Origin: Thermomicrobiaceae bacterium
GTDB lineage: Bacteria; Chloroflexota; Chloroflexia; Thermomicrobiales; Thermomicrobiaceae
Assembly (NCBI GenBank): GCA_014874455.1
Contig: JADBJL010000086.1
Coordinates: forward strand, 4,234 to 56,010
Length of the DNA: 51,777 nucleotides
Direction: 5' to 3'
In this document: positions 1 to 51,777 of the stretch, piece after piece
How the letters are laid out: every line of letters starts with the position of its first letter
Numbering within the stretch: the first letter of the stretch is position 1
The notes under the pieces: model-generated
What the model saw: the letters and a program-made list of their open reading frames with translations, nothing else
Told to the model about the DNA's origin: nothing
Database searches by the model: none
Position numbers and translations under genes: made by a program

Positions 1-11
1 CACGCGAGTCG

Positions 12-31
12 GGCCGCGCGACCGCGCGGCC
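12..31. repeat. GC-rich inverted repeat upstream of first gene
   Basis: The arms GGCCGCGCG (12-20) and CGCGCGGCC (23-31) are perfectly complementary, so a strong hairpin can form 18 nt before the start at 50. No T-run follows, so it is not a classical terminator. It could end a gene lying to the left of the window, or it may be a chance product of the high GC content. Confidence 0.35.
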
Positions 32-49
32 TGACCAGGGAGAGACGGT

Positions 50-451
50 ATGGCTGGACTGACCGATCGCGCCGCGCTGGTGCGCCCGGCGGCCTTCAGC
101 CGGGCCTTGCTCCAGGCGCTCGAGGCAGCCGAGGGGCGGCGCAAGCGGCGCAAGCGCGACCAGACGCCCGACAGTATCGGCCTGAGCCTCAAGCGGCAGG
201 TCTTAGAGCGGGTCATCGAGGCCGATCCCGACCCGGAGGCGTTCGAAGCCTGGCTGCTCGAGCTGGTGCTGGCGACGCCGGGCAGCGGGGGCTTGCGGGC
301 CGTCTGCCAGGAGATCTACCAGGAGTACCAGCTCGCCCGCCACGATCCGAGCTTCAGCGAGTGGCTGGCCGCTGGCGCGCCGAGCGACGACGCGCTGCCC
401 GAGCCCCGGCTGGAGACCAGGCGCCGCTCGCGCGACGACTCAGGCACCTGA
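50..451 (+). CDS. hypothetical protein, charged, 133 aa
   Basis: I do not recognise the family. The ATG at 50 is preceded by a good ribosome binding site (GGGAGAGACG). The protein is soluble, with no signal peptide or membrane segment. A basic stretch (RRKRRKRD, about residues 30-37) lies near the N-terminus. The middle is helical and acidic (about 45-110), and the tail (about 112-133) is polar, rich in Arg and probably disordered. It is the only plus-strand gene before 26 kb that I accept, and it converges with the membrane-protein gene at 536. The codon pattern looks normal for the window. A nucleic-acid-binding role would fit the basic patch, but nothing proves it. Confidence 0.6.
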   Translation: MAGLTDRAALVRPAAFSRALLQALEAAEGRRKRRKRDQTPDSIGLSLKRQVLERVIEADPDPEAFEAWLLELVLATPGSGGLRAVCQEIYQEYQLARHDPSFSEWLAAGAPSDDALPEPRLETRRRSRDDSGT

Positions 452-535
452 GCCAGCCCCGCCAGCCGGCCTGCTATTCCACTCCTGAACAGCGGCGTCC
501 GATCGCCAGCGGGATCCGCGTGCTCTGGCAGCAGG

Positions 536-1039
536 TCAGTGGGCCGGTACGCGCACCCGGTGCCGAGCCATGAGGACACCGACCCCGCTCACCACCAGCA
601 GCAGGAGCCACCCCTCTCGAACCGGCCAGGGCACTCCGAGCGAACTCCCTTGCGGTTCAACTGTGAGTGTGCCGAGCAGCCACCAGTGTTCCAGGAGCAC
701 GCGCGCCGGCCATGCGACCCAGCCGATCACACTCGACAGGGCCGTGACGTGCCAGACCTGTTCCCCACCGCTGAGCAAGACAGTCGCGGCTACACAAGCC
801 ATGAGGCCGCTAGCGGCGAGCCAGAGCGCCAGCTCTCCAGCGGAGGCGATCGATTCGGGAACGAGCCAGCCCGGAGGGCCTGCCAGGAGCCAGCCGGCCC
901 ATCCGAGCTGACCCGCTGCCCACGCGAGCACGAGGATACCGAGGAGCAGGCGCAGACACGTGACAAGCACGTCTCCAATAGTCAGCAGCATGGCGAGCGC
1001 TGGCTGTTGAGAACGGTTCCTGCTGGCGAGTCGCGGCAT
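536..1039 (-). CDS. hypothetical integral membrane protein
   Basis: An unrecognised membrane protein of 167 aa. I place the start at 1039 because AGAGGGAGACGCC lies just before that ATG; an upstream in-frame ATG at 1126 would add a polar, unlikely N-terminus. The hydrophobic stretches suggest four or five membrane spans: about 17-40, 45-70, 72-90, a weaker one near 105-125, and the C-terminal LLLLVVSGVGVLMA. The last residues are basic (RHRVRVPAH), which suggests a cytoplasmic C-terminus. It is the last gene of the minus-strand group of membrane and secreted proteins, 26 nt after the gene at 1066. The function is unknown. Confidence 0.6.
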   Translation of the reverse strand: MPRLASRNRSQQPALAMLLTIGDVLVTCLRLLLGILVLAWAAGQLGWAGWLLAGPPGWLVPESIASAGELALWLAASGLMACVAATVLLSGGEQVWHVTALSSVIGWVAWPARVLLEHWWLLGTLTVEPQGSSLGVPWPVREGWLLLLVVSGVGVLMARHRVRVPAH

Positions 1040-1065
1040 GGCGTCTCCCTCTTCGTGCCAGAACC

Positions 1066-1953
1066 TCACGGAGTTTGACTCTCGACCGTCAGCGGCAAGA
1101 TACCGCCGCTGCCGCGGCTCCCCCACTCGAGAGCCAGAGGGCAGTGCCCCGCCGCCACACGCAGGCGGAACGTGGCCGCGACGACTCTACCGACCTGTGG
1201 CCAGCGAGCCTCACCCTGGTCAGGGACGACCGTAGCGCACGGGTCGGCACGCAGGCGCAGCACGACGTCCTGTAGCGGCTCGCGCCCTGGATTGTAACCC
1301 ATCGCTCTGATCGAGATCTCTCGCCCGGCTTCGACTTCGCCGCGCGGAACCGCCACCACGAGATCGAGGCGCGGTGGACCACGTCGCGCGATCTCGACCC
1401 CTGAGTCAGGAAGGACGGAGAGTCGACTCAAACGGATTCCGCCGCGCCGCTCCATGCGAAGCAGAAGCGGGAGATCCCCGGGCGCCAGCCAGTCGACCGG
1501 CACGAGGTTGTGCACCGCCAGCTCCAATCTGGGCCCGAGGACGATCCCGCGTCGCAGGCCCCGGAACACATCGAGCGTGTCCCACTCCAGGTAGCCGCTG
1601 GGCTGCCCAGGATACCAGCGGAGGCGAACCAGGGTCGCGCTCCCGCCGGCCCGCTCGTCCCAAAGGAGAGCCTCGCCCGGGCCACTCGAGGGATCGACTT
1701 CGATCAGGTAGTGCAGCGAGACCGCGACGTACGCTCCGTTTGTCGGCGGGAGGGAGATATCGGCGATGATGGAGGTACCGTCTTCTGGGCTGTGAAGATC
1801 CAGTGCGGGCGCGGCGAGATCCGCGAGCGACCAGTAGCCGGGATAGGGTGGCTTGCCGACGGCCAGCGAGGAAGCGGTCAGCGGCAGCGCGAGCCCCAGC
1901 GCGATGAGGCCGATGACGATGCCGTGCACCAGTCGGGCCCAGTGCCGGGTCAC
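1066..1953 (-). CDS. secreted or membrane-anchored protein of unknown function
   Basis: A 295-aa protein with an N-terminal hydrophobic segment (HGIVIGLIALGLALPLTA, about residues 10-30) that could be a signal peptide or anchor. The rest appears to be extracellular and rich in beta strands. A region near residues 205-295 resembles Ig-like or CARDB-like adhesion folds (RAMGYNPGREPLQDVVLRL), but this is only an impression. I chose the GTG at 1953 because GGAGGGGG sits immediately upstream; a GTG at 1977 is possible but has no ribosome binding site. Two cysteines (in DPCATV and GHCPLA) near the C-terminus could form a disulfide. It lies 50 nt after the membrane gene at 2004 and is probably cotranscribed with it. 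Confidence 0.6.
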   Translation of the reverse strand: MTRHWARLVHGIVIGLIALGLALPLTASSLAVGKPPYPGYWSLADLAAPALDLHSPEDGTSIIADISLPPTNGAYVAVSLHYLIEVDPSSGPGEALLWDERAGGSATLVRLRWYPGQPSGYLEWDTLDVFRGLRRGIVLGPRLELAVHNLVPVDWLAPGDLPLLLRMERRGGIRLSRLSVLPDSGVEIARRGPPRLDLVVAVPRGEVEAGREISIRAMGYNPGREPLQDVVLRLRADPCATVVPDQGEARWPQVGRVVAATFRLRVAAGHCPLALEWGSRGSGGILPLTVESQTP

Positions 1954-2003
1954 CGCGTCACCCCCTCCCAGCGTCACTCACCGTGGCCCGTTTACGCCTG
2001 GAG

Positions 2004-2528
2004 CTACGCGGGGCGCCGCCTGAGCCAGAGAGCGGCCAGGGCGAGTGCCGCGCAGCCGTATAGCACAGCGTGGAGAACCGTGAACGGCGGCCGGTAGAAT
2101 TCCCACACGTGCTCGGCCAGTATATCTATCGGAAACCACCGTGGATCAGTCGCCATCCCGAGGTAGAGCCAGTCGGCGACAGAGTAGAGTGCCGGGGTCA
2201 GGAAGCCGAGCGCGCCGAGGAGCACGACCCACCGCGGGGGCCGGCCACGCCGCAGGAAGACGACAGCGTATGCCAGGTAGATGGCACCAAAGTACACAGC
2301 CACGGCAGCGAAGCGCCGCGCGTCAAACCGTGCCTCGGAGTACTCGGCGCGGAACGAGTCCAGCACCAGCCAGCCTGCCAAAAGCACCAGACCGAGCCCG
2401 ACAGCTCCCGTGGCCGCACCCAGGAGAAGCCGGGCCGCTCGTTCTACCATCGCCAGCGTCGGGCTTCCCGATGTACCCATATTGGTTACCAGGGCGAGCG
2501 GATCGCGAGCGACCTTACCGCCAGACAC
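2004..2528 (-). CDS. hypothetical four-span membrane protein
   Basis: An unrecognised membrane protein with four predicted spans: about residues 30-52, 72-90, 98-118 and 148-168. It ends in an Arg-rich cytoplasmic tail (WLRRRPA). The start is uncertain. The GTG at 2528 overlaps the preceding small secreted gene by 14 nt and has a weak ribosome binding site. The ATG at 2450 gives a protein that begins directly before the first span and has a GGGAAG upstream. The gene lies between two secreted proteins in the same orientation, so a membrane partner role is plausible, but the sequence does not show one. Confidence 0.55.
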   Translation of the reverse strand: MSGGKVARDPLALVTNMGTSGSPTLAMVERAARLLLGAATGAVGLGLVLLAGWLVLDSFRAEYSEARFDARRFAAVAVYFGAIYLAYAVVFLRRGRPPRWVVLLGALGFLTPALYSVADWLYLGMATDPRWFPIDILAEHVWEFYRPPFTVLHAVLYGCAALALAALWLRRRPA

Positions 2529-2748
2529 CGCTCACGGCCTGAGTGTAGGTGCGGAAGACCATCGTGACCGGCCAGTCAACGGCGTTGCCGCAGGCACAGG
2601 AAGTCGAGGTGTTGTCCCAGTTGTAGAGCGTATCGCCGCTGTAACTCACCGTCGTGTAGGTCGTGGTGGTGCCAGCGAGGACGACGCTCGTGAGCACGAG
2701 CACAGATCCCAAGGCGAGCGAGAGACCAGACAGAGTGCGGTTCCGCAT
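2515..2748 (-). CDS. small secreted protein with a CxC motif
   Basis: A 77-aa protein. A classical signal peptide is visible (basic MRNRT, hydrophobic core LSLALGSVLVLTSVVLAG, about residues 9-26), followed by a Thr/Tyr-rich stretch and a short CACG motif (about residues 51-54). The ATG at 2748 has a clear ribosome binding site (GAGAGGAG). The mature part would be only about 50 residues and looks beta-rich. I do not recognise the family. The mature region may pack with the other secreted proteins of this cluster, which is an inference from position only. A truncated form of a larger secreted protein is also possible. Confidence 0.55.
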   Translation of the reverse strand: MRNRTLSGLSLALGSVLVLTSVVLAGTTTTYTTVSYSGDTLYNWDNTSTSCACGNAVDWPVTMVFRTYTQAVSGVWR

Positions 2749-2783
2749 GGATTGCTCCTCTCTAGATGGACGCTTCCCATGCT

Positions 2784-3617
2784 TTACTCTCCGAAGTAGA
2801 GGCCGATCGCCTTGTCCTCCTCGAAGAGAACAAGAACCATGATTCCCTCGACATGCGGCTCGTCGATCCGCTGTACCTCGACTGTGACGAAATCGATCGG
2901 CTTGTAAGGTGGCTTGACGGCAACGGGGAAGGTTCCCTCGAGCGTTATCGGAGTTGCGAACTCGAGCAAAACGAGCGCGCCAACGAGTTCACCTTCCTGG
3001 TCATGAACGGGACTGACCCCACTGACCTCGGGCTTCCCCTGAGCCAGCAGCGGCTCGAGCCAGGGCGCGGCCAGCGCCAGCTCCGCAGCGCGCTGCTCAA
3101 GCTCGCTCGGAAGTGCCCACGGGTCCTCGGCCGGGTCGATGCTCGCATACGCGCCGGTCGCCTCCACGCGGACCACGCGCCCGCTCGCAAGGTCGACCCA
3201 GACCAGCAGGCCTTCGGCGTTCCGCACGGTGTAGGTCGCCTGCGTGAACCGCGTCGGCGGCCAGCGCGCCTGCCAGTCGAGCGGGGTCAGCCACTCGCCG
3301 CGCACGGTCTGCGGGGAGTCGAACGGCATCCAGGCGATACCGCCGGCCAGCTCTCCGGCCGGATCGTTGACCGTGCCGTAGGAGATCGCCACCTCGCGCG
3401 ACGGGAGCGTGGCCAGCACCGCCTGGATCGTCGGGTGCGCCAGGGCCGCTTCCCGCACGAGCTGCTCCTGAGCAGGGGTCAGCATGGAGCCCACGGCTGG
3501 CTGCTCGCCGGCCTCTGACCGGGAGCGGGCGCCCGACCAGTATCCCCAGGCGAGCGCCCCCACCGCGACGACCAGCACCGCGAGCAGGGCCGCGAGACGC
3601 GAAACCGGTCTTGCCAT
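2784..3617 (-). CDS. membrane-anchored secreted protein of unknown function
   Basis: A 277-aa protein with one N-terminal membrane segment (LAALLAVLVVAVGALAWGYW, about residues 7-26) and an extracytoplasmic remainder. The middle part (GLLVWVDLASGRVVRVEATG) has the look of PepSY/YpeB-like beta repeats, in which a strand carrying a DLASGRV-type turn recurs; this is a tentative fold guess. The ATG at 3617 is supported by GAGGGCGAG directly upstream. The last 35 residues (IDEPHVEGIMVLVLF and onward) have a diverged counterpart in the remnant at 5571-5759, and the leader of this gene is duplicated there as well. It is separated from the next upstream gene by 165 nt holding a possible promoter. Confidence 0.6.
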   Translation of the reverse strand: MARPVSRLAALLAVLVVAVGALAWGYWSGARSRSEAGEQPAVGSMLTPAQEQLVREAALAHPTIQAVLATLPSREVAISYGTVNDPAGELAGGIAWMPFDSPQTVRGEWLTPLDWQARWPPTRFTQATYTVRNAEGLLVWVDLASGRVVRVEATGAYASIDPAEDPWALPSELEQRAAELALAAPWLEPLLAQGKPEVSGVSPVHDQEGELVGALVLLEFATPITLEGTFPVAVKPPYKPIDFVTVEVQRIDEPHVEGIMVLVLFEEDKAIGLYFGE

Positions 3618-3618
3618 C

Positions 3619-3670
3619 TCGCCCTCGAACCACTGAGCTAGCGGGCACGCTAACCTTATTCTAGTACGGG
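3619..3670 (-). repeat. leader repeat, copy A (with weak promoter)
   Basis: About 52 nt directly upstream of the start at 3617 recur at 5749-5800 with five differences. On the minus strand the unit contains TAGAAT (3663-3658), a reasonable -10 hexamer. The matching -35 region (near 3684-3679, TCGACG) is weak in this copy. The unit also contains TAGCTCAGTGGTTCGA, which reads like a tRNA D-arm joined to a T-loop; no full cloverleaf can be drawn around it. Confidence 0.65.
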
Positions 3671-3782
3671 AGAGCCGACGTCGATAGACGATGCCGCGCA
3701 GGACACTCCCCTGCACCCCTGTGAGTCGGTTTCTGCTCGTTCGCGGCGTGCATGTGGGCGTAATGTCATTTAGCTTCCCCAG

Positions 3783-4919
3783 CTAGTTCAGCCGTTGTAG
3801 AGCACTCGCCGCCTGTAGCACATCTTGTCGATCTCGCCCATGGATGGTGATCACAGTGGTACCGAGCTGCAGCTCCAAGTCCACGCCGTCCCCACGCTCG
3901 TACAGCGTAGCGTCACGGCCATTCACTTGAACCGGTTCGCCCACAGCCGCCACGCCGGGCGCAGCCTCACGTGCACGGTGTTGGCTGACCGGTACCTGTA
4001 CCAGCGACAACTGATCAACACGACGCGGCTTGCCGGGGATGAAGGGGTCTGCGTAGACGACGCTAAAACTCTTCAGGGATGCCTGGCCTGGCGCATACGA
4101 ATCGACGTAGCCGGGTCCGGTGGCCTCGCTGTACGTGATACCAAAGAGCGGAAGGCCGCTATAGTTGTCGCCCACGTAGTACACGTCGAATTCCGCAAAG
4201 TTCGCGGCATCAGCGACCGTCATGTAGCGATTGGTCACCCGTGTCACATCTGGGGGCACGTTGATCGAGAAGACATTCGGCGGTAGCGCGCCCCGAGCAA
4301 TATGCTCTATGGTGCGATATGTCCAGATGACCGTCTCCACCGCGGTACGGTTGCCATCTGGCGTCATTGCGAAAAAGGTCTCTTCGAGGGGTAGAAGGGT
4401 ATCATGGTCAAGCCAGGTCGCAATGATGAGAGGCTCGCCAACGGCTTGGCGCTCGACTCGGATGGCCGGCCGATTCCTGATCACTCCCTTTTCCAGGACC
4501 TGCAGTTCCCCGCGTTCGAGAGCGGATTTGTACCCCAGCAAGCGATCCGCGACGTCAAGCATCTGCGCATCGTCTGTTGCCGCCACATTGATGATAAGGT
4601 GGCGGTTGTTCGGGTAATACGTCATCACGGTCCTTCCTTGACGAACTGTTATCTCTGTCTCGTCATCAGGAGTTGTAACAACATAATGAGTATCAAGTGT
4701 ATTCGGATCAAGCCACAATTCGTGTAGCTGTGTACCCGTAGGCTTGCCTTCTGGACTAAGCGACACGGCAACGGCCTGGACGTGTAAGACACGCGTGTCC
4801 TGCCCAAGCAGTCCTACCGCCGCGTTGCTTCGGTCGCGAACCAGCGACATGTACCCCAGCAGAAATAGAACCGGAAGGATTAGCAGCCCCAGAATCGGGA
4901 CGAGACGGAGCCATCTCAT
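3783..4919 (-). CDS. single-pass membrane protein, possible LolA/RseB-like fold
   Basis: A 378-aa protein with one N-terminal membrane anchor (LVPILGLLILPVLFLLGYM, about residues 6-24). The large extracellular part is rich in beta strands. Residues about 60-235 (a His-rich strand, an ITVRQGRTVMTYYPNNR segment, and TYRTIEHIARGALPP followed by VFSINVPP) read like the LolA/RseB/DUF4367-type sheets found in anti-sigma partners and lipoprotein carriers. This is fold-level pattern matching and not a family assignment. The C-terminal 140 residues look like a second domain. It is preceded by the secreted protein at 4963, 43 nt away in the same direction, so the two probably share a transcript. Confidence 0.55.
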   Translation of the reverse strand: MRWLRLVPILGLLILPVLFLLGYMSLVRDRSNAAVGLLGQDTRVLHVQAVAVSLSPEGKPTGTQLHELWLDPNTLDTHYVVTTPDDETEITVRQGRTVMTYYPNNRHLIINVAATDDAQMLDVADRLLGYKSALERGELQVLEKGVIRNRPAIRVERQAVGEPLIIATWLDHDTLLPLEETFFAMTPDGNRTAVETVIWTYRTIEHIARGALPPNVFSINVPPDVTRVTNRYMTVADAANFAEFDVYYVGDNYSGLPLFGITYSEATGPGYVDSYAPGQASLKSFSVVYADPFIPGKPRRVDQLSLVQVPVSQHRAREAAPGVAAVGEPVQVNGRDATLYERGDGVDLELQLGTTVITIHGRDRQDVLQAASALQRLN

Positions 4920-4962
4920 CGCGCACCCCCTTAGCGATTGCGCTCAAAACGCTATCAAGCGC

Positions 4963-5532
4963 TTACGGTATTCGTAGCCAGGCCGTCTTGCCGTCAAGAC
5001 TCCTGGGTTGAGTGCCGTCACACTGGGGCGAGGGGTTAGTATTGTTGTTATTCGCCCACAACTCGTTGCCATGCCCGAGCTGGCCTCTAAAGGCGTTAAC
5101 TACGCCATTTCGAGGGCCATCGAAATCTGTGGCGACATGACCACACCAGCGAAGTTGTTCGTAATGCACAGCGGCAGCAGTGTAAGTTCCCCACGTGGAA
5201 TCCGCGTCTACGCCTTGCCTGAAGCGCATATGATTGCGGTTGCATGCCCCGCATCCCGAGGCTCGCTGGGTATGCTGTGTCCGGAATGCACCATGATCCC
5301 AGAACCACATGTCGCTTCCACTCGTATTTGTCCAGCCGAGATGATGTTCAACATGGGTCACGGCATTGCCCCAGGTAGCATTGTTGTAAAACGTGATGTT
5401 CATCGGGTCCTTCTGTGTTGCACCACCGTCTGCATAGATATATTTGCCTGTATCATAATGGGCGCTTGCTGATCGTATGATAATGACTGTAAGAAATAAA
5501 ACTGTAGCGCTACCTGCTATCGTCCTCCTCAT
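4963..5532 (-). CDS. secreted protein, Cys/His/Trp-rich, unknown family
   Basis: A 189-aa protein with a clear signal peptide (MRRTIAGSATVLFLTVIII, likely cleaved after SASA near residue 24). The mature domain is rich in Trp, His and Asn. It has a CGACNRNHMR motif near residues 94-103 and further cysteines in RWCGH and PQCDG, which suggests one or two disulfides or a metal site. Similar secreted proteins with DHG and RNH segments exist in actinomycetes and Chloroflexota as far as I recall, but I cannot give a function. AAGGGAGG before the ATG at 5532 supports the start. The gene is locally less GC-rich than its surroundings and could have been transferred. Confidence 0.6.
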   Translation of the reverse strand: MRRTIAGSATVLFLTVIIIRSASAHYDTGKYIYADGGATQKDPMNITFYNNATWGNAVTHVEHHLGWTNTSGSDMWFWDHGAFRTQHTQRASGCGACNRNHMRFRQGVDADSTWGTYTAAAVHYEQLRWCGHVATDFDGPRNGVVNAFRGQLGHGNELWANNNNTNPSPQCDGTQPRSLDGKTAWLRIP

Positions 5533-5570
5533 GCCAGTGCCTCCCTTGTCTCGCTTGGCGCGGGGCTTAT

Positions 5571-5759
5571 CTAGTAAGTCTTGGAGAACTCACGCATTCG
5601 GTATATTGTCACCTCCCGTAAGTTTCGACCGCATGCATCTTGCACACCAAAGTAGTAGCTGAAGCAGTGGCTGATCGCTCTATCGACCTGGAAATTGACC
5701 AAGGAGATGACGCCCAAGACCGAAGGTTCATCGATCTCCACGCTATCCTCGCCCTCCAA
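5571..5759 (-). pseudogene. remnant of a paralogue of the 2784-3617 gene
   Basis: A 62-codon reading frame beginning with TTG. It starts inside a near-copy of the leader that precedes 3617, then runs straight into a segment resembling that gene's C-terminus. The shared pattern is an IDEP motif, then V-x-G-x-I/V, then D-x-AI and finally YFG. The roughly 240 central codons are absent, and the frame then continues into an unrelated tail. The simplest reading is a duplicated copy with a large internal deletion. A short functional protein cannot be excluded, because a promoter lies directly upstream. Confidence 0.5.
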
Positions 5760-5800
5760 CCATTGAGCTAGTGGGTACGCTAGCCTTATTCTAGTACGGG
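5749..5800 (-). repeat. leader repeat, copy B
   Basis: The second copy of the 52-nt unit seen at 3619-3670, with five differences. The outermost ten bases (5791-5800) are identical in both copies. The TAGCTCA part is kept, but the TTCGA of copy A has become TTGGA here. Confidence 0.65.
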
Positions 5801-5814
5801 GGGGATATTGTCAA
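5788..5814 (-). promoter_or_regulatory. probable sigma70-type promoter
   Basis: On the minus strand a perfect TTGACA (5814-5809) lies 15 nt before TAGAAT (5793-5788). The spacer is shorter than ideal. It points left toward the remnant at 5571 and the secreted-protein genes at 5532 and below, so it may drive that group. Confidence 0.5.
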
Positions 5815-5841
5815 GAGGAGAACTACGCGGGGTGAGCAGCG

Positions 5842-5879
5842 CAGCCGGAGGACGAGTTGCCAAGCTCGTCCTCCGGCTG
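5842..5879. terminator. 15-bp perfect hairpin after the permease gene
   Basis: CAGCCGGAGGACGAG (5842-5856) and CTCGTCCTCCGGCTG (5865-5879) are perfect complements with an 8-nt loop. The hairpin lies 28 nt beyond the stop of the permease gene (5908). No U-tract follows on either strand, so it may be a GC-type terminator or an RNA-stabilising stem. Confidence 0.5.
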
Positions 5880-5907
5880 GAGGTCGCTTCGAGCACGAGG
5901 CTACCCG

Positions 5908-7259
5908 TTACAGAAAGAGCGCTCCGGCGATGACGCCGCTGAGGAAGACAACCACGGCGAGCAGCGCCGGAATTCGCCAGCTCCGCAGCGCCGCGCCGAA
6001 GATGACGAGGCTCGGCACGCTGACCGCCGGCAATGCGAGGAGCAGGGCAGCCGCCGGGCCGGTCAACCCCTTCTCGATCAGCGGTAGGGCGACCGCGATC
6101 TCGGTCCAGGTCGGAACCATGAAGAGCGTGCCGATCGCAGTCGCAGCGAGGACAGTGGCGAAGTCGTTGCCACCTCCGAAAGACAGCAGGATCGGCGCCA
6201 GCCAGCCGACGAGCGCCGCCGCCACGAAGAGCGTCGGCACGGCCACCCGCCCGATCGCCCACGCCGTGCGCAGCCACGCTCCGATCAGGGCAGCCGGCGT
6301 GTGGATCGCCCGCACTTCCAGCGCCTGCTCGAACGCGAAGACCCGGTAGAACCGCTCGAGGAGCCGCAGTCTTCGCCCGTTCCCGCTTGCGCTGGCGAGG
6401 ATCCGCCCCCGCATCAGCCGGGCGACGAGCAGGGTACCGAAGACAGCCAGCGCGACACCGCCGAGGATCCGCAGCAGCGCGAAGTCGACCGGCAGCAGGG
6501 TCACGGCCAGGAAGAGTGTCGTCACGTTCAGGAGCGGCGCGGCAACGACGAAGGCCATGGTCGCGTCGAGCGACGCTCCACCCCGGTACAGGCTCGCCCC
6601 CACCGGGCCGGCACAGCAGGAGCAGAATGGGTAGGCCACGGCGGTCGCACTGCCGGCAAGATGCCCGCGAAGACCGGTCAGACTGAGCAGGCGCTTCAGC
6701 CCGCCGGTGGAGCAGAGCAGGGTGAGCATCAACGCGCCGATCACGATGCCGAGCAGCGTCGCGTGCCAGACGACGAGCAGGAAGTCCGCCGCCTCGGCAA
6801 CTGGTCGTATCCAGGGGGCACCGCATCCAGTGCAAAGGCCTTCGAGATCCCGAGCCGCCCCGCCTCGACCGTCCGGGCTGCCTGGACCGTCCGGTAGATG
6901 AAGAGGTCGACGATCAGCGCGAGCATCAGCACGATCGCGACAGCAGTACGCGCTCCCCTCAGGTCGGCGCCCGACGCACGGAGCCCGTGCTTGCGCTTGC
7001 TCATGGCGCGATAGGCCAGCCAGGCGGCGGCGAGCGAGAGCGCGAGCACCACGAGATGCCCTGGCGTGAAGGAGAGAGACGCCGATGGCGAGCCGAGCCG
7101 TGAATACGCGCTCGACGGGAGCAAGAACGCGCGGCGCATGTCGACCACCGTGAGGAGAATCGCGATAACGGAGAGCATGAACCCGCCGAGCGCGAGCGCG
7201 TAGGAGCTGCTCAAGCCCTGAAACGTGATCGCTGGCTGTCGAGAGATCGGCTGCTGCAC
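5908..7259 (-). pseudogene. ArsP/DUF318-type permease with a -1 frameshift
   Basis: Two adjoining frames together encode one membrane protein of about 450 aa. The N-terminal part (7259 to about 6815) has three spans. The C-terminal part (about 6815 to 5908) carries the family motif PFCSCCAGPVGASLYRGG and about seven more spans, as in the UPF0718/ArsP_1 permeases that export oxyanions or organo-arsenicals. The frames join at a run of five C on the minus strand (6818-6814): one extra C would give a continuous LDAVPPWIRPVAEAADF. So this is a sequencing error, a real disruption or a -1 ribosomal slip. The GTG at 7259 with AGAGGGA upstream is my preferred start; a TTG at 7292 is possible. The substrate is unknown and no arsR is adjacent. 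Confidence 0.65.
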
Positions 7260-7589
7260 GACATCCCTCTTCCAGATCATCAACTCGACCAACAGCTACG
7301 AGAGCTGTGCGCTGTCCGGCACTCTTGTGTAGCCACAGGGCGCGGCAGTGCTGGCCTGCCAATCGATGCTGTCGATTGGTGAAAGGTGGATCAGCCGACC
7401 CGGCTGAGGGGATGCCTTCAGGGGCCGCGACCCATGCTCGGGCCGCGCGCCAGCTCCTCGAGCGCGGCGCGGGAGGGAACATCGAGCGTGGGGCGCGGTT
7501 CAGCGCGGAACGCCATCAGGGCCCATACCCGGAACCGAACGAGTTGCTAAGTAGCTCGCAGGTACTGTAGCACCGCGCTCCGAAGAGGG
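7260..7589. other. intergenic region, no gene seen
   Basis: About 330 nt between the permease start and the end of the 2Fe-2S subunit gene. Reading frames here lack ribosome binding sites and show no family pattern. I see no convincing promoter or terminator, although one must exist for the permease gene. Confidence 0.5.
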
Positions 7590-8069
7590 TCAAGCTCCGC
7601 CTTGGCGCAGCGAGCGCGCGGCGTCAGAGACGGCCGCCAGGATGCGCGGGTACGACCCGCAGCGGCAGAGGTTGCCGGCCAGGTACTCGGCGATCTCCTC
7701 CGGGCTCGGCTCCGGGTGCTCCGCCAGCAACGCCACCGCGCTCAGGACCATGCCCGGCGTACAGTAGCTGCACTGGAAGGCCATCTGCTCGATGAAGGCC
7801 CGCTGCACCGGGTGCAGCTCGTCGCCGCGCGACAGCCCCTCGACGGTGGTGATCCGGCAGCCGTCGGCCAGCGGCGCCAGCAGCAGGCAACTGCTGACCG
7901 GCACCCCGTCCACCAGCACGGTACAGGCCCCGCAGATGCCGATCCCGCAGGTCTCACGTACGCTGAGGAGCCCGCAGCCGTCGCGCAGCACCTCCAGCAG
8001 GGTGGCGTCCGTCCGCACGGTGATCGCCCGGCGCTCGCCGTTCAGCTCGATGGTGATCGACTGCTCCAT
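7590..8069 (-). CDS. 2Fe-2S subunit of a molybdenum hydroxylase (xanthine dehydrogenase family)
   Basis: A 159-aa electron-transfer subunit of the CoxS/XdhC/NdhS type. The N-terminal plant-ferredoxin-like cluster uses C41, C46, C49 and C61 (CGIGICGAC then C). The C-terminal helical domain holds the second cluster with C100, C103, C135 and C137 (CSYC and CRC). The length and both motifs are complete. It carries electrons from the molybdopterin subunit to the FAD subunit. It is the last gene of the catabolic operon and its start overlaps the stop of the large subunit by one nucleotide (TGATG), so translation is coupled. The FAD subunit is encoded further up the same operon at 13611. The substrate is unknown. 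Confidence 0.93.
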   Translation of the reverse strand: MEQSITIELNGERRAITVRTDATLLEVLRDGCGLLSVRETCGIGICGACTVLVDGVPVSSCLLLAPLADGCRITTVEGLSRGDELHPVQRAFIEQMAFQCSYCTPGMVLSAVALLAEHPEPSPEEIAEYLAGNLCRCGSYPRILAAVSDAARSLRQGGA

Positions 8070-10366
8070 CAGCCTCGCTCCCCGCCGCGCGCCCGGATCG
8101 CCCGCAGCACGCGCTCCGGCGTCAGCGGCAGCTCTGTCACCCGCGCGCCGATTGCCCGCGCCACCGCGTTGCCGACCGCCGCCGGGATGACCGGCAGCGC
8201 GGTCTCGCCCAGCCCATGCACCTCGGCGCCGGGCCGCTCGAGCAGGTCGTGCGTCATGCGCTCCGGCAGATCCAGGAACGAAGGGACCAGGTAATCGGAG
8301 AGGTTGGGATTCACGGGCTGCCCCTGGTCGTAGACCAGCTCCTCGAAGAGCGCGCTGCCGACCCCGAAGACGATGTTGCCCAGGTTCTGCAGCTCGGCAG
8401 TATGCCGGTTAATTACCTTCCCAGCGTAGACGCTGGCGTGCGCGTGCAGGATCGTCACCTTGCCAGTCCGGGTATCGACTTCGACCTCGACGGCCCCGGC
8501 ACCCTGGTGCCAGTGCGAGGAGGCGATCCCCTGGCCGGTGTCTGGATCGAGGCCGCCCTGGTTGCGGGACTCCCCCAGCTCGACCAGTTCCTCTTGTCCG
8601 CTCACCTCCACCAGCACGCCGAACCCGAGGGCCGAGGCCGGCGCGCCGGCCACCCGGACGTTCCCGTCCGCCAGCTCCAGGTCGGCCGGCTCCACCTCCA
8701 GCCGCTCCGCGGCGATCCGCAGCAGCCGCTCGCGCAGCGCCAGCGCGGCCTGGCGTACCGCGTTGCCCATCATGTAGGTCGAGCGGCTCGACGTGGTTCG
8801 GTTGTCGAAGGGCGTGCGGGCAGTGTCCGGGTCGACCACCCGAACCTCCTGATACGGCACGCCGAGCGCCTCGGCCGCGAGCTGGGCCAGCACGGTGCGG
8901 GCACCCTGGCCCAGCTCCACGGTCGAGGAGTAGACGGTCACCCGGCCGCTCCGGTCGATCCCAACCTTCGCCTCCGAGCGGCTGGGCGTGGTCATCCCCT
9001 TCATCACCACCGCCAGCCCCTTCGCCCGTACCCGGCCATCGCCCAGCTCGCGGCGCGGCGGCCCCTCCCAGCCGATCGCCGCGGCCGCGCGCTCCAGGCA
9101 CTCGGCGAAGTGCACGTCGTGCAGCGTCTCGCCGGTGGCGAAGGTCTCGCTGTCGCGCAGCAGGTTGCGCAGCCGGAACTCGAGCGGGTCGAGGCCGAGC
9201 GCGTCGGCGGCGATGTCCATCATCGACTCCGAGGCCCAGGCGGCCTGGGTCACCGCGTAGCCCCGGAACGCGCCGGCCGGCGGCAGGTTGGTGTAAACGC
9301 AGCGCGAATCGACCGCCACGTGCGGGATCCGGTAGGGGCCGACGATGCCGAAGCCGCCCTTGCGGGCCACGTCGGGCCCGCAGTCGGCGTAGGCGCCGGT
9401 GTTCCAGTACGCTCGTACCTCTTTCGCCGTGATGCGGCCATCGCGCGTCAGCCCCAGCCGGATGGTCACGACGGTGGCATGCCGGGTCAGGGTGACGAAC
9501 TCCTCGTCCCGCCGCAGCACGAGCTTGACCGGCCGTCCGGTCAGGTACGCCAGCAGCGCGGCCTGGGGCTCGACGCGCGGGAAGACCTTGCAGCCGTAGG
9601 AGCCACCCATCGGCGGCACGATCACCCGCACGTGCTCGACCGGCAGGCCGAAGATCCCGGCCAGGATCTGCCGCGTGTTGAAGGGCGTCTGCGTGCCTGA
9701 CCAGACCGTCAGCCGGCCGTCCTCCCAGAGAGCCAGGGCAGCGTGCGGCTCCATCGCCACGTGCTGGATCGCGGGCGTGCGGAAGGTCTCCTCGAGCACC
9801 AGGTCGGCCTCGGCGAAGCCGCGCGCGACGTCACCGCGCCGCATGCGGAAGAGGTTACAGCAGTTGGTGCCGAACTGCGGCCGGATCCCGAAGTAGAGCG
9901 CGGTGCCTTCGTGCGGACGCTCCGGCTCTAGCTCGTGCAGCAGCGGCGCACCGGGCTCCAGCGCCTCCAGCGGGTCAAAGACTGCCGGCAGCTCCTCGTA
10001 CTCGACCGCCACCAGCGCCGCCGCCTCCTGAGCCGCCCGCGGCGTCTCCGCCGCGACCAGCGCCACGATATCGCCCACGTAGCGCACGCGGTCGAGCGCA
10101 ATGACCGGCTGATCCTCGATCTGGGGGCCGTACACCGGGCGCAAGCCGGGGAGGCGGCGCAGATCCTCCCCGGTGACGACGGCGACGACGCCCGGCACCT
10201 CCAGGGCTGCCGCGGTGTCGATGCGCACGATGCGGCCGTGCGGCACGACGCTGCGCATGGCAGCAGCGTGGAGCATGCCCGGCAGGCTCGCATCCTGGGA
10301 GAACCGGATGCGGCCGGTCACCCGCTCGACCGCGTCGATCATCGGGACAGCCTGGCCGACACTCAC
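8069..10366 (-). CDS. molybdopterin-binding subunit of a molybdenum hydroxylase
   Basis: The catalytic subunit (765 aa) of a xanthine dehydrogenase-family enzyme, which inserts a water-derived oxygen into a C-H bond of a heterocycle or aldehyde. The N-terminal a/b hammerhead domain spans about residues 10-130 and the two Mo-cofactor domains about 150-745. The loop GAFRGY (about 365-370) is the hydroxylase form; the AYxCSFR loop of aerobic CO dehydrogenase is absent, so CO oxidation is unlikely. The GLGE motif places the catalytic Glu near residue 721. The GTG start overlaps the previous stop by 4 nt (GTGA). Nicotinate-, isoquinoline- or purine-type substrates are possible; neighbours do not settle it. 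Confidence 0.9.
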   Translation of the reverse strand: MSVGQAVPMIDAVERVTGRIRFSQDASLPGMLHAAAMRSVVPHGRIVRIDTAAALEVPGVVAVVTGEDLRRLPGLRPVYGPQIEDQPVIALDRVRYVGDIVALVAAETPRAAQEAAALVAVEYEELPAVFDPLEALEPGAPLLHELEPERPHEGTALYFGIRPQFGTNCCNLFRMRRGDVARGFAEADLVLEETFRTPAIQHVAMEPHAALALWEDGRLTVWSGTQTPFNTRQILAGIFGLPVEHVRVIVPPMGGSYGCKVFPRVEPQAALLAYLTGRPVKLVLRRDEEFVTLTRHATVVTIRLGLTRDGRITAKEVRAYWNTGAYADCGPDVARKGGFGIVGPYRIPHVAVDSRCVYTNLPPAGAFRGYAVTQAAWASESMMDIAADALGLDPLEFRLRNLLRDSETFATGETLHDVHFAECLERAAAAIGWEGPPRRELGDGRVRAKGLAVVMKGMTTPSRSEAKVGIDRSGRVTVYSSTVELGQGARTVLAQLAAEALGVPYQEVRVVDPDTARTPFDNRTTSSRSTYMMGNAVRQAALALRERLLRIAAERLEVEPADLELADGNVRVAGAPASALGFGVLVEVSGQEELVELGESRNQGGLDPDTGQGIASSHWHQGAGAVEVEVDTRTGKVTILHAHASVYAGKVINRHTAELQNLGNIVFGVGSALFEELVYDQGQPVNPNLSDYLVPSFLDLPERMTHDLLERPGAEVHGLGETALPVIPAAVGNAVARAIGARVTELPLTPERVLRAIRARGGERG

Positions 10367-12066
10367 CCCAGGATCTCCACCACGCCGGTGTTGCCGTTTA
10401 CCCGCACCCGCGCCCCGGTCTTGATCATCTGCGTGGCATTGGTGGTGCCCACCACCGCCGGGATACCGAACTCGCGCGAGACGACTGCCGGGTGCGAGAG
10501 CTGTCCGCCGGAGTCGGTGACCAGCCCGCCGATCTTGGTGAAGACGACCACCCAGGCGGGGTTAGTCATCCGGCACACCAGGATCTCCCCCTGCTGTACC
10601 TCGTCGAACTCGTCGGGCGACTCGACCACCCGCGCGGTTCCTTCGACCACGCCCGGGGAGGCTGGCAGCCCCTCGACCCGCGCCGAGGGCTCCCGCTTCT
10701 CGCGCTTGAGCGAGTCGTAGAACTTCTGCGGGTAGCCCCACAGGCCTTGCTTGTACGGCTCCTCGAAGAGCGACCAGTGGGTGACCGTGCCGACCCACTC
10801 ACGCGGGCGGATCGCCATGGCACGCTCTCGAGCCTCCCGGCGTTCCCGGACGATCTCTTTGGCATTCGGCAGCGCGCCTGGGTTAGCGGCCAGCACGCGC
10901 AGCTCGTGGTACTTGAGGAAGATCGTGTCGTCGGGCTGGTCGAGCAAGCCGGCCTCCACCAGCCGCCGGCCGATGGCGAGCAGCACGTAGCGCACGCGTG
11001 CGAACGTGCCCTGATCGATGTAGAAGTGATGATCCGGCGTCAACGGCATCATCTGCAGCACCCGGTCGAGCGCGGCCTGCACGATCTCGCGACCACGGAC
11101 GTCGTCCGCCGGGATCATGCTCATCAGCTCGCGGATCGCCGCGTCGCGGTCGTCACGGAGCCGCTGCAGCGCCTCGGGGAAGGAGTAGTCGGTCGCCAGG
11201 TATCCCTGGATGGCCGCGATAATCGGCGCGGGGTTCTCGCGCCAGGTCACGTAGACGTACTCGTGGCTGAAGATGGCCTTGTTGCCGTACTCCCGCTTGT
11301 ACTCGTCCAGCCAGCGCAGGAACTCTTGTCCCTCGGCCGTCTTCTCGAGCTCCTCCAGAACCTCCCGGGGCGTCTCCTTGGAGAAGGCCTCGGTGAGGAC
11401 GACGTTCCGCTTCACCCGTTCCTTGGCCTCCCACAGCTCGCGGATGGCGTCCCAGTTGCGGTCGTCGTCGGAGACCATGATCCGGCCGAGGAGATCTTTG
11501 TCCACCTCGCCGATCACCTCGCGGACGGCGTTCTGGAAGTCGAGCGACGCCTGGAACTGCGAGAGGTTCAGGATCCAGTGGATGCGCCAGTGGCGCTCCT
11601 GGATATCGAGCGCGTCCTCGAACAAGACCATCAATTCCGGCAGGCTGGCCGAGTCGTAGGGGAAGTTGTCCAGATACTCGAAGTTGCGCAGGATCTCCGG
11701 CCTGAGCCGGGTCTCCCACCACTCGAGCCCTCTCTCCGCATAGATCGGCATCACCATGCCGTAGTAGGGAGCGATCTCCTGCGCATACTTCGGATCGGGG
11801 GGCACCACCGCGGTGTAGAGGTACCCGTTGACCAGCTTCGCTTTCCAGTCCACTGCGAAAGGCGCGCCGAAGCGGCGGAACATGTAGGCGCAGGTCGACC
11901 ACCAGCCGCCCAGGTCGAACCACATCGGTGAGAGCGGCTGCGGGCAGTGGAGATCGTCCCACCACCAGTGGAGCTGCTTCTCCTCCTCGCTCTCCCACTC
12001 GACCGGAAACTCCTCGTCGCCGAAGAAGCTGACCGGCAACTGGACTTCTGGCGTCGTCGCAGCCAT
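10363..12066 (-). CDS. phospho-histidine subunit of a split PEP-synthase-like phosphotransferase
   Basis: A 567-aa protein. Only its C-terminal roughly 100 residues (about 465-567) are clearly the swivelling phospho-histidine domain of PEP synthase and PPDK, with TDSGGQLSHPAVVSREFG and the phospho-acceptor His at about 525. The N-terminal 430 residues are Trp-rich and helical and do not match the ATP-grasp or the PEP/pyruvate barrel. The matching ATP-grasp half is encoded at 15555 in the same operon. This division resembles phenylphosphate synthase of Thauera, in which separate proteins carry the ATP and His parts, and rifampicin phosphotransferase, which has an extra acceptor-binding domain. 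I infer that the N-terminal half binds the substrate to be phosphorylated. A good ribosome binding site (GGAGGGAGG) precedes the ATG. Confidence 0.8.
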   Translation of the reverse strand: MAATTPEVQLPVSFFGDEEFPVEWESEEEKQLHWWWDDLHCPQPLSPMWFDLGGWWSTCAYMFRRFGAPFAVDWKAKLVNGYLYTAVVPPDPKYAQEIAPYYGMVMPIYAERGLEWWETRLRPEILRNFEYLDNFPYDSASLPELMVLFEDALDIQERHWRIHWILNLSQFQASLDFQNAVREVIGEVDKDLLGRIMVSDDDRNWDAIRELWEAKERVKRNVVLTEAFSKETPREVLEELEKTAEGQEFLRWLDEYKREYGNKAIFSHEYVYVTWRENPAPIIAAIQGYLATDYSFPEALQRLRDDRDAAIRELMSMIPADDVRGREIVQAALDRVLQMMPLTPDHHFYIDQGTFARVRYVLLAIGRRLVEAGLLDQPDDTIFLKYHELRVLAANPGALPNAKEIVRERREARERAMAIRPREWVGTVTHWSLFEEPYKQGLWGYPQKFYDSLKREKREPSARVEGLPASPGVVEGTARVVESPDEFDEVQQGEILVCRMTNPAWVVVFTKIGGLVTDSGGQLSHPAVVSREFGIPAVVGTTNATQMIKTGARVRVNGNTGVVEILG

Positions 12067-12120
12067 GTCCGGCCTCCCTCCTGTCTTGACGCCGCACCCC
12101 GCCTCGACCTCGTCACCGAC

Positions 12121-12150
12121 CCGGCTGCAGCGCTCTCCCGCTGCAGCCGG
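12121..12150. repeat. perfect 12-bp hairpin inside the catabolic operon
   Basis: CCGGCTGCAGCG (12121-12132) and CGCTGCAGCCGG (12139-12150) are perfect complements with a 6-nt loop. It lies between the ABM gene and the phospho-histidine subunit gene. No U-run follows, so it may be a processing or stabilising stem, or a partial terminator setting the level of the last three genes. Confidence 0.6.
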
Positions 12151-12159
12151 GAACCGTGC

Positions 12160-12453
12160 CTACTCCGGCTCGACGAGTTCGTAGAACTCCGGTACCCGAC
12201 TCTCCAGCATCGGGATCACCTTGCCGACGATGTTCTCCTGGAACGCCGCGGTGGCCTTGTGCGCCTCGTAGTCGTCCCGCGTCCGGTACTGCTCGTAGAG
12301 CAGGAACTTCCGCGGATCGTCGAGCGAGCGATTGACATAGTACACGAGGCAGCCCGGCTCCGCACGCGAGATCGGAACCATCTGCTTGAGGATCTCCGCG
12401 ACTTCGTCGTCCTTGCCTTCCTTCGTGTAGTAATGCGCCACCACCACAAACAC
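12160..12453 (-). CDS. ABM-family (dimeric alpha/beta barrel) protein
   Basis: A 97-aa protein of the antibiotic biosynthesis monooxygenase fold (small ferredoxin-like dimers). The typical order is visible: a first strand VFVVVAHYYTKEG, a helix with EVAEILKQMVPISRAEPGC, a strand YYVNRSLDDPRKFLLYEQY and the turn AYEAHKATAAFQ-type segment (here DYEAHKATAAFQ). Members act as quinone-forming cofactor-free monooxygenases, heme-degrading enzymes or isomerases, so the reaction is open. I set the start at the GTG at 12453, which follows GAGAGGAGG; an earlier ATG at 12504 lacks support. Its place in the operon suggests action on a pathway intermediate. Confidence 0.8.
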   Translation of the reverse strand: MFVVVAHYYTKEGKDDEVAEILKQMVPISRAEPGCLVYYVNRSLDDPRKFLLYEQYRTRDDYEAHKATAAFQENIVGKVIPMLESRVPEFYELVEPE

Positions 12454-12612
12454 CGGCGACCTCCTCTCTGTCTTGGCCCCCTCATTCCTCGCCCTAGCAG
12501 ACATCGTTCCGGCAGAAGCCGCTGCGACGCCCCATGCCCCACGCGGAGCACGGATCCAGGTCGGCAGGCGATGGCACGCCCCGGCGCCCGGAGCTGCGAC
12601 GCGACCCGCCGC

Positions 12613-13596
12613 TCACGATGCACGGACGACGCGATTGCGCAGCACGCCGATCCCCTCCACCTCCAGTTCCACCACGTCACCGGGCTGCAACCAGCGCCCC
12701 AGCTCGAGGCCACAGCCGTTGGTCACCGTGCCCGAGCCCCACAGCTCACCCGGGTAGATCGTCTCGCTCTGCGAGACATGGGCGATCAGGTCGGCGAAGG
12801 AGAAGTGCATCCCCGCGCTTCGCCCCTCCGACCAGACCTCGCCGTTGACCCTGGCGACCATGCGCACGTCGCTGATGTCGATCTCGTCCGGCGTCACCAG
12901 GTAAGGGCCGACGGCATTGCCGGTGTCGAAGTCCTTACCCTTGCTCGGCCCCATGCCGATCGGGGCTTCGCGCATCTGCTGGTCGCGGGCGCTGAAGTCG
13001 TTGAAGATCGTGAAGCCGGCGATGTAGTTCGGCGCCTCCGCCTTCGGGATGTCCTTGCCGCGCCGGCCGATCACCATGCCCAGCTCCAGCTCGAAGTCGA
13101 ACTTCTCGGTGTAGCGCGGCATGACCACATCGTGGTCGGGGCCGACAACAGTGTCGGGGTCACCCTTGTAATAGGCGGGAACCTCGTACCAGGCAGGCGG
13201 GATCTCGCCGCCCCGCCCGAGTGCCCGGCTCGCGTTGCGCATGTGGCCTTCAAAGGTCAGGAAGTCGCGGATCACCCGCGGGCGCGGCACCGGGGCCAGG
13301 AGCTTGACTTCTTCGACCCGATAAGCCGTTCGCCGCCCCAGCACTTCCTCGGCCCGGCCGCTCTCCTCGATCGCCCGGAGTGCCGCCTCCCGGCCGAGCG
13401 CACCGTTGCCGAGGAAGAGAACCATGTCGTCGGGGAGCAGCGCTGCAGCCAGGCGCGTGGCGTCGCAACCCGGCTCCGCCCGCTCGAGATAGCCGGCGTA
13501 CGCCGCTTGCAGGTCGACGAGCCGGCCATCGACCAGCGCGCCGATCCGGCGCACTGGGCCGGCCGGCGTCGGAATCGCGAAGGTTGCAAGCTTCAC
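12613..13596 (-). CDS. fumarylacetoacetate hydrolase (FAH) family protein
   Basis: A 327-aa member of the FAH family, which hydrolyses or decarboxylates C-C bonds in diketo acids late in aromatic catabolism. The C-terminal catalytic domain (about residues 100-325) shows FLTFEGHMRN (about 112-121), the metal-binding acidic strand FDFELELG with Glu169 and Glu171, and FNDFSARDQQ with Asp200. The N-terminal domain (about 1-95) is the usual small substrate-shaping part. The length is normal. The gene follows the FAD subunit by 14 nt in the same operon, with GGAGGGAGGA before the start. It probably cleaves a ring-opened product; hydratase or isomerase activity is also known in this family. Confidence 0.88.
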   Translation of the reverse strand: MKLATFAIPTPAGPVRRIGALVDGRLVDLQAAYAGYLERAEPGCDATRLAAALLPDDMVLFLGNGALGREAALRAIEESGRAEEVLGRRTAYRVEEVKLLAPVPRPRVIRDFLTFEGHMRNASRALGRGGEIPPAWYEVPAYYKGDPDTVVGPDHDVVMPRYTEKFDFELELGMVIGRRGKDIPKAEAPNYIAGFTIFNDFSARDQQMREAPIGMGPSKGKDFDTGNAVGPYLVTPDEIDISDVRMVARVNGEVWSEGRSAGMHFSFADLIAHVSQSETIYPGELWGSGTVTNGCGLELGRWLQPGDVVELEVEGIGVLRNRVVRAS

Positions 13597-13610
13597 GATC
13601 GTCCTCCCTC

Positions 13611-14477
13611 CTACCGCGCCCGCTCGCGGGCGATGCGCAAGGCCCGCTCGACGAAGACGCGGATCACCTCGGTGCGGTACCAGGCCGAGCCGCGTAGATC
13701 CGAGAGCGGTTCGATTCCCGCCGCGTAGCGCTCGGCGATCTCAGCGATGGTCGCGTCGTCGAGCGCCCGGCCCACCACGGCATCGAGAACCTCCGGCAGC
13801 CGCTGCGGACGCTCGGCGACCGCGCCGACGACCACCTCGACCCCTGCCAGGCGCCCATCGCTGTCCGGCACGACCACCGCGGCTACTCCGACACACGGCC
13901 GGTCTTCGTGCGAGCGCGTCCGGTACTTGAGGTAAACTGCTCCAGCTTCCGGCGGCAGCGGCGGCACGATCACCTCGGTGACCAACTCGTCCGGCTCCAG
14001 CACCGTCTGGTAGTGGCCGACGATGAAGTCGCGCGCTGAGATCTCGCGCCGGCCGCGCTGGCTCACCGCCACCACCCTGGCATCTAGCGCCGCGAGCAGC
14101 GCTGGCGGGTCGGAGGCATAGTCCGCATCGCAGAGGTTGCCGCCGATAGTGGCCTGGTGGCGCACGCGCACGTTGGCCACCTCCCGGCAGGTCTCGGCGA
14201 CGACCGGCAGCCGCTCGCGCACCAGCGGTGAGGTCTCGACCGAGCGGAGCCGGGCCATCGCTCCGAGTCGCAAGTTTCCCGCCTCGTCCACCGCGATCCC
14301 CGCCAGCTCGGGGACACGCCGCAGGCTGACCAGCAGCGAGGGCCAGAGCAAGCCCTGGCGGAGCACGAGGGTAACCCAGGTGCCGCCGGCCACCAGCTTC
14401 GCCTCCTCGCCGTACCGGGCCAGGAGATCCAGCACCTCAACTACACTTCCCGGCTCGACGACCGCGAACTCAGCCAT
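13611..14477 (-). CDS. FAD-binding subunit of a molybdenum hydroxylase (CoxM-like)
   Basis: A 288-aa flavoprotein subunit that passes electrons from the 2Fe-2S clusters to an acceptor. The family's two FAD-binding signatures are present: AGGTWVT (about residues 30-36) and TIGGNL (about 110-115). The CO-dehydrogenase-type C-terminal domain covers about 180-285. The ATG at 14477 lies one base after the upstream stop, so translation is probably coupled. The other two subunits of the enzyme are 3 kb downstream, separated by the FAH, ABM and phospho-histidine genes. That order is unusual for an enzyme of this type but keeps all three on one transcript. Confidence 0.9.
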   Translation of the reverse strand: MAEFAVVEPGSVVEVLDLLARYGEEAKLVAGGTWVTLVLRQGLLWPSLLVSLRRVPELAGIAVDEAGNLRLGAMARLRSVETSPLVRERLPVVAETCREVANVRVRHQATIGGNLCDADYASDPPALLAALDARVVAVSQRGRREISARDFIVGHYQTVLEPDELVTEVIVPPLPPEAGAVYLKYRTRSHEDRPCVGVAAVVVPDSDGRLAGVEVVVGAVAERPQRLPEVLDAVVGRALDDATIAEIAERYAAGIEPLSDLRGSAWYRTEVIRVFVERALRIARERAR

Positions 14478-14478
14478 C

Positions 14479-14943
14479 CTACCGCCCGTCGGCCCCTGCC
14501 GGAGTAGCTAGCGACCGCTCGACGCACTCGACGAACTGCTCGGTCATCTTGCGCGCGACGTCCTGGATCACCGTGCCGCCGAAGCGCCCCAGGGCACCGC
14601 GGATCGAGAGCTCCATCTGGTAGCGCACCACTGTCTGCTCTCCCTGTGGATGGAGAGAGGCGCTCACGAAAGCTCGAACCAGGCTGCCGGTCGCGCGATC
14701 GTTACCCTGTACCTGTAAGACGAGCCGCTCCGGCGGCTGCACCTCGGAAAGTTCGACCGTCACGCCGAACGTCGCCCGCAGCGGCCCGACTTTGACCTGG
14801 ATGCGCCCCGTGTACGTTTTCTCGTCCACCTGCGTGACGTCTTCGACTCCAGCCATGCAGGCACTCGACCGCGGGATGTCGAGGAAGAACTCCCAGACCC
14901 GCTCGCGAGGCGCGCTGAGCGTGAACTCCTGGCTGATGATCAC
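14479..14943 (-). CDS. CoxG-like SRPBCC protein
   Basis: A 154-aa START-like helix-grip protein of the CoxG type. The typical N-terminus (EFTLSAPRERVWEFFLD, about residues 5-21), the middle sheet and the long C-terminal helix (about 120-145) are visible. CoxG in carboxydotrophs recruits the enzyme to the membrane, and relatives accompany many molybdenum hydroxylases. Here a role in docking or maturing the hydroxylase is likely by analogy. The GTG start overlaps the stop of the HD-domain gene by 4 nt (GTGA), and the FAD subunit follows directly. No extra C-terminal membrane anchor is seen, unlike the longer CoxG forms. Confidence 0.82.
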   Translation of the reverse strand: MIISQEFTLSAPRERVWEFFLDIPRSSACMAGVEDVTQVDEKTYTGRIQVKVGPLRATFGVTVELSEVQPPERLVLQVQGNDRATGSLVRAFVSASLHPQGEQTVVRYQMELSIRGALGRFGGTVIQDVARKMTEQFVECVERSLATPAGADGR

Positions 14944-15545
14944 CTGGCATTCTCCCTCCCGACACGCGACGCCTCGTGCGCGACGAACTCGTCGATCCGC
15001 GCGAGAGCGGCCTGGTAGAGCGGCCGCGCCAGCTCGCGCGCCTGCGGCAGCCGGATACGCTCGTACATGTAGGCCAGACGCTCGCGGACGCGCTCCGGCG
15101 TGTAGTGGTGCTTTCCCTCACGCGCGTATCCGATGAAGAGTTCCACGTTGGTCTCCAGGAAGCTCAGGCTGTCGGCCGCCTGGAGCAAGTCGGCTTCAGG
15201 CCATCCACCCTCCTCGTGTACCTCGATCAGCGCACGCACGCGCTGGATAAGTTCGGGCTCTGCCCCTTGCTGGCGCAACCACGCCGCCACGATCCGCGCC
15301 GAGCGTTCCTGGTGTTGCCGGTCGTAGTCGCGATCCGGAATCGGCCGCCGGGCATCCGCCACCGGCGAGTCTGGCCCGGGGAATGCCCGCTCCATATCGT
15401 GCGTCAACGCAGCCAGCCGGAGATGGCCCCGCGCGTCCGGCGCCAGCACCAGCAGCCAGTCGAGCGTCCGCCGGAGATGGTCGGCGTTCCAGTACGAGTC
15501 GATCCAGTCACTGGCTCGCTCGAGCAGCTCATCGACGGTCGGCAT
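14940..15545 (-). CDS. HD-domain protein
   Basis: A 201-aa protein with a metal-dependent HD fold. The candidate ligands in order are His23, His49-Asp50 (LTHDMERAF), His78, His110 (EVHEEGG) and Asp125 (AADSLSF). HD proteins hydrolyse phosphate esters, including nucleotides. The gene sits directly after the ATP-grasp subunit gene of the split phosphotransferase, with a gap of only 9 nt, so a phosphatase acting on the phosphorylated intermediate, or a repair function, is a reasonable guess. No partner domain is attached. A GTGAGGGA precedes the ATG at 15545. I do not know a characterised close relative. Confidence 0.7.
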   Translation of the reverse strand: MPTVDELLERASDWIDSYWNADHLRRTLDWLLVLAPDARGHLRLAALTHDMERAFPGPDSPVADARRPIPDRDYDRQHQERSARIVAAWLRQQGAEPELIQRVRALIEVHEEGGWPEADLLQAADSLSFLETNVELFIGYAREGKHHYTPERVRERLAYMYERIRLPQARELARPLYQAALARIDEFVAHEASRVGRENAR

Positions 15546-15554
15546 CAGTTTCCC

Positions 15555-16526
15555 TCACAGTGTGGTGATCGGCCGGCTCTGAAGCAGGTAGACCAGGCCG
15601 CCTTCGATGGCCCACTCGATGTCCTGCGGCGCGCCGAAGTAGGCCTCGACCCGCTCGGCCAGCTCCATCAAAGCGTGGAGTTCGACGTCCGAAAGCACCC
15701 GCTCGCGCTCTCTTCCTGGCGGAATCGACACCTGCTTCAACCCATCACCCGATGGATCGCGCACGAGCATCACGGTCTTCGCCGGCACGAAGGCCCGCAA
15801 CAGGCGGCGATCCACGCGAGAGACGAGGTAGTTGTCCGGCACCACCAGCCCGGACACGACCGCCTCGCCGAAACCCCAGGTCGCCTCGATCACGCAGCAA
15901 TCCCGGCGTCGCTGCACCGGATCAGCGGTGAAGAGCACGCCGGACTTCTCCGGCACCACCATCCGCTGGACGACGACCGCGATCGCGGTGTCGCGCAGGG
16001 CGCCTTTCTCCGAGCGGTAGAAGAGGGCGTGCGAACCGAAGAGCGAGGCCCAGCAGTCTCGCACCCGCTCGACGACCTGTCGCGCACCGGAGACGTTGAG
16101 ATAGGTCTCTTGCTGGCCGGCGTAGGACGCGGCCTGCGAGTCCTCGGCGATCGCGCTCGACCGCACCGCCACCGGAACGTCGATCCCGCCGCCGAGCTCG
16201 GCGTATGCCACATGAATAGCCCGCGCTATCTCCGGTGGCACCTCCAACGAGCGGATGAGTTCTTTGATCTGCCGCGACGCCGCCTCCAGGCTGGCCCTGC
16301 TGGCCGGGTCGACGCGTTCCACTGCCTCGAGGATCTGTCCGGTCACTCCGTGCGCATCGAGGAACCGCGCGAACGCCGCCGCGCTGACGACGAAGCCGGG
16401 AGGCACCGGGAGACCGGCCGCGACGAGCCGGCTTAGGCTGGCTCCCTTCCCGCCGGCGAGCCGCACATCGGTGCAGGCGGGGTCGCTGAACCAGTGGATC
16501 AACGGGCGGGTCGCGACCGAACCCAT
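15555..16526 (-). CDS. ATP-grasp subunit of a split PEP-synthase-like phosphotransferase
   Basis: A 323-aa protein that corresponds to the N-terminal ATP-binding domain of PEP synthase alone. Recognisable parts are the glycine-rich GGKGASLSRL (about residues 25-34), VPPGFV (41-46), AVRSSAIAEDSQ (about 122-133) and the closing EWAIEGGLVYLLQSRPI. It should bind ATP and phosphorylate the His of the protein encoded at 10363, as phenylphosphate synthase protein 2 does. No C-terminal PEP/pyruvate barrel is encoded in either half, so pyruvate is probably not the acceptor. I use the ATG at 16526, which follows GAGGAG; an ATG or alternative at 16586 would overlap the cyclase gene. Confidence 0.85.
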   Translation of the reverse strand: MGSVATRPLIHWFSDPACTDVRLAGGKGASLSRLVAAGLPVPPGFVVSAAAFARFLDAHGVTGQILEAVERVDPASRASLEAASRQIKELIRSLEVPPEIARAIHVAYAELGGGIDVPVAVRSSAIAEDSQAASYAGQQETYLNVSGARQVVERVRDCWASLFGSHALFYRSEKGALRDTAIAVVVQRMVVPEKSGVLFTADPVQRRRDCCVIEATWGFGEAVVSGLVVPDNYLVSRVDRRLLRAFVPAKTVMLVRDPSGDGLKQVSIPPGRERERVLSDVELHALMELAERVEAYFGAPQDIEWAIEGGLVYLLQSRPITTL

Positions 16527-16531
16527 CGGCG

Positions 16532-17254
16532 CTACTCCTCGACGATCGCGACCGCCCGCACGGGGGCCGCGGTCGTCCCGACCCACTTGATGGGAAAGGC
16601 TGCCACCTTGAAGCCGAAGGGAGCCGGGATCTGGTCGAAGTTGGTCATGTTCTCGATGTGGTAGTACTCCCGCTCTCGCATCACGAGGTGGGCTTCCCAG
16701 AACTGCTTCCGCTCGAACATCGCCCAGACCGGCGGGTCGAAGGTGATCGCATCGATCCCCATCACCTTGATCCCCTGATCGATCAGCCAGAGCGTCGCCT
16801 CGCGCGTCATCCCGCAGTGGTCAGTCAGGTAGCGCTGCTCGTCCTGGTAGGCGCCAGCGCCAGTCCAGATCAGCACGATGTCCAGCGGCTTGAGCTGATA
16901 GCCGATCTTCGCGAGCGCCTCCTGCACCTCGGCCGCGGTGATCCCGGCTCCTTTCTCCTTGTGGCGAAAGTCGAGCAGCACGCCGTCACCGTAGCAATAC
17001 TCGAGCGGGATGCCCTCAGGGCCGGGTGCCTCGGCGACGAGGTGCTTGCGGGCATCGATGTGCGTGCCGACGTGGTCGCTCAACTCGATCTTGTAGCTCG
17101 CGGTGAGCCAGGTAGCGCCGTACTTGGCAGCGCCGATGTTCTCGGCGAACTCTTCCCACGTCTCGAACATCTCCAGCTTCGGCTTGCTGATCCGCGGGAA
17201 GGTGAGCATGTCGTTATGCACCGGCATGCTCAAGTCAATCAGTCGCACTCCCAT
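16532..17254 (-). CDS. cyclase-family hydrolase (kynurenine formamidase-like)
   Basis: A 240-aa member of the cyclase/isatin hydrolase/KynB superfamily. The hallmark HVGTHID (about residues 61-67) with the following His71 should bind a divalent metal. Other family features are the DLSMPVHNDM start and the late GIDAITFD segment. Known members hydrolyse N-formylkynurenine, isatin or other cyclic amides and lactones. In this operon it could open a lactam or lactone ring formed after hydroxylation. The ATG at 17254 has AAGGAGAGC upstream and is preferred over 17287. The downstream ATP-grasp gene begins only 5 nt after the stop. Confidence 0.85.
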   Translation of the reverse strand: MGVRLIDLSMPVHNDMLTFPRISKPKLEMFETWEEFAENIGAAKYGATWLTASYKIELSDHVGTHIDARKHLVAEAPGPEGIPLEYCYGDGVLLDFRHKEKGAGITAAEVQEALAKIGYQLKPLDIVLIWTGAGAYQDEQRYLTDHCGMTREATLWLIDQGIKVMGIDAITFDPPVWAMFERKQFWEAHLVMREREYYHIENMTNFDQIPAPFGFKVAAFPIKWVGTTAAPVRAVAIVEE

Positions 17255-17289
17255 CTTGCTCTCCTTCGCGTCGCTCACCCTGAGCATCC

Positions 17290-18018
17290 CTACTTCGCGG
17301 CCTCGTCTGCAGGAGCCCCCTTCAGTGCCTGGAGCACCCAGCGGCCCGGCTCCTCGATATGGCGGCGCATCACCTGTTCGGCCAGATCGGGGTCGCGACC
17401 GCGCAGCGCTTCGAGTACCGGCTCATGCCGCTCGGCCAGCCCGCCGAGCGCGCGTTTGACCGCCGTGAAGGTCAGGTACGTGGTGGTCGCCAGGCTCAAG
17501 CTCGTCCAGAACTGTTGGAGCAGCCGGTTGCCGGACGCCTCGACAATGATCCGGTGAAAGGCCACGTCCGCCTCGATCGCGGTCGCCTCGTCGCCGACCG
17601 CCGATGCCTCGCGCATGCGATCGATCTGCTCCTCCAGTTGCAGGAGCTGCTCAGCAGTGATCCGCTGGGCAGCGGCGCGCGCTGCCACCCCTTCGATCGC
17701 GGCGCGGATGGGGTAGATCTCGACCAGTTCCTCGTCGGTGAACTCGCGGACGTGGGTGCCGCGGAAGGGAGAGCTGACGACGAAACCGAGCATCTCCAGG
17801 TCGCGCAGCGCCTCGCGTACCGGCGTCTGGCTGACACCGAGCTCCTGAGCGATCCGGGTCTCGACGATCCGATCGCCTGGTTTGAACACACCTTGGAGGA
17901 TCGCCTCGATCAGGTACTCCTTGATCTCGTCGCGCAGAACCCGGCGGGCAATCGGCCGCCGGTTCGAGCGCGCGTCGACCCCTGGCGAAGCAGTTCCGCG
18001 TCTCGATCCTCTCGTCAT
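17290..18018 (-). CDS. GntR/FCD-family transcriptional regulator
   Basis: A 242-aa regulator. The winged helix-turn-helix covers about residues 24-92, with TRIAQELGVSQTPVREALRD as the recognition region. The FCD effector domain covers about 100-235 and keeps the metal-binding pattern (an Asp and His in DVAFHRIIVEASGN, then later His residues in ERHEP and RRHIEEP). FCD regulators usually respond to carboxylic acids and repress until their ligand binds. It is encoded inside the operon it probably controls. The tandem repeat at 25277-25302 over the operon promoter is the best operator candidate. A strong GGAGGA precedes the ATG at 18018. Confidence 0.9.
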   Translation of the reverse strand: MTRGSRRGTASPGVDARSNRRPIARRVLRDEIKEYLIEAILQGVFKPGDRIVETRIAQELGVSQTPVREALRDLEMLGFVVSSPFRGTHVREFTDEELVEIYPIRAAIEGVAARAAAQRITAEQLLQLEEQIDRMREASAVGDEATAIEADVAFHRIIVEASGNRLLQQFWTSLSLATTTYLTFTAVKRALGGLAERHEPVLEALRGRDPDLAEQVMRRHIEEPGRWVLQALKGAPADEAAK

Positions 18019-18116
18019 GCTTCCTCCAAGCGACCACCCAGCCTGTCCTGATCACACGAGAGTGTCACTTCGATCCAGTACCCCTTGATGCCCTCAAGCC
18101 GCTCGCCATCGCAGTC

Positions 18117-18959
18117 TCAGGCTTGGGGCCGCAAGCTCTTGAACCGCTGCATGGTCTCGGTCATAGCCCGCTCGGTCGGTAGCCGTTCGACGCTGGAGGC
18201 ACCGAAGAATCCGACCACGCCCCGGGTACGCTCCAGGACGTACTGCACGTCCTCCGGCTCGGCGATTGGCCCGCCGTGGCAGAGCACGATGATGTCCGGG
18301 TTGACCGCTTTGGCGGTGTCGCACATTGCCTGCACCCGTTCGACTGCCTCGTCGAGCGTCACCGCCGTCTTCGCCCCGATCATCCCCTTCGTGGTCAGCC
18401 CGAGGTGCGGCACCAGCACGTCGGCCCCGGCCTCCGCCATCGCCCGTGCCTGCTCGGAGTCGAAGACGTATGGCGCAGTCAAGAGATCGAGCTCGTGCGC
18501 CTGCCGGATCATCTCGATCTCGAGGTCGAACCCCATACCGGTCTCCTCGAGGTTCTGCCGGAAGACTCCGTCGATCAAGCCGACAGTGGGGAAGTTCTGC
18601 ACGCCGACGAAGCCCATCTCCTTGAGCTGACGCAGGAAGACCGGCATGAGGCGAAACGGATCGGTACCGCACACCCCGGCCAGCACCGGGGTACGCCTGA
18701 CGATCGGCAGCACTTCCGCCGCCATCTCGACCACGATTGCGTTGGCGTCACCGTACGGCATCAGGCCGGCCAGGGAGCCGCGACCGGCCATGCGGTAACG
18801 GCCGGAGTTGTAGATGATGATCAGGTCGGCGCCACCCGCCTCGGCGCACTTCGCCGAGAGCCCGGTGCCCGCTCCTGCCCCGATGATCACGCCCCCGGCG
18901 GCGACGGTGGCGCGCAACCGGGCCAGCGCTTCCGCTCGCGTCATCGGCTTCCAGCTCAT
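18117..18959 (-). CDS. TIM-barrel protein of the PEP-hydrolase-like family
   Basis: A 280-aa TIM-barrel protein of the family often labelled phosphoenolpyruvate hydrolase-like (PF09370). Visible features are the early [15 protein letters not shown], the glycine-rich strands with [13 protein letters not shown], and the C-terminal [17 protein letters not shown]. The catalytic reaction is not established. It overlaps the preceding Tm-1-like gene by 4 nt (ATGA). The plant protein Tm-1 consists of a UPF0261 part joined to a TIM-barrel part of this sort, so these two bacterial genes look like the separate halves of one functional unit. Confidence 0.82.
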
Positions 18960-20200
18960 CCCTGCACCTCCGCTCGCGCTGCCGCCTGGGCTCGGATCAG
19001 CTCGTCCAGGCGCTCCGCCATCGCCCGTGCGAAGGCGGGGTCGTTGATGTCGGTGTCCCACTCATGCACTTCGATATCCGGTCGCAGGTTGGCTTTGAGG
19101 TTCTCGATCAGCGCCCGGTCGGCCTCCGGATCGTAGAAAGGGCCGCCTTCCTTCGAAATCAGCGAGACGCCGCGGAGCGGGATGAAGACTGCCAGCGGCC
19201 CCCGTGCCTGGTTCAGCTTGCGGGCGATAATCCGCCCCAGCTCAGCGCATTCCTCTGGCGTGGTGCGCATCAGCGTCACGGTGGGGTTGTGCTTGTAGAG
19301 GTTGCGCCCGCGGAAGCGCTCCGGCACGGTGTCGATCGGCCCGAAATTGACCATATCAAGTGCCCCCAGCGAGACCACCTGCGGCACACCGGCCTTGCCA
19401 GCAGCCTCTAGTCGCTTGGGCCCAGCGGAAAGGACGCCACCGACCAGCTCGTCGGCCAGCTCGGTGGTCGTCACGTCGAGCACGCCGGCCAGGTAGCCGG
19501 CCTCGACGAGCGCTTCCATCGCCTGGCCGCCGGTGCCGGTAGCGTGGAACACCAGCACCTCGTAGCCGTGCTCCTCGAGCGCCTTGCGCGCCTCCGTCAC
19601 GCAGGGCGTGGTCACGCCGAACATGGTCGCGCCGATCAGCGGTTTGCTCTCTGCAGACGGTTGGAACGACTCGTAGGCCCTCGCCATACCTGCGATGGCG
19701 GCCGCGGCGTTCGTGAGGATACGCTCCGAGATCCGGTTGATGCCGGCGATATCGACGACGGGATAGAGCATGGCGAGGTCGCTGGCGCCGACGTAGGGAC
19801 GCGTATCGCCGGAGGCGAGCGTGGAGACCATCAGCTTGGGGACACCGATCGGTAGCGCGCGCATTGCCTGCGTCGCCAGCGCCGAGCCGCCCGAGCCGCC
19901 GAGTGCCAGGATGCCGTGCAGCCGGCCCTGCCGAAACAGGTCGAGCACGATTGCCGTCGCACCAGCGGCCATCGTCTCGATCGCGGCTCCCCGGTCGCCA
20001 CGGGCAGCGAGCTCAGCGATGTCGGCGCCAGCCGCGCGCGCCACGTCCTCGCGAGAAATGTCAGGGGTCGCGAGCGGTTGCCCCAGCACCCCGGTGTCGA
20101 CCAGGATCACCTCACAGCCGGCATCGCGCACGCGCGCCCGCAGGTAGTCGTACTCGATGCCTTTCGTATCGAGCGTGCCCAGCAGGACGACCGTCGCCAT
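18956..20200 (-). CDS. Tm-1-like ATP-binding protein (UPF0261)
   Basis: A 414-aa protein of the UPF0261/Tm-1-like family. The N-terminus [18 protein letters not shown] is the family signature. Glycine-rich loops follow ([17 protein letters not shown] near residue 110), and a second Rossmann-like domain covers about 185-405 with a [10 protein letters not shown]-type segment. In plants the tomato Tm-1 N-terminal domain binds ATP and the tobamovirus replicase; the bacterial role is unknown, although the gene is often found near catabolic and GntR genes. It follows livF by 21 nt and is coupled to the TIM-barrel gene. A metabolic role in the pathway is inferred from context. Confidence 0.85.
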
Positions 20201-20221
20201 GCCTTACCCTCCAGCCCAAGC

Positions 20222-20953
20222 TCAGGCCACCTCGCGTCGCGGGCTCACGCCCAGGTATTGCTGCTGAATCGCCGGGTCGGCGAGCAGCGCCGACGCCGTG
20301 GTCTCCAGTACGATCCGCCCGGTCACCATGATCGCGATCCGCTCAGCCAGCGCCGTCGCCACCGCGAGCCGCTGCTCTACCACCAGCATCGCCAGCCCCT
20401 GGGTCGAAAGCTGCCTCAGCACCTCGATCAGGTGCTCCACGACCACCGGCGCCAGCCCTTCCGACGGCTCATCCATGATCAGCAACCGCGGATTGGTCAG
20501 CAGCGCCCGGCCGATCGCCAGCATCTGCTGCTCCCCACCGGAGAGCGCACCAGCGCGGTGACGGCGACGCTCGGCGAGCCGGGAGAAGAGCTCGTACACG
20601 CGCTCCGGTGTCCAGCCGTTCTGGCGGCCGCTCTCCCTTCGCGCCACCAGCCGCAGGTGCTCCTCGACCGTCAGGGAAGGGAAGATCCGCCGCCCCTGTG
20701 GGACGTAGCCGATGCCCGCGGAAGCGATTTCGTGCGGCCGCCGGCCAACCAGCTCCCGGCCGTCGAAGCGAGCGGAGCCGCGCACCGCCGGCACGAGCCC
20801 GACCAGTGCCTGGCAGAGTGTGGTCTTACCCATGCCGTTGCGCCCGAGCAGGGCCAGCGGCTCGCGACCGACCGTGAGGCTCACGCCCTGGAGGATGTGG
20901 CTCTGGCCATAGTAGGCGTGGAGATCCTGGATCTCCAGCAGGTGGTCAGGCAC
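20222..20953 (-). CDS. livF: branched-chain-type ABC transporter ATPase, LivF-like
   Basis: A 243-aa ATPase of an amino-acid/aromatic-acid type importer. Motifs are Walker A GRNGMGKTT, the signature LSGGEQQ, Walker B LLIMDEPSEGL and the switch His region near VVEQRL. The opening LLEIQDLHAYYGQSHIL is typical of LivF. I set the start at the GTG at 20953 because family members begin here and GGGGAGAG lies upstream; a GTG at 21028 would add about 25 residues. It pairs with the LivG-like ATPase upstream. The clustering implies that the importer brings in the substrate of the pathway. Confidence 0.9.
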   Translation of the reverse strand: MPDHLLEIQDLHAYYGQSHILQGVSLTVGREPLALLGRNGMGKTTLCQALVGLVPAVRGSARFDGRELVGRRPHEIASAGIGYVPQGRRIFPSLTVEEHLRLVARRESGRQNGWTPERVYELFSRLAERRRHRAGALSGGEQQMLAIGRALLTNPRLLIMDEPSEGLAPVVVEHLIEVLRQLSTQGLAMLVVEQRLAVATALAERIAIMVTGRIVLETTASALLADPAIQQQYLGVSPRREVA

Positions 20954-21048
20954 GGCCACGCTCTCCCCATTCTCGACTGGAGTAGCCACAAGGCGCCTCG
21001 AGCCGGTGAACGGCGGCACAGACCCCACGATCGGCTGTGCGATGCGCT

Positions 21049-21828
21049 CTAGCCATGGCGTGCCCCCAGATACACCTGTTGCACTACCTCGTCGGCACTG
21101 ACCTCGCCCGGAGTGCCTTGCGCGATCACCCGCCCCTCGTGCATCACGGTGACTTGCCGGGCCACCCGGAACGCGACGTCCATGTCATGCTCCACCAGGA
21201 GGATCGTCATGGCTGCATCGAGCCCGAGGAGCAGGCCGGTGAGCAGCTCGCGCTCGGCAGGCGAGAGGCCGGCGGCCGGCTCATCGAGTAGCAGGAGCCG
21301 GGGATTGGACGCCAGCGCCATCCCCAGTTCGAGCTGCCGCTGCTGGCCGTGGGCGAGCGCGCCGGCGAGCGCGTGGATCGCGTGGCCGAGCCCCACCTGC
21401 TCCGCGAGCTGACGCGCCTTCACCATTTCGGCGTCGTTGGCGCGCGGGCGCCGCAGGCTCATGCGCCAGGGGCGCACGCCGCGCGCCGCGAGGTAGAGGT
21501 TCTCCAGCACGCTCAGGCGCGGGAAGACGAGCGGTGTCTGGTAGGTGCGGGCGATGCCGAGGCGGATACGCTCGTGCGGTGGCAGCCGCGTGATGTCGCT
21601 GCCGTAGAACCGGATGGTTCCGCTGGTCGGTCGCAGGTCACCCGCGATCAGGTTAAACAGCGTCGTCTTGCCCGCGCCGTTCGGGCCGATGATCGCCCGG
21701 CGCTCCCCGGGAGCCAGGCTGAGTGAGACGTCCTCGACAGCCCGCAGGCCACCGAAACGCCGGCTCACGCCCTGGAGCTCCAGGGCGTGGCCGATCGCTT
21801 GCGCCGGTGTGGCCTGCACGGTGACCAT
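21049..21828 (-). CDS. livG: branched-chain-type ABC transporter ATPase, LivG-like
   Basis: A 259-aa ATPase with Walker [10 protein letters not shown], a signature region in which the usual LSGGQ is replaced by [12 protein letters not shown], as is common in LivG proteins, and Walker [14 protein letters not shown]. The long C-terminal part with [11 protein letters not shown] fits LivG. The ATG at 21828 has only a weak ribosome binding site, so translation may depend on coupling or the start may lie elsewhere. It is followed by livF on the same strand. Confidence 0.92.
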
Positions 21829-21843
21829 CGAGTGCGACCGTCT

Positions 21844-23283
21844 CTAAGAGCCGAAGGCGCGGTGAATATCCTCGCACTTCGGGTTGTCGCGCGTAAACGA
21901 TCCAAGGGCGAGGTACTGTTCCTTCGGCAAGCCGAGCGTCTGGTTGACGCCTTCGACGACCTTGACCAGCTTATTGTACAGGTTGCCGTCCGGCCCCTTG
22001 GCCACCTCGGTCACGTAGTTGTTCGCGATAGCCTGGCGGTTCTCGTCGAGCTCGATGTGCCCGGTGGGGCCGTCGAAGGCGACCTTGGCCAGCGCCGCCT
22101 GCAGCTTCTTCTGGCCGTCGCTCAGATCGCCGTTGACCTCCCGCAGACCCAGCAGCAACCCCTTCGCATTCACGTAGTAGCCCCAGCAGAAGAGTGATGG
22201 TGTCGAGAGGCCGTCCGGGAACTGCTTGCGGTATGCCTCGACCCAGGCCTGCCAGGCGGGATCGGGGTTGTCTGCGGCCACCGGCCCAGCGCCAGGGATG
22301 CCGATGACCCGCTGCCGGATGTTCCCCTTCGCCTCCAGCACGTTCTGGTCGATCGTGGAGCTCCCGCCGATCAGGGCCGCCTGGCCACCGAAGTCCGCGT
22401 AGGCCTGCAGGAAGTTGACCGCGTCGGAGCCGCCGAGGATCACGTAGATGGCATCGATGTCCGCCGGCATCGAGCTGATGACCGAGCTGTAGTCCCGCGT
22501 GCCGATCGGCACCCAGAACTGGGCCGCGACCTCGCCGCCGAGCTTGCAGAACTCGAGCAGGAAGCCGGCCACCTGGCTGTAGGGATATGAGTAGTCCTCG
22601 CCGAGCGTGGCCACGCGGCGGTAGCCCTTTTCCTGGTAGCAGTAGGTGCCCAGTCCCGCCATCCACTGCACCCCGTCGGTCGAGAAGCGGAAAAAGTTCG
22701 GCGCTGGGTCACGGAGCGTCGTGTCCTGCGCTGCCGAGGTACCGTTGACGAACGTCTTATCCGGCACCGTCTTGGCGTAGTCGCGGATCGCTAGCCCTTC
22801 GTCGCCGGAGAGCGGCCCGACGATGAGGTCGACCCGATCCTGCTCGATGAGCTTGCGCGCCTTCTCGCGCGCGACCTGCGGGGTCGCATCGGTGCTCTCC
22901 TTCACGATGCGGAGCTTCTTGCCGCCGATCTCACCGCCGAACTCCGCAATCGCCATCTCGACGCCGCGCACACCCTCATCGCCGAACAGCGCGAATGCGC
23001 CCTCGAGCGTCGCCAGTACGCCGATGACGATCTCGCCGGCTGCCGGGCCCACGGTGACCGCGGGCGAGGCAGCGGCGGCGGGCGTCGGGGTGGCCGCTGG
23101 CGCCGCCGTCGGCGTCGCTGCGGGTGGCGCGGTGGTCGGTAGAGCTGCGGTGGTCGGCGTCGCCTCTTCTCGGGCACACGCGGCCAGTAGCGCCGAGACC
23201 GCCGGTACGCTCAGGCCCAGGAGCCCGGCACGGCGCAGGAGTTCGCGCCGGCTCAGCCGCTTCTGGTTTCCTCCATCGAGCAT
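21844..23283 (-). CDS. ABC transporter substrate-binding lipoprotein, LivK/AmiC-like
   Basis: A 479-aa periplasmic-type binding protein anchored as a lipoprotein. The N-terminus has a twin-arginine signal ([11 protein letters not shown]) and a lipobox ending at Cys36 (LLAAC), followed by an Ala/Pro/Thr-rich linker (about 38-75). The two-lobed type I binding domain (about 80-450) opens with [21 protein letters not shown]. Proteins of this class bind branched amino acids, amides, urea or aromatic acids. The surrounding pathway genes favour a cyclic or aromatic acid, but the ligand cannot be read from sequence alone. Confidence 0.9.
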
Positions 23284-23298
23284 GGGACTCCCCTCCTC

Positions 23299-24321
23299 TC
23301 ACTCGTCCTGACGACCAACCGCCTGCTGCACGCCTAGCTCGTCCAGCTCATCGCGGGCCCGTCGGGCCCGGCTCTGCCGCCGAAGCAGCTCGACCGGTCG
23401 CGCCAGCAGCCCGCTCAGTCCCTCCGGCGAGAAGAGCACGATAGCCAGGAAGGTAAGACCGATGACGGTGTTGAAGCGCTCGGTGAACGAGCTGGCGAAG
23501 TTCGTCACCAGGACGAACGCCAGGGCGCCGAGGAAGGCGCCTTCGACCGAGGCCAGCCCGCCGATCACCGCCATCACCAGCACGTTGATCAGCCTCGTGA
23601 CGTCGATAGTGGTAGGGGAGATGGCACCGTTGTACCAGACACCCAGCAGCCCGCCCCACGCAGCCAGGAAGCCGGCGAGGGTGAAAGCCGCCAGCCGGTG
23701 CAGCGCCACATGGTAGCCGAGGGCAGCGAGTCGCCGTGGGTTGTCGCGCACCGCCTGCAGGGCAAGGCCGAACGGCGTCCGCAAGAGATACCGCACGCCG
23801 AGGTAGCTCGCCAGCGCCACCGCCAGGCAGAGCTCGTAGAAGAGCGCTCGCTCGGTCAACAGGTGGCCGCTGACCTCCGGAGCCCGGATGCCGAGGATGC
23901 CGGTATGCCCGCCGAAAACGGAGCGGTTCTGGTTGGCGAGCGCATAGACGACCATCCCGAGCGCCAGGGTGATCATCAGGAAGTAGATACCACGCGTGCG
24001 CACCGCTACGAGCCCGAAGAGGAAGGCGGCCAGCGTCGCCACCGCCAGCCCGCCGATCACGCCGACCCACCACGGCTGGCCGTGGGTGACGGTGAGCACG
24101 CCGTAGCCGTAGCCGGCCAGGCCGAAGACGGTCATCTGGGCGAGCGAGATCATCCCCCCGTAGCCCGCCAGAAAAGCGAGGCTGAGCGCGGCGATGCCGA
24201 GGAAGAGCGCAGGGCTGAATACCCGCCCGACGAAGTAGGCGCTGCCCCAGAGCGGGAACGTCGCCAGCAGCCCGACCACGAGCAGCGTGAGCACGGTGCG
24301 GGTCGAAGCCAGCGCGCTCAT
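23299..24321 (-). CDS. livM: branched-chain-type ABC transporter permease, LivM-like
   Basis: A 340-aa permease with about nine or ten membrane spans. The EAA-type cytoplasmic segment is near residues 195-215 (AVRDNPRRLAALGYHVALHR), which contacts the ATPases. The C-terminus (from about 315) is a charged tail (RRQSRARRARDELDEL), slightly longer than usual. Its ATG overlaps the end of livH by 4 nt. Together with livH, livG, livF and the binding protein it makes a complete importer. Confidence 0.92.
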   Translation of the reverse strand: MSALASTRTVLTLLVVGLLATFPLWGSAYFVGRVFSPALFLGIAALSLAFLAGYGGMISLAQMTVFGLAGYGYGVLTVTHGQPWWVGVIGGLAVATLAAFLFGLVAVRTRGIYFLMITLALGMVVYALANQNRSVFGGHTGILGIRAPEVSGHLLTERALFYELCLAVALASYLGVRYLLRTPFGLALQAVRDNPRRLAALGYHVALHRLAAFTLAGFLAAWGGLLGVWYNGAISPTTIDVTRLINVLVMAVIGGLASVEGAFLGALAFVLVTNFASSFTERFNTVIGLTFLAIVLFSPEGLSGLLARPVELLRRQSRARRARDELDELGVQQAVGRQDE

Positions 24322-25187
24322 GCCGGCCTCCCGAACAGCCCCTGTGGTCGCACCGCCAGGACGACCACCATCAGGAGAAAGCTGACGATGGCCGCGTAGG
24401 TGGGGAAGAGCGCCAAGCTATATTGCTCCACCAGCGCCACCAGCAGCGAGGCCACGGCCGTACCGGGCAGGCTGCCCATGCCCCCGATGATCACCACGAT
24501 CAGCGAGGCCAAGAGATAGCGAGCGTCCTCGCCGGAAGCGATCGAGAACGCCGAGCCGCCGACCACCCCGGCCAGTCCGGCGAGCCCGGCACCGAAGGCG
24601 AACATCAGCGCGAACAGCCGCTGCACGTTGACCCCCACCGCCGAGACCATGTCGCGGTCATCGATGGCAGCCCGGATCGTGATGCCGAGCCGCGTGCGAG
24701 TGAGGAGCAGCCAGAGGACGAGACCGACGACAAGCGCGAAGGCCAGGAGGAACAGCCGGTATCTCGGATAGCCGATGTCGAGCACTGGTAGCCGCGCACC
24801 GCCGCTGATCGCCCGCGGCGGGGAGAAGCCGTAGGTGAAGCCGCCCCACTGGGCCAGCATCAAGTCAGCGGCCACGATCGAGACGCCGATGGTGACCAGA
24901 GCCTCGCGGAGATCTTGCCCCTGGATCGGCCGCAGGAGCGCCTGCTGCAGGGCCAGACCGGCGACAGCGGCGACGACGGCCGCCGTCACGGCACCGAGGA
25001 TCCAGTTTCCGGAGCGCTCGGCCACCGTCCAGCCGACATACCCGCCGAAGAGGTAGAGCGAGCCGTGGGCGAGGTTGACGACCCGCATCAGGCCGAAGAT
25101 CAGGGTAAAGCCCACCGCTACCAGGAAGTAGAGCGCGGCCAGCGTCAGACCGTTGAGGGTTACCGTGACGAACTGCGTCCAGGTCAC
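24318..25187 (-). CDS. livH: branched-chain-type ABC transporter permease, LivH-like
   Basis: A 289-aa permease with about eight membrane spans, starting with the typical TLNGLTLAALYFLVAVGFTL segment. The cytoplasmic coupling region (IRAAIDDRDMVSAVGVNVQR) is near residues 170-190. It is the first gene of the long operon; its ATG lies about 100 nt downstream of the predicted promoter with the tandem repeats at 25277-25302. Confidence 0.92.
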   Translation of the reverse strand: MTWTQFVTVTLNGLTLAALYFLVAVGFTLIFGLMRVVNLAHGSLYLFGGYVGWTVAERSGNWILGAVTAAVVAAVAGLALQQALLRPIQGQDLREALVTIGVSIVAADLMLAQWGGFTYGFSPPRAISGGARLPVLDIGYPRYRLFLLAFALVVGLVLWLLLTRTRLGITIRAAIDDRDMVSAVGVNVQRLFALMFAFGAGLAGLAGVVGGSAFSIASGEDARYLLASLIVVIIGGMGSLPGTAVASLLVALVEQYSLALFPTYAAIVSFLLMVVVLAVRPQGLFGRPA

Positions 25188-25276
25188 CGTGCCTCAGCCG
25201 TTTCCGTGAGACCGCTGTGGGTGACACCCGGCATGGGTCGAGTGGGCTATGATGCCCGAGCAAGATGGATCACCGA

Positions 25277-25302
25277 TTATCGATGATCGTAATCGATGAT
25301 CG
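25277..25302 (-). promoter_or_regulatory. tandem 13-bp operator-like repeats over the catabolic promoter
   Basis: On the minus strand CGATCATCGATTA (25302-25290) is followed at once by CGATCATCGATAA (25289-25277), 12 of 13 positions identical. The repeats cover the spacer, the -10 hexamer and the likely start site. CGATTA and TAATCG (25274-25279 and 25290-25295) also form an inverted pair. The block ATCGATAATCGG (25284-25273) recurs exactly at 33167-33178. It is a strong candidate site for the GntR/FCD regulator encoded in the operon. Confidence 0.65.
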
Positions 25303-25314
25303 AGCGGGTGTCAA
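25286..25314 (-). promoter_or_regulatory. sigma70-type promoter of the catabolic operon
   Basis: A perfect -35 TTGACA (25314-25309) and the -10 TACGAT (25291-25286) are separated by exactly 17 nt. It points at livH, whose start is about 100 nt downstream. The rest of the gap up to the VOC gene (25315-25590) shows no other gene. Confidence 0.7.
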
Positions 25315-25590
25315 GACCAGCGCTGTGGGGTTGCGCCTGTCCGGCAGATCCAGCAGGGAGGGCTATGGAAACCGCGACTCAACGACCAGTACTACTGCAA
25401 GCGCGCCCAGCGTGCCTAGCGGCCCCGTGGTGAGACGACAGCCTTTGGCCGCTGGACGCGCCGCGCACCGTCAGGCAGCGTCACAGCACCGTCTCGTGCT
25501 CCTCGCACGAGCGCACGAGCACGCGCCGCCAGCATCTCAGCCGGAACGAAGGAGAGCTGTGTCGAGAGAACGTGCGCGTCCCGCTGCCGG

Positions 25591-25962
25591 TTACTCGAAG
25601 ACCATGAACTCCAGCAGGTTACCGAAGGGGTCACGACAGAAGAAGCGAGGCCGCCCGGGAATCGGAGCCGCGTCGTAGGGAGCGTACCCGGCCCGCTCCA
25701 GCGCCGCGCGCACGGCGTGGAGATCCTCGACCTCGAAACAGACGTGCCGCCGCGAGCTCCCGCGGCCGGGCTCGTCCTGCCCGACGACATGCAGCTCGTC
25801 CGGGCCGACCTCGAACCAGGCGAGGATGTCCAACCCCGCCAATGTCTCCGGCACCGGCTTTTCCCGGAACCCGAGCACGCCGCTGTAGAACTGCCGCGCC
25901 GTCTCGGCTCCATCCAGCGGGGCCGTGATCGAGACATGCTGAATCCGCCGAGCTACACCCAT
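25591..25962 (-). CDS. VOC-family (glyoxalase/dioxygenase-fold) protein
   Basis: A 123-aa protein with the paired beta-alpha-beta-beta-beta units of the vicinal oxygen chelate fold. It shows IQHVSITAPLDGAETARQFY at the start, RRHVCFEVEDLHAVRAALERAG in the middle and the closing FFCRDPFGNLLEFMVFE. His8 (HVSI), His in RHVCFEV and the final Glu in LLEFM are the likely metal ligands. Members act as dioxygenases, lyases or resistance proteins. I use the ATG at 25962 with AGGGA upstream. It lies upstream of the catabolic promoter in the same direction and may be a pathway accessory gene, but it has its own transcription unit. Confidence 0.85.
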   Translation of the reverse strand: MGVARRIQHVSITAPLDGAETARQFYSGVLGFREKPVPETLAGLDILAWFEVGPDELHVVGQDEPGRGSSRRHVCFEVEDLHAVRAALERAGYAPYDAAPIPGRPRFFCRDPFGNLLEFMVFE

Positions 25963-26147
25963 GGAGCAATCCCTCACTTTATCTCATCCGATGCCCGAAG
26001 GGGCACGTGACCTCACCCTTGGCCAGCCAGAACTGACCTGAGTCCTATTATCACCCAGCCTCGACCGCGAGCAGATACCAGCGGTACGGGGCCGACACGC
26101 GGATCTTCAGATATTGGCAGCGTCGATACGGGTCAAGAAGGCAACCA

Positions 26148-26177
26148 TTGACGTCTTCCGCGACCCATCCCTAGAAT
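26148..26177 (+). promoter_or_regulatory. sigma70-type promoter of the peptide-type ABC operon
   Basis: TTGACG (26148-26153) and TAGAAT (26172-26177) with an 18-nt spacer, 48 nt before the start at 26225. The position shows that the earlier in-frame start at 26114 lies before the promoter and is not used. Confidence 0.65.
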
Positions 26178-26224
26178 GGGGGCAAGTTACTAAGCAAGCT
26201 GGGCTGTACGAGGAGGGACGTACC

Positions 26225-27946
26225 ATGGCTGAGACGGGGCTCGGCGGGTTGATCGCTGCCTATCGTTCGGGACGGATCTCACGCCGTGAGTTCATGACCC
26301 GGGCTCTCGCGCTCGGACTTTCGATGCCGGCCATTGCGGCGACCCTGGCCGCCTGTACGCCAGCCAGAGAGAAGACACCTGCACCGCCAGGCCAAGCGAG
26401 CCCGACTCCAGCAGCGCAAGCTCCGAGCGCGATGGAACCCAGAACCGGCGGTATCCTCCGCGAGGGCTACGACCTCGACTTCTCCCGTCTCGACCCGATC
26501 AACACCAACTGGTACGACCCCGCCTTCTTCGCGATCTACGAAGCATTGATCACTAATGACCCCGACGGCAACTTTGTTCCTCAGCTCGCCGAAAAGTGGG
26601 CCTTCTCAGACGATGGCTTGAGCGTTACGTTCACTCTCCGCGAAGGTGCGAAGTTCCATTCGGGCCGGCCGCTCGATGCAACCGCAGTCAAGGAGGTTTT
26701 CGACACCATTCAGGATCCGGAGAGTGGTTCTCCTCTCCGAGTACTCTTCGATCCAGTGGAAGGCACAGAGGCACCGGATTCTCGCACCATCGTTCTCAAA
26801 CTGAAGCACCCATACTTCGAGGTGCTCAACGTGGTGAAGACCGGTTACTGGCGCATCGTCAACATCCAGAAGCGGAAGGAATTGGGCCAAGAGTACGGTC
26901 AGCGGGAGGTCGACGGGAGCGGACCGTTCCTTTTCGAGGAGTGGGTGCCTGGAAGTCACGTCTCGGTCAAAAGGTGGGAGGATTATCCAGGATCGATCAC
27001 GCCTTATTTCCAGAACAAGGGCAAGGCTTACCTCGATGGCATTCGCTGGATTGCGATCCTGGAGGGAGCTCAACGGGCCGTCCAGATCGAGAACAATGAG
27101 ATCGACACACTGCATGCACCGCTCTTTCAGGACGTACCGCGGCTGCAGCAGAACCCCGACCTCAACGTGATCGTGCTGAAGGAATGGTCTGGCTACATCC
27201 TCAACCTCAACTTCGAGCGCACAGATCTAGACTTCCACGAGCTGAAGATGCGCCAGGCGATCTCCCATGCCATCGATCGGCAGGCGATCGTGAAGACATT
27301 GCTCTTCGATCAGGGCGAGCCACTCTATGGGCCGATCACGTCTGCGGACAAGTACTACACGCCGGAGGTGGAACAGTACAACCAGTTCGACTTGGCTCGA
27401 GCCAAGCAGTTCGTTCAGGAACTCGGTTGGGCGCCTGGATCAGACGGTATTCTGACCAAAAACGGCCAGCGTCTGGAGTTCAGCCTGGTTATCCAGGCAG
27501 AGTCTTTTAACCGTGATCTGGCATCGGCGATCCAAGCCCAGCTCAGGGATCTCGGGATGGACGTGAAGGTCGAGGCACTCGACCGAGGCAGCTATTTCAA
27601 CAAGCTCGCCAGCGGTGCCGATAGCTCAATCTTCTTCTATCTCTGGCCGGTTCCAATCGACGTTGTGATCCTCTTCGTCAGCTCCAAGACGATCCCGGCC
27701 CCGAACTGGTCACGGGCTCGGATTCCGGAGGTGGACGAGGCAGTCGAGGCCTGGCAGACGGCAGCCAACGAGGACGAACTCCGTGCCGCCGGCCAACAGT
27801 TCCAGCTCGCTATCGTGAAGAACTTGCCGATCGTGCCGCTCGTAAACCGGAACAATATCTGGGTGCATCGCAAGCATGTGCATGGTTGGCTGCCGCATCA
27901 GTGGAATCTGTACCCGTACTACAACGACGTATGGCTTGAGCAGTGA
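26225..27946 (+). CDS. ABC transporter substrate-binding lipoprotein, SBP_bac_5 family
   Basis: A 573-aa binding protein of the DppA/OppA class, which carries peptides, nickel, glycosides or other ligands. It has a twin-arginine signal (SRREFMTRALALG) and a lipobox at Cys44 (LAAC), then a short linker. The domain signatures GGILREGYDLDFSRLDPINT and FTLREGAKFHSGRPL are present, and the large lobe covers about residues 180-560. The ATG at 26225 has GAGGAGGGACG upstream. It heads an operon with two permeases, the stop overlapping the next start by one nucleotide. The ligand is unknown. Confidence 0.9.
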   Translation: MAETGLGGLIAAYRSGRISRREFMTRALALGLSMPAIAATLAACTPAREKTPAPPGQASPTPAAQAPSAMEPRTGGILREGYDLDFSRLDPINTNWYDPAFFAIYEALITNDPDGNFVPQLAEKWAFSDDGLSVTFTLREGAKFHSGRPLDATAVKEVFDTIQDPESGSPLRVLFDPVEGTEAPDSRTIVLKLKHPYFEVLNVVKTGYWRIVNIQKRKELGQEYGQREVDGSGPFLFEEWVPGSHVSVKRWEDYPGSITPYFQNKGKAYLDGIRWIAILEGAQRAVQIENNEIDTLHAPLFQDVPRLQQNPDLNVIVLKEWSGYILNLNFERTDLDFHELKMRQAISHAIDRQAIVKTLLFDQGEPLYGPITSADKYYTPEVEQYNQFDLARAKQFVQELGWAPGSDGILTKNGQRLEFSLVIQAESFNRDLASAIQAQLRDLGMDVKVEALDRGSYFNKLASGADSSIFFYLWPVPIDVVILFVSSKTIPAPNWSRARIPEVDEAVEAWQTAANEDELRAAGQQFQLAIVKNLPIVPLVNRNNIWVHRKHVHGWLPHQWNLYPYYNDVWLEQ

Positions 27947-28869
27947 TGGTCGAGTACCTGGCCCGACGAACCGCCCGAACCCTCGTCATCCTGGTGCTGG
28001 CTTCCGTTGCAGTCTTCTACTCGCTCCGGTTCGCACCAGGTGATCCCAGCGGCGTCGCCTTGAGCCCCCTCGCACTGGAGGAGATCCGTCAGGCGTACCG
28101 AGAGCGCCTTGGGCTGAACAAGCCGATTTATCTCCAATACTTCACTTACTTAGGACACCTCGCCCACGGCAATCTGGGCCAATCACTGATCAATGGGAAG
28201 CCCATCGGCGAGCTCTTTCTTTACCATGGCCGCAACAGCCTCATCCTCGGGCTAGCAGCTTTGGCGCTCTCCTATGTGATCGGGATTCCACTGGGGATCC
28301 TGGCGGCCGCCCATCGCAATCGCCCCCTCGACCACGCCGTCATGGGCTTCGGGGCGCTCGGCATGGGCATCCCGAATTTCTGGCTGGCGCTGCTGCTGGT
28401 GTACCTCTTTAGCGTTAAGCTGAAGTGGCTCCCCTCCGCTGGCTGCTGCAGCCCGAAGTACCTCATAATGCCGGCCGTTGTTCTGGCAGCCGAAGGCACA
28501 GCCGTCACGATGCGCATGATGCGCTCCTCGATGCTCGAGCAGATCAATCAGGACTTTGTGCGCACTCACCGGGCATACGGGCTGCCTGAGTGGAAGGTCT
28601 TGCTCTTCGCCCTCCGCAACGCGCTGATCCCGATCGTCTCCCTGACCGGGCTACGGTTAGGGTGGCTGATCGGGTATACGCTGATCGTCGAGACAATCTT
28701 CAATTGGCCGGGGGTGGGTTATCTGCTGGTGGAGTCAGTGCTCCGGCGCGACTACCCTGTCGCCCAATTCTTCTCGCTTGTCCTGGTGCTGGCTGTCGTC
28801 CTATCGAGCTGGCTTGCAGATATCCTCTATGGCGTGGTCGATCCACGTATTCGCTACGCCCGCGTGTGA
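27946..28869 (+). CDS. peptide-type ABC transporter permease, DppB-like
   Basis: A 307-aa permease with six membrane spans and the typical N-terminal ARRTARTLVILVLASVAVFY. The coupling motif is near residues 200-220 (RTHRAYGLPEWKVLLFALRNA). The ATG at 27946 overlaps the stop of the binding-protein gene (TGATG). It is normal in length for the family. The operon has no ATPase gene after it, so ATPases must come from elsewhere in the genome. Confidence 0.92.
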   Translation: MVEYLARRTARTLVILVLASVAVFYSLRFAPGDPSGVALSPLALEEIRQAYRERLGLNKPIYLQYFTYLGHLAHGNLGQSLINGKPIGELFLYHGRNSLILGLAALALSYVIGIPLGILAAAHRNRPLDHAVMGFGALGMGIPNFWLALLLVYLFSVKLKWLPSAGCCSPKYLIMPAVVLAAEGTAVTMRMMRSSMLEQINQDFVRTHRAYGLPEWKVLLFALRNALIPIVSLTGLRLGWLIGYTLIVETIFNWPGVGYLLVESVLRRDYPVAQFFSLVLVLAVVLSSWLADILYGVVDPRIRYARV

Positions 28870-28873
28870 GCTG

Positions 28874-29800
28874 ATGGAAGAAGCCGGAATGGTGCAGGCA
28901 ACCGGTCCCGCAAGCAGCGCCGCCGATCTCGCGTTGATCCGGATACCGGTGCACCGGCATCCAGTTCTTCGCTTCCTTACCGAACTCCGCCGGCACCGAA
29001 TGGCACTGTTCGGCGCTGTCGTCACGCTCACTCTTATGCTCTTCGGGTTCCTGGCCCCGTGGCTGGCCACACACGACTATGCCAGGCAGAACCTGCTGGA
29101 AGCGTTCCAACCACCGCTTAGACCTGATCACCTCCTCGGGACCGATCAGATCGGTCGTGATATCTGGAGCCGGCTGGTCTACGGTCTTCGAACCTCGCTG
29201 CTGGTGGGATTTGGAGTCACGCTGATCGCGCTGATCGCTGGCACCGTTATCGGCACCATGGCCGGCTACCTCGGCGGATGGGCCGATACCGTGCTGAGCG
29301 GGGCCGTGGAGATCATTTGGGGCTTCCCCCTGATCCTGCTGGCGGTTATCCTTACCGGAGCCATGGGGCCGGGATTACCCGCAGTTGTTATCGCGGTAGG
29401 TGTGATCAACAGCGCTGGCTTTGCCCGCATTATTCGTGGTGAGGTGCTCGCGCTGCGCTACCGGGAGTTCGTTCAGGCTGCCCGTGCCGTCGGTGCCACC
29501 GATCTCGCACTGATCGTCCGTCATATCCTGCCCAACGCCATGGCGCCCACGCTGGTGATGGGGTCATACTACGTCGCATTAGCCATCATCGCCGAGGCCG
29601 GGCTCTCCTTCATCGGGCTGGGTGCACAGCCTCCACTACCCAGCCTCGGCACGATGATCGCTGACGGGCGTAACTACCTGTTGCATGACCACTGGATCTC
29701 GACCATCCCCGGCGTGACCATCGTGCTCCTGGTACTCGGCCTCAACCTACTCGGCGACGGCCTGCGCGACATCCTCGACCCGCGTCTCCGTGAGCGCTGA
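28874..29800 (+). CDS. peptide-type ABC transporter permease, DppC-like
   Basis: A 308-aa permease with the family's N-terminal OppC-type region (ELRRHRMALFGAVV), the segment RPDHLLGTDQIGRDIWSRL and six membrane spans. The coupling loop is YREFVQAARAVGATD. The start at 28874 lies 4 nt after the previous stop; an ATG at 28889 with GGAAGAAG upstream is an alternative. It is the last gene of the operon. Confidence 0.9.
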   Translation: MEEAGMVQATGPASSAADLALIRIPVHRHPVLRFLTELRRHRMALFGAVVTLTLMLFGFLAPWLATHDYARQNLLEAFQPPLRPDHLLGTDQIGRDIWSRLVYGLRTSLLVGFGVTLIALIAGTVIGTMAGYLGGWADTVLSGAVEIIWGFPLILLAVILTGAMGPGLPAVVIAVGVINSAGFARIIRGEVLALRYREFVQAARAVGATDLALIVRHILPNAMAPTLVMGSYYVALAIIAEAGLSFIGLGAQPPLPSLGTMIADGRNYLLHDHWISTIPGVTIVLLVLGLNLLGDGLRDILDPRLRER

Positions 29801-29841
29801 CAGGGACACCCTGGCCTCGTTGCCTTAGCTCCAGGATCGCT

Positions 29842-29857
29842 CCGGCAAGAGCGCCGG
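29842..29857. terminator. possible weak terminator between convergent genes
   Basis: CCGGC (29842-29846) and GCCGG (29853-29857) can pair around a 6-nt loop between the convergent ends at 29800 and 29874. The stem is short and no T-run follows. Confidence 0.25.
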
Positions 29858-29873
29858 CTCGCGCCATCTGACA

Positions 29874-30623
29874 CTACATAAAGCTGCGCGGGACGAACAG
29901 GTGCTGGAAGGTGTCGTGCGCCATCTCCACGTGCTTGCGGCCGTCGCGCAGCGCGATCGCGACGTGCCCCGGCAGCAGCGCGTCGAATTCCAGCCCGGCC
30001 AGCTTGGCTACGCTTTCGGCCGATTTGCTGACGCTGCAGTCATGGATGTTCTGCAGCACCACCCGGCCACCGTGGAAGACGGCGTCGGCGGCGAACAGAT
30101 ACGTCAGCGAGCGGCCGCGAAGCAGGAACGACAGGTGGCCGTCGCAGTGTCCAGGCGTCTCGTAGACCTCGAGCTCCAGCGCACCGACGCGCACCCGGTC
30201 GCCCTCACGCAGCTCGCGGTCGACCCGGCAGGGTCGGAAGCGGTAGTCGGCGCGATAGAAGCCGGCGCGCTTCGCCACGTCGAGCGAGGTGGCGACCTCA
30301 TCGCCAGCGCGCAGCGCCTCCGCCGCATCCCGGGCCGCATAGGTGATCAGGTCGAAGCGTTCCTGGAAGGCCGCCGCGCCACCGGCGTGATCGATGTGGT
30401 AGTGCGTCAGCAGCAGGTGCCGCAGGCGCGAGGGATCGAGCCCTTCCAGGCGGATGTTCTCCACGATGCGCTCGAGCGAGTCGCCGTCGGCCATGCCGCA
30501 GTCGATCAACGCCAGCTCGTCCCCGCCGTCCACCAGATAGACGTGACAATCAGGATCGTTCGACAGCCCGAAGGCGAACGTCGGGCCGCCACCGACCAGG
30601 TAGACCTCCGGTGTCAGGCGCAT
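29874..30623 (-). CDS. metallo-beta-lactamase-fold hydrolase
   Basis: A 249-aa hydrolase with the full metal-binding set: THYHIDHAGG (His74, His76, Asp78, His79), His in PGHCDGH, Asp in FAADAVF and His in LLPGHVAIAL. The C-terminal part has KHVEMAHDTFQHLFVP. Such enzymes act on glutathione or acyl thioesters, lactones, or related bonds; no signal peptide is present, so it is cytoplasmic. A TCGACA/TATGCT promoter at 30703-30676 points to it. It is divergent from the GH172-like gene. Confidence 0.88.
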   Translation of the reverse strand: MRLTPEVYLVGGGPTFAFGLSNDPDCHVYLVDGGDELALIDCGMADGDSLERIVENIRLEGLDPSRLRHLLLTHYHIDHAGGAAAFQERFDLITYAARDAAEALRAGDEVATSLDVAKRAGFYRADYRFRPCRVDRELREGDRVRVGALELEVYETPGHCDGHLSFLLRGRSLTYLFAADAVFHGGRVVLQNIHDCSVSKSAESVAKLAGLEFDALLPGHVAIALRDGRKHVEMAHDTFQHLFVPRSFM

Positions 30624-30675
30624 GGCATCCCTCCGATAACTCCCACCACGGTGCGCTTCTCATTGACACCGCTTC

Positions 30676-30703
30676 AGCATAGCAGGAGACTGCGCCTTGT
30701 CGA
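30676..30703 (-). promoter_or_regulatory. probable promoter of the metallo-beta-lactamase-fold gene
   Basis: On the minus strand TCGACA (30703-30698) and TATGCT (30681-30676) are 16 nt apart, about 50 nt before the start at 30623. Confidence 0.5.
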
Positions 30704-30729
30704 CAGGCGAAGGCGAGGGGAGCACAACG

Positions 30730-31794
30730 ATGCTCGAGAGCGACGGCACGATCGGGGGGCCGCTCCGTAGCCTGGCCAGACTGCGCCGGGCCAGGAACCG
30801 GCGCGCCTCCAGCTACGACCGGAGTGGTGGCAACCAGGACTACATCTCGGTGCAGCCGGGAGAGACGGTGACCCTGCTCGAGGCCGAGGGCGCCGGCTGC
30901 ATCACCCACATCTGGATGACGTCCGCCTGCCAGGAGCCACACTACCTGCGCCGCTGCGTGCTCCGCATGTGGTGGGACGGTGAGCCACACCCGAGCGTCG
31001 AGGTGCCGCTCGGCGACTTCTTCGGCCTGGGCCACGCCGAGACGCGCAACTTCACCTCCCTGCCGCTCGCAATGACGCCTCAGGCTGGGCGCGGGATGGT
31101 TTGCTACTTCCCGATGCCGTTCTCCAACCGGGCCGTCGTGAGCCTGACCAGCGAGTGCGCCCGGGAGCCGGTGCGGCTGTACTACGCCATCGACTACGAG
31201 AGCTACGTGCGGCTGGCGGATGAACTCGGGCGCTTCCACGCGCAGTGGCGGCGGCAAAACCCCTGTGACGGGATCTCGCCGGCCGGCATGAGCCTCGACG
31301 AGTACCAGTTCGGCGGCACCAACCCGAGCGGCGAGGGCAACTACGTGATTCTCGAAGCCGAAGGTTGGGGACACTACGTCGGTTGCCATCTCGACATCCA
31401 GAACCTGACTCGAGTGGATGGGCCGAACTGGTACGGCGAGGGCGACGAGATGATCTTCGTCGACGGCGAGGCCTGGCCGCCGAGCCTGCACGGCACCGGA
31501 ACCGAAGACTACTTCAACCTGGCCTGGTGTCCTAGCGAGCCGTTCACGTCGCTCTACTTCGGCCTGACCATGCCCGGCGGGCCGAACTGGAGCGGCAAAA
31601 TCTCGCTCTACCGTTACCACATCGAAGACCCGATCTACTTCGAGAAGTCGATCCGCGTGACCATCGAGCACGGGCACGCCAACCGGCGCTGCGACGACTA
31701 CGCCAGCACCGCCTACTGGTACCAGGTAGAGCCGCACAAGCCGTTCCCCCCGTTGCCGCCGGTCGAGGCCCGCCTGCCCCGCCCGGACGAATGA
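30730..31794 (+). CDS. DUF2961 (GH172-type) protein
   Basis: A 354-aa protein of the DUF2961 family, which includes the GH172 fructofuranosidases and difructose dianhydride synthases. The family signatures are present: SSYDRSGGNQDYI (about residues 28-40), the acidic loop GEGDE (about 236-240) and GTGTEDYF (about 255-262). The two acidic loops hold the catalytic glutamates in characterised members, as I recall. No signal peptide is seen, which fits intracellular action on imported oligosaccharides. The ATG at 30730 follows GAGGGGAG. Its neighbours give no clear sugar pathway, so the substrate is open. Confidence 0.85.
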   Translation: MLESDGTIGGPLRSLARLRRARNRRASSYDRSGGNQDYISVQPGETVTLLEAEGAGCITHIWMTSACQEPHYLRRCVLRMWWDGEPHPSVEVPLGDFFGLGHAETRNFTSLPLAMTPQAGRGMVCYFPMPFSNRAVVSLTSECAREPVRLYYAIDYESYVRLADELGRFHAQWRRQNPCDGISPAGMSLDEYQFGGTNPSGEGNYVILEAEGWGHYVGCHLDIQNLTRVDGPNWYGEGDEMIFVDGEAWPPSLHGTGTEDYFNLAWCPSEPFTSLYFGLTMPGGPNWSGKISLYRYHIEDPIYFEKSIRVTIEHGHANRRCDDYASTAYWYQVEPHKPFPPLPPVEARLPRPDE

Positions 31795-31898
31795 GGATCG
31801 CTCGAAAGGGCGTGTTCCGGGGTCGAGCTCCATCTCTCGGAGGTACCGCTCGCGCCCGGCTGGGCCCGCGCGGCCCGAGCGTGGCACAGCGTTGCGCG

Positions 31899-31927
31899 TT
31901 GACAGCCGTTGCAGCTCGCCGTAGCAT
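31899..31927 (+). promoter_or_regulatory. strong sigma70-type promoter
   Basis: TTGACA (31899-31904) and TAGCAT (31922-31927) are exactly 17 nt apart, about 55 nt before the PNPOx-like gene at 31982. Confidence 0.7.
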
Positions 31928-31945
31928 GCCGGCAGCACGGCATGC
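31924..31945. promoter_or_regulatory. palindromic operator-like sequence over the -10
   Basis: GCATGCCG (31924-31931) and CGGCATGC (31938-31945) are perfect 8-bp arms around a 6-nt centre. They overlap the -10 hexamer and the likely start site, the usual place for a repressor operator. Confidence 0.5.
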
Positions 31946-31981
31946 ATGACAGGTCGGCCACGTGGGATGAAAGGAGATCCT

Positions 31982-32479
31982 ATGACCAGCCGAACTGTCC
32001 AGAAGGAAGAGTGGCGCGGCAAGATCGGGCGGATGACGCAGGAGGAGATGGAGGCGTTCCTGCGGGAGGGCATCGTCTGCCGGCTGGGCTGCCTGGATCA
32101 GGAAGGCTGGCCCTATGTGGTGCCGGTGTGGTTCCACTATGCCGACGGCGGCTTCTATATCATCCCGCGGGAGCGCTCGCGGTGGGCCGCCTACCTGGAG
32201 CGCGACGGGCGCTGCTTCCTCTCGATCGACGACCCGCGGCCGCCGCTGCGCAAGGTCCTGGTTCGCGGGCTGGCCGAAGTGGTCGAGCGGCCCAACATCG
32301 GCGGCCGGTGGGTCGAGATCGCCCGGCAGATGTCCTACCGCTACCTGGGCGAGCACGGGCCTGACTACCTGGTGCCGACCCTGAACGAGCCACGCTGGCT
32401 TTTCTTCGTCCGACCGCTCAAGATCACCACCTGGCAGGGCGTGGACTGGCACCACCGCTACAAGCACTACGAGTGGTGA
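31982..32479 (+). CDS. PNPOx-like FMN-binding protein
   Basis: A 165-aa protein of the pyridoxamine 5'-phosphate oxidase-like split-barrel fold. The pattern of an EAFLREGIVCRLGCLDQEG N-terminus, the strand YVVPVWFHY and the segment ARQMSYRYLG is typical of F420/FMN-binding members. The substrate may be a quinone, a flavin-dependent reductant or a small aromatic. The ATG at 31982 follows a strong AAAGGAGATCC. It is cotranscribed with the alpha/beta hydrolase-like gene downstream. Confidence 0.85.
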   Translation: MTSRTVQKEEWRGKIGRMTQEEMEAFLREGIVCRLGCLDQEGWPYVVPVWFHYADGGFYIIPRERSRWAAYLERDGRCFLSIDDPRPPLRKVLVRGLAEVVERPNIGGRWVEIARQMSYRYLGEHGPDYLVPTLNEPRWLFFVRPLKITTWQGVDWHHRYKHYEW

Positions 32480-32525
32480 TACGAGGGCTCGGCCCCCGCA
32501 TAGAGGCCGGAGATCGAACCCAGCG

Positions 32526-33134
32526 ATGACGAGGCCGGTGCCCCTCACGCTCGTCTCGCCGAGCCTGCCGACGCTGCGTGGCCTAAGGTATGGTCAAGGT
32601 ACCCGGAGCGCCCTGCTCGTGCACGACGTCGGCGAAGACCTGGATGCCTGGGGCAGGTTACCCGAAACGCTCGCGCTGGCAGGGTACTGTGTCCTGGCGG
32701 TCGATCTACCAGGACACGGGCTGTCGGACGACCCCTTCACCGACGAGCTGCTCCCTGCAATTGTCGACAGCTTGCTGGATCATGCCGCCGCACAAGGAAC
32801 AACCAGTTGCCACCTGATCGCGGCCGGGCCGGTAGCCGGTGCCGCGCTGGCCGCGCCCGGCAGCGCCAGGATCTCGAGCTTGACCGCGCTGTCGCCCAGG
32901 CTCGCTGAACGCTGGCGGGCGGCGCTGCGCGGCCACACCGGCCCAAAGCTGTTGCTGGCCTCTTCGCTCGATCAAGCCGATCTGGAGGCAGCACAGCAGT
33001 TCTTCCAGCTTTGCCGGGGGCCGGCGATCCTCAGCACGCTGCCGGTCCCCGAGACCGGCTGCCGGCTCCTCGCCTCGGCCTGGGCCGATCACGCCGTCGA
33101 GCAGATCCTGCTCTTCCTGCGGCGCAATGCGTGA
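32526..33134 (+). CDS. alpha/beta hydrolase-like protein lacking the nucleophile
   Basis: A 202-aa protein with the alpha/beta hydrolase frame: the oxyanion strand ALLVHDVGED (about residues 29-38) and the DLPGHGLSD turn (60-68). At the nucleophile elbow, where G-x-S-x-G is expected, the sequence is HLIAAGPVAG (96-105), so the catalytic Ser is replaced by Gly101. A candidate catalytic His remains near residue 189 (ADHAV). The protein is also about 60 residues shorter than usual, with most of the cap missing. It is either a non-catalytic partner or a degenerate gene. Confidence 0.75.
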   Translation: MTRPVPLTLVSPSLPTLRGLRYGQGTRSALLVHDVGEDLDAWGRLPETLALAGYCVLAVDLPGHGLSDDPFTDELLPAIVDSLLDHAAAQGTTSCHLIAAGPVAGAALAAPGSARISSLTALSPRLAERWRAALRGHTGPKLLLASSLDQADLEAAQQFFQLCRGPAILSTLPVPETGCRLLASAWADHAVEQILLFLRRNA

Positions 33135-33146
33135 CTCGATCTCCCG

Positions 33147-33175
33147 TTGCGAGCAAGCGGGCCGATATCGATAAT
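33147..33175 (+). promoter_or_regulatory. promoter of the SDR gene
   Basis: TTGCGA (33147-33152) and GATAAT (33170-33175) are 17 nt apart and lead into the SDR gene at 33225. Confidence 0.55.
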
Positions 33176-33179
33176 CGGC
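33161..33179. promoter_or_regulatory. palindromic operator with the 12-nt catabolic-operon block
   Basis: GCCGAT (33161-33166) and ATCGGC (33174-33179) are inverted repeats around the -10. The enclosed ATCGATAATCGG (33167-33178) is identical to a block over the catabolic promoter (minus strand 25284-25273). This links the SDR gene to that operon's regulator. Confidence 0.6.
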
Positions 33180-33224
33180 GCTGGTAGTGGTCTGACCGGC
33201 GCTCGAAGGAGAGAGGGGCTGGCG

Positions 33225-34013
33225 ATGGATCTGGGACTGCGCGGCAAGGTGGCGCTGGTGCCGGCTGCGAGCCAGGGATTGGGCAAGGCGGTGGCGCTGG
33301 CCTTCGCTCGCGAGGGCGCACGCCTCGCCATCTGCAGCCGGAGACTCGACGCCATCGAGGCCACCGCCGAGGAAGCCCGCCGGCTCGGCACCGAGGTCCT
33401 CGCCTTGGCCGCCGATCTCACGCGAGCTGAGGACATCGCGAACCTGGTGCAGCGGACGGTCGAGCGCTTCGGTGGGGTGGACATCCTGGTCACCAACGCT
33501 GGCGGGCCGCCGGCCGGGCGGTTCGACGACTTCGACGACGCGGCCTGGCAGGCCGGCTACGAGCTGACCTTGCTCAGCGCGATCCGGCTGATCCGGGCTG
33601 CTTTGCCCTCGATGCGACAGCGTGGCGGAGGCGTCATCATCACGATGACCTCTTCCTCGATCAAGCAGCCGATCCCGAACCTGATCCTTTCCAACGTCTT
33701 CCGGGCCGGCGTCGCTGCCCTGGCCAAGACGCTGGCGGACGAACTCGCGCCGGACAAGATCCGCGTCAACAACGTGGTGCCGGGACGGATCGCCACAGAG
33801 CGGGTCGCCCAGCTCGACCAGGCCAATGCGGCCCGGCTGGGAGTCGATGTCGAGACGGTGCGCCAGAGCATGCTGGCCCAGATCCCGCTCCGTCGCTACG
33901 GCGAGCCGGAGGAGTTCGCCGACGCGGTCGTCTTCCTGGCGTCCGAGCGCGCGAGCTACATCACCGGGGCGACGCTCCAGGTGGACGGCGGGATGATCCG
34001 CAGCCTGTGGTAG
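33225..34013 (+). CDS. short-chain dehydrogenase/reductase (SDR)
   Basis: A 262-aa SDR with the NAD(P) loop (PAASQGLGKA, about residues 13-22), NAGGPPAG, the SSSIKQP segment and the C-terminal ITGATLQVDGGM. The catalytic YxxxK is absent: where YSASK is expected the sequence reads LSNVF. The family's usual Ser-Tyr-Lys mechanism therefore cannot be assumed. This SDR subgroup is known but poorly characterised. The ATG at 33225 has AAGGAGAGAGGGG upstream. The promoter and operator suggest co-regulation with the catabolic operon at 7.6-25 kb. Confidence 0.88.
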   Translation: MDLGLRGKVALVPAASQGLGKAVALAFAREGARLAICSRRLDAIEATAEEARRLGTEVLALAADLTRAEDIANLVQRTVERFGGVDILVTNAGGPPAGRFDDFDDAAWQAGYELTLLSAIRLIRAALPSMRQRGGGVIITMTSSSIKQPIPNLILSNVFRAGVAALAKTLADELAPDKIRVNNVVPGRIATERVAQLDQANAARLGVDVETVRQSMLAQIPLRRYGEPEEFADAVVFLASERASYITGATLQVDGGMIRSLW

Positions 34014-34098
34014 GGGTAGTGAATTTGCCTTCTTAACCGAAGGCTTCCACCCGCCACCGGAGCACGCACTCCAAGGCGGGTAGTTATGCTGATTATTA

Positions 34099-34128
34099 TG
34101 TAGGGATGAATCATCATTCGTCCCTGCA
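34099..34128. repeat. 30-nt palindromic repeat, copy 1
   Basis: The arms of this 30-nt palindrome can pair at 11 of 13 positions, the two others being G-U pairs, around a 4-nt centre. It matches the reverse complement of 41781-41810 at 24 of 30 positions. Confidence 0.6.
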
Positions 34129-34242
34129 CCTCTTTCGGACATTCTCTCAAGGCGTGGTGCAGCCTGCTCAGACCCATATAGCTGATCAGACTATCATTCT
34201 GGCTTGCAGCCACTTTCGTTTATCTCCTGGTAAAAGTGCTGG

Positions 34243-34270
34243 TTGACTTCGCCTCCTGCAGCGCTATGCT
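34243..34270 (+). promoter_or_regulatory. promoter of the ABM-like gene
   Basis: TTGACT (34243-34248) and TATGCT (34265-34270) with a 16-nt spacer. The start codon is about 100 nt further on, leaving a long 5' leader. Confidence 0.6.
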
Positions 34271-34303
34271 GCACGTAGCGCGGTTCCCTATCGCTCGGCG
34301 AGA

Positions 34304-34334
34304 CGCTTGCCCGCTGCAGCGCGGCGGGCAAGCG
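34304..34334. repeat. leader hairpin
   Basis: CGCTTGCCCGC (34304-34314) and GCGGGCAAGCG (34324-34334) are perfect 11-bp arms in the untranslated leader, 38 nt before the start at 34372. It could be an attenuator or a stability stem. No U-run follows. Confidence 0.55.
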
Positions 34335-34371
34335 GGATGCAGTAGTCTACGGCCTCGGAGAGGAGAAGGCG

Positions 34372-34668
34372 ATGTTCGGTACCGTCGCTCACGCGCACGT
34401 CAAGCCAGGGCACACGCAAGCTGTCATTAGCCTCATGGAGGAGTGGAACCGGGAACGCAAGCCCAAGGTGAAAGGCGCGCTGGCAAGCTACCTGTTCCGC
34501 TCGGAGAAGGATCCGAACGAGATGATCATGGTCGCTGTCTTCCAGGATCGCGACAGCTACTACGCCAACGCCGCCGATCCGGCGCAGGACCGCTGGTACC
34601 GGCGGCTGCGCGAGCATCTGGCCGAGGATCCGGTCTGGGAAGACGGCGAGATCATCGCCCAAGCCTAG
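34372..34668 (+). CDS. ABM-like (dimeric alpha/beta barrel) protein
   Basis: A 98-aa protein with the ferredoxin-like order of the ABM/DUF fold: VAHAHVKPGHTQAVISLMEEW, then FRSEKDPNEMIMVAVFQD, then YYANAADPAQDRWY. It resembles small stress-related or monooxygenase-like proteins. The ATG at 34372 follows GAGAGGAGAAGG. It is preceded by its own promoter and a long structured leader. The function is unknown. Confidence 0.75.
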   Translation: MFGTVAHAHVKPGHTQAVISLMEEWNRERKPKVKGALASYLFRSEKDPNEMIMVAVFQDRDSYYANAADPAQDRWYRRLREHLAEDPVWEDGEIIAQA

Positions 34669-34775
34669 CCGAGCCTCGCCGCGCCGGGGCGAGCGCCTTC
34701 ACCGCTCGACGATCCCGCGCTCGCCCCGGCGCGTTCCAAAGCCGGCTGCTCCACGTGAGGCGACACCCCGCGTGC

Positions 34776-35054
34776 TCAACTTGGTGCCTGCTGCAACAGG
34801 CGCTCGATCGTCCCGGCCGTCTCGACCGGAAGTTCAAGGCGGAAGCCCTCTGCGGTCAACAGGTAGCCGTTCTCGGTGTGGCCGCTGATGACCGGTTGCA
34901 ACCGGCCGTCCTCGCCCACCCGCCAGAGGATGAACCCTGCCTCGATCTTGCCGTGGTACGGGCGCACCTCAAGCCGGTACCCATCGGCGGCCACTTCCAC
35001 TGGCCGCCACTGCCGGCGCATCATCAGCTTCACGAGCCGCTTGGCGAGTTTCAC
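34776..35054 (-). CDS. hypothetical protein, 92 aa
   Basis: A small basic protein with no known domain. It is predicted to be mainly beta-rich (FILWRVGEDGRLQPVISGHT and onward). The GTG at 35054 is preceded by GGGAGGA with good spacing. It has no signal peptide. The gene is in the same direction as the dUTPase-like gene upstream, from which a 150-nt gap with a large hairpin separates it. Confidence 0.55.
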   Translation of the reverse strand: MKLAKRLVKLMMRRQWRPVEVAADGYRLEVRPYHGKIEAGFILWRVGEDGRLQPVISGHTENGYLLTAEGFRLELPVETAGTIERLLQQAPS

Positions 35055-35095
35055 CCGATCCTCCCGCGCTCAGCTCCTCCCTCATACCTGAGTAT

Positions 35096-35174
35096 GTTCG
35101 ACTGGCCGGCCGGCGCGCAACCGGCCACCCCGCTGCTCTCTCCGGGGAACGTGCTGCCGGCTGGCCAGTCGAAC
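35096..35174. repeat. 79-nt near-perfect inverted repeat
   Basis: The outer arms GTTCGACTGGCC at 35096-35107 and its complement GGCCAGTCGAAC at 35163-35174 pair exactly. The match continues for about ten more bases with a few mismatches. A second small stem (CCCCG/CGGGG) lies in the loop. This can form a cruciform DNA or a long RNA hairpin between two minus-strand genes, and it may be a terminator, an attenuator or a mobile-element relic. Confidence 0.7.
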
Positions 35175-35204
35175 CTACCGGTCGCTCCGGTTGAGAGAAG
35201 GGAG

Positions 35205-35759
35205 TTACTGGTTCCGGTCGCCGGTCTCCCCCTGGTAGGCGCCCCGGTATCCCTCGACAGCCGGCTCGGCCAGCCAGTGGAACACGAGCTGGACGATGCG
35301 CGCCTGGCGCTCGAGCACGAAGCCGGCCGGGTTGTAGACCACGAGGAGCGCCACGCCCTGGCCGGAGTAGCCGGCATCCCAGACCGCGGTGTGCAGCGCC
35401 GCGCCGCAGCGCAGCAGGCTCGAGCGCGGCCGGGCGTACGCCATGCAGGTCGTAGGGAGATTGACCGTCTCGCTGAAGCGCACCAGGTAGGGCCCGGGCT
35501 CCAGCACCCAGCGGCCGGAGCTATCCGGCGGCAGCGGCTCGGTAGCCGGCAGGCGCCGGTCGGCGTTATCGACCGTCACTGCGCCAGCCTCGCTGAAGCG
35601 CGCGACCGAGGCCACGGTGAGGTCGATGCCGTTCGGCTGGAGCTGCGCCTCCGGGTCCGGCAGGCCGGCAACCAGCGGTGGCTCGCGCCGCAGCAAGGTC
35701 CGGATCTGCTCTCCACTCAGCACCCCTCCAAGGCTCCCGGGCACAGGCTGTTGGATCAT
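35205..35759 (-). CDS. dUTPase/dCTP-deaminase-fold protein
   Basis: A 184-aa protein of the dUTPase/dCTP deaminase superfamily. Visible motifs are QPNGIDLT (about residues 41-48), ARPRSSLLRCG (109-119) and VWDAGYSG (126-133). The aspartate in WDAGYSG matches dUTPase motif 3. At the position of the dCTP deaminase catalytic Glu the sequence reads ALLVVYN, so deamination is unlikely. It therefore probably hydrolyses or binds a deoxynucleotide. The start at 35759 (GAGGAC upstream) is preferred to 35777. A TTGACT/TAGCCT promoter is at 35840-35811. Confidence 0.75.
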   Translation of the reverse strand: MIQQPVPGSLGGVLSGEQIRTLLRREPPLVAGLPDPEAQLQPNGIDLTVASVARFSEAGAVTVDNADRRLPATEPLPPDSSGRWVLEPGPYLVRFSETVNLPTTCMAYARPRSSLLRCGAALHTAVWDAGYSGQGVALLVVYNPAGFVLERQARIVQLVFHWLAEPAVEGYRGAYQGETGDRNQ

Positions 35760-35810
35760 CCTACCGTCCTCGTCCATCGCAACCCGCGTACTGCGCGCTC
35801 GATCTCCGAG

Positions 35811-35840
35811 AGGCTACCCGCTGCGCTCCTCACCAGTCAA
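35811..35840 (-). promoter_or_regulatory. promoter of the dUTPase-like gene
   Basis: TTGACT (35840-35835) and TAGCCT (35816-35811) with an 18-nt spacer on the minus strand, about 50 nt before the start at 35759. Confidence 0.5.
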
Positions 35841-35881
35841 CCCGCACCGTGCTGCGACCGGCCCATGAGCCAAGAGCAGGC

Positions 35882-35910
35882 TTGACAACTCGAACGACGG
35901 TAGCTATCCT
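35882..35910 (+). promoter_or_regulatory. strong promoter of the metal-import operon
   Basis: TTGACA (35882-35887) and TATCCT (35905-35910) with exactly 17 nt between them. The operon start is at about 36071, leaving a long leader. Confidence 0.7.
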
Positions 35911-35917
35911 CAAGCCG

Positions 35918-35937
35918 GATTTTAGCTTTATCTAATC
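35918..35937. promoter_or_regulatory. possible metal-regulator operator
   Basis: GATTTTAG (35918-35925) and CTAATC (35932-35937) form an imperfect AT-rich inverted repeat at the likely transcription start. This is the usual place and base composition for a Zur or MntR site. Confidence 0.35.
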
Positions 35938-36070
35938 TCGCCGATCGGCGAAGAAGCGATGCCTCGCGGCCGGGAGCGAGAGAGGGACGGCCGGATCGAA
36001 CGAGACGCGTAGCGGACATCGGCGAGGCACGGCGTTGCAGATCAGGTGTCTAGCGGGCAGAAGCGAGCGT

Positions 36071-37072
36071 ATGCGACACACGCAGGGACGAGGCCACGAA
36101 CTGGCGACAGCCAGGCACCGCGTACGCCTCTTCTCCCTCGTCCTGCTCGGCCTCTTCGCCCTGGCGTTGAATAACTCACTCGTTGCCTGTCGTCCGGTCG
36201 CCGGCCAGGCCAGGGACATCGCCGCCCGGCGGGTTCGCGTGGTAGCGACCACCACCATCGTCGCCGACGCTGTCCGCGAGGTCGGCGGCGACCGGGTCGA
36301 GATCGTGACGCTGATGGGACCGGGAATCGACCCGCACCTCTACAAGGCCAGCGAGGGCGACGTCCTCCGTTTGGCCAGCGCGGACGTCATCTTCTACAAC
36401 GGTCTCCACCTCGAAGGGAAGATGGGCCACGTGCTCGCCCGGGTCGGCGAGCGGGTACCGACGGTCGCGGTCGCCGAGCGGATCGACCCCGCGCTCCTGC
36501 GCAGGCCGCCCGAGTTCGAAGGCGCGTACGACCCTCATGTCTGGTTCGATGTCCGGCTCTGGATGATTGCGGTCGAGGGCGTGCGCGACGGGCTGATCGC
36601 AGTCGACCCGACTCACGCCGCCGTCTACCAGGCGAACGCCGAGCGCTATCTCGCCGAGCTGGACGAACTCGACCGCTGGGTACGCCACGAGGCCGCGAAT
36701 ATCCCGCCCGAGCGACGCGTGCTGATCACCGCCCACGACGCCTTCGGCTACTTCGCCCGTGCCTACGGCTTCGAGGTCTACGGGCTCCAGGGCGTGAGCA
36801 CAGCAGCCGAGGCCGGCGTCGCCGACGTGCAGGCGCTGGCCGACCTGATCGTCGAGCGGCGCATCCCGGCCATCTTCGTCGAGACCTCGGTGCCGCCTCG
36901 CTTCATCGAGGCGGTGCAGGAAGCGGTCCGCGCCCGTGGCTTCGAGGTCAGGATCGGCGGCCAGCTCTACTCCGATGCGCTCGGCGATCCCGGCACGCCG
37001 GCCGGCACCTACGTGGGCATGGTGCGCTCCAACGTCGAGACGATCGTGCAGGCGCTGGCCGGCGAGGGCTGA
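36071..37072 (+). CDS. Mn/Zn ABC transporter substrate-binding lipoprotein
   Basis: A 333-aa metal-binding protein of the ZnuA/PsaA family, anchored by a lipobox (NSLVAC, Cys40). The metal site is suggested by GIDPHLYKASEGD, DPHVWFDV, TAHDAFGYFA and FVETSV. The long linker helix between the lobes (AVYQANAERYLAELDELDRW) is typical. The His-rich loop of zinc ZnuA is absent, which favours Mn or general metal use, but this cannot decide specificity. The ATG at 36071 has only a weak ribosome binding site. Confidence 0.88.
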   Translation: MRHTQGRGHELATARHRVRLFSLVLLGLFALALNNSLVACRPVAGQARDIAARRVRVVATTTIVADAVREVGGDRVEIVTLMGPGIDPHLYKASEGDVLRLASADVIFYNGLHLEGKMGHVLARVGERVPTVAVAERIDPALLRRPPEFEGAYDPHVWFDVRLWMIAVEGVRDGLIAVDPTHAAVYQANAERYLAELDELDRWVRHEAANIPPERRVLITAHDAFGYFARAYGFEVYGLQGVSTAAEAGVADVQALADLIVERRIPAIFVETSVPPRFIEAVQEAVRARGFEVRIGGQLYSDALGDPGTPAGTYVGMVRSNVETIVQALAGEG

Positions 37073-37108
37073 CCAGCGACGATGCCTGTCGACCGGAGAG
37101 GACAGAGC

Positions 37109-37945
37109 ATGGCTGATCGACATAATGGAAAGGTTCCCGCCGTCGAGGTGCAGGACCTCACGGTCGCCTACCGCGAGCAGCCGGCGCTCTGGGACGTCGA
37201 CCTGACCGTTCCGTCCGGGGTACTGCTGGCCATCGTCGGCCCGAACGGCGCCGGCAAGACCACGCTGCTCAAAGCGATCCTCGGGCTGCTCCGGCCGGTG
37301 GCGGGGCAGGTGCTGGTCTTCGGCCAGCCGGTGGTGCAGCAGCGGCGCCGGATCAGCTACGTGCCACAACGCGGTAGCGTTGACTGGGATTTCCCCACCA
37401 GCGTCCTCGACGTCGTCATGATGGGCACGTATGGGGAACTGGGCTGGATTCGCCGACCGGGCCGCCGCGAGCGGGAGCGGGCGTTGGCTGCGCTGGAGCA
37501 GGTGGGCATGCGCGAGCTGAGCGACCGGCAGATCAGCCAGCTCTCCGGCGGCCAGCAGCAGCGCGTCTTCCTGGCCCGGGCGCTAGTGCAGGATGCCGAC
37601 ATCTATCTTATGGACGAGCCCTTCCAGGGTGTCGATGCTCTCACCGAGCGCGCCATCGTCACGCTGCTCCAGCAGCTCCGCGCCCAGGGCAAGACCGTGA
37701 TTGCCGTCCACCACGACCTGCAGACCGTGCCGGAGTACTTCGACTGGGTCATGCTCCTGAATGTCCGGCGCATCGCCTGCGGGCCGGTGGCCCAGGTCTT
37801 CAACGAGCACAACCTGCGCTTGACCTACGGCGGGCGCTTCGCCATGGCGGCCTTCGCCAGAGAGGTGGACGAGACCGCTCCGGCAGTCATCGCCCCAGAC
37901 CGGTCGAGGAGCGGAGGAGGCGACCATGGCACTGGCGCTGCCTGA
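37109..37945 (+). CDS. metal ABC transporter ATPase
   Basis: A 278-aa ATPase with Walker [10 protein letters not shown], the signature LSGGQQQR and Walker [13 protein letters not shown]. The opening [19 protein letters not shown] and the segment [20 protein letters not shown] are typical of MntB/ZnuC proteins. The start at 37109 follows GGAGAGGA. It overlaps the first permease gene by 20 nt. Confidence 0.93.
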
Positions 37946-39110
37946 TCTGGCACTCGACTACACGCTGCGCACCGTGGCGCTGGGCGCGATGCTGCTCGGC
38001 CTGAGCAGCGGGGTGGTCGGCACCTATGCCGTGCTCCGCCGCGAGAGCCTGCTCGGCGACGCCATGTCGCACGCCGCGCTGCCGGGGATCGCGCTCGCCT
38101 TCCTGCTCACCCGCAGCAAGGAGTCGGCCCTGCTCCTGGCCGGCGCCGTCGCGGCCGGCTGGCTCGGCGCGCTGCTCGTGAGCGCGATCACCCGCACCAC
38201 GCGCGTCAAGCTGGACAGCGCCCTCGGCCTGATCCTCTCGGTCTTCTTCGGCTTCGGCCTGGTGCTGCTCACCTTCATCCAGAAGCAGCCGGACGCCAGC
38301 CAGGCCGGGCTTGACCGCTTCCTCTTCGGGCAGGCCGCCTCGCTCCTCCGCCGCGATGTCCAAGTCATGGCCGCCGGCACGGTCGCCGTCTTGCTGGCGG
38401 TACTGCTGCTCTGGAAGGAGTTCAAGCTGCTCGTCTTCGATCCCGACTTCGCCCGCGTGCTCGGCCTGCGCGTCCGCCTGCTCGAGGTGATCCTGACCTC
38501 GATGATCGTGCTGGCGATCGTGGTCGGCCTCCAGACGGTCGGCGTGGTGCTGATGAGCGCGATGGTGGTGGCTCCGGCCGCAGCCGCGCGCCAGTGGACT
38601 GACCGGCTCGGGCTGATGGTGCTGCTCAGTGCGCTGTTCGGGGTGGTGGCCGGCATGAGCGGCGCGCTGCTCAGCAGCCTGACCCCGCGGCTCCCGACCG
38701 GCCCGACGATCGTGCTGGTCGTGAGCGGCCTGGTGCTCGTCTCACTGCTGTTCGCTCCCAACCGCGGGCTAGTCTGGAACTGGGCACGCGAGCGCGCCCG
38801 GCGCGACCAGGTACGGGCGGAAGGGATATTGCGGCAGCTTGCCGCGCTGGCCGAGCACCACGGTTCGCTCGAGCATGGGCATCCGATCGCCGTGCTCCGC
38901 GCCTCCGGCTGGTCGCCGGAGCAGATCGAGCACGTGCTCCATGACCTGGAGTCGGCGGGCTACGTCCGGCAGGTCAGCGCGGACCGCTGGGTGATCACGG
39001 CCGAGGGTATGGCCCGCGTGCGGCCCGCGGTGGAGGCCGGTAAGGCAGGCAACGAGCTGGCACGCCCGGCAGCGAGGGGCACTGAGGTGACGGGTGAGGG
39101 GCAGCCATGA
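37926..39110 (+). CDS. metal ABC transporter permease with a C-terminal winged-helix-like tail
   Basis: A 394-aa permease with the eight-span ABC-3 core (about residues 1-285). It carries an unusual cytoplasmic C-terminal extension of about 110 residues. The extension has a helix-rich, winged-helix-like pattern: [12 protein letters not shown], then [19 protein letters not shown], then [14 protein letters not shown]. This resembles DtxR/MntR-type DNA-binding domains fused to permeases in some bacteria. The final 25 residues are disordered. The gene overlaps the next by 4 nt (ATGA). Confidence 0.88.
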
Positions 39111-40216
39111 CCGCGCCGCAGGTCGAGATCCAGCTCATCGCCGCGATCGTCGCCGCCGCCTGCGCGCTGCCCGGCGCTTTCCTGGTGCTACGCCGGATGG
39201 CGTTGATCAGCGACGCGATCAGCCACGCGATGCTCCTCGGCATCGTGGTCGGCTTCTTCCTGACCCAGGATCTCAACTCGCCACTCTTGATCATCGGCGC
39301 GACGCTCACCGGCCTGCTCACCGCGCTCCTGGTCGAGCTGCTGCACCGGACTGGCCTGGTACGGGAGGATGCCGCCATCGGGCTGGTGTTCCCGGCGCTC
39401 TTCAGCATCGGTGTCATCCTGATCTCCCGCTACGCCGGCAGCGTCCACCTCGACACCGACGTGGTGCTGCTGGGCGAGCTGGCCTTCGCCCCCTTCGACC
39501 GGGTCGTCGTCGCCGGCTGGGACATCGGCCCGAAGGGGCTGTACGCCGGTGGGGTCATCCTGCTGATCAACGCCGCCCTGATCGCCCTGTTCTACAAGGA
39601 GCTGAAGCTGGCCACCTTCGACCCGGGGCTGGCGGCCGCGCTCGGCTTCTCCCCGGCGGCCATCCACTACGGGCTGATGGGCATGACCTCGCTGACCGCG
39701 GTCGGCGCCTTCGACTCCGTCGGCGCGATCCTGACGGTCGCGCTGTTTATCGCTCCGGCCGCGGCCGCGTACCTGCTCACCGACGACCTCGCGCGGATGC
39801 TCCTCCTCAGCGCCGGTCTGGGCATCACGGCGGCGCTCTCCGGGTACTGGCTCGCCTTCCTGCTCGACGCCTCGATCGCCGGCTCGATGGCGACGATGGC
39901 CGGCGTGATCTTCGGGCTGGCCTGGTGCTTCGCGCCGGAACGCGGCCTGGTGGCCGCTGCGCGACGCCGCGCCCGCCAGCGCTGGGAGTTCGCCCAGCGG
40001 ATGCTGGCGATCCACCTGCTCAACCACGAGCGGCAGCCCGGCGCCGAGCCGGAGCTCCAGGTCGAGCACCTCTGGCAGGAGCTACGTTGGGATCGGGGGT
40101 TCGCCACCCGCGTCGTGAGCCTGGCCGAGGAGCGAGGGCTGGTCACCCGGCAGGACGGCCGGCTGGAGCTGACCGACCGCGGCCGCCTGCTGGCCCAGGA
40201 GTCGCTGCTGGCCTGA
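39107..40216 (+). CDS. second metal ABC transporter permease with a winged-helix-like tail
   Basis: A 369-aa permease paired with the preceding one, again with an ABC-3 core (about residues 1-280). It also ends in a helical tail with a winged-helix-like pattern: RMLAIHLLNHE, then VEHLWQELRWDRGFATRVVSL, then GLVTRQDGRLELTDRGRLLA. A heterodimeric permease (MntC/MntD style) is expected. Both tails are similar in kind but differ in sequence, so they could form one sensory dimer. It is the last gene of the operon. Confidence 0.88.
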   Translation: MTAPQVEIQLIAAIVAAACALPGAFLVLRRMALISDAISHAMLLGIVVGFFLTQDLNSPLLIIGATLTGLLTALLVELLHRTGLVREDAAIGLVFPALFSIGVILISRYAGSVHLDTDVVLLGELAFAPFDRVVVAGWDIGPKGLYAGGVILLINAALIALFYKELKLATFDPGLAAALGFSPAAIHYGLMGMTSLTAVGAFDSVGAILTVALFIAPAAAAYLLTDDLARMLLLSAGLGITAALSGYWLAFLLDASIAGSMATMAGVIFGLAWCFAPERGLVAAARRRARQRWEFAQRMLAIHLLNHERQPGAEPELQVEHLWQELRWDRGFATRVVSLAEERGLVTRQDGRLELTDRGRLLAQESLLA

Positions 40217-40231
40217 GCGCGGCCGCCCCGA

Positions 40232-41557
40232 TCAGGTGCCTGCCGGGAGCTCCACGAGGCCGCGCCTGCCGTTGATCCGGATCGCCGTGCCGAACGGCCG
40301 GGAGAGCGCCGCGAAACGCTCCAGGATCTCGACTGCCTCGTCGTTGTCGGCCAGGCGCGGCTGCCCGCGGCGGTAGACCGGCTGGCCGAAGCCGAGGCTC
40401 ACCGGCACCAGCTCGATCCGCCGCAGCTCGCTCCCCTCGAACTCGCAGATGGGCACCACCGTCTGCCAGTAGCGGCGGTCGGCCGGGAAGCTCTTGCGCT
40501 CGTTGTCGTTCCGCTGGAGGAAGACCTGGCTCGGTGTCATCGCCGGGTCGGCGCGGAAGCGCTCGTAGGCATCGGCCGGCAGCAGCTCCACCAGTTCGTT
40601 CTGGGCGATGAAGTTGCCGAGGCTGTAGAAGATCGGCCTGCCACGGTAGAGCTCCATGCCGCGCAGGAGGTGCGGCCCGTGGCCGACGACCACGTCCGCC
40701 CCGGCGTCGATCGCCGCGCGGGCGAAGGCAGTCAAGAACGCAGCCGGCTCCTCCTTAGTCGCTCCCTGCTCGTGGGCGTGGACGCTCACGATGACCAGGT
40801 CGGCGCGGCGGCGAGCGTCGCGCGTCCAGGCCAGGATCGCGTCCAGATCCCGGCGGTTGGGCGCGGTGCGGACGGCCGGGCGCTCGGCAGCGCGGAACCG
40901 CCCCTCCAGGAACGGGAAGACGTCCGGGTCGTCCGGCGGGAAGGCGAAGCCGAGCTGGATCCGCTCGAGCCGCTGCTGTTCCAGGCCGAGCGCTTCGGCC
41001 ACCTCGCGCAGGGCCGCGAGCTGCTGGGGAGTGACCTCGTAGGTCGTCTCGACCCGCAGCGGGTTGAGCCCCGGCCGGCCGGGCAACTCGGGCCGCTGGG
41101 CACCGGCCTGTTGCCCCCTGGCGAAGGTGGAGGTGCAGGCCAGCAGGGCAGCGATGCCACTCCGGTGCTCGAAGTAGGCTGGCGCCCGGGCCAGGTCGAG
41201 GTTGCGGCCGATGCCAGCGAAGGCGACCTCGCGGGCTTCCAGCTCCTCGATCGTGGCCAGGAGCCCCTCGATGCCGTAGTCCAGGCTGTGGTTGTTGGCG
41301 CAGGCGAACAGCGTGAAGCCGAAGTCCAGGAGGTCGTCGAGCACCCAGGAGCGGGCGGCGAGGTGCGTGCCGCCGGACTCTTCGGCGGGATAGCCGCGGA
41401 AGTCGTTCGGCAGCACCTCGAGGTTGGTAATGGCGATGTCCGCGCTCTGGACGAGCTCGATGAGGCTCTGCACCGCGGGGTCGAGCGTGCGGGTCACCCG
41501 CCGGGTGATCATGCTGTCCCCGGTCAGCAGCACGCGCGTGGGCCGTCGCTCCGCCAT
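40232..41557 (-). CDS. CapA-family metallophosphatase-like protein
   Basis: A 441-aa protein of the CapA/PgsA family. Motifs in order are LLTGDSMITRR (about residues 10-20), NLEVLPND, ACANNHSLDYG, the strand VSVHAHEQG and VVGHGPHLLRGMELYRGRP with IFYSLGNFI. These belong to the metallophosphatase-like fold. CapA members act in poly-gamma-glutamate or capsule assembly, but many bacteria keep lone copies of unknown role. No signal peptide is seen, so it is probably cytoplasmic here. It converges with the metal-import operon. Confidence 0.82.
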   Translation of the reverse strand: MAERRPTRVLLTGDSMITRRVTRTLDPAVQSLIELVQSADIAITNLEVLPNDFRGYPAEESGGTHLAARSWVLDDLLDFGFTLFACANNHSLDYGIEGLLATIEELEAREVAFAGIGRNLDLARAPAYFEHRSGIAALLACTSTFARGQQAGAQRPELPGRPGLNPLRVETTYEVTPQQLAALREVAEALGLEQQRLERIQLGFAFPPDDPDVFPFLEGRFRAAERPAVRTAPNRRDLDAILAWTRDARRRADLVIVSVHAHEQGATKEEPAAFLTAFARAAIDAGADVVVGHGPHLLRGMELYRGRPIFYSLGNFIAQNELVELLPADAYERFRADPAMTPSQVFLQRNDNERKSFPADRRYWQTVVPICEFEGSELRRIELVPVSLGFGQPVYRRGQPRLADNDEAVEILERFAALSRPFGTAIRINGRRGLVELPAGT

Positions 41558-41907
41558 CGGTCACCTCCTCCCGATATGCCCCGAGCCGGCTACTCATCCC
41601 ACGACCGCGCTTATCATCGCACATCCCCGGTGCGAGCCCGTGACGCTCAGCGCTGCACGAGGCTGCAGGAGGCCACACACAGCCCTATCTCGAGCGTGGG
41701 AGGATGATCGCGCCGTACTTCTCTCCCTTGCTCCCGGTCTCTCTCCCACGCGGCCGATTGCGAACGCTCCCCAGCACACGCGTAGGGGCGAATGATGATT
41801 CGCTCCTACAATAAGATTGGTCTTGATTCAATGGTTGACGCCCGGAGGGCCCCGGGTGAAGATCGGGCCGAGGACAGCGACACCAGCGAACTGGGAAGGG
41901 GAACGCT
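41558..41907. other. divergent intergenic region with repeat
   Basis: A 350-nt gap between CapA (minus) and the HcnA-like gene (plus). It contains the palindromic repeat at 41781-41810, a TTGATTCAA palindrome and a CCCGG/CCGGG inverted repeat near 41841-41857. A TTGACG near the latter could be a weak -35. I see no gene. Confidence 0.5.
41781..41810. repeat. 30-nt palindromic repeat, copy 2
   Basis: The left arm CGTAGGGGCGAAT and the right arm ATTCGCTCCTACA pair at 11 of 13 positions around a 4-nt centre. Reverse-complemented, it matches 34099-34128 at 24 of 30 positions. Confidence 0.6.
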
Positions 41908-42261
41908 GTGGACGAGGCGCCCTCGAACGGGGCCGGCGATCTCAGGGTGTGGCACCATCCGGTGCTCGGGGAGCTGCAGGAGGCCCGGCCCGTCCAGATC
42001 ACGGTCGATGGGCAGCCGCTGGTGGCGCGCGAGGGCGAGGTCATCGCCGCCGCGCTGCTGGCGCACGGCATCCTGGTCTGCCGGGCGATGCCCCGGGGCC
42101 GCGAGCCGCGCGGGGTCTTCTGCGCGCTGGGCCGCTGCAGCGACTGCCTGATAACCGTCGACGGCGAGCCGAACGTCCGCGCCTGCCTGACGCCGGTGCG
42201 CGAGGGGCAGGTCATCTGGACACAGGCAGGGCTCGGTAGGTGGGAAGGGCCGGCCGGATGA
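41908..42261 (+). CDS. 2Fe-2S protein, HcnA-like subunit of an amino-acid/opine dehydrogenase
   Basis: A 117-aa protein of the Fer2_4 type that forms the small subunit of HcnABC, opine oxidase or D-hydroxyproline dehydrogenase. The cluster cysteines are in [12 protein letters not shown] with the fourth in NVRAC. The GTG at 41908 follows GGAAGGGGAA. It overlaps the next gene by 4 nt (ATGA). No gene for the third, catalytic DAO-type subunit (HcnC) is adjacent. Confidence 0.85.
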
Positions 42262-43547
42262 AGACGACCGGAATCGTGGTGATCGGCGCCGGGCCAGCCG
42301 GTATCGCCGCGGCGCTGGCCGCGGCCGAGGTGGGCACCAGCGTCACGGTGATCGACGAGCACCCGGCCGTTGGCGGGCAGCTCCGCTGGCGGATCGCGCC
42401 GCTGCGCGGCCTGGACGAGGCGCTCGACGGGCTGCCCGCTTGCCGGGCCGCGGAGACCTTGCACGAGCGGCTCGCCGCGAGCGGCGTATCCGTCCTCGCT
42501 GGCGCGGTGGCCTGGGGGCTCTTCGAGGACGGCAGCCTGGCGGTGGCCGCGCCGGACGGTGGCTTCCGCCTCCAGGCCGAGAAGATCGTAGTCGCGACCG
42601 GCTCGGTCGACCTCGTCCTGCCGTTCGCGGGCTGGACGCTGCCGGGGGTGCTGACGGCCCGGGCCGCGCAGATCATGCTCCACCTTCACCGCGTGCTCCC
42701 CGGCCGCCGGGTCGCCGTCATCGGGGAGGGGCTGGATGCCGCCGAGCTCGCCAGCGACCTGGAGATGGCCGGGGCCGAGGTCGTCCTCCGGGCGGCCGAC
42801 CCGGCACAGGTGGTGGCGAGCGGCGAGGGCCGGGTGGAGCGGGTGAGCGCGAACGGTGAGCGGCGCGAGGCCGACGCGGTCGTGATCGCGCTCGGGCGCC
42901 AGCCGGATCCCGAACTGGCGCTGCAAGCGCAGGTGGAGTTCGGCTATAGCGTCCGGCTTGGCTGCCACCTCCCGCTGCGGAGCGAGCTGCTGGAGACGTC
43001 TCGGCCTGGCCTCTACGTGGCCGGCGAGGCGGCCGGAGCCGTTGACCTGGCCGAGTCGTTCGCCGAGGGCCGGCTGGCCGGGCTGGCAGCGGCCGGCGCC
43101 ACGCCAGAGCGGATCGCCACGGCTCAAGAGGCGCTCGCGCGAGCCCGCTCGCCGGAGCGATCGGCCGAGGTGGATCGAATGCGACCGGGGTCGCTAGGCG
43201 AGGCTCGGCCAGAGACCGGCACGGGCGCGCCCTGGACATCGTGGGCAGAGGCTGCCGCGGGGGGTGGACAGGACGACACGCTCGCGCGGGTCGCGCTCTG
43301 CCGCTGCGAGCAGGTGACGGTCGGCGAGGTACGGCAGGCGATCGAGGAAGGGGCGCTGACGATCAACGACATCAAGCGTCGCACGCGCGCGGGCATGGGG
43401 CTGTGCCAGGGGATCTTCTGCACCCGCGCGATGGCGCTGCTGCTCCACGCGAGCCGTGGTATACCGCTCTCCGAGATCGCGCCGATGACCGAACGCCCAC
43501 CGACCCGGCCGATCCCGCTCGCCAGCCTGGTCGAGATCGAGGAGTGA
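42258..43547 (+). CDS. FAD-dependent oxidoreductase, HcnB-like subunit
   Basis: A 429-aa flavoprotein. It has an N-terminal FAD site ([18 protein letters not shown]), a second Rossmann site ([18 protein letters not shown], about residues 155-172) and a C-terminal BFD-like 2Fe-2S domain ([13 protein letters not shown] and [10 protein letters not shown], about 350-395). This is the typical order of HcnB and NoxA proteins. Electrons from an amine or opine substrate would pass through it to the 2Fe-2S subunit. A short linker near residues 300-330 is low in complexity. The usual catalytic partner is not encoded next to it. Confidence 0.85.
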
Positions 43548-43552
43548 GCGCG

Positions 43553-44623
43553 ATGAGCGTGGACTACCCGCTCGTGCTCGAGCCCCGCTACGACGAGCGG
43601 CCCTGGGGCGGGCGCCGGCTGGCGACGCGGCTGGGCAAGCGACTTCCCGATGCGCCTCGCATCGGGGAGTCCTGGGAGACGACAGGGGTGGCGCGAGTCG
43701 TCAATGGCCCGCTGGCTGGCGCGACGCTCCAGGAGCTCGTCGAGCGCGACCCGGCTGGCCTGCTGGGCGAGCGCGGCCGGGCCGCCAGCCGGCCGTTCAA
43801 CGACTTCCCGCTGCTGGCCAAGTTCATCGACGCCGAGGAGACCCTGTCGGTGCAGGTCCACCCCGACGACGAGGGAGCCGCGCCGCTGGGCCAGCGCGGC
43901 AAGACCGAGGCCTGGCACATCCTGGACGCAACCGCGGAAGGCTTTCTGATCGCCGGGCTCCGGGATCCGGCCACGCCGGAGCAGGTTCGCCAGGCCCTGC
44001 AGCGAGAGCAGATCGGCGACCTGCTCGAGCGGCTGCCGGTCAGCGCTGGCGATACGGTCATCGTCCCGGCCGGGACGGTTCATGCGATCGGCGCCGGTGT
44101 GCTGCTCTACGAGATCCAGGAGACGAGCGACCTGACCTTCCGCCTCTACGACTGGGGACGGCGCGACCAGCAGGGTCGTCCCCGCCAGCTCCACGTCGAG
44201 GAGGCGCTCGCCGCCCTGCGGCCCGACCGGCACGCCCGGCGCACCCGCCCGCTGGAGCTGGGCGCGGGCTGCACCGTCCTGGCCGCCTGCCGCTACTTCC
44301 TGCTGGAGCGCTGGAGCGTACAGGGCGCCGCCCGGCACGCGCGGCCGGCGGGGCAGACGTTCTATATCCTGAGCTGTATCCAGGGGGAGGCCCGGGTGAC
44401 GGCAGGATCGGGCCAGGCCGACATCAGCGCCGGGCAGACAGCCCTGCTCCCGGCCAGGGTGGAGAGCGTGACGCTCGAGGGTACGGCGACATTTCTGGCT
44501 AGCAGCGTGCCTGACCTCGAGCGCGACCTCGTCGCTCCGCTCCTGGCGAGAGGCTACGACGCCGAAGCTATCGCCCAGCTCGCTGGAGACACCCGCGACC
44601 TTCACCGGTTCCTGGGCCTGTGA
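43553..44623 (+). CDS. manA: class I mannose-6-phosphate isomerase
   Basis: A 356-aa cupin enzyme that interconverts fructose 6-phosphate and mannose 6-phosphate. The metal-binding set is visible: SVQVHPDD with its Gln and His, KTEAWHIL with its Glu, and PAGTVHAIG with its His. YEIQETSDLTFRLYDWGR is typical of the class. The ATG at 43553 with GAGGAGTGAGC upstream is preferred; longer upstream frames run through the preceding gene. It is 5 nt after the HcnB-like gene, so they probably share a transcript, although no functional link is apparent. Confidence 0.9.
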   Translation: MSVDYPLVLEPRYDERPWGGRRLATRLGKRLPDAPRIGESWETTGVARVVNGPLAGATLQELVERDPAGLLGERGRAASRPFNDFPLLAKFIDAEETLSVQVHPDDEGAAPLGQRGKTEAWHILDATAEGFLIAGLRDPATPEQVRQALQREQIGDLLERLPVSAGDTVIVPAGTVHAIGAGVLLYEIQETSDLTFRLYDWGRRDQQGRPRQLHVEEALAALRPDRHARRTRPLELGAGCTVLAACRYFLLERWSVQGAARHARPAGQTFYILSCIQGEARVTAGSGQADISAGQTALLPARVESVTLEGTATFLASSVPDLERDLVAPLLARGYDAEAIAQLAGDTRDLHRFLGL

Positions 44624-44662
44624 GGCAGCCACAGACGGCTCTCCACGGGAAGGACGCCAGCC

Positions 44663-44959
44663 ATGCGCTATCTGGCCGAGACCCGGCTTCCAGCCGACCA
44701 GGTCTTGGAGCGGACCGAGCGAGCCTTCGGGCCCCAGAGCTCGCTCGGCCTCACCAGCTCGGAGGGCATGCCGAACCGGCGCGCCTTCCTCGGCGGAGGC
44801 GGGCATATCGTGGTGACGACGCGGCGGGAAGGCGGCCGTACCCGTGTCACGATCGAGACGCGCGAGTACGACCGCGAGGTCCGCCAGTTCCTGGAGGAGC
44901 TGCCCGGGCCACCGGGCTGGCTCGATCGCCTGCGCGCCCGGCTCCGCCGGGCCCGTTAA
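44663..44959 (+). CDS. hypothetical protein, 98 aa
   Basis: A small basic soluble protein with no domain I recognise. It has a beta-rich middle (GGGHIVVTTRREGGRTRVTIET) and an Arg-rich C-terminal helix (LRARLRRAR). The ATG at 44663 follows GGGAAGGACG. It lies 39 nt after manA in the same direction and is probably part of that operon. Confidence 0.6.
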   Translation: MRYLAETRLPADQVLERTERAFGPQSSLGLTSSEGMPNRRAFLGGGGHIVVTTRREGGRTRVTIETREYDREVRQFLEELPGPPGWLDRLRARLRRAR

Positions 44960-44969
44960 GCCCGCCCGG

Positions 44970-45794
44970 CTAGGCCAGCGGTGCCCACCAACCCCGACGA
45001 GCGACCGGGCTGCTCTCGATCGTGACCGAAAGCGAGCGCAGGTTACGGCCAGGCCACTCAGCCACCACCAGTATCCCTTGCCAGTCTCCGTCCCCGGCCA
45101 CCCGCCAGGCACTACAGACCACCGGCCCCGCGCCGCTCGCCGCTAGTCGCTCCCAGCCATGGCGTTCGAGCTGCCCGGCGAGGTGCGCCTCCAGCTCGGC
45201 CGCGCCCAGCTCCGTCTCGGCCAGGGCATGCGAGGACCAGTGATAATCCGAGCCCCCGCCACCCCCCGGATAGAGCCGCACCCCCGGCGGCAGCGTCAAA
45301 GGCGGAAGCCGCCCCCCGGCGTCCGAGACATACGGGGCAGGCTCTGCAGCCCCCGAGCAGGGCCCGGCTGTCGACAGATCGATGTGAATGCGAACACCGG
45401 TTCGGTTCCCCGATTGCGGTTGCGCCGTGACGGACAACCAGGAGTCGCGCTCGCCCCGGCAGAACGTCTCCGAGGCGAGCATGATGCCCGGCACGAAGCC
45501 GCCTGGCTGCTGCATACGGGGAAGCGGGTTCCAGCCCCGGGCGGGCAACTCGCGGCGGTAGAAATCGAGCGTGGCCTCGGGCGAGAGCTCGACATCCAGG
45601 ATCACGACCGCCTGGCACAGCCTGCCATCGGAGCGGTAGGCCGCGCTGCCCAGCAGCCGCGCGCCGGGTGGCAGCGGCAGCTCGAGTGGCAACTCGCTGG
45701 GCACCTGTCCGGGCAGCAGCTCCACGTCGAGTGGCCGCAAGTCCGGCCCCAGGTGGCTCAGCAACCGCACGGCAAGGGCCTCCAGCGAACCCAT
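44970..45794 (-). CDS. hypothetical protein with a tandem domain duplication
   Basis: A 274-aa protein of unknown family made of two related halves. Each half has an LPPGxRL strand (about residues 41 and 167), a beta strand, a helix ending in a GW-x-x-L turn (LPARGWNPL and LERHGWERL) and a closing beta segment that starts at a Trp and ends in an RIHID- or SVTIE-like strand. No signal peptide is visible. GGAGGTGG precedes the ATG. A secretion or stress role cannot be read from the sequence. Confidence 0.65.
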   Translation of the reverse strand: MGSLEALAVRLLSHLGPDLRPLDVELLPGQVPSELPLELPLPPGARLLGSAAYRSDGRLCQAVVILDVELSPEATLDFYRRELPARGWNPLPRMQQPGGFVPGIMLASETFCRGERDSWLSVTAQPQSGNRTGVRIHIDLSTAGPCSGAAEPAPYVSDAGGRLPPLTLPPGVRLYPGGGGGSDYHWSSHALAETELGAAELEAHLAGQLERHGWERLAASGAGPVVCSAWRVAGDGDWQGILVVAEWPGRNLRSLSVTIESSPVARRGWWAPLA

Positions 45795-45899
45795 GCAACC
45801 ACCTCCGATCGCAGTCGCTCCCCCGCGACGATTCAGGAGCGCGCATACTGAACAGGCGATGTGGGGCAGATGACGCGCCGGCCTCCGAGTATACCGGGC

Positions 45900-47636
45900 T
45901 CAACCGGTTGATTCGCGCGGGGCTGCTGGCCCCCCCGCCGCGCGCACCAGATCCCGAACTGCGCTCGCACTGTCCTGCCCCAGCGCCTGCTCGGCCAGCG
46001 AGCGCGCCTCGGTCAGCGTCCAGCGCCGGATCGCGGCCTTGACGGCTGGGATGGCGACCGGTGCCATGCTCAGCTCGTCTACGCCCAGGCCCACCAGGAG
46101 CGGCGCGGCCAGCGGCTCGCCGGCCAGCTCGCCGCAGACGCCGACCCAGCGGCCGGCCGCGTGCCCGGCTTCGACCACCATCCGCATCAGCCGCAGCACC
46201 GCCGGGTGGAAGGCATCTGCCAGCTCCGCCACCGCCGGGTTGGTACGGTCGGCCGCCAGCGTGTACTGTGCCAGGTCGTTCGTCCCGATGCTGAAGAAGT
46301 CGACCCAGGGCGCGAAGCGGTCGGCCAGCACGGCGGCTGAGGGGATCTCGACCATCATGCCCGCCTGCAGGTCGCGGGGAAGCTCGGCACCCGCGGCCTC
46401 GAGCTCTCGCTTGACCTCCTCGAAGACCTGCCGCAGCCAGCGGATCTCCTCGACGGTGGCGACCATCGGGAACATCACCCGCACGGCAGGGTAGCCGGTG
46501 CGCAGGATGGCCCGGAGCTGGATCCGCAGCAGCTCGGGGTGGCGGCGCGCCAGCCGGATCGCGCGCACGCCAAGGAAGGGGTTGGGCTGCGGCTCGAGCG
46601 GGAGGTAGGGCAGCGGCTTGTCGCCACCGGCGTCGAACGTCCGCACCACGACCGGCCGACCCTCCAGCGCCTCGAGCAGCGGGCGGTAGGCGGCCAGTTG
46701 CTCCTCCTCGTCCGGCGCGGTAGCGCGATCCAGGTAGAGGAACTCGGTGCGCAGCAGCCCCACCCCCTCGGCGCCCAAGCGTACCGCCGCCCGAGCGTCT
46801 TCCAGGCTCCCGACGTTGGCCGCGATCTCGACCCGGTGGCCATCGCGCGTGACCGCTGGCTCGGCCGCAGCCTCCCCGGCAGCCATCCGCTCGGCCAGCC
46901 AGACCTGGCGCCGGATCTGCGCGCCGGCCCGTTCTTCAATGGAGGGGGAGACGATGAGATCGCCGGTATCGCCATCGACGACCAGTATGGTGCCCTCCGC
47001 CACCCCTCCCAGCGCGGCCCCGACGCCGACGACCGCCGGGATGCCCAGCCGCCGGGCCAGGATCGCTGCGTGCGAGGTAGGCCCACCGCCGCTCGTCACC
47101 AGCGCCAGCACGCGAGCCTGGTCGAGCGTGGCTGTGTCCGACGGCGTGAGATCCTCGGCCAGCACCACAACCTGCTGCTCGGGTAACTCGAGCGTTTCGG
47201 AGACGCCGAGCAGCCGCCGGAGTACCCGCCGACCGACGTCCTCGACGTCGGCGGCCCGGGCCTGGAAGTAAGGATCAGGAAGCGCCCGCAACTGGGCGGC
47301 CACGGCCTCGATCCCCTCTTCCCAGGCAGCCTCGGCCGAGGCGCCACCCTCGATCGCCTCCTCCACCCGGGCCAGCAGATCCGGATCGTCGAGCATCAGC
47401 CGCTGAGCCTCGAAGATAGCCAGCTCTTCCGGACGCAGCCGACCTCGCCGGGCTGCGATCAGCGCGTCCAGCTCGGCCGCCGAGTCCTCGCGTGCCTGCC
47501 GCAGGCGTGCCCGCTCCACCTCGGGGCTCTCGCCGTGGTGCCGGGTGATGCGAAGTTCGCCGCGCCGGTACCACCAGGCCGGCCCGACGGCCACCCCAGG
47601 GGATGCCGGGAGACCGCGCACGCGCTGCCCACCCAC
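45900..47636 (-). CDS. ptsI: PEP-protein phosphotransferase (PTS enzyme I)
   Basis: A 578-aa enzyme I, which takes phosphate from PEP and passes it to HPr. The phospho-His is His189 in TSGGGPTSHAAIL, and the PEP barrel has the signature FFSIGTNDLAQYTLAADR and the active-site CGELAG. The N-terminal HPr-binding domain (about residues 30-145) is present. Length and order are typical. The GTG start lies 3 nt after the HPr stop. With HPr and DhaM it forms a phosphorelay for dihydroxyacetone. Confidence 0.95.
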   Translation of the reverse strand: MGGQRVRGLPASPGVAVGPAWWYRRGELRITRHHGESPEVERARLRQAREDSAAELDALIAARRGRLRPEELAIFEAQRLMLDDPDLLARVEEAIEGGASAEAAWEEGIEAVAAQLRALPDPYFQARAADVEDVGRRVLRRLLGVSETLELPEQQVVVLAEDLTPSDTATLDQARVLALVTSGGGPTSHAAILARRLGIPAVVGVGAALGGVAEGTILVVDGDTGDLIVSPSIEERAGAQIRRQVWLAERMAAGEAAAEPAVTRDGHRVEIAANVGSLEDARAAVRLGAEGVGLLRTEFLYLDRATAPDEEEQLAAYRPLLEALEGRPVVVRTFDAGGDKPLPYLPLEPQPNPFLGVRAIRLARRHPELLRIQLRAILRTGYPAVRVMFPMVATVEEIRWLRQVFEEVKRELEAAGAELPRDLQAGMMVEIPSAAVLADRFAPWVDFFSIGTNDLAQYTLAADRTNPAVAELADAFHPAVLRLMRMVVEAGHAAGRWVGVCGELAGEPLAAPLLVGLGVDELSMAPVAIPAVKAAIRRWTLTEARSLAEQALGQDSASAVRDLVRAAGGPAAPRESTG

Positions 47637-47639
47637 CGG

Positions 47640-47921
47640 CTACTCCTCCCCGAACCGCGACTCGATCAGCTCCTTCAAGGCGGCGATCGCCTCGGACTCG
47701 TCCGGCCCTTCGGCCACCAGCTCGAGCTCGTGCCCCTGCTCCGCCCCGAGCGTCAGGACGCTGAGGATGGCCTTGGCGTTGACGGGGGGAGTGCCGCGGG
47801 TGAGCGAGCGCACGCTGACGTTCGACCGGAAGCGGGCCGCAGTCTGGACGAAGATCGCCGCCGGGCGCGCGTGCAACCCTACCCGGTTCGTCAGGGTCAC
47901 CATCACCTTCTGCATCTCCAC
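47640..47921 (-). CDS. ptsH: HPr phosphocarrier protein
   Basis: A 93-aa HPr with the phospho-acceptor His17 in NRVGLHARPA (His15 when started at the ATG 47915). The usual regulatory Ser46 position in the strand VNAKAILSVLTLG is replaced by Ala, so HPr kinase/phosphorylase control is not expected. No such kinase is encoded nearby. The GTG at 47921 and the ATG at 47915 are both plausible starts, with GGGGAGAG upstream. It passes phosphate from enzyme I to DhaM. Confidence 0.93.
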   Translation of the reverse strand: MEMQKVMVTLTNRVGLHARPAAIFVQTAARFRSNVSVRSLTRGTPPVNAKAILSVLTLGAEQGHELELVAEGPDESEAIAALKELIESRFGEE

Positions 47922-48041
47922 GCTCTCTCCCCGAGCAACCTCGCACCGATCCTACCCGCCCCTGACCGGCCCAGGGATTACCCGGCCGGAGCGCTCGAGC
48001 GGGTCACCATCGCCACCTGATCGTAGCCTGAGCTGGCCCTT

Positions 48042-48440
48042 CTAGGTAACCTTGGGCATCCTCGCCGCCTCGACCGCCGACGCCTCGATCTCGTCCACAT
48101 CCTTGCCGATCGAGGCCTCCACCGCCGCGACCACTGCGCCTTCGACCAGCGGCGCCTGGCTCAGCCGCACGCGCGGGCGCTGCTCCTCCGGCAACAGGTC
48201 GATCGCCATGCGCGCGCTGAGCACGGCGCTGCCCAGATCCATCAGCACCAGCACCTGCTCGCTGCTCACCAACGCCGCCTCCAGCGCCTCGCGGATCCGC
48301 TCGGCGTTGGTACCGAGGATGTCGTCGTCCACGCCGCCGGCCGCAAAGATCGGCACCCGCCCCTGGGTCATCTGGGCAGCCAGCTCGCGCACGCCCTCGG
48401 CCAGCTTGGCGCTGTGCGCCACGATGACCAGTCCGACCAT
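48042..48440 (-). CDS. dhaM: PTS-dependent dihydroxyacetone kinase phosphotransferase subunit DhaM
   Basis: A 132-aa EIIA-Man-like protein that phosphorylates the ADP bound to DhaL. The phospho-His is His9 in VIVAHSAKLAEG. LVLMDLGSAVLSARMAI is also typical. It is the single-domain form, as in Gram-positive types, and lacks the fused HPr and enzyme I parts seen in Escherichia coli DhaM. The start at 48440 is preferred, with GGAGAG upstream; 48443 is adjacent. Confidence 0.9.
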   Translation of the reverse strand: MVGLVIVAHSAKLAEGVRELAAQMTQGRVPIFAAGGVDDDILGTNAERIREALEAALVSSEQVLVLMDLGSAVLSARMAIDLLPEEQRPRVRLSQAPLVEGAVVAAVEASIGKDVDEIEASAVEAARMPKVT

Positions 48441-48586
48441 CATCTCTCCATCCTCGCAGGCGCTGACCACTGTCCCGATGCTTACACGCTCCCGAGGTCT
48501 CGACTTCCGCCACCGTACCATCCACGGCGGAAGAGCGTGACGCAGCTCACCCGTCACGCCAGCCCGTCACCACGATGCCGGCCAGC

Positions 48587-49255
48587 TCACCGCGGCGGAG
48601 CACAGGCCGGGCAGCGCTCGACCTCGTGCACTCGCTCCAGCGTCGTCGCCTCGATCCGATCCGGCTCTCCCTCGCGGAAGCCGACCGCGCCGCAGCGACA
48701 GGCATACCACCCGATCTCGACCGCCTCGAAGGGCCGGCCCGCCGAGAGATCCATTGCCTCAACCCCGAGATGCCAGCGGGCATTGGTGAAGAGCCGGCGG
48801 CATCCGGCTCCTCTGAGCTTGGCGACGTAGTGGCCGAAGCGCGAGCAGTGCCGCATCAGCAGCACGGCGCTCTCGACGGGCGGGAAGGGCCAGTCACTGG
48901 CGTCGGCCAGCACGACCAAGAGTCGTCCGCCGAGTAACGAGAGTGGCCGGCCCCAGCGCAGCCGCCGTTGACTCTCTCCGAGCTGCTCGAGTCCGAGCTC
49001 GAGCACGTCGGCCCGCCGCTCGACCGCCACCACGCTGGCCCCGCGCTCGGCTAGCCGGATGGCGAGCCGCAGGTCACCGGCGCCGATATCGAGCACCCGC
49101 TCGCCGGGCTGCACACGCTCCACTACCCAGGCGTACGTCTCTTCGTCGTAGGGCGCCCAGGCAGCTTCCCAGTCTAGCTCGGTACCCCAGACGCGAGCCG
49201 CGGCGGCCGACTCCAGGCCGTGCGAAGACGCACCGCTAGTACTCCACCCAACCAA
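48587..49255 (-). CDS. SAM-dependent methyltransferase-like protein with a Cys-rich tail
   Basis: A 222-aa protein with motif [20 protein letters not shown] (about residues 54-72) and an acidic end to the second strand ([12 protein letters not shown]). The C-terminus has CRCG and CPAC, a probable zinc ribbon. The frame begins with TTG at 49255, inside the end of glpK (20-nt overlap), and no clear ribosome binding site is visible, so translation is probably coupled. Its substrate and its relation to glycerol metabolism are unknown. Confidence 0.65.
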
Positions 49256-50753
49256 AGCTGCGCTCGACCGCTTTCTTCCATCCGGCGTAGAGCTTCTCGC
49301 GCTGGGCGTCGTCCATCTGGGGTTGCCAGCGCTTGTCCTCCTTCCAGTACTGCCGGATCTGCTCCGGGCTGCTCCAGTAGCCCACTGCCAGCCCGGCAGC
49401 GTAGGCTGCGCCGAGCGACGTCGTCTCGGCGATCACTGGCCGTACGGTCGGCACGTTGAGGATATCCGCCTGGAACTGCATCAGCAGCTCGTTGTAGACC
49501 ATGCCGCCGTCCACCCGCAGCTCGGCGAGCCGGATGCCGGAGTCCGCCTCCATCGCGTCGACGACGTCGCGCGTCTGGTAGGCGGTCGCCTCCAGCGCCG
49601 CACGCGCGAGGTGGCCCTTGTTGATGAAGCGGGTCAGCCCAACGATGACGCCACGGGCGTCCAGCCGCCAGTAGGGGGCGAAGGCGCCGGAGAAGAAGGG
49701 CACGAAGTAGATGCCGCCGTTGTCCTCCACCGTGCGGGCCAGATCCTCGACTTCCGGGGAAGACTGGATCAGGCCGAGGTTGTCGCGCAGCCACTGCACG
49801 AGCGCACCGGTGATGGCGATCGACCCTTCGAGGGCGTAGACGCACGGGCTGTTGCCGAACTGGTAGGCCGCAGTGGTGATCAGCCCGCTCTTCGAGGGGA
49901 CGATCTCGGTTCCGGTGTTCAGCAGCAGGAAGCAGCCGGTACCGTACGTGTTCTTCGCCATGCCGGGCTCCAGACCGTCCTGCCCCACCAGCGCCGCCTG
50001 CTGGTCACCGAGATCCCCGCAGACCGGCACAACGGCGCCCAGCGGGCCGGAGGTCGCCGTCTTGCCATAGAGCTGGGGATCGGACGACGGCCGGATCTGC
50101 GGCAGCATCTGCCGCGGGATACCGTGGATCTTGAGGATCTCGTCGTCCCAGTCGAGGGTGCGCAGGTTCATCAGCATGGTGCGGCTGGCGTTGCTCACGT
50201 CGGTCACGTGGACACCGCCGTCCGGCCCGCCGGTCAACCACCAGATCTCCCAGGTGTCGATGTTGCCGAAGAGCGCTTCGCCGCGCTCGGCATCCCGGCG
50301 CGCCTCCGGCACGTTCTCCAGGATCCACTGGAGCTTGGGGCCGGAGAAGTAGGTGCTGATCGGCAGGCCGGTACGCTCGCGGTAGAGTTGGGCATAGCCC
50401 TGGCGCTCGAGCTGGGCGCAGATCTGGTCGGTTCGGGTGTCCTGCCAGACGATGGCATTCATGTACGGCTTGCCGGTGCGCTTGTTCCAGACAATGGTCG
50501 TCTCGCGCTGGTTCGTGATCCCGATAGCCGCGATATCGGCGCCGGTCAGGTTGCCCTTGGCGAGCGCGTTGCGAACCACCTCCTGGGTTCGCTCCCAGAT
50601 CTCCATCGGGTCGTGCTCGACCCAGCCCGGCTGCGGATAGATCTGCCGGTGCTCGCGTTGATCGAGCGCGACGACGTTGCTCTCGTGATCGAAGATCATG
50701 GCCCGGGTGCTGGTCGTCCCCTGGTCGATTGCCATGACGTATGGCCCAGCCAC
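49236..50753 (-). CDS. glpK: glycerol kinase
   Basis: A 505-aa FGGY kinase that makes glycerol 3-phosphate. The phosphate-binding [10 protein letters not shown] lies at residues about 7-16, the conserved WQDTRTD near 105, and the GLGDQQAAL-like [13 protein letters not shown] near 270. The stretch between the motifs shows no YHF-type HPr-phosphorylated His, so the PTS probably does not activate it as in Firmicutes. I use the GTG at 50753 with GGGAGAG upstream. It is cotranscribed with dhaK, dhaL and dhaM. Confidence 0.95.
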
Positions 50754-50910
50754 GGTTGCTCTCCCTTCATCGTCTGCTTGCGACGAGGCCAGAAACCTGC
50801 TGTGCTTCGCCCGTGATCCCGGAACGAGTCCTGTCCGTGCCCTCTCTCGCCTCCCAAGCGCTTGCGAGCGCGCCGCCACGCTCTCGGCCGAGCACGAGCA
50901 CGTGCAGCGC

Positions 50911-51549
50911 TCAGGACACATCGGCCCAGGTCTCGGCGGCTGCCTGCAGGATCAGGTACGACGAGGTCGCGCCAGGATCCTGATGCCCCGCCGAGCGCTC
51001 ACCGAGATAGCTGGCACGCCCCTTCTTCGCCACCATCGGGATGGTGGCCTTCATGCCCTCTTCAGCCGCAGCCGCCGATCGGGCGAGCGCTTCGACGAAC
51101 GAAGCCCCGTCCTGGAGTGCCACCTTGAACGCCTCCAGGGCGGGAAGCAAGGCATCGACCATGGTCTTGTCGCCTGGCCGCGCTTGCCCGCGGGCGATGA
51201 CCCCGTTCACAGCAGCTTCGAGCGCCTCGGCCCAGTCCTGGGGAGTCAACTCCTGCTTCCCCGCCGTCTTGACCCCGAGCTGCAGAAAGAACGTCCCGTA
51301 GAGTGGCCCGCCCGCGCCGCCGACCGTCGCCACCAGAGCCATCCCGACCGTCTTGAAAATGGAGCCGATGTCCGGCGCATTCAGCGTCGTGAGCCGAGCC
51401 ATGGCAGCCTTGAAGCCGCGATCCATGTTGACCCCGTGGTCAGCATCCCCGATGGCCGCGTCGAGTTGCGTCAAGTAGTCCCGGTTCTCCTCGAGCACGG
51501 CCGCGCAGCGCTGTAGCCAGGCGCGCACCGCCTCCTGCGTCAACGGCAT
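50911..51549 (-). CDS. dhaL: dihydroxyacetone kinase subunit DhaL
   Basis: A 212-aa nucleotide-binding subunit. The Mg-ADP site is seen in [17 protein letters not shown] (about residues 29-45), and the family motif [13 protein letters not shown] follows. DhaL transfers phosphate from its ADP, recharged by DhaM, to dihydroxyacetone bound to DhaK. The ATG at 51549 follows GGGAGGTGGGAG. It lies 70 nt after dhaK. Confidence 0.93.
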
Positions 51550-51619
51550 CCGACTCCCACCTCCCTCTCGACAGCCTGCCTGCAACAACCTGGTCGCCCC
51601 AGCCCCTGGCGACGAGCGC

Positions 51620-51777
51620 TCACATGCCCCAGCGCAGGGCCGGCGTCTTCACCGGGTGATCCCAGAGCGTGAGCATCTCGTCGTCGGCCCGCAACAGTGT
51701 TATCGAGGTTCCGGCCATCTCCAGCGAGGTGATATAGGGGCCGATCAGGTTACGCGCGATCTGGATGCCGCGCTGCT
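51620..51777 (-). CDS. dhaK: dihydroxyacetone kinase subunit DhaK, C-terminal part
   Basis: Only the last 52 codons are inside the window; the rest continues beyond the right edge. The closing segment has [18 protein letters not shown] and ends in [14 protein letters not shown], which matches DhaK C-termini. The catalytic His that binds dihydroxyacetone is outside the window. It is the most upstream gene seen in this minus-strand operon. Confidence 0.85.

Follow-up and report, generated by a model that had tools for sequence, protein, structure and literature searches.

A conserved sequence block at the promoter of a liv-type catabolic operon in a member of the Thermomicrobiaceae is likely to be the core of an operator for the GntR/FCD regulator encoded in that same operon, which would repress the operon and probably also a gene for an SDR-family oxidoreductase. 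The block lies in a stretch of 51,777 nucleotides (hereafter the window) from a 3.37-Mb genome assembled in 114 contigs (G000), a close relative of Thermalbibacter longus (G001, also L090). In comparisons across orthologous loci, this predicted operator has the conserved unit ATCGATnATCGAT, of which repeats in steps of 7 bp are common.

The first-pass annotation had reported a 12-nucleotide word, ATCGATAATCGG, shared by the two promoters. Exact copies are indeed present at 25273-25284 (minus strand) and 33167-33178 (plus strand), and the window holds no third copy even if up to one mismatch is allowed. The proposed whole-genome scan returned three exact copies, the third within an ORF of ~656 amino acids (C36:18343). 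Genome-wide occurrences were found by pattern searches, and expected site numbers were derived from a Markov null. Five exact 12-mer pairs join intergenic stretches of the window and about 1,500 such pairs exist in it overall, so a shared 12-mer alone is no evidence, and we rejected the identity as a stand-alone argument. By our comparisons, the significance of the block stems only from comparative evidence, the identity itself being near chance level. The five intergenic pairs would also suit a chance match with no regulatory meaning at either promoter, but this is extremely improbable, as it is contradicted at the liv promoter by invariance in eight genomes and by recurrence across phyla against near-zero controls (see below).

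At the catabolic promoter the block was placed correctly over the start-site region, downstream of the -10 box (Table 1). Orthologous operons were compared in three further Thermalbibacter genomes and in genus g6, which includes Thermomicrobium sp. and bacterium HR28. The sequence ATCGATAATCG is invariant, along with TTGACA and TAyGAT, in all eight liv promoters from these two genera, with the flanks and spacer having drifted. Likewise, the overlapping operator that covers the -10 box is retained as TAyGATnATCGAT in the eight genomes. The upstream copy does not occur in the Thermomicrobium genomes and has decayed in G001 and G002. The proposal that the block serves as an operator at this promoter is therefore well supported, both by its presence in eight of eight genomes and by its recurrence across phyla.

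Table 1. Promoter elements, candidate operators and genes discussed in the text, with positions in the window.
Feature	Position	Strand	Basis
LivH, branched-chain-amino-acid-type ABC permease, first gene of the regulated operon	24318..25187	-	Pfam PF02653
-35 box TTGACA, liv operon promoter	25309..25314	-	Sequence; invariant in 8 genomes, two genera
-10 box TACGAT, liv promoter, 17-nt spacer	25286..25291	-	Sequence; kept as TAyGAT in 8 genomes
Main candidate operator ATCGATAATCGGT, contains the reported 12-mer, start-site region	25272..25284	-	PWM 19.0, second in window
Overlapping candidate operator TACGATCATCGAT, 7-bp register, covers the -10	25279..25291	-	PWM 13.7
Upstream candidate operator copy CTCGATCATCGAT in spacer, first copy of the 13-bp repeat	25292..25304	-	PWM 19.4, first in window
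GntR/FCD regulator, predicted to bind at both promoters; helix SQTPVREALR	17290..18018	-	PF00392 1.7e-16, PF07729 1.1e-31
-35-like TTGCGA, SDR promoter	33147..33152	+	Sequence; GTTGC kept in 4/4 genus members
-10 box GATAAT, SDR promoter, 17-nt spacer	33170..33175	+	Sequence; kept in 4/4 genus members
Candidate operator ATCGATAATCGGC with the reported 12-mer, covering the SDR -10	33167..33179	+	PWM 14.55, third in window
SDR-family oxidoreductase	33225..34013	+	Pfam PF13561, PF00106

Larger symmetries noted earlier around the two copies do not hold up as operator units. The tandem 13-bp repeats at the catabolic promoter exist as an 11-bp direct repeat at 13-bp spacing that neither G001 nor G002 has kept, and the arms of the GCCGAT/ATCGGC palindrome at the SDR promoter exist in the window and are broken in G001 and G003. 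Judged by this lack of conservation, both are incidental. A 19-bp palindrome, ATCAyCGATnATCGrTGAT, is unique in the genome, but we rejected it as an operator, as its outer arms are not conserved.

The operon begins with livHMJGF-type transporter genes, which are followed by genes for a UPF0261 protein, a PEP-hydrolase-like protein and the GntR/FCD regulator, and then by those for a putative cyclase, a PEP-synthase-like ATP-binding protein, CoxG, molybdenum-hydroxylase subunits, an FAA hydrolase and a PEP-utiliser. Parts of a PEP-synthase-like enzyme thus sit on separate genes within the operon (window 8069-16586, minus strand), with the ATP-binding part at 15555-16586 and the PEP-utiliser mobile domain at 10363-12066. 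These split genes adjoin the molybdenum-hydroxylase subunits, CoxG and the FAA hydrolase, an arrangement that we take to be reminiscent of phenylphosphate synthase.

The operator recurs well beyond the family. Distant orthologues of the GntR protein (38-64% identity) were collected from Acidobacteria, Actinobacteria, Chloroflexi and Alphaproteobacteria, and the ATCGATnATCGAT motif has 104 matches in 39 loci (three of them from Thermomicrobiaceae) versus none for the reversed pattern. A weight-matrix scan of the distant loci yielded 67 high-scoring merged sites versus a single match to the reversed matrix. Moreover, an unseeded k-mer count, independent of the word in the first-pass annotation, returned TCGATAAT as the top 8-mer upstream of 34 GntR orthologues, where it occurs in 15 (0.19 expected). 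Sites in the distant loci precede gntR, livJ and molybdenum-hydroxylase genes and also fall at a divergent liv/UPF0261 promoter; two Modestobacter-type genomes have them at that divergent promoter and before LivJ. In Thermomicrobium, gntR has its own promoter, where related sites are found (ATCGATTATCGAT in G011 and ATCGATTCTCGAA in others). Among the published papers that we searched, the operator word returned only unrelated ones and none that places it in a regulator context.

In many Streptomyces species a near-fixed word, ATCGATCATCGAT, closely follows the gntR orthologue; in L110, L113, L117, L132 and L136 (Streptomyces and relatives) it lies about 660-720 bp after the gntR start.

The protein encoded at 17290 has the GntR/FCD architecture, with an N-terminal GntR winged helix and a C-terminal FCD domain. 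An aspartate and three histidines are the metal and ligand residues of FCD domains; here, H155, H198 and H220 are invariant in 10 orthologues and D151 is kept in eight of the 10. In the recognition helix, the base-reading residue is Gln in all 108 orthologous matches (SQTPVREALR and variants) and Arg in 16 paralogues, and this difference tracks the operator. A site is present within 1.5 kb of 77 of the 108 Gln-helix loci versus one of the 16 Arg paralogues. Outside the training loci, sites accompany 47 of 74 Gln-type loci versus the same one of 16 (Fisher p 3e-5, an optimistic value because the sequences share ancestry and were chosen by homology). Among the FCD proteins of this genome, the operon-encoded one is the only Gln type found; the other readable helices carry Arg or Ala, and a sixth FCD match is partial, with an unreadable helix.

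Conservation of the operator at the liv promoter and near Gln-type orthologues, together with the finding of no other Gln-type FCD protein in this genome, makes it very probable that the operator at the catabolic promoter belongs to the operon's own regulator. The protein at 17290, which had been put forward as the simplest binder, is accordingly the most likely candidate at the liv block, on the strength of the recurrence of the site at its orthologues and of the association with the Gln helix. The sites might be real and yet be read by another regulator, since the link to the 17290 protein is made through association with orthologous loci and several Thermalbibacter loci have no site directly upstream of gntR. 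The latter is expected if gntR lies inside the operon, however, and sites accompany the GntR gene across phyla, including at its own promoter, whereas Arg-type FCD paralogues are without sites and, wherever the helix can be read, the remaining FCD proteins of this genome are of the Arg or Ala type. A different reader is very improbable. For the regulator group as a whole, we have good confidence in a broader proposal, namely that a Gln-type GntR/FCD branch in Thermomicrobiota, other Chloroflexi, Actinobacteria, Acidobacteria and Alphaproteobacteria reads the non-canonical ATCGATnATCGAT in 7-bp arrays and controls an uncharacterised catabolic regulon, predicted to comprise UPF0261 and PEP-hydrolase-like proteins, a molybdenum hydroxylase, a putative cyclase, split PEP-synthase-like proteins, the liv transporter and SDRs.

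Arg-type FCD paralogues from three genomes (L033, L039 and L040) have in common a nearby upstream GTCGACAATCGAC or its complement, which is perhaps an operator of their own.

Members of the FadR subfamily (FCD) of GntR regulators have the canonical operator TKGT/ACMA, usually with Arg at the base-reading position, and can carry additional half-sites at 7-12 nt from the centre (PMC4494728). The regulator studied here shares their domain architecture, an odd-length dyad in the frame T(-5), G(-3), C(+3), A(+5), candidate sites that overlie promoters and occur at the gene for the regulator itself, and additional half-sites at those same distances. Its group departs from TKGT/ACMA, however, as the consensus ATCGATnATCGAT, with a single dyad about n, has GAT..ATC where known FadR-type sites have GT..AC. 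Gln replaces the usual (not obligatory) Arg, and the sites form overlapping 7-bp arrays. Exceptions to the subfamily rule, including NanR and BioR, are listed in the literature (PMC4494728), so ATCGATnATCGAT marks a variant rather than exclusion from the subfamily.

Two other FCD systems offer partial parallels. Atu1419, a VanR-type FCD repressor with the operator ATGTATACAT, binds, at more than one locus, palindromes overlapping the -10 boxes of catabolic promoters, reads an essential G with Arg45 and loops DNA as a tetramer (PMC7797058). The present case resembles it in the type of protein and in palindromes overlapping catabolic -10 boxes at more than one locus, but the operator differs, and both Arg45 and DNA looping by a tetramer are features of Atu1419. 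NanR is an FCD regulator with a (GGTATA)3 repeat operator (PMC8012715). Both operators are built of short repeated boxes, although the boxes differ and NanR uses direct repeats, whereas the present ATCGAT is self-palindromic.

The second copy of the block overlaps the -10 box of the SDR promoter, as the first-pass annotation had stated. By a weight matrix (PWM) trained solely on sites outside the family, the three best-scoring sites of the window are, in order, those starting at 25292, 25272 and 33167, the last being the SDR site. At its score, chance alone would supply 0.3 matches per 51.8-kb window and about 20 in the whole genome, so the case for this site must be decided by its location and conservation. 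The sequence TCGATAATCG is invariant in all four Thermalbibacter genomes and is the longest invariant run in the SDR leader before the ribosome-binding region. Six of its 10 bases are the -10 itself. Genomic location also points to an association, as three genera have the SDR gene close to the operon or to the regulator. In four Thermomicrobium genomes it is divergent to the liv operon at 0.9-1.6 kb, and in G005 it lies 3.7 kb from gntR. Two Thermalbibacter genomes have it 2.6-8 kb away, on the same side of the liv promoter, and contig breaks obscure it in the other two. Among distant loci, an SDR gene begins within 160 bp after an operator in 3 of 11 cases (0.5 expected, p 0.016); these three genes are homologues (29-34% identity), not orthologues.

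A serious though disfavored alternative is that the liv site alone is an operator and the SDR match is coincidental, an ordinary GATAAT box whose neighbours complete the word. Some 20 sites scoring equally well are expected in a genome of this size, the flanking palindrome is not conserved, and ATAATCG at the SDR -10 is also present in G005 and in G007, the latter of which is without a GntR orthologue and carries GATAATCGGC at this position. Moreover, the site is absent from the SDR promoters of Thermomicrobium and G005, though the regulator is present there, and the SDR gene is also found in genomes without the regulator. Coincidence is opposed by the invariance in four of four genus members of the bases outside the -10 (TC before and CG after), by the rank of the site as third best in 51.8 kb where 0.3 are expected, by the conserved neighbourhood of the SDR gene with the operon or regulator in three genera, and by the operators that precede SDR genes in distant loci. 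We somewhat favor the reading in which the SDR gene belongs to the same regulon as the liv operon. Of the regulon suggested by the first-pass annotation, the liv part is thus well supported and the SDR membership plausible rather than proven; the comparison across related genomes that it called for found the liv operator in 8/8 genomes and the SDR site in 4/4 members of the genus and not in Thermomicrobium.

The promoter of a formate dehydrogenase (C29:28123) was rejected as a regulon member, its site being present in G000 and G001 and not in G002 and G003. This comparable but unconserved site indicates that such sites do arise by chance. The molybdopterin Fe4S4 protein encoded there (formate-dehydrogenase-like; L206 1501 onward, G000:C29:28235) has a reading frame that runs on beyond an in-frame stop (NQARI*HSS), likely a selenocysteine site.

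A conserved promoter word at C108:14757 contains a different palindrome and was not assigned to the 17290 regulator. This promoter, TTGACAACGGAATCGATTATCCGTAGGCT, has a spacer palindrome conserved between G000 (L199 1558, C108:14757) and G001 (L201 1521, C1:214920), with a sugar-type binding-protein gene downstream in G001 and a PucR-type regulator upstream in G000. The palindrome is probably the operator of another regulator. In addition, the SDR leader (window 33135-33225) is near-identical to that of G002 (L061), yet the G000 GntR protein is closest to that of G003; this segment has possibly recombined.

In the mechanism that we propose, dimers of the regulator most likely sit on the ATCGATnATCGAT boxes across the liv -10 and start site, where they would block RNA polymerase. 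A small pathway-related ligand bound in the FCD domain, by FCD precedent a carboxylate, would release the regulator. The same protein probably also occupies the SDR -10, 8 kb away, where a single weaker box would mean milder repression. Sharing of the regulator would tie the oxidoreductase to the catabolic pathway.

For a widespread and apparently undescribed group of regulators, these findings provide a DNA code that can be tested and that is matched by a change in the recognition helix. The predicted operator may also be used to gather the genes of the catabolic pathway built around the UPF0261 and PEP-hydrolase-like proteins.

Follow-up and report, generated by a model that had tools for sequence, protein, structure and literature searches.

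Hairpin terminators that lack a U-tract are the closest described systems to the element considered here. U-less hairpin terminators near stop codons are described in 13 bacterial genomes (PMC8355165), and PMC5335608 describes "I-shaped" terminator hairpins without a U-tract in GC-rich bacteria such as mycobacteria. Termination by U-less hairpins is disputed, as work cited in PMC5335608 found that the mycobacterial RNA polymerase needs a U-tract. The term "intrinsic terminator" was absent among the matches listed in our literature search, and the terminators of the group to which this genome belongs may still be described.

We identify a large inverted repeat downstream of a dUTPase gene in a 51,777-nucleotide stretch of Thermomicrobiaceae DNA, hereafter the window; the source bacterium is a relative of the heat-loving Thermomicrobium. 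We propose, with a probability of roughly 0.68, that the repeat is the 3'-end hairpin of the minus-strand dUTPase transcript, either terminating it or setting its end. We favor this reading because the hairpin comes right after the stop codon, belongs to a class of stems for which gene ends are enriched, occurs in single copy, falls outside Rfam, and appears to turn over quickly between species. The features discussed are collected in Table 1.

Table 1. Positions in the window of the hairpin, the genes on either side of it, and the elements associated with them.
Feature	Positions	Strand	Remarks
Inverted repeat/hairpin	35092..35178	-	Two arms (35092-35114; 35156-35178); loop region of 41 nt containing an inner stem of about 5 bp
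dUTPase gene (dCTP deaminase/dUTPase superfamily)	35205..35777	-	Upstream of the hairpin; start may be 35759
Conserved 92-aa protein gene	34776..35054	-	GTG start; downstream of the hairpin
Conserved block TTGCGC-N18-CATACT-C	35090..35120	-	Holds the right arm; seen when three congeneric genomes are aligned
Second GC-rich hairpin	34680..34733		17 perfect pairs; 20-nt loop; no T run

On the plus strand, GTTCGACTGGCC (35096-35107) pairs with GGCCAGTCGAAC (35163-35174) through 12 exact outer pairs, followed inward by one G/T position, which is a G-U wobble in plus-strand RNA and an A-C mismatch in minus-strand RNA, and then by six further pairs. A repeat finder gives the arms as 23 nt each, matching at 21/23 positions (91% complementary) and lying 41 nt apart, and the predicted fold places the inner stem within the loop region. 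The predicted energy of positions 35080-35190 is -63.5 kcal/mol on the plus strand (z -6.5) and -61.4 kcal/mol on the minus strand (z -5.6), with 0/200 shuffles as good in either case. The stem score of 17 compares with a best of at most 15 in dinucleotide shuffles of the whole window, and an equal stem arose in 0/100 of these. An earlier note had claimed a large inverted repeat at 35096-35174 with outer arms of at least 12 exact pairs, extended with few mismatches, and an inner stem; these points are confirmed. Its placement of the repeat between two small genes holds as well, their products being 92 aa and about 190 aa long and both genes lying on the minus strand, as does its observation that a U-tract is lacking: both strands were checked and neither has a T run beside the hairpin. 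The minus-strand tail after the hairpin reads TCAGGTATGA, in which the longest T run is 1.

Read along the minus strand, the hairpin starts 26 nt past the dUTPase stop codon and ends 37 nt ahead of the 92-aa gene, within a gap of 150 nt between the two genes; the gene calls come from a codon-usage-based caller and are approximate. The dUTPase assignment draws on a Pfam DCD match and on NCBIfam NF002598 (deoxyuridine 5'-triphosphate nucleotidohydrolase), which scores 178.5 bits against a cut-off of 130. The 92-aa protein has no match in Pfam and NCBIfam profile searches and is present in 17/41 genomes, its own included. By eye, the 37 nt between the hairpin and the 92-aa gene contain GGGAGGA, which resembles a ribosome-binding site. 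Farther along, the second hairpin of Table 1 lies 358 nt from the first, between the convergent 92-aa and ABM-domain genes. We regard it as the same kind of element, and its place between convergent genes, a terminator position, counts in favor of the 3'-end reading. A hairpin is also predicted, by folding without a shuffle control, at the corresponding place in two relatives introduced below, G003 and Thermalbibacter longus. In the other direction, on the plus strand, positions 36071-39110 hold a probable metal ABC transporter set, comprising a ZnuA-like binding protein recognized by a profile match followed by an ATP-binding protein and a permease assigned by reading the translations; a sigma-70-like site, TTGACA-17-TATCCT, lies upstream of the set at 35882-35910.

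Strong stems are concentrated at gene ends in this genome. Our survey covered the window and 20 stretches of 20 kb, together 451,777 bases or about 13% of the 3.37 Mb genome, and contained 38 stems with a score of at least 12: 12 in co-directional gaps, five in convergent gaps, one in a divergent gap, 19 in coding sequence, and one at a stretch edge. Density per kb was 0.337 in co-directional and 0.393 in convergent gaps, against 0.050 in coding sequence and 0.064 in divergent gaps, so that such stems are 5-8 times denser past gene ends than in genes or in divergent gaps, the last figure depending on a single stem. At a score of at least 14 the numbers are small (four co-directional, two convergent, one divergent, four coding), and the hairpin studied here and its neighbor share the top score among the surveyed stems. 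A stop codon lies within 63 nt for 12 of the 17 gene-end stems with a score of at least 12, and 16 of the 17 lack a T-rich tail, defined as at least 5 T among the first 8 bases past the stem, on every reading strand that was checked; the remaining stem (L135) has 5 T in its first 8 bases. Runs of 3 T on one strand occur in 3/17 and longer runs in none. Three of the 17 occupy one convergent gap within 250 nt (L129:11571-11815) and may not be independent; two of these share CGGTCGCCCCTA and are perhaps repeats. Further strong hairpins whose tails are not T-rich lie near predicted gene ends at L118:3106-3140, L134:19395-19430, and L136:1920-1948.

A second survey, of predicted folding in the 90 nt past stop codons, points the same way. 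Values of z < -2 were reached at 21/145 gene ends, compared with 1/49 regions upstream of divergent genes and 4/90 inside genes, and values of z < -3 at 13/145, 0/49, and 1/90, respectively (with gene ends compared to the two control sets combined, Fisher p is about 0.0016 at the first cut-off and 0.0015 at the second). The remaining 124/145 gene ends fall short of z < -2, with a median z of -0.26 in co-directional and 0.15 in convergent gaps. This survey used only gaps of at least 90 nt, and the 90-nt limit clips our hairpin, which is why it stands outside the listed top cases. From the stem enrichment and the 90-nt folds together it follows that strong hairpins are a recurring feature of a minority of gene ends in this genome, and that most of them have no T run. 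A standard terminator scan misses the strong hairpins sampled at gene ends in this GC-rich Chloroflexota genome, since most are devoid of U-tracts: a consensus scan for T-run terminators across 34000-36200, which accepts loops of 3-8 nt only, found one against 0.9 expected and reported neither hairpin. The earlier note had called the repeat much larger than a usual terminator. That description is fair; the absence of a U-tract, to which it was coupled, is not distinctive here, given that 16/17 gene-end stems are alike in this respect.

We suggest that, once RNA polymerase has passed the end of the dUTPase gene, the emerging transcript would form a stem of about 18-20 bp that is rich in GC. This stem, so close to the stop codon, would most likely end transcription as a terminator without a U-tract, perhaps aided by NusG or Rho. 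Alternatively, it may block 3' exonucleases and so define the mRNA end. The 92-aa gene would then be transcribed partly by read-through and partly from a start of its own, perhaps a promoter overlapping the right arm. The genome encodes Rho, so hairpins of this kind need not be its main terminators.

The source genome, a Thermomicrobiaceae MAG (G003, CALKCJ010000032.1), and T. longus CFH 74404 (G001) belong to one genus, and among the genomes compared these three are the members of that genus that carry the locus, each with the dUTPase-92-aa gene order. A DNA search with the repeat region in 41 genomes, the source and 40 others, gave matches at E <=0.01 in seven: in the source itself, in G003 at the orthologous place, and in five further genomes, where the matches span about 19-44 nt. 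We read these last five as chance, including that in G002, which was inspected individually and in which neither neighboring gene (dUTPase or 92-aa) was matched. The G003 place is 90% identical over 78/91 nt with the same genes on either side, and we therefore take it to be vertically inherited. Regions downstream of the dUTPase gene were taken from the window and from G003, G001, G012, G009, and G004, where the protein ends looked right. Of the 37 pairs of the predicted minus-strand structure, G003 keeps 28 as standard pairs, with six mispaired and three gapped, and T. longus keeps 20, with 13 mispaired and four gapped. Identity is 21/23 in G003 and 18/23 in T. longus for the right arm, and 18/23 and 13/23 for the left. 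Set against shuffles, the fold of the G003 region is moderately better (z -2.5 for 101 nt and -1.0 for 160 nt) and that of the T. longus region is no better (z 0.71 and 0.22), from which it follows that the hairpin is not needed throughout the genus. In a second genus the corresponding gaps do not fold clearly better than shuffles (z -1.37 in G012, -1.72 in G009, -0.45 in G004). By these predictions the structure is weaker in G003, is not predicted in T. longus, and appears to turn over quickly between species.

The adjacency of the dUTPase and 92-aa genes on one strand, which could place them in one operon, counts against termination between them. The hairpin would then be an intercistronic stem that protects or separates the halves of a common message with little termination, so that the second gene would be attenuated or its part of the message would differ in stability. 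The shared strand and the 150-nt gap fit such an operon, as does the gene order, which extends beyond the genus to G004, G009, and G012 of the second genus, with gaps of about 130-335 nt. Against it, the two genes are apart in other family members: in G008, G011, and G014 they sit about 14-16 kb from each other on a single contig, on opposite strands, and in G005 they are convergent and about 0.9 kb apart. In addition, a conserved block that weakly resembles a promoter lies directly before the 92-aa gene. We consider an operon with an intercistronic stem unlikely.

The overlap of the right arm with this conserved block is the hairpin's one mildly unusual point. As judged from the alignment, the block is possibly the promoter of the 92-aa gene. 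Its agreement with the sigma-70 consensus is weak (3/6 and 4/6, counted by eye), and a scan for sigma-70-type promoters did not report the TTGCGC-N18-CATACT block; for these two reasons we infer a promoter here rather than assign one. The pattern TTGCGC-N18-CATACTC occurs once each in 3/11 genomes searched, all three in the genus, and is absent from the other eight; its presence in the three congeners is by construction, since it was written from those sequences. The better conservation of the right arm and the 92-aa leader is more in keeping with an overlapping promoter or leader than with a structured RNA. One could imagine a single segment serving two genes, in which the conserved right arm would be the 92-aa promoter and the left arm would be shaped to pair with it as half of the dUTPase terminator, so that in the source species a fast-evolving left arm would make promoter DNA double as a terminator half. 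We hold such dual use to be quite improbable.

It is more doubtful still that the repeat acts mainly as DNA, with inverted half-sites TTCGACTGGCC bound by a putative regulator of the 92-aa gene and the right site overlapping its promoter. A DNA role of the right arm would lead one to expect the better conservation that this arm has. However, the left half-site is broken in both G003 and T. longus, and the 15-nt arm motif, allowing at most one mismatch, occurs five times in the genome, both arms included, against nine for a reversed control pattern. An 11-nt motif with at most one mismatch occurs three times in the window against 1.29 expected, which we also count against half-sites. A LexA-box reading, considered by eye, was dropped.

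A structured small RNA gene or riboswitch, one of the identities offered in the earlier note, is highly improbable. The very stable fold on both strands would suit it, yet the structure is poorly conserved: it decays in the congeners, and compensatory changes, which that note had named as the thing to look for, amount to one two-sided change among 37 pairs, counted over three sequences only. An Rfam 15 covariance-model search of the window gave 0 matches at the gathering score and, at E <=1, a single chance-level match to a microRNA family (E 0.3; 19.1 bits, where the gathering score is 90), so that no credible match was found, and a scan for tRNA and tmRNA found none.

Copies elsewhere in the genome were also sought; excluding self and arm-to-arm matches, the best of 39 others has E 0.143, leaving nothing beyond the arms matching each other. 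A mobile-element relic, whether MITE-like or resembling an integron attC site, is accordingly the least credible reading of all, for although the repeat is an imperfect palindrome after a small gene, it stands in single copy where a miniature inverted-repeat element would have several, and its flanking gene pair is kept in the three genomes of the genus that carry it, the source included. The core boxes of integron attC sites are GTTRRRY/RYYYAAC; the arm ends GTTCGAC/GTCGAAC, compared by eye with this motif, do not fit, and an attC site was rejected.

Among the three identities that had been suggested, then, a regulatory stem stands if this is taken to mean simply a hairpin at a gene end, and the RNA and the relic do not. 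The original observation was correct, and the element looks ordinary, neither a new RNA nor a mobile element. For annotation, this cautions against taking a strong cruciform at a gene end in this genome for a new RNA.

Set beside known terminators, the 3'-end hairpin shares with the canonical Rho-independent type a GC-rich, stable stem-loop after a stop codon and differs from it in having no U run directly past the stem. The U-less, or I-shaped, type calls for a stable stem close to a stop codon with no U trail, which the locus has, and for reduced transcription of the DNA beyond it, which this hairpin may bring about. The likeness to the I-shaped terminators of PMC5335608 extends to a GC-rich, near-perfect stem, a position shortly past the stop, and the missing U run; unlike the mycobacterial examples, the hairpin here has a loop region of 41 nt with a fold of its own, belongs to a different phylum, and is a candidate terminator. 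The place of this predicted hairpin, 26 nt past a stop codon, and its lack of poly-U also match the hairpins described in PMC8355165.
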